Positions 1-23,891 of a stretch of 23,891 nt of DNA are shown here, in pieces. The notes beneath the pieces were generated by a model, which made no database searches, was not told where the DNA came from, and saw nothing but the letters and a program-made list of their open reading frames with translations. The position numbers were made by a program, and so were the translations under genes. Position 1 is the first letter of the stretch. The number at the start of each line of letters is the position of its first letter. This DNA comes from a virus, in IMG/VR virus record IMGVR_UViG_3300037189_023248, positions 1 through 23,891 of that record; one strand, given 5' to 3'.

Positions 1-1041
1 GGAAGTCCTGCTATTGTGTGCGGCACCGATCCCGAAGACGGTAAATTCTTTGTTGCTATTGCTCGCAGCATGTCAGGCCGCGTACCTAAAATTGTCAAGC
101 GTGAAAGCGACATACAAAATTGGTATGGCGATAGACCAGAACTAGCCGACAAACTTCGTGTGGCGCTGAAATATCTCCCGCGTATTGGTATCCAAGGAGT
201 TATCAAAGGCGACTTAATGTTTACTAAATCTGATTTAGTACCAGAAACTATCGACGGAAGGGAGTACATCACCTTTACCCCAAATACTATTACCTATGCT
301 GTACCAGTAGGTTCGGCACTGTACAATAAAATTACTGCTGCAGAAATTGGTATGGCATTTCATACACGCTACGAAGGCGACACAGTTCCTTCTATGAATC
401 CTGTTGCTGGTAATGCTATTGCTGGACTAACTCATACACCTAGTGTATGGTTTGACGATTCGGACTATAAGGATTACACAGGTATTGCTTCGCTGACACC
501 AGAAGAAAATCAGCGTATTGAAGCTATGTTGGCGGCTACTATTAAGACATTAACAAAAATTGGGCCTGTGCGTTTTGATCAAATACTGTCTAATACAGAA
601 TTTGCCAAATACATTAAAGACTATATTAATCGCAGTATTGATTCGGGTGAACACATTACCAGTCCTACTACATTCCTACAAGGCTTTGTTAATTTTTATA
701 AAACCAAACAAGAAGACGACATTGCTAACATGCGTTCTGGACCAACCAGTGCTGCTGCTACACGTCGACGTGAGCAAATGGCAGCTACAGAGCAGTTTAT
801 TAGCGACAACATGAATACCTTCTTGGGCATTCTTGCTGTATATAAGCGGCTAGTAGAATTAAAAATGGCTATTCTAGCCAAGCTCAATACTATTGATCAC
901 ATTGGGCATTTTGTTAGAACTGACAGTGGATATCGTGTAACAGCCCCCGAGGGCTTTGTGGTCATTGGACACGATTTTAATCGTGTTAAACTAATCGATC
1001 GACTGGAGTTTAGCAGGCTGAACCGCGCGCGATCAAGATGA
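1..1041 (+). CDS. Partial protein with ligase-type covalent nucleotidyltransferase motifs
   Basis: The reading frame is open to the left edge, so the true start lies outside the window; the GTG at 16 is only the first possible start inside it. The first visible residues are GSPAIV, which fit the end of a KxDG motif I (K-x-D lost off the edge). Further on are GDLMF (about nt 208-222, motif III-like), EGFVV (nt 949-963, motif IV-like) and VKL (about nt 985-993, motif V-like). Together these match the order of motifs in DNA/RNA ligases and capping enzymes. I recall related proteins of unknown function in marine T4-like phages with a C-terminal VKLxDRxEFS stretch, also present here. Ligase or adenylyltransferase activity is inference; the protein could be a degenerate member. 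The stop overlaps the next start (ATGA), so the two are translationally coupled. Confidence 0.6.
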   Translation, partial: GSPAIVCGTDPEDGKFFVAIARSMSGRVPKIVKRESDIQNWYGDRPELADKLRVALKYLPRIGIQGVIKGDLMFTKSDLVPETIDGREYITFTPNTITYAVPVGSALYNKITAAEIGMAFHTRYEGDTVPSMNPVAGNAIAGLTHTPSVWFDDSDYKDYTGIASLTPEENQRIEAMLAATIKTLTKIGPVRFDQILSNTEFAKYIKDYINRSIDSGEHITSPTTFLQGFVNFYKTKQEDDIANMRSGPTSAAATRRREQMAATEQFISDNMNTFLGILAVYKRLVELKMAILAKLNTIDHIGHFVRTDSGYRVTAPEGFVVIGHDFNRVKLIDRLEFSRLNRARSR

Positions 1042-1556
1042 AATTAGACCTAATTACAGAACTAGTAGAAAGTAGAATGTTCCGTAGTGAACGTTCTATA
1101 TCTACTATTCCTCCTCGACAGCTGGCAGAATATTTTTATGTGGCGCTTTTATATCTTAATGCGTTAAGATATGAAAAATCCAATGGGGCAAAAAGCTACG
1201 CACAATCAACTTTACGATACAACGAGTTTGATAGTGTTAAGAGCTCTGCTACAGATTTATACAATCTTGCTGCTGGTGCATTAAAAAATCAACAGTTTCC
1301 TGAACTAGGTTTTAAGCGTTGGTTACATGATATTATTGCTGAAAGAGAAGATACCAGACAAGATTATACCTTGTTTACAAAATTTGAAGATGTGCTAAAA
1401 ATAGACTCTTCCGGTATTCGTGGGCTCAGACGCATTAGCATATACTACAACGAGTATTCTGCAGCAGCTAAGAAAAATTTTTGGGTTACAATGAATCGCT
1501 ATCTAAGCACACATATGAGAACTATTGATTTACTAGCGTTAAAACCAAATTTTTAA
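1038..1556 (+). CDS. Hypothetical protein, 172 aa
   Basis: Not recognised. The ATG at 1038 overlaps the TGA of the upstream nucleotidyltransferase-like gene (ATGA), which supports the start and suggests co-expression with that gene. The protein looks soluble, helical and rich in Tyr, Arg and Lys, with no signal peptide or membrane segment and no motif I can assign. Codon use and AT content resemble the neighbours. The next gene has its own promoter-like box and ribosome binding site, so this is probably the last gene of its transcript. Confidence 0.75.
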   Translation: MKLDLITELVESRMFRSERSISTIPPRQLAEYFYVALLYLNALRYEKSNGAKSYAQSTLRYNEFDSVKSSATDLYNLAAGALKNQQFPELGFKRWLHDIIAEREDTRQDYTLFTKFEDVLKIDSSGIRGLRRISIYYNEYSAAAKKNFWVTMNRYLSTHMRTIDLLALKPNF

Positions 1557-1563
1557 CAATCAG

Positions 1564-1572
1564 CATAAATAC
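1564..1572 (+). promoter_or_regulatory. T4-late-type promoter box
   Basis: CATAAATAC lies 42 nt before the ATG at 1614 and just after the preceding stop. It matches seven of eight positions of the T4 late consensus TATAAATA and belongs to a set of similar boxes in this window. Confidence 0.5.
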
Positions 1573-1613
1573 TATTAGTGCTTAACGGCACATATTTATA
1601 AAGGAAAAATATC

Positions 1614-1970
1614 ATGGCAGTAGTAACAAGAGTAAATGGCAGCGTGGCTGCAGTTGAGCTCGTAGGGCGCGATCTAAAGTTTGTTAAATGTGCAGCAACT
1701 GGTCTAGAGACCAGCTACACAAACGTCGACAGTAACTTTGAAAAAGCTGTTCGTGTATTGGCTAAGTTTTGCACAATCACTATCGTTGGCATTCCTGCTT
1801 CAGGTAACTGCATGTTTGTCGTAGAAGGTCTACCTTCCGGTAACGTTATTAACGTTAGTGGCACATCACAAGCAATTGCAACTGCTCTAGCAACAGACGC
1901 TGACGCAGCCAATGGTCTAACATCAACATGGACCATTTATGATGGTCTAAGCGGCACTAGCTTCGCTTAA
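1614..1970 (+). CDS. Small Ala/Val/Thr-rich protein, probable virion protein
   Basis: A 118-aa protein of unknown family, rich in Val, Ala, Ser, Thr and Gly, with a pattern suggesting beta-strands and no membrane segment. AAAGGAAAA before the ATG is a good Shine-Dalgarno. It has its own late-type promoter box (1564) and is followed at once by a strong intrinsic terminator (1992-2013), so it is a monocistronic late unit. That layout, with its composition, fits an abundant small structural or decoration protein; this is inference from context only. Confidence 0.7.
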   Translation: MAVVTRVNGSVAAVELVGRDLKFVKCAATGLETSYTNVDSNFEKAVRVLAKFCTITIVGIPASGNCMFVVEGLPSGNVINVSGTSQAIATALATDADAANGLTSTWTIYDGLSGTSFA

Positions 1971-1991
1971 TTAGTTTTTGGGATGGGAAGG

Positions 1992-2013
1992 GGCGGACTT
2001 GTTCCGCCTTTTT
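1992..2013 (+). terminator. Rho-independent terminator
   Basis: Stem GGCGGA (1992-1997) pairs perfectly with TCCGCC (2003-2008) around the loop CTTGT, followed by a run of five T. It sits 22 nt after the stop at 1970. Confidence 0.85.
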
Positions 2014-2035
2014 CTTTGGCCGAAAATTCTTGCTG

Positions 2036-2042
2036 TTAAATA
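2036..2042 (+). promoter_or_regulatory. Late-type promoter box (variant TTAAATA)
   Basis: TTAAATA ends 6 nt before the ATG at 2048. If it works like TATAAATA, transcription would start at or beside the start codon. Confidence 0.3.
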
Positions 2043-2047
2043 TAAAC

Positions 2048-2470
2048 ATGTATTATTATCACGTGTTTACTTTGTTTGACATTACAGCAACAGGCGCAAT
2101 ACGACACCCGAAACCCACAGAAACTAATCATAAAGCCTTATTATTATTAAGAAATCAGCAGCGTAATTGGGAAACAATACAGCAAGCACTAGGTATGCGA
2201 GCACAGATTTATATCGATTCCCCACCTGACATTATTGAATCGTGCAATATGTTTTCTAAGAAGAAATTTAAAAATACGCAAGCATGGCATTTTCGTTTTG
2301 GGGTTGAAACAGCAGATGTGTATGGTTCAGATTTGAACTTATTACTAGCAGATTGTCACGGTATACCAATGATATTAGGTTTAAACGAATTAGCAAAAAT
2401 TCCTCAACCCATATTAGAGTGTCGAGGAGAAATTATAAACACATATATTCATTTTGATAACCAAGCGTAA
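2048..2470 (+). CDS. Hypothetical protein, 140 aa
   Basis: The frame can be extended to a TTG at 2030, but the ATG at 2048 gives a cleaner N-terminus (MYYYHVFTLFDITATG) and is preferred. No Shine-Dalgarno precedes either start, while a TTAAATA box ends 6 nt before the ATG. The body holds RNQQRNWETI and LLADCHGIPMI stretches that I associate with uncharacterised proteins of T4-like aquatic phages; no catalytic motif is evident. It starts after the terminator at 1992-2013 and so is a separate unit. Confidence 0.7.
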   Translation: MYYYHVFTLFDITATGAIRHPKPTETNHKALLLLRNQQRNWETIQQALGMRAQIYIDSPPDIIESCNMFSKKKFKNTQAWHFRFGVETADVYGSDLNLLLADCHGIPMILGLNELAKIPQPILECRGEIINTYIHFDNQA

Positions 2471-2474
2471 ATAT
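2466..2474 (+). promoter_or_regulatory. Late-type promoter box (variant GTAAATA)
   Basis: CGTAAATAT overlaps the stop of the preceding gene and lies 42 nt before the ATG at 2516, the same spacing as the box before the gene at 1614. Confidence 0.35.
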
Positions 2475-2515
2475 TTGATATTGCGCTATAATTTACAAAT
2501 AGCAGAGGAATTTAA

Positions 2516-2824
2516 ATGGTTGGTAATACAACAGACATAGAAAAGAAAAGCCTTGAAGCTCACGTTGAGCTATGCGCTGAACGTTACAAAAGCCTACACG
2601 ATAAACTTGATAGTCTAGATTCTCGTGTTTCAACCATTGAAGCAAAGATCGATTTAAAGATGGATCAGATCGAAACTACTATGGAAAGCAAGTTTGGCGA
2701 AATCAAAGACGCTATAAACAAACTGCAAGAAAAACGAAACAACCAACTAATTACGTGGGGTGTATCCATTATAGGCGGACTGATAACCGTGGTATTAACC
2801 ATGGTGTGGAAGTTTATAATGTAA
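2516..2824 (+). CDS. XhlA/holin-like coiled-coil protein with C-terminal membrane anchor
   Basis: A 102-aa protein. Residues 5-75 form a long charged amphipathic helix with heptad spacing, followed by one hydrophobic segment at about 78-100 (WGVSIIGGLITVVLTMVW) and a short tail. This plan (cytoplasmic coiled coil, C-terminal TM) matches the haemolysin XhlA family, which often accompanies holins. AGAGGAA is a good Shine-Dalgarno for the ATG. The SleB-type lysin is about 9 kb away, so a lysis role is possible but context does not prove it; any tail-anchored oligomeric membrane protein would look alike. Confidence 0.7.
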   Translation: MVGNTTDIEKKSLEAHVELCAERYKSLHDKLDSLDSRVSTIEAKIDLKMDQIETTMESKFGEIKDAINKLQEKRNNQLITWGVSIIGGLITVVLTMVWKFIM

Positions 2825-2850
2825 GTTTTAAAAATTTTGGATCATAATTG

Positions 2851-2859
2851 TGTAAATAA
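2851..2859 (+). promoter_or_regulatory. Late-type promoter box (variant GTAAATA)
   Basis: TGTAAATAA precedes the possible starts at 2869 and 2878 by 10-19 nt. Confidence 0.3.
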
Positions 2860-2868
2860 CAACACATT

Positions 2869-3339
2869 ATGATTTTTATGGAAAAAAACTTACACTCTAA
2901 AATATTAAAATTTTTAAACAAAGAGTTATTTGACCAAGAACTTAATTCTGCTGTTTTAAAAAAGATTGATAATCAGCGTTATAAAATTTCAAAATACCAA
3001 GTTGCGACATCTACTGCTACTGTTGAAGATTCAACAGGTGCGTTGTATCAGTTTTTAAATGTTTCTTCCGCAGTAGTATATTGTTGTTTAATGTCAACTA
3101 ATAGATTGAACGAAGCATACACTGTGCGTTTTCTTAATGACGAATTAGGACGACTGGCTCAAAAAATAAAGATTACTAAAAAACGAGCGTTATCTACATC
3201 AAATCCAGCGAATAAAGACATAATGGTAGCTAAATTGCTAGAATATGAAAATCAATATACTGCAAAAGTAGATCAACTGAAGAAAAATATCGCCCAGGCT
3301 AAATATATTATAAAACCAGGACACGCAAATGGAAGTTAA
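2869..3339 (+). CDS. Hypothetical protein, about 155 aa
   Basis: Not recognised. Two in-frame ATGs (2869 and 2878) are both possible; neither has a Shine-Dalgarno, and the GTAAATA box at 2851 is just upstream. The protein is Lys-rich and mainly helical, with a likely coiled coil in the last 60 residues (LLEYENQYTAKVDQLKKN). Its end overlaps the next gene by 11 nt, so it starts a three-gene coupled cluster running to 4335. Confidence 0.7.
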   Translation: MIFMEKNLHSKILKFLNKELFDQELNSAVLKKIDNQRYKISKYQVATSTATVEDSTGALYQFLNVSSAVVYCCLMSTNRLNEAYTVRFLNDELGRLAQKIKITKKRALSTSNPANKDIMVAKLLEYENQYTAKVDQLKKNIAQAKYIIKPGHANGS

Positions 3340-4006
3340 AGACATGTTTAATCAACCAAAATTTGTTAAACTTAACAAGCTATTAGAAAGCCGTTATGGA
3401 TACAAATTTGACTCAGGCGCAATGACAGTAGGGCGAGCTCGCTCTATGCTAAAACTAGTTGAGTCACGTATTCAAAGCATTCAGCATTCGCACAAGAATT
3501 TTGTATCAGAAAAAGAACCTGCGTATTGCCAGTTAATCCTCATGCGCGAAAGTCTATCGGCTTGGGTTAAAGAGCGCACATTAGTCGAAGGCGAAATTGG
3601 CGAAGCCGAAGCTAAAGTAGCAGCAAATTCTATCACCAACGCTGTGCAAAAAATGATTAAAGATGCCAGCAAAATTGTCGACGAGGAACTGCCTGCATTA
3701 GTTGGTGTTATTAGAGATCAAATTGGTATTGCTGAAGCTGATGCTTACAAAAACTCTGTAGATCCTTTGATTAAAGAATTGCGTACACAACTTGAAACAG
3801 TTAGAGATTCTCTTGAACAAAGTGTAATGGCATTGAGTGGCGAACAAATTCAAACTGATATGTCTATGCCCGGTCCGCAAATGAATACACCAGGTGTTGC
3901 AGGAGATGAAGATATGGGTACTCCTGCACCTGATTCGGGTGATAATTTTGCAGCATCAGCAGCTGAAACAGGTGGAACTGAGCCACTAGGTCGTGCTCGT
4001 AGATAA
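3329..4006 (+). CDS. Coiled-coil acidic-tailed protein, possible structural or scaffold protein
   Basis: A 225-aa protein. The N-terminal 35 residues are basic, residues 45-165 are predicted helical/coiled coil, and the last 55 residues are low-complexity (Pro, Gly, Asp, Ala, Ser) ending in EPLGRARR. Helical rods with disordered acidic tails occur in phage scaffold and core proteins, but gp21/gp23-type head genes are not nearby, so the assignment is open. CAGGA 7 nt before the ATG supports the start inside the previous gene. The stop overlaps the next ATG (TAATG). Confidence 0.7.
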   Translation: MEVKDMFNQPKFVKLNKLLESRYGYKFDSGAMTVGRARSMLKLVESRIQSIQHSHKNFVSEKEPAYCQLILMRESLSAWVKERTLVEGEIGEAEAKVAANSITNAVQKMIKDASKIVDEELPALVGVIRDQIGIAEADAYKNSVDPLIKELRTQLETVRDSLEQSVMALSGEQIQTDMSMPGPQMNTPGVAGDEDMGTPAPDSGDNFAASAAETGGTEPLGRARR

Positions 4007-4335
4007 TGTTATTGTTTGAAATTTTTACCGATGACGTCAAAAATCAAGTGCTTGCACTAATTACTACCATTGACCGTCGGTATAAGAATAAACAAGCTAC
4101 GCCTAAAATAAAAACTCGTAGCTTTCTAAAACTAGCAAACAATGTTGGTATTACTTTAGACTACGAAAGTTTTGTAGATCTTGTTGAAAAAAATCCTGTG
4201 TTGAAAAACAAAATTGTTAATTTCAACAAAGACACTATTTCGTTTGGCAGCAAAGAAGATAGTGATTCTACCACTCATGCCAACGATCAACAAGACATTG
4301 TATCAAAAATGGCACAGCAATCGGTAAAAATTTAA
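4006..4335 (+). CDS. Hypothetical protein, 109 aa
   Basis: Not recognised. The ATG at 4006 overlaps the preceding TAA, so translation is probably coupled; no Shine-Dalgarno is visible. The N-terminal 75 residues are basic and look folded (helix-rich), while the C-terminal 30 are polar and Gln/Ser/Asp-rich. It is the last gene before the sigma70-type promoter at 4346-4374. Confidence 0.7.
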   Translation: MLLFEIFTDDVKNQVLALITTIDRRYKNKQATPKIKTRSFLKLANNVGITLDYESFVDLVEKNPVLKNKIVNFNKDTISFGSKEDSDSTTHANDQQDIVSKMAQQSVKI

Positions 4336-4345
4336 TAAAAAGTCG

Positions 4346-4374
4346 TTGTTTTTGGCAAAAATTTTTGTTATACT
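4346..4374 (+). promoter_or_regulatory. Sigma70-type promoter
   Basis: TTGTTT (4346-4351), a 17-nt spacer and TATACT (4369-4374) with T-G two bases upstream of the -10. The expected start is near 4381, giving a leader of about 32 nt for the nuclease gene at 4413. Confidence 0.5.
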
Positions 4375-4412
4375 GTAGATCAAGGCTGTCCACAAAGTTG
4401 GGCAATTTTTAA

Positions 4413-5117
4413 ATGATAACAAAAAAATTTAACTATATCGAGTTTGGTAGAACTACAGAAGACGGTAAAAGATTGTATCTCGCGCCAGATGGCAGCAAAC
4501 TGCCTTCGGTTACAACCATACTTGATGCCACCAAAACTGAAGAACAGAAAAAATCTCTCCAAGAATGGCGCAATCGTGTAGGGCACGAGCGAGCAACACA
4601 GATAACTACAGAAGCTGCTAATCGCGGCACCCGTATGCACACCTATTTAGAAAGGCATATTAAAAACGGGGAAATTGGTGCTGTGCCCAGCAATCCTTTT
4701 GCACAACCTAGTTGGCTTATGGCTCATGCTGTTGTAGAAGCAGCATTTCACAAAGTTGATGAATTTTGGGGAACAGAAGTTCCGTTGTACTACAGCGGTC
4801 TTTATGCCGGAACTACTGATTGTGTAGGGCAATGGCAAGGAAAACCTGCTATACTTGACTTTAAACAAAGCAACAAAGTTAAAAAGCGTGAGTGGATTGA
4901 CGATTATTTTATGCAATTAAGTGCTTATGCACTAGCACACGATAAAATGTACAATACCAATATAGATCATGCTGTGATTCTCATGTGTGTAAAACCTGTA
5001 AACGACGAATCAGTGCCCGAGTATTTGGAGTTTGAAGTTGGTGGAAACGAATTTGAAATGTGGAAAGGGCGGTGGCTAGACCGTGTTTCAGAATACTATT
5101 CAAAAATACATAAATAG
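4413..5117 (+). CDS. RecB-like PD-(D/E)XK nuclease
   Basis: A 234-aa protein with the full motif series of the Cas4/RecB/lambda-exonuclease branch of PD-(D/E)XK enzymes: RGTRMH (71-76, with His76), Glu122, GTTD (133-136, metal ligand Asp136), ILDFK (147-151, Asp149 and catalytic Lys151) and QLSAY (168-172). These residues would bind Mg2+ and cut DNA phosphodiester bonds. The length suits a single-domain nuclease with no helicase attached. A role in phage recombination, DNA processing or host DNA breakdown is inferred. It has its own host-type promoter (4346-4374) and no Shine-Dalgarno before the ATG; early or middle expression is plausible. Confidence 0.88.
   Translation: MITKKFNYIEFGRTTEDGKRLYLAPDGSKLPSVTTILDATKTEEQKKSLQEWRNRVGHERATQITTEAANRGTRMHTYLERHIKNGEIGAVPSNPFAQPSWLMAHAVVEAAFHKVDEFWGTEVPLYYSGLYAGTTDCVGQWQGKPAILDFKQSNKVKKREWIDDYFMQLSAYALAHDKMYNTNIDHAVILMCVKPVNDESVPEYLEFEVGGNEFEMWKGRWLDRVSEYYSKIHK
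5109..5117 (+). promoter_or_regulatory. T4-late-type promoter box
   Basis: CATAAATAG overlaps the last codons and stop of the nuclease gene and lies 25 nt before the tailspike ATG at 5142. Confidence 0.5.
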
Positions 5118-5141
5118 TTTAACAATTGGAATTTGTAGATT

Positions 5142-6758
5142 ATGGCTATTAATGTTATTGGTAGAATTCAAGTACGCAGTGGACTCAATGATGACCTCCC
5201 ACAACTAGCCAAAGGTGAGTTTGGGTGGAGCGTAGATACACAACAACTATATATTGGTAATGGCACTGTCGCCGATGGGGCTCCACAAACAGGTAATACA
5301 GAGTTATTAACAGCAACCGGCCTCAATGATGCTCTTGCTAATACTAATTACACTCTTCTAGATATAGGTGGGGCTGTTGTACCGATTACAGGCCCCGGTG
5401 GGTCTTCTACTTTCTTATCCTTACAGTCTGTATTGGATGATGGATTTATTTCTGTTAAAAAGTTTGGAGCCGTTGGTGATGGAGTAACTAACGATCTTGA
5501 CGCAATAAACAACGCATTATACCAACTGTACTGTCTTGCTGTAGCAACTGTGCCGCAGGTTAAACGTGTACTGTACTTTCCAGCTGGCGTATACAAAATT
5601 ACCGGTGGTGTTTTAAAGATCCCTCCATTTTGCACAATAATCGGAGATGGTGTAGACAGTACTATTATTAAACAATTTGACTCCACCCAAGAGTATATTG
5701 CTAAGTTTTCAGATTCGCTACAACAAGTAGACAATCTGTACGGGACTGTTCTCAACAATGTTACACCTGGACTATCGCAGTTTGTAACAATTTCAGACTT
5801 GACATTTTATCATACAGACAGTAGAAGTATTGTTTACGCTATTGCTTCAAACAATATTTCTTTTTCTAGGGTTAAATTTAGAGGTGCACTATCTAATCCT
5901 ACTGTAGTAGGTACTGGTTGCTCGGCGGTAGTACTAAGCAATAATACAACTAATACAGTTTCTTCTTATAACTGGCTGTTTGATAATTGTATTTTTACTA
6001 AACTACCTTATGCTTTTTTAAGCAACAGTGATACCAAATCAGTTAATTTTCAAAATTGTACATTCAGTGAATTGTATAAAGGTATTGTTCTAGGTCTGTC
6101 TCTAGACGCTAACAATATTATTGGGCCTTATTACTATAAATTTACTTACAACGATTTTGACAAAATCAGCAGTTATGCTATTCAATTAGAAACTGGTAAA
6201 AATGCAATCTCTCAAGGCAATACCTTTAGAGATGTTGGAAATACACAAACCGGTATTTCTAACCCGGCGGTTGAAAACATTAGATTCAACGGAACCAACT
6301 GTATTTCTAGCAACGACATATTTGACAGAACTGCTGCACAAGCAATTCTTGTGGCTTGGGTATATTATAAGCCAGGTGCCGCAGGATCTAACAGTTTACT
6401 AACTTTTTCTGCCAATGGTAGCACAGTTACTTCATCTGGCATTGTAAGAACACTGAATAACAATACCATTGCTGTTACTGCATTAGATATTGAAATTCCA
6501 ATCATTACAAAAAGTTTTGAAATGAGTTATAGTATCACTAGAACCATTAGCTCTGTGGTACAAACTCGCAACGGCACCTTACGCAGTACCGCCGGAGTTT
6601 CCGAGGATGACTATACAGAAACTGCAACACTTGGTATTACATTTAGTGTTGCTCTTAGTAATGCTTCAAATTCGTGGGTAGTTAAATACACAACTACTAA
6701 TTTATCACCGGCAGCTGATGCTACATTGTCTGCACAGTGCCGCTACTTTTTATCGTAA
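5142..6758 (+). CDS. Tailspike/tail-fibre protein with pectin-lyase-type beta-helix
   Basis: A 538-aa virion protein. Residues 5-45 (RIQVRSGLNDDLPQLAKGEF, then TQQLYIGNG) match the short N-terminal module found at the start of many phage fibre and receptor-binding proteins. Residues 108-122 (FGAVGDGVTNDLDAI) and 146-151 (FPAGVY) are the entry signature of the pectate_lyase_3 parallel beta-helix, followed by Asn/Gly-rich repeats to about residue 400. The last 130 residues are Thr/Ser-rich and beta-like, perhaps a trimerisation or receptor-binding tip. Polysaccharide binding or depolymerisation is known for the fold; catalytic residues cannot be named here. A late-type box 25 nt upstream of the ATG fits late expression. 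Confidence 0.85.
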   Translation: MAINVIGRIQVRSGLNDDLPQLAKGEFGWSVDTQQLYIGNGTVADGAPQTGNTELLTATGLNDALANTNYTLLDIGGAVVPITGPGGSSTFLSLQSVLDDGFISVKKFGAVGDGVTNDLDAINNALYQLYCLAVATVPQVKRVLYFPAGVYKITGGVLKIPPFCTIIGDGVDSTIIKQFDSTQEYIAKFSDSLQQVDNLYGTVLNNVTPGLSQFVTISDLTFYHTDSRSIVYAIASNNISFSRVKFRGALSNPTVVGTGCSAVVLSNNTTNTVSSYNWLFDNCIFTKLPYAFLSNSDTKSVNFQNCTFSELYKGIVLGLSLDANNIIGPYYYKFTYNDFDKISSYAIQLETGKNAISQGNTFRDVGNTQTGISNPAVENIRFNGTNCISSNDIFDRTAAQAILVAWVYYKPGAAGSNSLLTFSANGSTVTSSGIVRTLNNNTIAVTALDIEIPIITKSFEMSYSITRTISSVVQTRNGTLRSTAGVSEDDYTETATLGITFSVALSNASNSWVVKYTTTNLSPAADATLSAQCRYFLS

Positions 6759-6956
6759 TCATATTAAAAAACGCTATATATCAAATGCAAAAAAATTTAA
6801 AATACTCATACAATCAACAATTCTTGAAAGTAAATATTCAACGAATCATAAAAATTTCTCCGTGAGAAATAACTAAAGCATAAAAAAACAAAATTTAATC
6901 TTAGCTGAGTTCTAAGCAGAGTGTCTGTACCTCGAAAAATTATAAAGGATGTAAAA
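6759..6956 (+). other. Gap upstream of nrdA, no gene seen
   Basis: About 200 nt of very AT-rich sequence. It holds a 7-bp inverted repeat (ATTTCTC 6854-6860 with GAGAAAT 6864-6870) with no T run after it, a GTAAATA-like box near 6830 and an AAAGGA Shine-Dalgarno just before the nrdA start. I see no convincing gene or clear sigma70 promoter. Confidence 0.4.
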
Positions 6957-8174
6957 ATGGTAAAAATTGATGTAACTAGAGATGAATTATTTTCCGAACA
7001 AGGTTTAGATTTACTAAACAAGTATTATTCAGATGGCAAAGAAGGGGTACAGCGAGCAATAGCACGAGCGGCAATAGCATTCAGTTACGGCGACAAAGAA
7101 CTGGCACAATTCATTTATGACGCAGCAAGTCAGCATCATTTTTTCTACTCTAGTCCTATTTTATCAAATGCACCTGAGGGTCAGTGGGATCCTAATGTAG
7201 ACTACACCAGTAAAGAATTTTGGGCACCTGAAAATAGCGAGGCGCGCCGTTGTGCTTGGTTAGGCGCAAAACCCAAAGCATTGCCAATTAGTTGCTTCTT
7301 AGGTTATGTTGAAGACACCATCTCTGGACAAATTTCCAGCAGCAGCGAACTAGCGCTACTAAGTGTTGCAGGTGGCGGGACAGCACTGCACAACGGCATT
7401 CGTGCTGTAAGTGACAAAGCACCTGGCCCCATTCCTTACATCAAAACCATTGACGGGATCATGGGCTATTATAGGCAAGGCAAGACTCGCCGCGGCAGTT
7501 GTGCTGTATACATGGACATTGATCATCCTGACATACTAGAATTTATTAAAATGCGTACTCCATCGGGCGGAGATACAGCTCGTAAAATTACTAACCGCAA
7601 AGGTGTACACAACGCAGTAAACATCACAAAAGAATTTATTACAGCAGTTAACGAAAACAAACTTTTTGATCTACGTTGCCCTCATGGTGGAGATGTGCGC
7701 GACAGCGTACCTGCCCGTGAACTATGGGAAACCATTCTAGAAACCCGCGAACTCACAGGCGAGCCTTATATTTGGCTCAAGGACAATGCCAATGCTGCAC
7801 TACCTGAAGCGCAAAAGAAACTAGGACTAACCAACCGTGGCAGTAACCTGTGTTTAACTGGCGACACTTTGATTGAAATTTCTGTTCATCCAATAACAGG
7901 TAATGTTGTTAAACTTCCACTAGCAGATTTCATTGAAAAATGGGATCTAGGATATTATGATACTGTGTATGTTAAAACCATCAAGGATGGGCAACTGCAT
8001 TGGGCACAAATTACTGCTGCTGGAAAAACTGGAGACGTTACAGAACTTATCGAAATCGAAACTCCTAGCGGTAAAAAAATAACCTGCACTCCCGAACATA
8101 AGATTTTTACTAAAAATCGTGGGTGGGTAGAAGCCCAACATTTAGTAGAAAGCGATGAGCTATTGGAGGAGTAG
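6957..8174 (+). CDS. nrdA: Ribonucleotide reductase class I large subunit, N-terminal half fused to N-intein
   Basis: Residues 1-298 are the N-terminal part of the class I alpha subunit, which reduces NDPs to dNDPs for phage DNA synthesis. FFYSSPILSNAP (62-73) and PISCFLGY (Cys113, the redox-active active-site cysteine) are visible. From residue 299 the sequence becomes an N-intein beginning CLTGDTLIE and ending at a TAG stop. The ATG at 6957 is chosen because AAAGGA lies 8 nt upstream; a GTG at 6921 would only add 12 residues. The N-terminus lacks the roughly 90-residue ATP-cone of E. coli and T4 NrdA, so dATP feedback through that site is probably missing. The rest of the enzyme is encoded at 9172-10224 and must be joined by protein trans-splicing. 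Confidence 0.93.
   Translation: MVKIDVTRDELFSEQGLDLLNKYYSDGKEGVQRAIARAAIAFSYGDKELAQFIYDAASQHHFFYSSPILSNAPEGQWDPNVDYTSKEFWAPENSEARRCAWLGAKPKALPISCFLGYVEDTISGQISSSSELALLSVAGGGTALHNGIRAVSDKAPGPIPYIKTIDGIMGYYRQGKTRRGSCAVYMDIDHPDILEFIKMRTPSGGDTARKITNRKGVHNAVNITKEFITAVNENKLFDLRCPHGGDVRDSVPARELWETILETRELTGEPYIWLKDNANAALPEAQKKLGLTNRGSNLCLTGDTLIEISVHPITGNVVKLPLADFIEKWDLGYYDTVYVKTIKDGQLHWAQITAAGKTGDVTELIEIETPSGKKITCTPEHKIFTKNRGWVEAQHLVESDELLEE
7851..8171 (+). other. N-intein (107 aa) of split NrdA intein
   Basis: Block A is CLTGDTLIE with Cys1 as the splice nucleophile. Block B is TPEHKIF (Thr and His spaced T-x-x-H), which assists the N-S acyl shift. The length is typical of a natural split N-intein. 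It ends in a stop rather than continuing into an endonuclease domain. Confidence 0.9.
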
Positions 8175-8189
8175 TTTGGTGTTATGAAA

Positions 8190-8233
8190 TTTGGTTCCTT
8201 ACTGGTAAATAAAATAGACAGTAAGGAACCAAA
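8190..8233 (+). promoter_or_regulatory. 15-bp hairpin masking the HNH gene ribosome binding site, with late-type box in loop
   Basis: TTTGGTTCCTTACTG (8190-8204) is the exact reverse complement of CAGTAAGGAACCAAA (8219-8233). The 3' arm contains AAGGA, the Shine-Dalgarno of the endonuclease ATG at 8234, so read-through nrdA mRNA should hide it. The 14-nt loop holds GTAAATA (8205-8211), a variant of the T4 late box. A transcript started from it would begin near 8217, lack the 5' arm and expose the site. Confidence 0.8.
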
Positions 8234-9175
8234 ATGGATTACAAGCAACTTTATAAAAATATGATTCAACTCGCAAGGCAAGAAGATAGAAAAAAACACT
8301 GTGGGATATATTATGAATTACATCACATTGTTCCAGAGTTTATGTTTAAAAATAGAAGAAGAACTGGGCCAAAAGGGCACCTTGAAGGTAATCCTGAATC
8401 TAAAGATAATAAAATTTTGTTAACATTTAAAGAACATCTCCTTGCTCATTATTATCTTTATGAAATATATAAAGGAACTCGGTATGAGTACTCTGCTGGT
8501 TCAGCTTTACAGTTTTTCTTTACTAAGGCAGGTAATAACCATATAAGGCAAGTTGAATTATCAAAAGTTGACGAAAATTTTCTTGAAGAAATGGAATATC
8601 TAAGAAAAATAGGCATTGATAGTATTTCTCAGGCAAGGAAAGGAAAAATGCCTGTAGTTGATGCTGTTACCAGAGAAAAAATTGGTTCGGTTCCTGTGGA
8701 TCATCCACGAGTAAAGTCTGGAGAATGGGTGCATCATTCATCGGGTAAAAAAATTACTGAATCAGCTAGAAGTAATAAAAAATCACAACATAAAGAAAAT
8801 AATAATAACTATAAACCCCTAACTGCTGAGTTAGAGTCTAAAATTTTTGAGTGTATAACAAGAGCAATCGAAGATGATATGTTGGTTAGGAATGTGTTTG
8901 TAAAAAATATCAAAGAATCAATCACTGAGTTTAAAAAAATATCGCATGTATGGATTAATAACCGTTACGGTAGCATACAAAACCTAGTAGATTTGTATAA
9001 TAAAAAATTTGACACTAATATTAAATTTAATCCGTATTACAGATCAAAAGCACAAAGATCTGCCCTTAGAGATCGATCGTCAATCTATATGTGGGTTACA
9101 AACGGCGAAACCAATTTAAGAATTTTTAAAAGTGAAGAGATACCAAATGGATTTAAAAAAGGAAGAATATTATGA
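8234..9175 (+). CDS. Free-standing HNH homing endonuclease
   Basis: A 313-aa protein. Residues 27-72 carry the HNH pattern: YELHHIV (His30-His31), DN (58-59) and KEHLLAH (Glu67-His68 to His72), as in T4-like phage mobile endonucleases. A middle stretch (VPVDHPRVKSGEWVHHSSGK) and a C-terminal WVTNGxxN/IPNGFKKGR motif also recur in such proteins and probably bind DNA. It should make a site-specific cut in nrdA genes lacking the insertion. It lies between the two halves of nrdA, and its stop overlaps the C-intein ATG (ATGA). Expression is probably restricted by the hairpin at 8190-8233. It is more AT-rich than the flanking nrdA exteins, as expected of a mobile gene. Confidence 0.9.
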   Translation: MDYKQLYKNMIQLARQEDRKKHCGIYYELHHIVPEFMFKNRRRTGPKGHLEGNPESKDNKILLTFKEHLLAHYYLYEIYKGTRYEYSAGSALQFFFTKAGNNHIRQVELSKVDENFLEEMEYLRKIGIDSISQARKGKMPVVDAVTREKIGSVPVDHPRVKSGEWVHHSSGKKITESARSNKKSQHKENNNNYKPLTAELESKIFECITRAIEDDMLVRNVFVKNIKESITEFKKISHVWINNRYGSIQNLVDLYNKKFDTNIKFNPYYRSKAQRSALRDRSSIYMWVTNGETNLRIFKSEEIPNGFKKGRIL

Positions 9176-9273
9176 TAAAAATTACTAGAATCAAAGTTGA
9201 AAAAACTCCAGTATACGACATTACAGTACCCGAAACTGAAAGTTTTTTTGCTAACAATGTATTGGTTCATAAC
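9172..9273 (+). other. C-intein (34 aa) of split NrdA intein
   Basis: Block F is VYDITVPETESFFANN and block G is VLVHN followed by Cys+1. The penultimate His33 and terminal Asn34 needed for Asn cyclisation are intact, so trans-splicing should work. Confidence 0.9.
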
Positions 9274-10224
9274 TGCAGTGAAATTAGCCTTAGTACCAAC
9301 TCTGAACGTACTGCTGTGTGCTGTCTTAGCAGCGTTAATTTAGAACGTTATGAAGAATGGAAGGACACAGGTCTAGTTGCTAAACTTACACGATTTTTAG
9401 ATAATGTTATCCAATGGTTTATTGATTGGAGTCCAGCTGAACTACAAAAAACTCGTTTTAGCGCTCAACAAGAACGTGCCCTTGGTATTGGTGCAATGGG
9501 TTGGCACAACTTTCTAATGAGCAAAAACATTCCTTTTGAGGGTGGTGGGTTTGGTAGCGCTACTCAATGGAATCACATTATTTTTTCTCGTATGCACGAA
9601 GAAGCAGTAGCTGAATCCAAGCGTCTAGCTACTGAGCGCGGAGAAAGCCCTGACATGGTTGGTACCGGGCGCCGAAATAGTCATTTGTTTGCTATTGCTC
9701 CTAACGCCAATAGTTCAATCCTATGTAATACTACTCCTAGCATTGAGCCTATGGCCAGTAACGCATACACACAAAAAACACGAAATGGCATTTTTCAAGT
9801 GCGTAATCGCTACTTAGAACCCGTGCTAGAAAAATACGGCACTAATACGCCAGAAACATGGAAAAACATTGAAAAAAACAACGGTTCTGTGCAACATTTG
9901 GTTGAATTATCGCCAGAAGAAAAAGAAGTGTTCAAGACTGCGTGGGAGATTGATCAGCATTGGTTAATTGAACACGCAGAAGCTCGTCAACAGTATATTT
10001 GCCAAAGTCAAAGTCTAAACTTGTTTTTCTTACCCGGAACCGAGCGCGCCTACATCAACAGTGTGCATCTAAAAGCTATTCGTAGTAGTAGTCTAAAGAG
10101 CTTGTATTATTTTAAAACAGGTGCTAAAATAGCAGCTGACACAATTAAAAAAATGCAACGAGTTAAACTAGAAGATTGGAAAGAATCTTCTGAGTCAGAA
10201 ACTTGTGTTGCTTGCGAAGGATAA
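9172..10224 (+). CDS. nrdA: C-intein fused to C-terminal half of ribonucleotide reductase large subunit
   Basis: Residues 1-34 are the C-intein, ending VLVHN; residues 35-350 are the NrdA C-terminal half. Visible class I landmarks are Cys35 in NCSEIS (equivalent to E. coli thiyl-radical Cys439, with the neighbouring Glu of the NxCxE motif), Cys50 (redox partner, Cys462 equivalent), PNANSS, the LYYFKTG pair of radical-transfer tyrosines and the C-terminal CVAC (345-348) that passes electrons from thioredoxin or glutaredoxin. AAGGAAG about 8 nt upstream supports the ATG. After splicing the enzyme would be 614 aa (298 + 316). nrdB follows 12 nt later. Confidence 0.93.
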   Translation: MIKITRIKVEKTPVYDITVPETESFFANNVLVHNCSEISLSTNSERTAVCCLSSVNLERYEEWKDTGLVAKLTRFLDNVIQWFIDWSPAELQKTRFSAQQERALGIGAMGWHNFLMSKNIPFEGGGFGSATQWNHIIFSRMHEEAVAESKRLATERGESPDMVGTGRRNSHLFAIAPNANSSILCNTTPSIEPMASNAYTQKTRNGIFQVRNRYLEPVLEKYGTNTPETWKNIEKNNGSVQHLVELSPEEKEVFKTAWEIDQHWLIEHAEARQQYICQSQSLNLFFLPGTERAYINSVHLKAIRSSSLKSLYYFKTGAKIAADTIKKMQRVKLEDWKESSESETCVACEG

Positions 10225-10236
10225 AAGGAATAAAAA

Positions 10237-11187
10237 ATGTCATTATTAGAAACAAGTAAAACCTACGTTCCCGCCTACCCTGAGTTTGTAGAAATTACAA
10301 GACTGCATGAAGAGCTGCACTGGCACGAGGGCGAAGCCAAACTGCAAGAAGATGTTGAACAGTGGAAAACTGGTAAAATTACCGAACAAGAAAAGTACTT
10401 TATCAACAGTATTCTTAGATTGTTTGTGCAAAGCGACGTAGCAGTAGGCAGTGACTATTATGATAACTTGATTCCTGTATTCAAAAACAATGAAGTTCGC
10501 AATATGTTGGGTAGTTTTGCTGGCCGCGAAGGAGTTCATCAACGTGCTTACGCACTGCTTAGTGACACATTAGGATTTGGAGACAGCTTTTATCAAGAGT
10601 TCCTTGAGTACGAGGACATGAAGGAAAAATACGAATACATGATGGACATGAGCAACAGGACCTATCGTGATATTGCTGCTAGTTTGGCCAAACAAGTACT
10701 GATTGAAGGTGTGTGTTTGTTCGCTAGTTTTGCTATGCTGTTGAATTTTCAACGGTTTGGAAAAATGGCTGGCATGAGTGACATCAACTTGTGGAGCATT
10801 CGTGATGAAAGTGTCCATGTGCAAGGAGTAGCGCTGTTGTTTAGAAAATTTTTGATAGAACATCCTCGTGTGGTCAACAACGAATTTAAAAGCGAAATCT
10901 ACATTACCGCAGCACGAGTGGTTGAACTAGAAGACAAGTTTATTGACCGAGCATTCGAATTGGGCGGCGTTCCTGGAATTACCAAAGAAGAAGTTAAGCA
11001 ATATATTCGCGCTGTGTGCGACTATCGCATGACACAGTTAGGGTTCAAAACACAGTTCAATGTTACTAATCCGTTTGAGTGGCTAGACTGGCTAACCAGC
11101 AGCAACGCTATTGAAAACTTTTTTGAGACCAACACCGTAGGTTATAGCAAAAACAGCATGATAGGACATTACGCCGAAGCCTATTGA
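10237..11187 (+). CDS. nrdB: Ribonucleotide reductase class I small subunit
   Basis: A 316-aa beta subunit that makes the tyrosyl radical for NrdA. The metal ligands fall in order: Asp67 (VQSDVA), Glu98 and His101 with radical Tyr105 (REGVHQRAY), Glu157 (LIEGVC), Glu191 and His194 (RDESVH). The length is near normal for the compact class I family and all seven key residues are present. AAAGGAA before the ATG is a good Shine-Dalgarno. It follows nrdA-C by 12 nt and is surely co-transcribed with it. The last codons overlap a consensus sigma70 promoter for the next gene. Confidence 0.95.
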   Translation: MSLLETSKTYVPAYPEFVEITRLHEELHWHEGEAKLQEDVEQWKTGKITEQEKYFINSILRLFVQSDVAVGSDYYDNLIPVFKNNEVRNMLGSFAGREGVHQRAYALLSDTLGFGDSFYQEFLEYEDMKEKYEYMMDMSNRTYRDIAASLAKQVLIEGVCLFASFAMLLNFQRFGKMAGMSDINLWSIRDESVHVQGVALLFRKFLIEHPRVVNNEFKSEIYITAARVVELEDKFIDRAFELGGVPGITKEEVKQYIRAVCDYRMTQLGFKTQFNVTNPFEWLDWLTSSNAIENFFETNTVGYSKNSMIGHYAEAY

Positions 11188-11212
11188 CAATGTGTAGATA
11201 TGCTAGTATAAT
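11184..11212 (+). promoter_or_regulatory. Consensus sigma70 promoter
   Basis: TTGACA (11184-11189), a 17-nt spacer and TATAAT (11207-11212), overlapping the nrdB stop. The predicted start is near 11219. A TTAAATAC box (11228-11235) follows just before the ATG at 11238. Confidence 0.75.
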
Positions 11213-11237
11213 ATCTTTTTTACTAGGTTAAATACTT

Positions 11238-11555
11238 ATGTTAGTCAAAAAAGATTATACGGAAGGCGACATCGTCTGTTTTAAATTAGTCAACGGCGAT
11301 GAAGTCTTAGCGCGGGTAGCAGGCACAACAAAAGAAGGTTGGACGATTTCAAAACCTTTAAATATTGTGCCAGGAGCATCAGGACTAGGCCTGATGCAAT
11401 CTATGTTTGGTATGGATTTGGATGCCACAGTTGAATTAGCTCGATCGGCTGTGATGATGCATACTTTGGTAGTAAAAGAATTAGCAGAACATTATATTCT
11501 AACAACTACCGGAATCCAACCTGTTAGCCGTGGGAGTATTATAACAGGAGTATAA
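11238..11555 (+). CDS. Small beta-rich (Sm-like) phage protein
   Basis: A 105-aa protein whose first 45 residues (GDIVCFKLVNGDEVLARV, then WTISKPLNIV) show the strand pattern of Sm/LSm-like barrels found in many T4-like aquatic phage proteins. An RNA-binding role is only suggested by that fold. The remainder (MFGMDLDATVELARSAVMMH) is unassigned. It is driven by the perfect sigma70 promoter at 11184-11212, with a TTAAATA box ending 4 nt before the ATG, and has only a weak AGG as Shine-Dalgarno. Its stop lies 2 nt before the lysin start, so the two are coupled. Confidence 0.75.
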   Translation: MLVKKDYTEGDIVCFKLVNGDEVLARVAGTTKEGWTISKPLNIVPGASGLGLMQSMFGMDLDATVELARSAVMMHTLVVKELAEHYILTTTGIQPVSRGSIITGV

Positions 11556-11557
11556 TA

Positions 11558-12133
11558 TTGAAAAAGATTCTAGCACTGTGGGCAGTGATTGGAACTGCCC
11601 TTTGTTTTGGAATAGGGTGGCATTATGAGCAAAAACTACAATCATTATTGGGTTTATACAAGCAAGCCACTTATCGTTTTAGCGATGGGCGTACATCAAC
11701 AAGTTTAGTAAATCAACGTGAACTAAACTGTTTAGCAGAAAATATCTATTACGAAGCTGGCGGCGAAAGTTTAGCCGGTAAAATGGCAGTAGGGTTAGTT
11801 ACATTAAATAGAGTCAACAGCGGAAAATTTTCCAAAACTATTTGTGGTGTTGTTCATCAACGCACTGAAAACAGTTGTCAATTTAGTTGGCGGTGCGAGG
11901 ACAAAGGAAAACCTCGTGCAACAACTCAACAATGGGCTGATAGCATGAGAGTTGCTGTTTACCTTATGACTACCCCTGCGTTTGATATTACTGATGGCGC
12001 CACATATTTTCACAACCATACAGTTAAACCAAATTGGAAAAACTTGTCTAAAACAAGCAAAATTGAACACCATACTTTTTATTCAAAAAAAGGAGATAAG
12101 AATAAAATTCCTGATTTTCACCTCGAAGATTAA
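11558..12133 (+). CDS. SleB-type cell wall hydrolase (probable endolysin)
   Basis: A 191-aa protein with the Hydrolase_2/SleB domain at about 54-176: LAENIYYEAGGE (59-70, with candidate catalytic Glu61/Glu66), VTLNRV (81-86), CQFSW (107-111), YFHN (150-153) and HHTFY (171-175). The family cleaves peptidoglycan glycan strands. The N-terminus (two Lys, then a Gly/Ala-containing hydrophobic stretch, about 4-20) is a signal peptide or signal-anchor, so export without a holin pore (SAR style) is possible. The start is TTG at 11558, supported by CAGGAG 7-8 nt upstream and no nearer ATG. The TTG may limit expression. Confidence 0.87.
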   Translation: MKKILALWAVIGTALCFGIGWHYEQKLQSLLGLYKQATYRFSDGRTSTSLVNQRELNCLAENIYYEAGGESLAGKMAVGLVTLNRVNSGKFSKTICGVVHQRTENSCQFSWRCEDKGKPRATTQQWADSMRVAVYLMTTPAFDITDGATYFHNHTVKPNWKNLSKTSKIEHHTFYSKKGDKNKIPDFHLED

Positions 12134-12144
12134 TAGTATTTCTG

Positions 12145-12153
12145 GTTAAATAA
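12145..12153 (+). promoter_or_regulatory. Late-type promoter box (variant TTAAATA)
   Basis: GTTAAATAA lies 27 nt before the ATG at 12180, with an AAGGAG Shine-Dalgarno between them. Confidence 0.35.
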
Positions 12154-12179
12154 TAATGTCATTATAAGGAGTCAGCATT

Positions 12180-12389
12180 ATGGTAAACTTTGAAGAAAAA
12201 GTAAGTGATATTTACGAAAGAGAAATAACTGATTCTGACTTTGGATTTATTATCGATAATAACGGCGATTTAAAAACTGTATTCTTTCCAGAAACATTTT
12301 CGGGCATTATACCCGAAAAGATTAAAGAATTGTTTCAATTAATGGGCGTAAAAAATCCAGAGAATTTGGTGTCCGTAACCCTGCATTAG
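12180..12389 (+). CDS. Small acidic hypothetical protein, 69 aa
   Basis: Not recognised. It has a clear TAAGGAG Shine-Dalgarno and a late-type box upstream. The protein is acidic (many Glu/Asp), with a short beta-hairpin-like start (GFIIDNNGDLKTVFF) and a helical end, and no membrane segment. It stands alone between the lysin gene and the sigma70 promoter at 12429. Confidence 0.7.
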   Translation: MVNFEEKVSDIYEREITDSDFGFIIDNNGDLKTVFFPETFSGIIPEKIKELFQLMGVKNPENLVSVTLH

Positions 12390-12428
12390 ACGCAAAAATG
12401 TTGTAAAAAAACAACAATTTTGGTGTGG

Positions 12429-12457
12429 TTGACGCCCATTTAATGTGGTGCTATAAT
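12429..12457 (+). promoter_or_regulatory. Near-consensus sigma70 promoter, leaderless start predicted
   Basis: TTGACG (12429-12434), a 17-nt spacer and TATAAT (12452-12457). The usual 7-nt distance from the -10 puts the transcription start on the A of the ATG at 12464. Confidence 0.75.
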
Positions 12458-12463
12458 TACTAC

Positions 12464-12796
12464 ATGGATAAAGCACCTACCCCAAAGAAGCGCAAGCGTC
12501 GCAACGACTGCCGGCACGTTGTCTATTGCCTGGAAAACTCGCTTACTGGCGAGCAGTACATTGGCATTACAGTTGCTAGCGGAAATGTCAACACTGCGCT
12601 AAAAATCCGTGTGCAAAAGCACGTTCGGCGGGCATTAACAGAAAACAAAACCTGGACACTTTGCAAGGCAATTCGCGAGCATGGTGCTGAGAATTTTGTT
12701 TATTGGATTATGGAAACTGTTCGTGGGCGACTTGCTGCTCACGCTAGAGAACGTGAGTTGATTTCAACTTTTGGGCCTGCACTAAACACTAGATGA
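12464..12796 (+). CDS. GIY-YIG nuclease-like protein
   Basis: A 110-aa protein with a basic N-terminus (PKKRKRRN) and a minimal GIY-YIG domain: VVY (19-21) for GIY, YIG (32-34) for YIG, Arg49, His53, Glu98 (RERELI) and a terminal Asn near 108. These match the catalytic set of the superfamily, which cuts DNA with one metal ion. It is shorter than free-standing homing enzymes and has no separate DNA-binding domain except the basic tail. The ATG at 12464 is preferred over the GTG at 12425, which would lie upstream of the promoter. It overlaps the deaminase gene (ATGA). Confidence 0.8.
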   Translation: MDKAPTPKKRKRRNDCRHVVYCLENSLTGEQYIGITVASGNVNTALKIRVQKHVRRALTENKTWTLCKAIREHGAENFVYWIMETVRGRLAAHARERELISTFGPALNTR

Positions 12797-13104
12797 ATAC
12801 TTATCCTAAAATGACAGCTAAGGTATTTGACAAAAGAGGTCGAGTACTTAGCGAAGGCACTAATTTTCCTAAAAAAACTCACCCCAAGCAGGCTAGACTA
12901 GCTGCAGAAGCAGGCGAGGACTATAAGGTTTATCTTCATGCTGAAGTGGCTGCGCTGGTCAAAATAAGAAAAGGAGTACCGCACAAAATTCAAATCGAAC
13001 GATTTGGCGCTAATGGACGCCCTCTTAATGCCAAGCCTTGTCCTATTTGCGAACTGGCTATCAAGGAAGCAGGCATTAAATTAGTAGAATATACAATTGG
13101 TTAG
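12793..13104 (+). CDS. Cytidine-deaminase-fold zinc enzyme
   Basis: A 103-aa protein with HAE (49-51, zinc-binding His and proton-shuttle Glu) and PCPIC (82-86, two zinc cysteines), the signature of the CDA/deaminase superfamily. It is shorter than dCMP deaminase of T4 (about 190 aa) and lacks that enzyme's extra motifs, so the substrate is not clear: free nucleotide, DNA or RNA base are all possible. Translation is coupled to the GIY-YIG gene by ATGA overlap, so both proteins are made from the same sigma70 promoter, which suggests a shared nucleic-acid-related job. Confidence 0.82.
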   Translation: MNTYPKMTAKVFDKRGRVLSEGTNFPKKTHPKQARLAAEAGEDYKVYLHAEVAALVKIRKGVPHKIQIERFGANGRPLNAKPCPICELAIKEAGIKLVEYTIG

Positions 13105-13130
13105 CCATTAAATTTCAAGTACTAAAATAG

Positions 13131-13139
13131 CATAAATAA
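13131..13139 (+). promoter_or_regulatory. T4-late-type promoter box close to start codon
   Basis: CATAAATAA; the last A of ATAAATA is 8 nt before the ATG at 13146, predicting a leader of only a few nucleotides. Confidence 0.45.
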
Positions 13140-13145
13140 TTAGTT

Positions 13146-14219
13146 ATGCTATTTGGTTATACAATTTTAGCAACAGCCTTATGCTTGAGCATGGTGGCAG
13201 CATATTATTCTATAGCAGGGCTTACTGCTATTTTTTCTGCTGCTACAATTCCTATAATTATTATGGGAGCAGCTCTTGAATTAGGCAAAATAGTTGCGAC
13301 CGTATTCCTTCATAGGAATTGGAGCAGGCTGAATTGGGGTTTTAAAGGCTACCTGGTACCAGCGGTTGCCTTTTTAATGATGTTAACCAGTTTAGGCATA
13401 TATGGCTTTCTATCAAAAGCACACAGTGATCAAACACTGGTGTCTGGTGATAGTACTAGCCAAGTGGCTATTTTTGATGAACGGATAAAAACGGAAAAGG
13501 ATATTATTGATGCTGCTAGACGCGCTCTTAAACAAATGGATGAAGGTGTTGACCAAATCATGGTCCGATCCAATGACGAGCGTGGAGCCGATAAGTCCGC
13601 CGCCCTCCGTAGAGCACAGCAAAAAGAAAGAAGTCAATTACAGGCTGATATTACTAAAGCGCAAAAATCGATTGCCGCCTTAAATGAACAACGAGCTCCG
13701 CTAGCAGCTAATTTAAGAAAAGTAGAGGCTGAAGTAGGTCCTATTAAATACATTGCTGCTCTCATTTACGGAGATAATCCCGATGCCGGCATACTAGAAA
13801 AATCTGTTCGTTGGGTTATTATTCTTATTGTTGTAGTGTTTGATCCGTTGGCATTATGTTTAATATTAGCAGGTAATCGAGAGTTAGAATGGGCAAAAGA
13901 AGATAGAAAAAAGGCATTAACTAACGAAAAATTAGTACCTAAAGATGAGCAACCTATGCTAGATACACCTTTTCCGATACCTGATGTTCCTGCTACACTA
14001 GAACCTAGCTCAAGTGCGATTGTTGCTAAAATTAAATTTAATAAACTGCGGCTAGGGGCTATTCTAAATAAAGCATTATTCAAAAAATCAAAACCACCAG
14101 AGCCTGCAACAAAAGAAGTTATTGCAGACACTACTAATAGTTCTTTCATTGGCATCCCCGCTGAGCCAGATATACACGTTCCACCTAAATCAGACAAACC
14201 GCATAAGTACGCAACTTGA
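13146..14219 (+). CDS. Four-TM membrane protein with periplasm-or-cytoplasm coiled coil
   Basis: A 357-aa protein with hydrophobic segments at about 3-22, 24-55, 69-90 and 221-243. A long charged coiled coil (about 105-200) lies between the third and fourth segments, and a Pro/Lys-rich soluble tail of 110 residues follows. The strings IPIIIMGAALELGKIVA and WVIILIVVVFDPLAL resemble uncharacterised membrane proteins I recall in T4-like aquatic phages. There is no Shine-Dalgarno. It sits 18 nt upstream of clpX and may be co-transcribed with it. Function is unknown; a stretch-sensor, exclusion or membrane-remodelling role would be speculation. Confidence 0.75.
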   Translation: MLFGYTILATALCLSMVAAYYSIAGLTAIFSAATIPIIIMGAALELGKIVATVFLHRNWSRLNWGFKGYLVPAVAFLMMLTSLGIYGFLSKAHSDQTLVSGDSTSQVAIFDERIKTEKDIIDAARRALKQMDEGVDQIMVRSNDERGADKSAALRRAQQKERSQLQADITKAQKSIAALNEQRAPLAANLRKVEAEVGPIKYIAALIYGDNPDAGILEKSVRWVIILIVVVFDPLALCLILAGNRELEWAKEDRKKALTNEKLVPKDEQPMLDTPFPIPDVPATLEPSSSAIVAKIKFNKLRLGAILNKALFKKSKPPEPATKEVIADTTNSSFIGIPAEPDIHVPPKSDKPHKYAT

Positions 14220-14237
14220 CCTTGTAAAAGCTATCTA

Positions 14238-15404
14238 ATGTCTGAAACTACACCCTCTCAATGTAATTTTTGTGGGAAAAATCATGACCAAGTGGTGAAA
14301 CTAATAGTTTCATCAACTGCTGCAATTTGCAATGAGTGTATTTCATTGTGCACAGATATTCTAAGTAAACAAAGCAAAACTAAACCACAAGAAGAATTTG
14401 ATCTAAATCCTCAAGCAATTTATAACTATATAGACAAGTATGTAATTTCTCAGCGTTATGCTAAAGAAAAATTAGCGGTTTCGGTAATAAATCACTACAA
14501 AAGATGCATGTTTGACGACAAAAACCAAGTAGAAAAAACTAATATACTGTTTTGGGGACCAACTGGCACAGGAAAAACTCTACTGGCCAAAACCATTGCT
14601 GATTATTTGGGCGTGCCTTTTGTGATTATTGACGCCACTACTATTACCGAAGCTGGGTATGTAGGAAACGATGTCGATATAATTATTGACAAATTATACC
14701 ATGCTTCTGAGTTTGATGTGGATCAAACTGAACGTGGAATAGTGTTTATCGACGAAGTTGATAAAATTGCTAGATCATCTGAAACTCCTTCAACCGGCAA
14801 AGACATCAACGGCGAAGGTGTACAACAAGCATTGCTTAAAATGGTAGAAGGTACTACTATTAAATTGTCAAGCCCTAAAAAAGTATTTGGTACTGACTCG
14901 GTAGAAATTAACACAGGTAAAATACTATTTGTAGCATCAGGTGCCTTTGTTGGGTTAGATGAGCTAGCTAAAAAACGTCGAAGCAGTGCAGGTATAGGAT
15001 TTGGAAGCTCAAACTTGTTGCCGACGCAATCAAGGTTTCCTGCAGATCCGGTTGATTTTATTAAGTTTGGAATGATTCCCGAATTCATGGGTCGCTTTCC
15101 TTCTATTGTTCATACAGAGCAACTCACAATAGATGATTTGTTTGAAGTAATAAAAAACAAAAACAACGGTATATTAGAACAGTACAAATTTTATTTTGGC
15201 GCTAGCGCAATCGAATTAGAAATTGATGACGACGGATTAAAAGCAATTGCAGAACATGCAATAAAAATAAAGTTAGGCGCTCGTGGATTAAGATCAATAT
15301 TTGAAATAATTACTCATGACTATCTTTTTAATATTGGTAAATTAATAGAGCAGGATACCAAAAAATTAAAACTAACAAGAGAGGATGTAATAAAATATCT
15401 ATGA
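14238..15404 (+). CDS. clpX: ATP-dependent protease unfoldase ClpX
   Basis: A 388-aa AAA+ unfoldase with the full ClpX plan: an N-terminal C4 zinc domain (Cys9, Cys12, Cys31, Cys34) for substrate and adaptor binding, Walker A GPTGTGKT (107-114), pore-1 loop GYVG (140-143), Walker B FIDEVD (170-175), the IGF loop (253-255) that docks in ClpP, PEFMGR with arginine finger Arg286, and sensor-2 GARGLR (347-352). It is slightly shorter than E. coli ClpX (424 aa), mainly at the C-terminus. With the IGF loop kept and no clpP in the window, it probably works with host ClpP. There is no Shine-Dalgarno before the ATG. It overlaps the bS21 gene by four bases. Confidence 0.95.
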   Translation: MSETTPSQCNFCGKNHDQVVKLIVSSTAAICNECISLCTDILSKQSKTKPQEEFDLNPQAIYNYIDKYVISQRYAKEKLAVSVINHYKRCMFDDKNQVEKTNILFWGPTGTGKTLLAKTIADYLGVPFVIIDATTITEAGYVGNDVDIIIDKLYHASEFDVDQTERGIVFIDEVDKIARSSETPSTGKDINGEGVQQALLKMVEGTTIKLSSPKKVFGTDSVEINTGKILFVASGAFVGLDELAKKRRSSAGIGFGSSNLLPTQSRFPADPVDFIKFGMIPEFMGRFPSIVHTEQLTIDDLFEVIKNKNNGILEQYKFYFGASAIELEIDDDGLKAIAEHAIKIKLGARGLRSIFEIITHDYLFNIGKLIEQDTKKLKLTREDVIKYL

Positions 15405-15646
15405 GTAAATTTAACCCATACGACAGTAAATTAAAAGGAACATTAGTTTATGTTTCCAATGACAATGTCGATCAGGCTTTACGCAAGTTCAAGAAAAAAG
15501 TCATAGACTGTAATTTATTAAAAGATCTACAAGCTCGCGAATGCTACGAAAAACCCAGCATCACACGTAAGGTTAAGGCTAAAGCGGCTCGCAATCGGTG
15601 GCGTCGAAAATTAGGTGCAGATGCGATTCCTACCAAAAAATATTGA
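15401..15646 (+). CDS. rpsU: Ribosomal protein bS21 homologue
   Basis: An 81-aa basic protein matching bS21: VYVSNDNVDQALRKFKKKV (16-34), then LLKDLQARECYEKPS (39-53), and a basic tail with the KxKAxxxRWRRKL pattern (57-71). bS21 sits on the 30S platform near the anti-Shine-Dalgarno end of 16S rRNA and is among the last proteins to join. Phage-borne bS21 is known from pelagiphages and metagenomic phages. The ATG overlaps the clpX stop (ATGA), so the two are coupled. It may replace host bS21 and bias initiation toward phage mRNAs; that effect is inferred. Confidence 0.9.
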   Translation: MSKFNPYDSKLKGTLVYVSNDNVDQALRKFKKKVIDCNLLKDLQARECYEKPSITRKVKAKAARNRWRRKLGADAIPTKKY

Positions 15647-15673
15647 CACTCTTTGAGAGTTGTTGTATAAATA
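15643..15673 (+). promoter_or_regulatory. Hybrid sigma70/late-type promoter of hsp20
   Basis: TTGACA (15643-15648), a 17-nt spacer and TATAAATA (15666-15673), so one box could serve both as sigma70 -10 (TATAAA) and as a T4-late box. The expected start is near 15679. Confidence 0.7.
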
Positions 15674-15733
15674 GTAATGTTGATGCCCGATTGGGGTCGA
15701 CAATGTAATCTTGCTTAAATAAGGAGAAAAAAC
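15666..15733 (+). promoter_or_regulatory. hsp20 leader shared with dnaK leader
   Basis: Blocks ATAAATA, TGATGC, GGGTC, AATCTTGCTTA (15707-15717) and AAGGAGAAA occur in the same order as in 19460-19535 upstream of dnaK. AAGGAG is the Shine-Dalgarno for the ATG at 15734. Confidence 0.65.
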
Positions 15734-16186
15734 ATGACTACATATACACTTCAGGGTTTTGACTTACCCACACTACATCGTAAATTTATTGGCTTTGATC
15801 CACTGTTTGAAGATCTAACACGAGCCTTTCACAACAAAAACGATAACTATCCCCCGTACAACATTGTACGAGTTGACGAAAGTCGTTTTGTTATTGAAAT
15901 AGCAATCGCTGGTTTTCAGGAAAGCGAGCTAGACGTATCACTAACCAACCGTATCTTAAACATCACCGGTAAGCGTCGCATTGATGCAACTGCTAGCGAG
16001 AAAGAATACCTACATCGTGGTATTAGCAGCCGTGATTTTGAGCGTACATTCACACTTGGTGAGCATATGGAAGTCGTTGGTGCATCTGTAAAAAATGGCA
16101 TCCTAACAGTTACATTGGATCAGCAGATTCCAGACGAAGCCAAAACTCGCCGTATTGCTATCAGTTCAGAAAGCACTAGCGGTTGA
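15734..16186 (+). CDS. hsp20: Small heat-shock protein Hsp20 (IbpA-like)
   Basis: A 150-aa holdase. The N-terminal arm (1-40, LHRKFIGFDPLFEDL) resembles IbpA/IbpB. The alpha-crystallin domain spans about 42-130 (YNIVRVDESRFVIEIAIAGF, ending GILTVTL), and the C-terminal IxI motif is IAI (141-143), used for oligomer docking. Such proteins bind unfolding clients and hand them to DnaK. Hsp20 genes are known in cyanophages and other T4-like phages, where they are thought to help virion assembly. The promoter is strong and the leader is shared with dnaK, implying common control. Confidence 0.95.
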   Translation: MTTYTLQGFDLPTLHRKFIGFDPLFEDLTRAFHNKNDNYPPYNIVRVDESRFVIEIAIAGFQESELDVSLTNRILNITGKRRIDATASEKEYLHRGISSRDFERTFTLGEHMEVVGASVKNGILTVTLDQQIPDEAKTRRIAISSESTSG

Positions 16187-16211
16187 CTTTTAGTTAACAC
16201 TAGTTTAATAT
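16183..16211 (+). promoter_or_regulatory. Candidate sigma70 promoter for clpS
   Basis: TTGACT (16183-16188), a 17-nt spacer and TAATAT (16206-16211), overlapping the end of hsp20. The expected start is near 16218, at the foot of the following hairpin. Confidence 0.5.
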
Positions 16212-16215
16212 ACAC

Positions 16216-16243
16216 AAGGAGCGGTGCCAATGCGCTGCTCCTT
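16216..16243 (+). promoter_or_regulatory. Hairpin covering a Shine-Dalgarno upstream of clpS
   Basis: AAGGAGC (16216-16222) pairs perfectly with GCTCCTT (16237-16243) across a 14-nt loop. It is not followed by a T run, so it is not a good terminator. The masked AAGGAG is spaced 8 nt from the mini-ORF ATG at 16230. Confidence 0.6.
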
Positions 16244-16256
16244 ATATGGAATTTAA
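16230..16256 (+). CDS. Eight-codon upstream ORF (MRCSLYGI) before clpS
   Basis: ATG at 16230 follows AAGGAG with ideal 8-nt spacing and reads eight codons to TAA at 16254-16256, two bases before the clpS ATG. clpS itself has no Shine-Dalgarno, so ribosomes finishing this mini-ORF could re-initiate on clpS. No family can be assigned to so short a peptide, and its translation is inferred. Confidence 0.45.
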   Translation: MRCSLYGI

Positions 16257-16258
16257 TA

Positions 16259-16570
16259 ATGACTGCTAACGAAACTGATGTTGCTCAAAAAACAAAAACA
16301 CGCAAGTTATTAAAAGAACCACCAAAATACAAAGTCATTTATCTTAATGATGATGTTACTACAGTAGAATTTGTAGTTGAAACTCTGGTGCAAATTTTTA
16401 ATTACGATCGCCACGATGCTGAAAATAAAGCAATGGAAATAAACCAAAATGGAAGCGGTATTGTAGCTGTACTGCCTTATGAAATTGCTGAACAAAAAGG
16501 TATTGAAGTTACTATGCTAGCAAGGAATAACAATTTTCCATTGCAAGTTCGAATTGAACCAGATTTATAA
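16259..16570 (+). CDS. clpS: ClpS-type N-degron adaptor
   Basis: A 103-aa protein with a flexible basic N-terminal tail (1-20) and the ClpS core: PPKYKVIYLNDD (21-32), TVEFVVE (35-41), then GSGIVAVLPYEIAEQK (65-80) and the closing NNFPLQVRIE. ClpS brings proteins with Leu, Phe, Tyr or Trp at the N-terminus to ClpA. The Asn30-Asp31-Asp32 pocket is kept, but the usual pocket His (E. coli His66) is Asn62, and the gatekeeper Met40 is Val36, so ligand preference may be altered. No clpA is seen here; ClpX of this phage is not the known partner, so host ClpA or a new pairing is implied. Confidence 0.92.
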   Translation: MTANETDVAQKTKTRKLLKEPPKYKVIYLNDDVTTVEFVVETLVQIFNYDRHDAENKAMEINQNGSGIVAVLPYEIAEQKGIEVTMLARNNNFPLQVRIEPDL

Positions 16571-16571
16571 A

Positions 16572-16751
16572 ATGGAAAAAGAAAAAACTGTTAGAGAACA
16601 AATCGACCAATTATTATGGTTTCACGGAATAACAGAGAAAGTTGAGATCGAAACAGAAGTAGAGGATATAATTTTAACTCAACTCAAAGACGAAAAACTT
16701 AATAGAGTATGGGTCGAAGATGGTTCGTTGGTGATAGACTTTAACGACTAA
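16572..16751 (+). CDS. Small acidic hypothetical protein, 59 aa
   Basis: Not recognised. ATG at 16572 begins 1 nt after the clpS stop; a TTG at 16554 inside clpS would add six residues but has no Shine-Dalgarno either. The protein is rich in Glu and Asp (EKVEIETEVEDIIL, then VWVEDGSLVIDF), with alternating strands and helix. It is probably co-translated with clpS. It meets the J-protein gene tail to tail with a 4-base overlap. Confidence 0.65.
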   Translation: MEKEKTVREQIDQLLWFHGITEKVEIETEVEDIILTQLKDEKLNRVWVEDGSLVIDFND

Positions 16752-17335
16752 GGTTGGGGATGTCCTAACATCAAGTTCCATGACATGGAACCATAATGAT
16801 AATCGTTTAATATTTCTAACATAAGATTAAATACTGTCATTCGTCGAGTAAACATTGCTAAATCGTTTTGTCTACGTTCAATTAGATTCTCAACAAAGTT
16901 CTTTAGTAAATTTTCTCCATTATGTGTTTTTAACTGTATTCTGTCTCGAGCAATAACAGCATTGCGAATGTTAGTTCGACAGCGTTCCATGTCTGCTTCT
17001 AGTGTACGAGATGCTTGATTAATATCTGCTTGCATTTTAACAATTAAATCTTCTACCTCACTGTTCAAATCAGGTACATATTGATTAACCATGTTAGAAA
17101 GTCGACCCAGTGCTTCGCTTCGAATACTATTGTCTTGATTAATCTTGCCAGTAGCATCATATTCTTGACGTCGTTCGGGATCACTAAGTACTTCGTAAGC
17201 TAGGTTTATTCGTTTGAATTTTTCTGCATCGCCCCCTCTATCGGGATGATGTAGATGTGCTAGTACGCGGTATTGTTGTTTAATTTGTTCTTGGGTACAT
17301 CCAGGAGCAAGTTCGAGTTCTTGATATAAATTCAT
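16748..17335 (-). CDS. J-domain protein (DnaJ-like co-chaperone)
   Basis: A 195-aa protein. The J domain occupies residues 1-62: LYQELELAPGCTQEQIKQQY, the invariant HPD (30-32) that triggers Hsp70 ATP hydrolysis, and FKRINLAYEVLSDPERRQEYD. There is no Gly/Phe region, zinc finger or DnaJ C-terminal domain. Residues 75-195 look like a helical, partly coiled-coil domain that probably picks the client. Its likely partner is the DnaK at 19536. It is the only gene on the - strand in this block, so it is expressed separately. CTAAATAC (17341-17348 on the - strand) lies 7 nt before the ATG, with no Shine-Dalgarno. Confidence 0.92.
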   Translation of the reverse strand: MNLYQELELAPGCTQEQIKQQYRVLAHLHHPDRGGDAEKFKRINLAYEVLSDPERRQEYDATGKINQDNSIRSEALGRLSNMVNQYVPDLNSEVEDLIVKMQADINQASRTLEADMERCRTNIRNAVIARDRIQLKTHNGENLLKNFVENLIERRQNDLAMFTRRMTVFNLMLEILNDYHYGSMSWNLMLGHPQP

Positions 17336-17340
17336 GTTTT

Positions 17341-17348
17341 GTATTTAG
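17341..17348 (-). promoter_or_regulatory. Late-type promoter box of the J-protein gene
   Basis: Reads CTAAATAC on the - strand; its last AAATA base is 7 nt from the ATG at 17335, predicting a leaderless or nearly leaderless mRNA. Confidence 0.4.
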
Positions 17349-17353
17349 TTTGT

Positions 17354-17445
17354 GGACGGTTGGATGAGTGGCTTAAATCAAGGGTTTGCTAAACCCTCGT
17401 CTGTAGTAATACGGACCGCGAGTTCGAATCTCGCACCGTCCTCCA
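17354..17445 (+). tRNA. tRNA-Ser(GCU)
   Basis: Complete class II cloverleaf with encoded CCA. The acceptor is GGACGGT with ACCGTCC, the D stem GAT/ATC has GG in its loop, and the anticodon arm is AGGGT-TTGCTAA-ACCCT with anticodon GCT at 17388-17390. The long variable arm GTCTGTA/TACGGAC closes on GTAA, and the T arm is GCGAG-TTCGAAT-CTCGC. It would read AGC and AGU. The discriminator base is U rather than the G usual in bacterial tRNA-Ser. Confidence 0.96.
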
Positions 17446-17478
17446 TTTTCATTAAATGCTACTATAAACTGCAAAGGT

Positions 17479-17487
17479 TATAAATAG
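17479..17487 (+). promoter_or_regulatory. T4-late-type promoter box close to start codon
   Basis: TATAAATAG is a full match to the T4 late consensus; its last A of AAATA is 9 nt before the ATG at 17495. Confidence 0.5.
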
Positions 17488-17494
17488 CTTTTAT

Positions 17495-17935
17495 ATGCTA
17501 CATTTAATTAAATCAGATCAAGACCAATACTTTCCTAAACTCAAGGAAGATCCAGTACGCCCTAGTATTGACCACAATAAAAGAATCGGCAATAACAGAG
17601 ATATTTTTGTCCTCAGAAACGAACAAGACGATCCTGAAGCTATTACTTGTGTCAGTTATCAAGACAGCGTACCTACCACAGAGAACGAATTATTTGATGT
17701 TAAGCAAGATCCTGACGTTGCTGTGTTTTATACTATTTGGAGTTATAAACCCGGAGCGGGAAGGAATTTAATTTTAGATGCTGTAAACTATATTAAGGCC
17801 AACAATCCCAGTATAACTCGTTTTGTTACGCTGAGTCCGCCTACAGAAATGGCTCGTCGCTTTCATTTAAAAAACGGAGCTCGAGTGTTTAGAGAAAACG
17901 CAGAAACAATTAATTACGAATACATGCGAGGGTAA
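17495..17935 (+). CDS. GNAT-like protein resembling malonyl-CoA decarboxylase core
   Basis: A 146-aa protein. FYTIWSYKPGAGRNLILDAV (78-97) is like the CoA-binding beta-bulge and helix of GNAT acetyltransferases. RFVTLSPPTEMARRFHLKNG (108-127) resembles the FxTLSP segment of malonyl-CoA decarboxylase, itself a GNAT-fold enzyme. The protein is far shorter than that enzyme and lacks its helical domain, so it is best called a small acyl-CoA-binding GNAT-like protein of unknown substrate. There is no Shine-Dalgarno, and the late-type box is very close to the ATG. The next gene starts 2 nt after the stop. Confidence 0.7.
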   Translation: MLHLIKSDQDQYFPKLKEDPVRPSIDHNKRIGNNRDIFVLRNEQDDPEAITCVSYQDSVPTTENELFDVKQDPDVAVFYTIWSYKPGAGRNLILDAVNYIKANNPSITRFVTLSPPTEMARRFHLKNGARVFRENAETINYEYMRG

Positions 17936-17937
17936 AA

Positions 17938-18120
17938 ATGAAATCTGCATATTTTGAAAACCTTGTAAACAAAGAAAGATTTGTTTGTCCCGACCTCAAA
18001 GATATTAGACTAATTGATGGTATTGAATACATTAGAGTGTTACGCGAGGACGGTCGTCGAGAATGTTTGGTGCGGCGAGACAGTTTGAAGAAAGTCGCAA
18101 AAACAGTCAATAAAATCTAA
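17938..18120 (+). CDS. Small basic hypothetical protein, 60 aa
   Basis: Not recognised. It starts 2 nt after the GNAT-like gene, with GAGGG about 9 nt before the ATG, so the two form an operon. The composition is basic (many Arg and Lys) with a beta-like middle (IRLIDGIEYIRVL) and a helical end; small size and charge would suit binding to nucleic acid or to a partner protein, but nothing shows this. Confidence 0.65.
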   Translation: MKSAYFENLVNKERFVCPDLKDIRLIDGIEYIRVLREDGRRECLVRRDSLKKVAKTVNKI

Positions 18121-18151
18121 ACAACATACTTAAATACTGTGTTTTTACGTC

Positions 18152-18159
18152 TATAAATA
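18152..18159 (+). promoter_or_regulatory. T4-late-type promoter box
   Basis: Exact TATAAATA, 22 nt upstream of the ATG at 18181, with AAAGGAA as Shine-Dalgarno between. A second TTAAATAC lies at 18130. Confidence 0.6.
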
Positions 18160-18180
18160 TTCAATAAAGGAATATATAAT

Positions 18181-19260
18181 ATGGCATACGTTACATTCCC
18201 ACAAGCTGAAATTATATCCACTTTAAAGGCTTTATTCCTTCAAGGTGGATCAAAAATAGGACCAAGCCCCACAGTGTGGATTGCAGGATCGCCTGCAATC
18301 CATGTGGATTTGTTTGGCTCTATCTTAGGGGCTATTGGAAATTTATTTCCTTCAACAATTGCAGTGTTACAAACGCAAATTGCTCAATCACTGATAGATG
18401 CTGGTTTAAGTCCGGAAACAGCTCTTGGATTCGTGACAAATCCTCTTCAAACAGCTAGTGATTTATTTAAAACATCAGTTACTGATCCATTAGAAGCAGC
18501 ATTAAAAGAGGCTGCGGACTCGGTATCTAAAACAGCAACAGACGCATTAAACGGTGCAGTTTTGGAAGCACAAAGTATAGCTGGTCAAATTAACGGAACA
18601 CTGTATAATGTTGAGTTTTCTGATGGAGTACCTACTGGTATCTTATCAAATAACCCCTCGAACGTATTTACTGTACAGAATTTAGCAAATCTACCAGCAG
18701 ATAGTACTATTGATCTTACTAAGATTAATTCTGCAACAAGCGAGTTCCTTAAAAACCAACCTATTCTAATACAAGCAGCTGGAAAAGATCTAAGCAATAT
18801 AGCAACAAAGCTAACAAGTGCTGCAGTAGGTACCGCAAAAGAGCTAGTGCAGAAAGAATTACAAGACACTACTACCAAATACTTTAACGATATAAAAGCT
18901 GAGACTCAGAAATACCAAGCACAGATATATTCTGCTACTAATACCGCCACTATACAAGCACAATCATTTGTGTCAAAGGCCTATGCAGCAGCAGCACCAA
19001 TTGTAAAAGTAAACCAAAATATACAGAATAAATTAGCACAAGCTAGTTTACCAGGATATAGAGCATTGGCTGCTACATTTAGTGCAAATGTCAATCTACC
19101 TGTTGCTAATAAAATTGTAAATCTTGTTGACAATGCGGTTGCACAACAACAAAATACTACAACAGATGGTATAGCTAAACTAGCAGCAACTAAGGCAGCC
19201 GAAGGAGTTAAAACTGTTACTGGTAATATACCTGGAGTCAATCTACGGATTGTGTCATAA
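18181..19260 (+). CDS. Ala-rich probable virion protein, 359 aa
   Basis: Family not recognised. The protein is rich in Ala, Thr, Asn, Gln and Ser. The first 60 residues (VWIAGSPAIHVDLFGSILGA) are mixed, the stretch 85-150 is amphipathic helix, and 190-350 is long Ala/Lys/Gln helices resembling phage tail or tape-type rods. The exact TATAAATA box and good Shine-Dalgarno fit strong late expression. A structural or internal virion role is inferred from composition and promoter only. It is flanked by translation and chaperone genes rather than by other tail genes. Confidence 0.7.
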   Translation: MAYVTFPQAEIISTLKALFLQGGSKIGPSPTVWIAGSPAIHVDLFGSILGAIGNLFPSTIAVLQTQIAQSLIDAGLSPETALGFVTNPLQTASDLFKTSVTDPLEAALKEAADSVSKTATDALNGAVLEAQSIAGQINGTLYNVEFSDGVPTGILSNNPSNVFTVQNLANLPADSTIDLTKINSATSEFLKNQPILIQAAGKDLSNIATKLTSAAVGTAKELVQKELQDTTTKYFNDIKAETQKYQAQIYSATNTATIQAQSFVSKAYAAAAPIVKVNQNIQNKLAQASLPGYRALAATFSANVNLPVANKIVNLVDNAVAQQQNTTTDGIAKLAATKAAEGVKTVTGNIPGVNLRIVS

Positions 19261-19339
19261 TTTTGGTAATATTACAGGTTGCTTAGTGTTAGACTATATA
19301 GTATAGTTATTCACATGCCTTATCGAGTAGGGCAACAAT

Positions 19340-19414
19340 TCTCTCAACCCCTAGACAGCGAGGGCCCGGATTTGTAACCCGGTGAGGAGTGTGCAAGTCA
19401 TTCTGGGAGAACCA
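19340..19414 (+). tRNA. tRNA-Thr(UGU)-like, with degenerate elbow
   Basis: The acceptor TCTCTCA pairs with TGGGAGA (one G-U), with encoded ACCA. The D stem CCCT/AGGG is intact. The anticodon arm CCGGA-TTTGTAA-CCCGG has one A-C mismatch and anticodon TGT at 19373-19375. The T stem is GAGTG/CATTC around TGCAAGT. However, base 8 is A rather than T, the D loop lacks GG, and the T loop has TGC for TTC, so the elbow contacts are weakened. It may be a divergent working tRNA or a decaying one. Confidence 0.6.
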
Positions 19415-19444
19415 ACTTAATAAAAATTATATTAAAAGGTAACA

Positions 19445-19473
19445 TTGACAAACAAATAAGATAAATAATATCG
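19445..19473 (+). promoter_or_regulatory. dnaK promoter region
   Basis: TTGACA (19445-19450) is followed by GATAAATAA (19460-19468, late-type box) and TAATAT (19466-19471, 15-nt spacer) or AATATC (17-nt spacer) as possible -10. The sigma70 spacing is poorer than at hsp20. Confidence 0.5.
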
Positions 19474-19535
19474 CTGATGCTGAACAGTTCGGGTCAGTAA
19501 ACTTAAATCTTGCTTATATTTAAAGGAGAAATAAA
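19460..19535 (+). promoter_or_regulatory. dnaK leader shared with hsp20 leader
   Basis: Contains ATAAATA, TGATGC, GGGTC (19491-19495), AATCTTGCTTA (19506-19516) and AAGGAGAAA (19523-19531) in the same order as the hsp20 leader, ending in the Shine-Dalgarno for the ATG at 19536. Confidence 0.65.
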
Positions 19536-21449
19536 ATGAGTCGAGTAATCGGTATTGACCTTGGTACCACTAACAGTTGCGTAGCCATTGTAGAAGGTGG
19601 AGTAGCTAAGGTAATCGAAAACAGCGAAGGTGCTCGCACTACACCTAGCATTGTTGCTTACGCTAAAGATGAAATCCTAGTAGGTGCATCGGCCAAGCGT
19701 CAAGCAGTAACAAACCCTAAAAACACTATCTATGCTGCCAAGCGTCTAATTGGACGTCGCTTCGAAGAAGAAGCAGTGCAGAAAGATATTAAACTTATGC
19801 CCTATTCTATTGTTCGTGCTGACAATGGCGACGCTTGGGTACAAGTTAATGAAGAAAAACTAGCACCTCCGCAGATTTCAGCCGAAGTACTGCGTAAAAT
19901 GAAACAGACTGCAGAAGATTATCTTGGACATGAAGTTACACAAGCAGTAATTACTGTTCCGGCTTATTTTAACGACAGTCAACGTCAAGCTACTAAAGAC
20001 GCTGGTAAGATTGCAGGACTAGAAGTACTGCGTATTATCAATGAGCCAACTGCTGCTGCACTAGCATATGGTGTAGACAAGTCAGACAAGCGTGATCGCA
20101 AGATTGCTGTGTATGACTTAGGTGGTGGTACATTTGACATCAGCATCATCGAAATTGCTAACGTAGATGGCGACAAGCAGATTGAAGTGCTTTCAACCAA
20201 TGGTGACACATTCCTAGGTGGCGAGGACTTTGACCAGCGCATTATGGACTATCTAGTTGACGAGTTTAAGAAAGAGCAAGGTATTGATCTTAAAAACGAC
20301 GTACTAGCACTACAACGTCTAAAGGATGCTGCAGAAAAAGCAAAGATTGAGCTAAGTAACTCTGGTCAAACAGAAGTCAATCTGCCTTACGTTACTGCCG
20401 ATGCGTCCGGTCCTAAGCACTTGGTAGTTAAACTATCTCGTGCTAAGTTGGAAGACATGGTCGATGATCTTATTGAGCGTAGTTTAGCACCATGCCGTCA
20501 AGCTATGGCTGATGCTAAGGTTACTGCCGCAGACATCGATGAGGTTATCTTAGTAGGTGGTCAAACACGCATGCCTAAGGTACAGGCTGCAGTTGAGTCA
20601 TTATTTGGTAAAACTCCGCGTAAAGATGTTAATCCCGACGAGGCGGTTGCTGCTGGTGCTGCTGTACAGGGTGCTGTACTAAGTGGTGATCGCAATGACG
20701 TTCTTCTACTTGACGTTACTCCATTAAGCCTAGGAATTGAAACACTAGGCGGTGTAATGACCAAGTTGATTCAAAAGAACTCAACTATCCCGACCAAAGC
20801 TAACCAAACCTTTAGTACCGCAGATGATAATCAGCCTGCTGTTACTATCAAAGTTTACCAAGGTGAGCGTGAGTTTGTTCGCTATAATAAACTACTTGGC
20901 GAGTTTACGCTTGGTGATATTCCGCCTGCACCACGCGGACAACCACAAATTGAAGTTCAATTGGACATTGATGCCAATGGTATTCTCAGTGTTAGTGCTA
21001 AAGACAAAAACACTGGTAAAGAAAACAAAATTACCATTAAAGCTAACAGTGGTTTGAGCGATGCCGAAATTGCACAAATGGTCAAAGAAGCTGAGGAAAA
21101 TGCTGAATCAGATAAAAAAGAGCGTGAACTAGTTGATGCTCGTAACAATGCTGAAAGCACACTAAACGGTATGCGTAAAGAATTTGCTAAGTACAGCGAA
21201 AAAATGGAAGACGCAGATCGTACTAAATTTGAAGATGCAATGAAAGCTGTAGAAACAGCTATCGCAGGAGATGATCCTAAAGCAATCCAAGACAGCATTC
21301 CACCATTGTACGAAGCTAGTAACCCGCTTTATAAAATTAAGACAGAAGCGGAAAAGCCTGCTGAAGCACCAGCTGAAGGTGCGACCCAAACAGAATCAAC
21401 TACAGCAGATCCAAATGTTGTAGATGCTGAATTTAAAGAAACCAAATAA
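19536..21449 (+). CDS. dnaK: Full-length Hsp70 chaperone DnaK
   Basis: A 637-aa protein, the normal bacterial length, with no break. It has the ATPase phosphate-1 motif [10 protein letters not shown] (5-14), phosphate-2 [10 protein letters not shown] (191-200), the adenosine motif [12 protein letters not shown] (338-349) and the interdomain linker VLLLD (388-392). The substrate-binding domain (about 393-505), helical lid (to about 605) and C-terminal tail NVVDAEFKE complete it. It binds and releases unfolded hydrophobic segments using ATP, helped by a J-protein and GrpE. Strings such as [11 protein letters not shown] and LAPCRQAM recall betaproteobacterial DnaK, suggesting capture from such a host. 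A J-protein is 2 kb upstream; no grpE is seen, so host GrpE is presumably used. It is monocistronic, with a strong terminator after it. Confidence 0.97.
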
Positions 21450-21470
21450 AAGGTTTTTGATTCTGTTTTT

Positions 21471-21496
21471 AGCCCTGTATTATACAGGGCTTTTTT
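21471..21496 (+). terminator. Rho-independent terminator after dnaK
   Basis: AGCCCTGTA (21471-21479) pairs perfectly with TACAGGGCT (21483-21491) around a 3-nt loop, followed by five T. Confidence 0.95.
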
Positions 21497-21515
21497 GTGG
21501 CTAAAAAACCACAGG

Positions 21516-21544
21516 TAGACAGCCTATTAAGATCAGTGTATTAT
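21516..21544 (+). promoter_or_regulatory. Candidate sigma70 promoter
   Basis: TAGACA (21516-21521), a 17-nt spacer and TATTAT (21539-21544), just after the dnaK terminator and upstream of the gene at 21582. A small TGGAC/GTCCA inverted repeat follows at 21548-21560. Confidence 0.5.
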
Positions 21545-21581
21545 TACTGGACTGAGTCCACCCACCCTGTAGGAGAATTTA

Positions 21582-22721
21582 ATGTTACCAGAGTACCAAC
21601 CAGTTGATCGTAAGCCCAACATAATGGCTGTACGAAATCCATTGAAGCAAACTGTGAGCCGTATTGTACCTTTAGCACAACGTGTAGTACAATTGCAAAA
21701 TTACAAAGATTGGCAACGACTAGTTGCAGAATATCAGCGCCAAGGGATTAAAATCGACCCCAAGCTGCGCCCCATTGTTAAAATGGTCAAGTTGAAACAT
21801 TTGTTTATTGATGAGGACATTCAACGAGCACTAGACCCAAAACATTGTACTAAGATTTCTACTATTGGTATTTTTAACCCAATGTATTTGCAGGTATTGT
21901 ACTGTGTTAAAATTCCAGGTCAAGAAGAATATCATTCGGTTGATGCTCAACATACTGCAACGTTAGTTGCAGCATTAATTTCCGCAGGAATTTTTGAAGG
22001 CGAGTCAAATTGGCAAGAGGTCGAAATGCCAGTTCTTTATATTGAAACTGAAAGCAAGGCATTTGCACGAAAGGCATTTGCATTGATTAATGGTAAAGGT
22101 AAAAAGAAGATCAGCCCGTGGTATGAGCATCGTACTAAAGTAATGAGTGTGCGAATTGACGGCAGTAAAGATACAGATGATATTGTTTCTGAACGAAAGC
22201 AGTCCATTTGCGAAAGGTACCATTGCTATGCTGTAGATAAAGAAAGTTCTTTTGTAGGGATGCCAGGGACTTTTACACATATGGCAGCACTGAATCTTGA
22301 TGAAAAAATCTTAGAAGTAGCTTGTAAGTTCCACAATGACTATTTCCATTATGACGAGATTGACGGTTCATTGTGGTTTATGATTGAAGATTTGTATAAA
22401 GGTTTTGCTGCGGCAAAAATGACACTATCTGACGATTTTCTAGCAGAGCTTGCAGGGATTATCCAGGGGTATTTTGCAGGACTGAAACAATTCCATGCGG
22501 CAGTACATCGGGCGCATCGGTTGTGGGGACTAGGCAATTACGGATATGAAGTGCCTTGGCAAGATGATGCGATTGCTGCTGTACTAGTTTCTTTTTACAA
22601 AAAATTAGGTGGGACCCAGCGTATTCCACAGCCGATGCTGGATCGATTTGCTGATATTTTAAATTTTGCCGACGACGATATCAAAGACTTTTGCCAGTCA
22701 TCAACTGCAGAGTTTGCATAA
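21582..22721 (+). CDS. ParB/Srx-like domain protein, 379 aa
   Basis: Residues about 60-135 look like a ParB/sulfiredoxin-fold domain: VKMVKLKHLFIDEDIQRALD (67-86), where ParB-like proteins state their fixed positions, then HSVDAQHTATLVAAL (118-132), equivalent to the vvDGqHR nucleotide-binding box, with Ala for Gly and Thr for Arg. The rest is mainly helical (about 180-375) and I cannot assign it. ParB-fold domains bind CTP or act as nucleases or kinases; which applies here is unknown. AGGAG 6 nt before the ATG and a sigma70-type promoter give independent expression after the dnaK terminator. The next gene begins 2 nt after its stop. Confidence 0.7.
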   Translation: MLPEYQPVDRKPNIMAVRNPLKQTVSRIVPLAQRVVQLQNYKDWQRLVAEYQRQGIKIDPKLRPIVKMVKLKHLFIDEDIQRALDPKHCTKISTIGIFNPMYLQVLYCVKIPGQEEYHSVDAQHTATLVAALISAGIFEGESNWQEVEMPVLYIETESKAFARKAFALINGKGKKKISPWYEHRTKVMSVRIDGSKDTDDIVSERKQSICERYHCYAVDKESSFVGMPGTFTHMAALNLDEKILEVACKFHNDYFHYDEIDGSLWFMIEDLYKGFAAAKMTLSDDFLAELAGIIQGYFAGLKQFHAAVHRAHRLWGLGNYGYEVPWQDDAIAAVLVSFYKKLGGTQRIPQPMLDRFADILNFADDDIKDFCQSSTAEFA

Positions 22722-22723
22722 CC

Positions 22724-23032
22724 ATGTATTTCTATATCCTCCCTGGGCCTTATCGTTTAGGATTTGGAATTACCAGCGATCCAATACGCAGAACCAAAGA
22801 TTATACTGGTGCTTGGGGAGGACCTGCGGTTTTTGCATATTTGTTTGAAGGGCCGTCCCCTCATATAAAACGTTTAGAAGATATTATTAAAACTATGCAT
22901 CGAGACATGCTGTGGAAAATTGATGACTGGGAAACAGAATGGCTAGACAATGGGTGGACGGCTGAGCAATTGCGAGATTTTGTACTTGAACTTATACAAG
23001 AGAGACACCTTGCAATAAAACTCTCAAGTTAA
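22724..23032 (+). CDS. T5orf172/GIY-YIG-like protein
   Basis: A 102-aa protein. YFYILPGPYRLGFGIT (2-17) matches the strand-turn-strand of T5orf172/GIY-YIG domains (FYI for GIY, GFG for YIG). It is followed by SDPIRRTKDY with Arg22 and Arg23, and by Glu52 in IKRLEDII, which can be the catalytic Glu. It could be a small nuclease or a DNA-binding relative. The ATG at 22724 is 2 nt after the ParB-like stop, so the two are coupled; a TTG at 22691 would overlap that gene without support. The C-terminal 45 residues are a Trp-rich helix. Confidence 0.7.
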   Translation: MYFYILPGPYRLGFGITSDPIRRTKDYTGAWGGPAVFAYLFEGPSPHIKRLEDIIKTMHRDMLWKIDDWETEWLDNGWTAEQLRDFVLELIQERHLAIKLSS

Positions 23033-23056
23033 ATATTAAATAACAAATGCTTTCAA

Positions 23057-23224
23057 TTAGCCCAATCGCTCAATGCTGATAAAGTTCTTCAAATAAGCAG
23101 CACCAATCATTAGTGTGACTCTGTAGAAACGTTGATTAGTGTAATCGTTAACCAGATATGTTGAGCCATCGCCTGTGTATTGATCGCCTGTTTGTGCGCC
23201 ACTGGGAAAGTTTAATGCTGACAT
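23057..23224 (-). CDS. Small tail-fibre-like protein, 55 aa
   Basis: A short gene whose product begins MSALNFPSGAQTGDQYTGDG and continues STYLVND, a layout like the small N/P-G-D-xY modules repeated in phage fibre and collar proteins. AAGGAA lies 8 nt before the ATG (reading TTAAGGAACAAACAATG), which supports translation. It follows the structural gene at 23247 by 22 nt on the same strand, so it is likely a late structural accessory protein or fibre chaperone; this is inferred from position. Convergent with the gene ending at 23032. Confidence 0.65.
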   Translation of the reverse strand: MSALNFPSGAQTGDQYTGDGSTYLVNDYTNQRFYRVTLMIGAAYLKNFISIERLG

Positions 23225-23246
23225 TGTTTGTTCCTTAAATTATTGT

Positions 23247-23891
23247 TTATGCCCACGTACCAACTGAAGTGTCTGCTCCAGGAACGCCAATTGGATAAAT
23301 TTCCATTGTAGCGCCAGCTTGTATATACGCACTTGATCCAGGTGTTGATGAACTCAATCCAAAGTAGGGGATTAAGGTGCCGCCTGTGGTACAGTCCAAG
23401 TTACCATCAATGATGATACTGTAATACTGTGTACCACTGGTGCTGTTGGCAATAGTAACGCCGGTAGCGAACCCTGTGGTAATGTGGTTGCTCATTTGGT
23501 AAGTTTGTGTTGGTGTAGTTTGTGATGAAGCGCCACAAGGGTTAACCCAATAAGTATTTTGTGCCAGCACAGCATTACCACCAAGCGCAAATTGTGGGGC
23601 ACTGGACGTTCTTGTGCCGTTAGACAAATACACTGTATACAGTATACGATAATAGTAGCGCACACCAGTGCTGATGGTTACACTTTTGCCCAATAAACTC
23701 TGCACAGCAGCTTGGTTGGTTAAGGTACGGTTGGCATTTAATATAAAGATCTGTGGATTTTTAACAATACCACGCTCGGTATTATTTGAAGTAAAGTACA
23801 GTGTTTTCCCATCAAACTCAGCAGCACCTTCAACAGCAGTAGTAAGATTAGACCCAACTTGGAACTGTAGTGGAGGAACACTGGCTGTGCC
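23247..23891 (-). CDS. Partial tail-fibre/structural protein, C-terminal 214 aa
   Basis: The frame is open to the right edge of the window, so the N-terminus is missing; the GTG at 23705 is an internal codon. The visible part starts GTASVPPLQFQVGSNLTTAV and contains EFDGKTLYFTSNNTERGIVK, which resemble the C-terminal module of many phage fibre and minor tail proteins (PLxFxxGxxL then AxEFDGxxxYFT). The rest is Ser/Thr/Gly-rich and beta-like. No catalytic motif is seen. It is on the - strand, followed by a small fibre-like gene. Confidence 0.8.
   Translation of the reverse strand, partial: GTASVPPLQFQVGSNLTTAVEGAAEFDGKTLYFTSNNTERGIVKNPQIFILNANRTLTNQAAVQSLLGKSVTISTGVRYYYRILYTVYLSNGTRTSSAPQFALGGNAVLAQNTYWVNPCGASSQTTPTQTYQMSNHITTGFATGVTIANSTSGTQYYSIIIDGNLDCTTGGTLIPYFGLSSSTPGSSAYIQAGATMEIYPIGVPGADTSVGTWA

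What the first reader, a model, noticed from the sequence alone, without database searches (positions are those of the whole stretch)
6957..10224. nrdA split into two genes by a trans-splicing intein with an HNH gene between the halves
The N-half ends in an N-intein and stop; the C-half begins with a C-intein. All splice residues are present (Cys1, T-x-x-H in block B, penultimate His, terminal Asn, Cys+1). The homing endonuclease is a separate gene in the gap. This matches the 'fractured gene' arrangement (Dassa et al. 2009) and may be a new, fast natural split intein.
Basis: partly seen in the sequence, partly recalled or inferred. Interest (0 to 1): 0.85.

Follow-up and report, generated by a model that had tools for sequence, protein, structure and literature searches.

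The report
Phage nrdA split by trans-splicing intein
A phage gene for an essential DNA-building enzyme is broken into two genes that are probably re-joined at the protein level by a split intein, with the intein's DNA-cutting 'spreader' gene parked in the gap behind what looks like an RNA hairpin lock; the arrangement is a known kind, but the hairpin recurs in most related loci and gives a directly testable regulation.

Summary
NrdA is encoded by two genes ending and beginning in matching intein halves, inserted at SNL^C, immediately before the conserved Cys of the NLCxEI motif. A 313-aa HNH-type homing-endonuclease gene fills the gap and overlaps the C-half start by 4 nt (ATGA). Two other contigs (99.9% and 99.6% identical) carry the same arrangement, so it is not an assembly error. 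Relatives with 87-91% identical NrdA have an uninterrupted gene. About 30 viral contigs and Yersinia phage TG1 carry homologous N-intein/nuclease/C-intein cassettes in NrdAs only about 21-30% identical to this one, so the cassette moves as a unit and was acquired horizontally. Selection on intein and nuclease is purifying in relatives. This is a new member of the fractured-gene split-intein class (Dassa 2009), best read as functional; splicing itself is untested. In related loci it usually coincides with a T4-type late promoter (10 of 21 exact, 0.2 expected), across HNH, GIY-YIG and other nucleases. This predicts NrdA halves early, nuclease late. In the window the promoter match is weak (6 of 8).

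The parts
6957..7850 (+). N-extein of NrdA (298 aa, ends ...NRGSNL)
   Evidence: PF02867/PF00317 and PRK09102 hits; aligned end to end with intact NrdA of L008-L014
7851..8174 (+). N-intein (107 aa, Cys1...TPEH...) and stop TAG
   Evidence: PF14890, TIGR01445 above cut-off, NrdJ-1 structure 8ubs E 1.4e-11
8190..8233 (+). 15-bp hairpin (8190-8204/8219-8233) that buries the HNH Shine-Dalgarno AAGGAA (about 8223-8228) directly before its ATG
   Evidence: MFE -23.6 kcal/mol, z -5.4, 0 of 200 shuffles as stable; equivalents in nearly all homologous spacers
8204..8211 (+). weak T4-late-promoter-like element GGTAAATA in the loop region (6 of 8 to TATAAATA)
   Evidence: homologous spacers often have exact TATAAATA; weak evidence in the window itself
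8234..9175 (+). free-standing HNH-type homing endonuclease gene (313 aa)
   Evidence: PHROG 655 E 5e-15; invariant E28, H30, H31, P34, N59, E67, H68, H72 over 15 homologues; beta-beta-alpha order in a low-confidence AlphaFold model
9172..9175 (+). ATGA overlap of HNH stop and C-half start
   Evidence: the same -4 overlap in most HNH-type loci
9172..9273 (+). C-intein (34 aa, MIKITRIKVEKTPVYDITVPETESFFANNVLVHN)
   Evidence: TIGR01443 above cut-off; PF14890
9274..10224 (+). C-extein of NrdA (316 aa; begins CSEI, Cys+1 = the conserved Cys of the NLCxEI motif) and stop
   Evidence: PF02867 E 7.5e-57; intact relatives read SNL-CSEI
10237..11187 (+). nrdB, the small RNR subunit, directly downstream
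   Evidence: PF00268 E 6e-64

Best explanation
This is a mobile fractured-gene cassette in a phage class I nrdA. (1) The nrdA message gives an N-half precursor (extein plus N-intein) and a C-half precursor (C-intein plus extein). The intein halves associate and trans-splice SNL to CSEI, giving a 614-aa NrdA and restoring the active-site NLCxEI motif at the seam (inferred from sequence; splicing not shown). (2) The HNH endonuclease between them cuts intein-less nrdA at or near SNL^C, and repair copies the whole N-intein/HNH/C-intein cassette into the break (inferred; supported by empty-site relatives and tree conflict). (3) The nuclease is held silent on read-through nrdA transcripts by a hairpin over its ribosome-binding site. 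The C-half, whose own Shine-Dalgarno lies unstructured in the 3' end of the HNH gene, can still be translated. In many relatives a T4-type late promoter in or beside the hairpin would make late transcripts that lack the 5' arm and so release the nuclease (inferred from anatomy and from the I-TevI and Aeh1 mobE precedents). Likelihoods: trans-splicing about 0.9; cassette homing by the HNH enzyme about 0.75; hairpin translational lock about 0.7; late-promoter release in this particular phage about 0.5.
For: Complete splice residues and half-intein profile hits. Same site, same residues in about 25 homologous loci with exteins only 21-30% identical but inteins 39-56% and HNH 29-57% identical. The extein tree places the window with intein-less NrdAs (SH-aLRT 100), the intein tree with the HNH-cassette group (94). 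Intact NrdA at 87-91% identity in L008-L015. 44 of 47 loci found with an HNH profile lie beside nrdA intein halves. Purifying selection. No intron model in the gap. Hairpin: window z -5.4; start regions of the nuclease genes fold better than 200 control starts, medians -10.5 and -4.1 kcal/mol, p 3e-8. Covariation: 134 of 144 pairs against at most 132 in 2000 shuffles, with the GTG start of L122 matched by CAC in the other arm. TATAAATA exact in 10 of 21 spacers, 0.19 expected. A gp55-like late sigma factor is found in four related contigs. All four TATAAATA in the window are intergenic, although only 8% of it is. Open C-half RBS, MFE -1.4.
Against: No splicing, cleavage or expression was measured. 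The late-promoter match in the window itself is weak (6 of 8), and 4 TATAAATA in the whole window is not more than chance in number (mean 2.55). The 29.5-kb twin contig holds no gp55 hit, though it is a fragment. Hairpins are marginal in L079, L089, L095 and L104, and in L073/L075, L071 and L133 no clear Shine-Dalgarno is sequestered. No co-conversion tract is visible around the site. Related sequences are not independent, so the shuffle counts are not true probabilities.
Confidence: 0.85

Rival explanations
1. The two halves work as a two-chain enzyme without splicing, like NrdA-a/NrdA-b of Aeromonas phage Aeh1, and the intein halves are inert.
For: Aeh1 NrdA split by mobE keeps function without a self-splicing element (PMC3653736, read).
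Against: Here the break carries complete intein halves with every splice residue kept, the conserved active-site Cys is at the seam, and in relatives the intein halves evolve with dN/dS mostly 0.02-0.1, which inert tails would not.
Confidence: 0.06
2. The gap is an HNH-bearing group I intron removed from the RNA.
For: HNH genes often sit in phage nrd introns (PMC2988022).
Against: No Rfam match other than chance hits; only 59 nt of non-coding DNA remain around the HNH gene; the exteins are bounded by intein sequence in frame, and near relatives lack exactly intein plus HNH.
Confidence: 0.02
3. The locus is a decaying gene or an assembly error.
For: Interrupted nrdA genes of Campylobacter phages have been read as degenerating (PMC3653736).
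Against: Two independent contigs share the structure with a few base differences; all parts are intact here and under purifying selection in relatives.
Confidence: 0.02
4. The spacer hairpin is a transcription terminator or mRNA-stability element, not a translational lock.
For: It is a stable 15-bp stem between two genes.
Against: No U-run follows it and the terminator scan does not call it; homologous hairpins overlap the Shine-Dalgarno or start codon and covary with it, including a GTG start in L122.
Confidence: 0.15

Closest known systems
Fractured genes with split inteins of marine metagenomes (Dassa et al. 2009), e.g. NrdA-2, NrdJ-1, gp41-1
   Same: Enzyme gene split by intein halves with a free-standing endonuclease gene between; seven nrdA cases were reported (cited in PMC3653736). 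Nearest solved intein is NrdJ-1 (36/93).
   Different: Nuclease here is an HNH enzyme of PHROG 655; from memory the new family of that paper is Vsr-like. The hairpin/late-promoter pattern was not found described in the papers searched; the Dassa text was not held.
Yersinia phage vB_YenM_TG1 nrdA (KP202158)
   Same: Same SNL^C site, N-intein, HNH gene, C-intein; exact TATAAATA in an RBS hairpin.
   Different: Extein 24%, intein 39%, HNH 32% identical to the window; the record names two RNR pieces and an HNH gene, with no intein in the product names.
Aeromonas phage Aeh1 nrdA-a/mobE/nrdA-b
   Same: HNH gene splitting nrdA; RBS-sequestering hairpin with late promoter (PMC2988022).
   Different: No protein splicing; the two chains associate (PMC3653736). 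Aeh1 sequence was not compared directly here.
Continuous inteins at the same nrdA site (Rheinheimera phage Barba8S; L017)
   Same: Same SNL^C insertion site in a related NrdA.
   Different: Single reading frame with a long in-frame insert that reads like a LAGLIDADG nuclease (by eye, not tested); cis-splicing.

Membership tests
Fractured-gene split intein (Dassa type) | Host enzyme gene split into two ORFs ending and starting in matching intein halves | tested here: met
Fractured-gene split intein (Dassa type) | Complete splice residues (Cys1, TxxH, His-Asn, Cys+1) | tested here: met
Fractured-gene split intein (Dassa type) | Free-standing homing endonuclease gene between the halves | tested here: met
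   PHROG 655; homologues
Fractured-gene split intein (Dassa type) | Trans-splicing activity | not testable with these tools
   Needs co-expression and mass spectrometry
HNH homing endonucleases (PHROG 655, T4 MobC-like) | HNH catalytic motif conserved | tested here: met
   homologue L074 passes the Pfam HNH cut-off; the window protein itself has no Pfam hit
HNH homing endonucleases (PHROG 655, T4 MobC-like) | Fold matches a solved HNH structure | tested here: inconclusive
   Model pTM 0.43, no Foldseek PDB match
HNH homing endonucleases (PHROG 655, T4 MobC-like) | Cuts the intein-less allele | not testable with these tools
   Empty-site relatives exist
T4-type hairpin/late-promoter regulated endonuclease | RBS-sequestering hairpin | tested here: met
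   Predicted structure
T4-type hairpin/late-promoter regulated endonuclease | Late promoter TATAAATA at the hairpin | tested here: inconclusive
   Window GGTAAATA only; exact in 10 of 21 related spacers
Group I intron | Intron core detectable | tested here: not met

The most novel reading that the evidence does not exclude
Fractured split-intein cassettes are a two-speed mobile module: essential enzyme halves are translated early from read-through mRNA while an interchangeable nuclease (HNH, GIY-YIG or another kind) is locked by an RBS hairpin and released by a phage late promoter. Splitting the intein would thereby let the parasite uncouple nuclease timing from host-enzyme synthesis, which an in-frame intein nuclease cannot do, and would help explain why phage inteins are so often split.
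Probability: 0.45. Interest if true: 0.7.

Novelty: new member of a known kind. Interest (0 to 1): 0.5.

Why it matters
It adds a natural split intein related to the fast NrdJ-1 type, with many homologues for orthogonal tools. It also gives comparative evidence that fractured-gene nucleases share a translational lock and late promoter across nuclease families, which makes the question of why phage inteins become split testable.

Tried and rejected
Group I intron in the gap: no Rfam support. Assembly error: rejected by two other contigs. Co-conversion tract around the insertion: identity to empty-site relatives is about 80% throughout, no tract seen. Terminator reading of the hairpin: no U-run. 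Dassa 2009 full text is not held, so whether it described HNH nucleases or hairpins could not be checked. In one search the L119 row was anchored two bases off (its stem pairs in the shifted register), and the last base of its spacer was mistyped; neither affects the TATAAATA count, and the pair count is if anything lowered. In one search and the automatic start codon was wrong for L070, L119 and L122; these were read by eye.

Full report
What is there. The window is a 23,891-base virus record. At 6957-10224 nrdA is encoded in two genes. The N-half (6957-8174) is a 298-aa NrdA N-extein ending GSNL followed by a 107-aa N-intein and a TAG stop. The C-half (9172-10224) is a 34-aa C-intein ending VLVHN followed by a 316-aa C-extein beginning CSEI. 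Between them lies a 313-aa ORF (8234-9175) whose TGA stop overlaps the C-half ATG as ATGA. nrdB follows at 10237. The half-inteins are recognised by Pfam and NCBIfam models, and the closest intein of solved structure is NrdJ-1 (8ubs, E 1.4e-11; 36 of 93 aligned residues identical).

The middle gene. It has no Pfam match, but PHROG 655 'homing endonuclease' matches at 5e-15, with T4 MobC and the HNH gene of Yersinia phage TG1 as distant relatives. Fifteen homologues share the invariant residues E28, H30, H31, P34, N59, E67, H68 and H72, and the homologue in L074 passes Pfam's HNH cut-off. The predicted model has the expected strand-strand-helix order but is of low global confidence and finds no PDB match. 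The HNH assignment therefore rests on sequence.

Not an artefact. Two other IMG/VR contigs, from other metagenomes, carry the same locus at 99.9% and 99.6% identity (11 and 31 mismatches).

Empty sites and mobility. Eight contigs (L008-L015) have 87-91% identical NrdA with no insert; those read at the junction run SNL-CSEI without a gap. Homologous cassettes occur at the same motif in NrdAs that are only 21-30% identical to this one, while inteins are 39-56% and HNH proteins 29-57% identical. The extein tree puts the window with intein-less NrdAs (support 100), the intein tree with the HNH-cassette group (94). An HNH-profile scan returned 47 loci, of which 44 lie beside nrdA intein halves. In one set of loci the junction is one codon further on (SNLC|C...N|CEI). 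Continuous inteins sit at the same site in Rheinheimera phage Barba8S and L017. The site is thus a hot spot, entered repeatedly by split and continuous inteins. In closely related pairs the intein halves and the nuclease have dN/dS of 0.02-0.26, mostly below 0.15.

Different nucleases in the same place. The gap holds HNH enzymes (window, TG1, L074, L079-L097 and others), GIY-YIG enzymes (Pfam match for L072 and for Klebsiella phage KP13-7; L073, L075 and L076 by sequence resemblance), or an enzyme matching Phage_endo_I/TnsA (L071), with a short remnant of that kind in L070.

The overlooked part: regulation. The 59-nt spacer between the N-half stop and the HNH ATG folds into a 15-bp hairpin that ends at the ATG and contains the Shine-Dalgarno in its 3' arm (-23.6 kcal/mol, z -5.4). 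The start regions of the nuclease genes in homologous loci fold far better than 200 other gene starts from the loci (medians -10.5 and -4.1; p 3e-8). In the short-spacer group 134 of 144 core pairs are standard, above all 2000 shuffles; changes on both sides occur in L091, L093, L096 and L122, where a GTG start is matched by CAC in the opposite arm. TATAAATA, the T4 late promoter element, is exact in 10 of 21 distinct spacers against 0.19 expected, and ATAAATA is present in 17 against 0.59. It lies mostly 17-31 nt before the start codon, so that late transcripts would lose the 5' arm. The window's own element is only GGTAAATA. Contigs of four related loci encode a gp55-like late sigma factor. 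This is the I-TevI, segB and Aeh1 mobE arrangement described for T4-like phages (PMC2988022). I found no paper in the library that reports it for split-intein cassettes, but the key 2009 paper was not readable. The C-half's own ribosome-binding site is unstructured (-1.4 kcal/mol), so the hairpin need silence only the nuclease.

Shown and inferred. Shown: gene layout, motif completeness, homologues, empty sites, tree conflict, purifying selection, hairpin and promoter statistics. Inferred: trans-splicing, cleavage of the empty allele, and early/late timing.

Verdict. A real, intact new member of the fractured-gene split-intein class. The conserved hairpin and late promoter are the part most worth following.

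Noticed in passing
L148 (Campylobacter phage CPt10, NC_027996) 2187-6254; L150 (IBB_35): nrdA annotated as disrupted, and read as a pseudogene in PMC3653736, looks like a fractured gene: N-half ending in an N-intein (NLC|CLAGDT), C-half starting MIKITKKTEKIPVYDIEV...VHN|CEIS, plus a continuous mini-intein later (AGN|CISEDH...SHN|SS). It may be functional.
   Followed up: partly
L149 (Klebsiella phage KP13-7, OP617745) 1529-7059: nrdA appears to lie in four pieces: a gap with an HNH_3 gene that may be an intron (no Rfam match), a first split intein with a GIY-YIG gene, and a second split intein (PGE|CQSWDN.../MKIVKIEKNG...SHN|TSSQ) with a 323-aa ORF between. One protein would need two separate trans-splicing reactions.
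   Followed up: partly
window 14238-21449: Host-like chaperone and protease-adaptor set on a phage contig: ClpX, Hsp20, ClpS, DnaJ, a tRNA-Ser and a full-length DnaK.
   Followed up: no
window 1593, 15666, 17479, 18152: All four TATAAATA matches are intergenic although only 8% of the window is; three are on the + strand just upstream of genes, suggesting T4-type late promoters.
   Followed up: partly
window 12425-12796: Small ORF with a weak GIY-YIG match (E 0.004, below cut-off), possibly another free-standing endonuclease.
   Followed up: no
L070 5972-6215: Split nrdA intein whose gap holds only an approximately 85-aa ORF without an ATG start, resembling the end of the L071 nuclease: possibly a split intein that has lost its nuclease.
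   Followed up: no
L079-L097 loci: In many loci the intein junction lies one codon after the usual site (SNLC|C...N|CEI instead of SNL|C...N|CxEI) although inteins and nucleases are homologous.
   Followed up: partly

Follow-up and report, generated by a model that had tools for sequence, protein, structure and literature searches.

The window analyzed here is the whole of a 23,891-base virus contig (source record IMGVR_UViG_3300037189_023248). It carries genes encoding ClpX, the ribosomal protein bS21, Hsp20, ClpS, a J-domain protein and DnaK, all six of which are full-length open frames. The Pfam matches, the complete frames and the viral contig bear out a preliminary description of six intact genes in phage DNA, in which the membrane protein constantly found upstream of ClpX and the RNA leaders of Hsp20 and DnaK were overlooked. 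The features are as follows:

13146..14219, + strand: membrane/coiled-coil protein with a weak DUF4407 match (Pfam E=0.002, below cut-off)
14238..15404, + strand: ClpX unfoldase (Pfam AAA_2 9e-30, zf-C4_ClpX 2.5e-12)
15401..15646, + strand: ribosomal protein bS21 (Pfam PF01165 5.9e-13, 48.8 bits, cut-off 27)
15666..15673, + strand: TATAAATA, putative T4-type late promoter box for Hsp20 (exact match; box enriched upstream of the relatives' Hsp20)
15677..15739, + strand: ROSE-like leader of Hsp20, comprising hairpin I, hairpin II over the Shine-Dalgarno sequence, and the start codon (Rfam ROSE_3 34.8 bits, E=3.8e-6)
15734..16186, + strand: Hsp20 small heat-shock protein (Pfam 3.5e-18, phrog_432 6.7e-38)
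16259..16570, + strand: ClpS adaptor (Pfam 1e-25)
16554..16751, + strand: small ORF of 65 aa (orf65), overlapping ClpS (no family in Pfam or phrog searches)
16748..17335, - strand: J-domain protein with a helical C-terminal half (Pfam 1.7e-21)
17354-17445: tRNA-Ser, adjoining the J-protein start
19460..19467, + strand: GATAAATA, putative late promoter box for DnaK with one mismatch (position derived manually)
19471..19541, + strand: ROSE-like leader of DnaK (Rfam ROSE_3 30.8 bits, E=9.8e-5)
19536..21449, + strand: full-length DnaK (Hsp70; Pfam HSP70 1.1e-257, positions 1-594 of 599)

The tight run in the window is restricted to ClpX, bS21, Hsp20 and ClpS (plus orf65). The bS21 gene overlaps that of ClpX by 4 bases, and DnaK is located approximately 3 kb past ClpS, with the J-protein gene and three other ORFs in between. 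The 65-aa ORF has a 51% identical match in one related contig (L003), where it lies elsewhere in the contig. The model of the membrane protein is all-helical (mean pLDDT 76), and a fold search with it yielded 7 matches at E <= 0.001, none of which is a named protein.

IMG/VR includes some misassigned contigs, and the DnaK of the window shows 72% identity to the best bacterial DnaK compared, as might be expected if the cluster were a contig artefact or bacterial contamination. Against this explanation, a second contig shows 99.84% identity over 17.7 kb spanning the block, and the gene order recurs in many contigs and in the isolated phage PA5oct. Among 50 long relatives, a sample picked by the block genes, GrpE was found in none and the Gp23 capsid protein was above the cut-off in 16, versus 0/14 control bacteria and archaea; Gp23 was used as the phage marker in place of the tail sheath (Pfam PF04984), which was detected in 0/50 contigs. 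The artefact explanation is already refuted on the present evidence: the genes are not scattered in every relative and the contig is not a bacterial chimera, the two outcomes that the preliminary description had named as fatal to its reading.

Near-identical loci were removed before linkage was counted, which reduced the ClpX loci from 29 to 19, those of DnaK to 57 and those of ClpS to 53. Each count includes only the loci with enough flank; the ClpS and DnaK scans retained the 80 best of 580 and the 80 best of 339, respectively, and a neutral-gene scan (18 loci), consisting mostly of short contigs, was left out. At the non-redundant ClpX loci, the membrane protein precedes ClpX in 19/19 cases, bS21 is within 400 bp of ClpX in 16/18, Hsp20 within 3 kb in 15/16 and ClpS within 3 kb in 16/16, and the gene order is kept in all 15 of the ClpX-anchored loci in which it was assessed. 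Hsp20 lies within 400 bp of DnaK at 47 of the 51 non-redundant DnaK loci (from the best 80 of 339). Among the 50 relatives, a sample picked by these very genes, ClpX is present in 8/19 DnaK-bearing contigs versus 29/31 of those without DnaK. Judging from sequence, the genes form a run that is conserved (membrane protein - ClpX - bS21 - [DnaK] - Hsp20 - ClpS), and large T4-like phages repeat this block. The conserved phage neighborhood postulated earlier is upheld by these counts; the single block stands as regards the run from ClpX to ClpS, and is not supported as regards the J-protein and the pairing of ClpX with DnaK, which are often apart. PA5oct, an isolated jumbo phage of the Arenbergviridae, shares the block order (ClpX-bS21-x-x-Hsp20-ClpS) and differs in that it is not one of the 43 records in which DnaK was matched.

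The J-protein gene is convergent with the ClpX-to-ClpS run, on the opposite strand. In 32/32 long relatives having a ClpA-type N-domain, a J-domain gene occurs at a distance of 0.8-1.4 kb from it; 26 of these relatives also carry ClpX, and there the J-domain gene is separated from ClpX by 24.8 kb or more, so that membership of the J-protein in the block is not supported. The HPD motif is invariant in 9 aligned sequences (window included); the best fold matches of the model (pLDDT 86) are J domains, the best having E=0.0016 and none reaching E <= 0.001. ClpP is encoded by 32/50 long relatives, 14 of which have two copies, and a Clp_N-domain protein, which on sequence grounds could be the partner of ClpS, is likewise encoded by 32/50. 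Since relatives encode ClpP themselves, the idea that ClpX works with host ClpP is weakened: the host enzyme is not required.

In an alignment of 75 distinct phage ClpX sequences including that of the window, the latter has intact Walker A/B, GYVG, IGF ClpP-docking loop and zinc cysteines; the alignments thus agree with what had been noted about the ClpX and HPD motifs. The ClpX RKH loop affects tag choice; the RKH string is present in 45/75 phage sequences and altered to PKKVFG in the window. The Asn34 and Asp35 residues of ClpS are invariant across 135 sequences. In ClpS, His66 binds the alpha-amino group; this position is His in 130/135 sequences and Asn in the window, which also has Val at the Met40 position. 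Because of the Asn at the His66 position, the predicted product was filed as a ClpS-fold protein, its N-degron binding being uncertain.

In a tree of DnaK only, 51 viral DnaKs group together as a single clade nested within Betaproteobacteria (SH-aLRT 98). DnaK may have been captured once from a betaproteobacterium, inserted into the block inside phages and supplied with an Hsp20-type leader. The earlier view that such genes are rarely reported in phages is partly out of date, since bS21, DnaK/DnaJ/Hsp20 (PMC12619734) and ClpX/ClpS/ClpA (PMC7824862, PMC6102473) of phages are already in print. The Moraphages, as far as the excerpted text goes, are likewise large aquatic phages with DnaK, DnaJ, ClpA and, in some cases, Hsp20, whose DnaK came mostly from Flavobacteriaceae (PMC12619734), whereas the DnaK here comes from Betaproteobacteria and belongs to a conserved block. 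Chen et al. (2022; PMC9723584) found phage bS21 genes in the neighborhood of Hsp20 and Clp genes; the new phages of that study infect Bacteroidetes, and its accessible portions describe neither the gene order of the block, nor DnaK in it, nor an RNA leader.

ROSE_3 (RF02523) is the top Rfam match of both leaders. Neither reaches the gathering cut-off of 43 bits, and they are therefore called ROSE-like and not members of RF02523; at the gathering score, a scan of the window returned only a tRNA. UUGCU..AGGAG is present in both, and the predicted folds pair its UUGCU part with the Shine-Dalgarno sequence that it faces. The window has two occurrences of CTTGCTTA..AAGGAG, one ahead of Hsp20 and one ahead of DnaK, versus 0.01 expected. 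In the relatives, TTGCT..AGGA was found upstream of 84/135 Hsp20 and 45/68 DnaK genes, versus 0/71 for ClpX, 0/112 for bS21 and 1/134 for ClpS. It is also present at 7/106 membrane-protein starts.

RNAalifold gave 3 pairs, and the leader structure was therefore assigned manually, with the Rfam layout and the alignment as guides, and then counted. The alignment comprises 70 of 117 leaders, hand-picked for TTGCT..AGGA, so that the constancy of hairpin II is partly built in; no both-side changes were found in that hairpin. Hairpin I showed 104 both-side changes in a structure-blind alignment of the 70 leaders, versus 37.4 and 36.9 in two rounds of shuffling (0/500 reached 104 in either), and 10-21 when its pairing was slid. 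A cruder anchor-based test, in which 98/117 leaders were placed, gave 379 paired versus 285.5 after shuffling (no more than 326 in any of 1000 shuffles). The z-scores of the leader folds were weak.

Over the 50 whole contigs, ROSE_3 gave 9 matches in 8 contigs, all below the gathering score, preceding Hsp20 (6), DnaK (1), Cpn10 (1) and an 8-codon ORF (1). A model built from such leaders (R1) was run on stretches around the block in 82 hand-picked sources: 115/122 matches precede Hsp20 or DnaK and two more precede a Cpn10 gene; 74 of the 122 fall outside the alignment, many of them from kin. The Hsp20 and DnaK leaders of the window score 76.2 and 54.7 bits, near-identical copies (L002) being inside the model. 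R1 found no match in 17/73 Hsp20 and 9/61 DnaK sources, in some cases owing to differing start calls, nor did it match in the vicinity of DnaK in three further huge phages (L348-L350). It gave one match in 52 other phage sources (773 kb; E=0.019) and one in 80 bacterial dnaK loci (E=0.44); its result over bacterial genomes (0/50), obtained under strict filtering and lacking a positive control, is uninformative about host ROSE elements. Among isolated phages, R1 matched before the Hsp20 genes of Pelagibacter phage HTVC103P (E=1.6e-9, small unfiltered search), Sinorhizobium phage Phosso (E=1.2e-4) and PA5oct (E=1.5e-4 in a small unfiltered search, 0.003 in the 82-source search). ROSE_3 had no match in the PA5oct leader up to E=5, nor in those of HTVC103P, C48C1 and S-CAM1 up to E=0.05. 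Taken by sequence, a conserved two-hairpin ROSE-type leader is present directly before Hsp20 and DnaK.

The Pseudomonas ibpA ROSE (RF02523), as presented in the available part of PMC3669281, likewise has two hairpins with hairpin I upstream, a UTR of approximately 60 nt, U(U/C)GCU opposite the Shine-Dalgarno sequence in hairpin II, and a small heat-shock gene downstream. Unlike that sigma32-dependent element, the phage leaders lie behind a putative T4-type late promoter, score below the Rfam cut-off, and also precede DnaK and, in one kindred contig pair, a Cpn10 gene. A 2014 account had ROSE elements invariably associated with small heat-shock genes of bacteria (PMC4166951); Hsp20 fits this description, as far as the relevant portion states it, and DnaK would be an addition to it. 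Our literature search found no report of ROSE in phages or on DnaK.

Thermosensing by these leaders is inferred. Between 5 and 50 C, the computed opening of the Shine-Dalgarno sequence rises from 0.06 to 0.39 for Hsp20 of the window, from 0.03 to 0.59 for DnaK of a relative (L133) and from 0.47 to 0.82 for PA5oct; it stays at 0.43-0.53 for DnaK of the window, drops slightly for Hsp20 of another relative (L054), drops and remains low for Phosso, and rises from 0.22 to 0.43 in a control nrdB leader. The lack of a clear temperature response in these ensembles, the rise in the control and the location of the covariation in hairpin I instead of the Shine-Dalgarno hairpin would all suit a translational operator co-regulating the chaperones in response to a phage or host protein, Mg or ribosome supply, its ROSE shape being kept by descent from bacterial hsp20. 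We consider such an operator unlikely, since UUGCU opposite the Shine-Dalgarno sequence is the ROSE signature (PMC3669281, in the part available) and precedes the Hsp20 and DnaK genes in the proportions given above, and since the leader matches occur mostly before chaperone genes, as heat control predicts.

Exact copies of TATAAATA were found upstream of 35/138 Hsp20 and 33/70 DnaK genes (1.6 expected each), and of 0/76 ClpX, 0/114 bS21 and 2/137 ClpS genes. Across the window the box is no more frequent than expected by chance, and certain upstream regions often contain other A/T 8-mers too (up to 23/101). The box lies 8-11 nt from hairpin I in the 55 leaders in which both were found (not de-duplicated). 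The late box thus often appears at a fixed distance, which would place the start of the leader on the first mRNA base or close to it. A gp55-like late sigma was detected in 14/50 long relatives; a sigma-70 promoter scan gave 33 sites versus 30.2 expected. These boxes, together with a stable hairpin located at the predicted 5' end of the mRNA or close to it and the late transcription of phage bS21 genes stated in the available text of PMC9723584, could also be read as a late virion-assembly toolkit linked by shared late transcription alone, the leader being a stable 5' end with a strong Shine-Dalgarno sequence that boosts output. We think this quite improbable: ClpX, bS21 and ClpS have no leader, and the Shine-Dalgarno sequence is predicted to be covered by hairpin II and not exposed.

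A proteostasis block of large T4-like freshwater phages, expressed late and gated by heat, is in our view a reasonably probable explanation. In this heat-gated block, the late sigma would make the Hsp20 and DnaK mRNAs, and hairpin II would pair UUGCU with the Shine-Dalgarno sequence, keeping translation low in the cold. Warming would open hairpin II, and phage Hsp20 (as a holdase) and DnaK would be produced at the time when late proteins are most prone to misfolding. ClpX and ClpS, having no leader, would be made ungated, turnover proceeding with host or phage ClpP/ClpA, and bS21 might enter host ribosomes late; late transcription of bS21 would be a trait shared with the phages of Chen et al. 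(2022). The phage RB43 J-protein reportedly acts on host DnaK; the present phage also encodes a J-domain protein and differs in having its own DnaK.

The chaperones might instead serve counter-defence, by hiding or supplying clients watched by host defences, with ClpX and ClpS removing host defence proteins. The NLR-like bNACHT25 reportedly requires DnaJ, and the idea has been put forward for phage chaperones in the part of PMC12619734 concerned. No defence gene or target was seen among the annotated features of the block, and the heat-type leader and late boxes favor the folding of late products; we hold counter-defence to be very improbable.

Heat gating of late chaperone synthesis would extend the known phage RNA thermometers, lambda cIII and the fourU of SP-beta blyA (PMC10586365, PMC4166951); the former stops translation with heat, and neither governs a chaperone according to the portions available. 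A broader proposition, which we advance tentatively with the balance close to even, is that large T4-like phages possess a heat-shock regulon of their own: a single ROSE-type thermometer design at late mRNA 5' ends would have passed, inside phage genomes, from Hsp20 to the captured DnaK, to Cpn10 and to a phasin-like gene, and the phage, not the host, would time the chaperones during virion production. If this is true, a ROSE-type leader on DnaK and Hsp20 behind late promoters, recurring in many phages, would constitute a viral post-transcriptional heat-shock regulon, which would explain the use phages make of chaperone genes and would bear on how water temperature shapes infection.

All six of the genes named in the preliminary description (ClpX, bS21, Hsp20, ClpS, the J-protein and DnaK) were found intact in the window, an IMG/VR virus record of 23,891 bases which also carries nucleotide metabolism, lysis, homing and tail-like genes. 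The features are located as follows:

6921-10224: NrdA, in two ORFs
8234-9175: homing-endonuclease gene (phrog_655), between the two NrdA ORFs
13146-16751: membrane/coiled-coil protein, ClpX, bS21, Hsp20, ClpS and a 65-aa ORF, in one orientation, successive genes being separated by short gaps or overlapping
15677-15739: leader of Hsp20
16187-16258: strong GC-rich hairpin in the Hsp20-ClpS gap
opposite strand, convergent with the run from the membrane protein to the 65-aa ORF: J-protein
17354-17445: tRNA-Ser(GCT), just upstream of the J-protein start, other strand
17495-17935: ORF matching the malonyl-CoA decarboxylase C-terminal (GNAT-like) domain (Pfam, 2.3e-7), also near the block in some relatives
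about 3 kb past ClpS: DnaK; between them the J-protein, an acetyltransferase-like ORF, a 60-aa ORF and a 359-aa ORF
19471-19541: leader of DnaK

The N part of NrdA matches Intein_splicing (Pfam, 1.1e-7, below the cut-off), and the arrangement resembles a split intein flanking a free-standing endonuclease gene. The corresponding NrdA parts adjoin at two loci on related virus contigs (L004 and L005), with no endonuclease match there. Of 125 distinct Hsp20-ClpS gaps in relatives, 111 have a folding energy under -9 kcal/mol (a count made with no shuffled control); the hairpin could end transcription, mark a processing site or hold ClpS back.

The window ClpX retains the zinc fingers, the Walker motifs, GYVG and the IGF loop, which is used for docking to ClpP; its RKH loop reads PKKVFG, and the RKH string is present in 45 of 75 phage ClpX sequences. 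At the ClpS positions of N-degron binding (Asn34, Asp35, Met40 and His66), Asn34 and Asp35 are kept in the window and invariant in 135 sequences, while the window has Val at the Met40 position (Met in 99/135) and Asn at the His66 position (His in 130/135). The window J-protein is predicted to consist of a J domain and a helical C-terminal half; a J-protein has reportedly already been described in phage RB43 (PMC3486835).

A second contig, IMGVR_UViG_3300032334_002061, is 99.84% identical to the window over 17.7 kb including DnaK, and 99.90% identical over an 11.0 kb stretch extending to the window's start. Virus contigs were searched separately with five of the genes, which yielded 29 ClpX, 38 J-protein and 4 Hsp20 loci, along with the best 80 of 580 ClpS loci and the best 80 of 339 DnaK loci; the 18 loci obtained with a neutral phage gene were left out of the counts, and near-identical loci were dropped before linkage was counted. 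Around ClpX, bS21 occurs at most 400 bp downstream in 16/18 non-redundant loci, Hsp20 within 3 kb in 15/16, ClpS in 16/16 and the membrane protein upstream in 19/19; Hsp20 lies ahead of ClpS in 15/15, and DnaK within 8 kb in 0/13. Around DnaK (from the best 80 of 339), Hsp20 is found within 400 bp in 47/51 loci, ClpS within 2.5 kb in 39/43, bS21 upstream in 27/42 and ClpX within 10 kb in 8/32. The ClpS loci (from the best 80 of 580) are accompanied by Hsp20 in 49/49, ClpX in 30/37, bS21 in 30/40 and DnaK in 6/40. In one related locus, L133, the membrane protein, ClpX, bS21, DnaK, Hsp20 and ClpS are all contiguous, in that order. The core is found in isolated phages as well: PA5oct shows the order ClpX-bS21-x-x-Hsp20-ClpS, SCTP-2 carries a membrane-protein homologue followed by ClpX, x and ClpS, and Phosso shows the same order, extended over 17 kb. 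The proposal that the six genes make up a phage proteostasis module is borne out for ClpX-bS21-Hsp20-ClpS and, in the relatives, for DnaK, and fails for the J-protein, which lies outside the run.

Fifty relatives of at least 70 kb, most of them picked for having ClpX, ClpS or DnaK, were compared with 14 control bacteria and archaea. The Gp23 capsid protein was found above the cut-off in 16/50 relatives vs 0/14 controls, and a gp55-type late sigma in 14/50 vs 0/14; the PF04984 sheath was found in 0/50 relatives, as was GrpE. More of the network is encoded away from the block: 32/50 have ClpP and 14 of these a further, divergent copy, and Ser-His-Asp lines up in each of the 23 ClpP-like proteins examined. 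In the relatives with two ClpPs (ClpP regions L332-L347), one is canonical and one divergent (E about 1e-30), the two often lying about 2 kb apart. A Clp_N-domain (ClpA-type) protein and a J-domain protein each occur in 32/50 relatives, 0.8-1.4 kb apart in 32/32, and no less than 24.8 kb separates the J-domain from ClpX in all 26 contigs having both. One 260 kb contig (L195, G050) carries two J-proteins and no DnaK match; one lies beside a ClpA-type protein, and the other, of the window type, has homologues of two window ORFs (146 aa and 60 aa) nearby.

DnaK is present in 19/50 relatives and ClpX in 37/50, ClpX occurring in 8/19 contigs with DnaK vs 29/31 without it; since the sampling was not neutral, this split only hints that DnaK replaces ClpX. 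In G027 (113284-116218, the contig of L104), DnaK is in two parts about 1.1 kb apart, as if interrupted by an inserted element. GroES-like co-chaperonin genes lie close to the DnaK block at L116 (5584-5874, identified by eye), L148 (2298) and L149 (7976). The window DnaK shares 99.5% identity with the DnaK of the second contig, 91% with that of L112 and 77.5% with the next viral DnaK; the best bacterial DnaK compared reaches 72%. In the tree, where the bacteria were 42 rows thinned from the best 80 matches listed, the 51 viral rows fall together on one side of a branch inside Betaproteobacteria (SH-aLRT 98). This fits a single capture with subsequent residence in phages and, because the viral clade lies inside that class, betaproteobacterial hosts are likely.

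The T4-type late promoter box, TATAAATA, was found upstream of Hsp20 in 35/138 relatives and of DnaK in 33/70 (1.6 expected in each case), and of the membrane protein in 12/110 (1.0 expected); for ClpX, bS21 and ClpS the counts are 0/76, 0/114 and 2/137. After de-duplication at 90%, the counts were 24/100, 21/44 and 12/105 for Hsp20, DnaK and the membrane protein, and no box was seen on the other strand or within the inner stretch examined. Some other A/T 8-mers are common too, such as AATATAAT before ClpS (23/101) and TAATAAAT before Hsp20 (16/100). The window has four late-box matches, which is not above chance (29/100 shuffles reach four), one of them about 60 bp ahead of Hsp20.

The stretch from the late box to the start codon is occupied by a conserved leader with two hairpins, the second of which spans the Shine-Dalgarno sequence. 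In the 55 leaders having both (not de-duplicated), the late box is 8-11 nt from the hairpin-I core, so that, with the promoter spacing of T4, hairpin I would start at or near the first mRNA base. The pattern CTTGCTTA..AAGGAG is found at exactly two places in the window, ahead of Hsp20 and of DnaK (0.01 expected). In the relatives, TTGCT..AGGA precedes Hsp20 in 84/135 and DnaK in 45/68 cases, and elsewhere the membrane protein in 7/106, ClpS in 1/134, ClpX in 0/71 and bS21 in 0/112.

When short stretches were searched, the best Rfam match to both window leaders was the thermoregulator ROSE_3 (RF02523), a model independent of our own model building, at 34.8 bits (E=3.8e-6) for the Hsp20 leader and 30.8 bits (E=9.8e-5) for the DnaK leader, both below the gathering score of 43; at that score, the tRNA was the sole match in the window. 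On the 50 whole contigs, ROSE_3 gave nine matches at E <= 0.001 in eight contigs, none over the cut-off, vs 0/14 controls; six precede Hsp20, one DnaK, one Cpn10 and one an 8-codon ORF between bS21 and Hsp20. At the locus L359 (176-239; G020, the contig of L068), the leader match occupies the site between bS21 and Hsp20 that holds DnaK in other phages, with an 8-codon ORF after it in place of DnaK; it may be a relic of a gene since lost.

R1, the covariance model which we built from aligned phage leaders, gave 122 plus-strand matches and none on the minus strand at E <= 0.1 in 82 chosen sources (stretches around blocks, 1.49 Mb); 74 were outside the training alignment, many of them kin. The downstream gene was DnaK in 54 cases and Hsp20 in 61 (25 by pattern, 36 by reading the printed N-termini), and by source 56/73 Hsp20 starts and 52/61 DnaK starts were found. 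The other seven consisted of two Cpn10 genes with their own leader (L148 and L149, kindred contigs; Pfam Cpn10, 2.2e-22), two phasin-like genes, a 5-codon ORF right after DnaK and two others (E 0.001-0.01). The phasin-like genes have their leader matches at L070 16659-16730 and L076 20116-20185, the L070 copy matching Phasin_2 (Pfam, E=0.003, below the cut-off). Among controls, 52 other phage sources (773 kb) gave one match (E=0.019); they include three other huge phages, whose DnaK genes have no match close by. The 80 bacterial dnaK loci searched gave one (E=0.44). In an unfiltered search of eight isolate stretches (70 kb), R1 matched directly before Hsp20 in HTVC103P (E=1.6e-9), Phage C48C1 (2.2e-5), PA5oct (1.5e-4), the unverified record Y7 (1.1e-5) and, weakly, S-CAM1 (0.022); in Phosso, the match before Hsp20 (E=1.2e-4) came from the search of the 82 sources. 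ROSE_3 gave no match in PA5oct up to E=5, nor in HTVC103P, C48C1 and S-CAM1 up to 0.05.

Seventy of 117 non-redundant leaders, all selected for TTGCT..AGGA, were aligned without structure. The two-hairpin layout paired 87.2% of cells vs 80.0% after shuffling, and both-side changes occurred in 104 cells vs 37.4 shuffled (0/500 shuffles reached 104; slid partners gave 10-21). Hairpin I alone is the source of this covariation (104 vs 36.9 shuffled); hairpin II shows no both-side changes in the 70 leaders, its constancy being partly built in by the selection for TTGCT..AGGA. From 5 to 50 C, the computed opening of the Shine-Dalgarno sequence rises for the window Hsp20 (0.06 to 0.39), the L133 DnaK (0.03 to 0.59) and PA5oct (0.47 to 0.82), and does not rise for the window DnaK (0.43-0.53), the L054 Hsp20 (0.50 to 0.42) or Phosso (0.38 to 0.22); it rises in the control leader nrdB too (0.22 to 0.43). 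The leader fold z-scores are weak. The folding programme used does not handle non-canonical pairs. Such pairs are contained in ROSE elements, according to PMC4166951.

The anatomy of the phage leader is that of the short ROSE elements of Pseudomonas ibpA, for which PMC3669281 describes two hairpins in a UTR of 61-62 nt, with U(U/C)GCU opposite the Shine-Dalgarno sequence in hairpin II; of the two, hairpin II melts and hairpin I persists. By analogy, we infer that the phage leader may sense temperature. Two phage RNA thermometers, lambda cIII and SP-beta blyA, are described in PMC10586365 and PMC4166951. Published work also places bS21, which is transcribed late, near Hsp20 (n=127) and two Clp genes (n=50 and 47) (PMC9723584), DnaK, DnaJ and Hsp20 in moraphages (PMC12619734), and ClpX, ClpS and ClpA in jumbo phages (PMC7824862, PMC6102473). 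Both phages with chaperone genes and ROSE elements are already known; in the open papers searched, no report was found of a ROSE element in a phage genome or upstream of DnaK, nor of a ROSE-like leader used on phage chaperones. The ROSE-like leader shared by the two chaperones, Hsp20 and DnaK, often behind late-promoter boxes, is a stronger find than the gene module.
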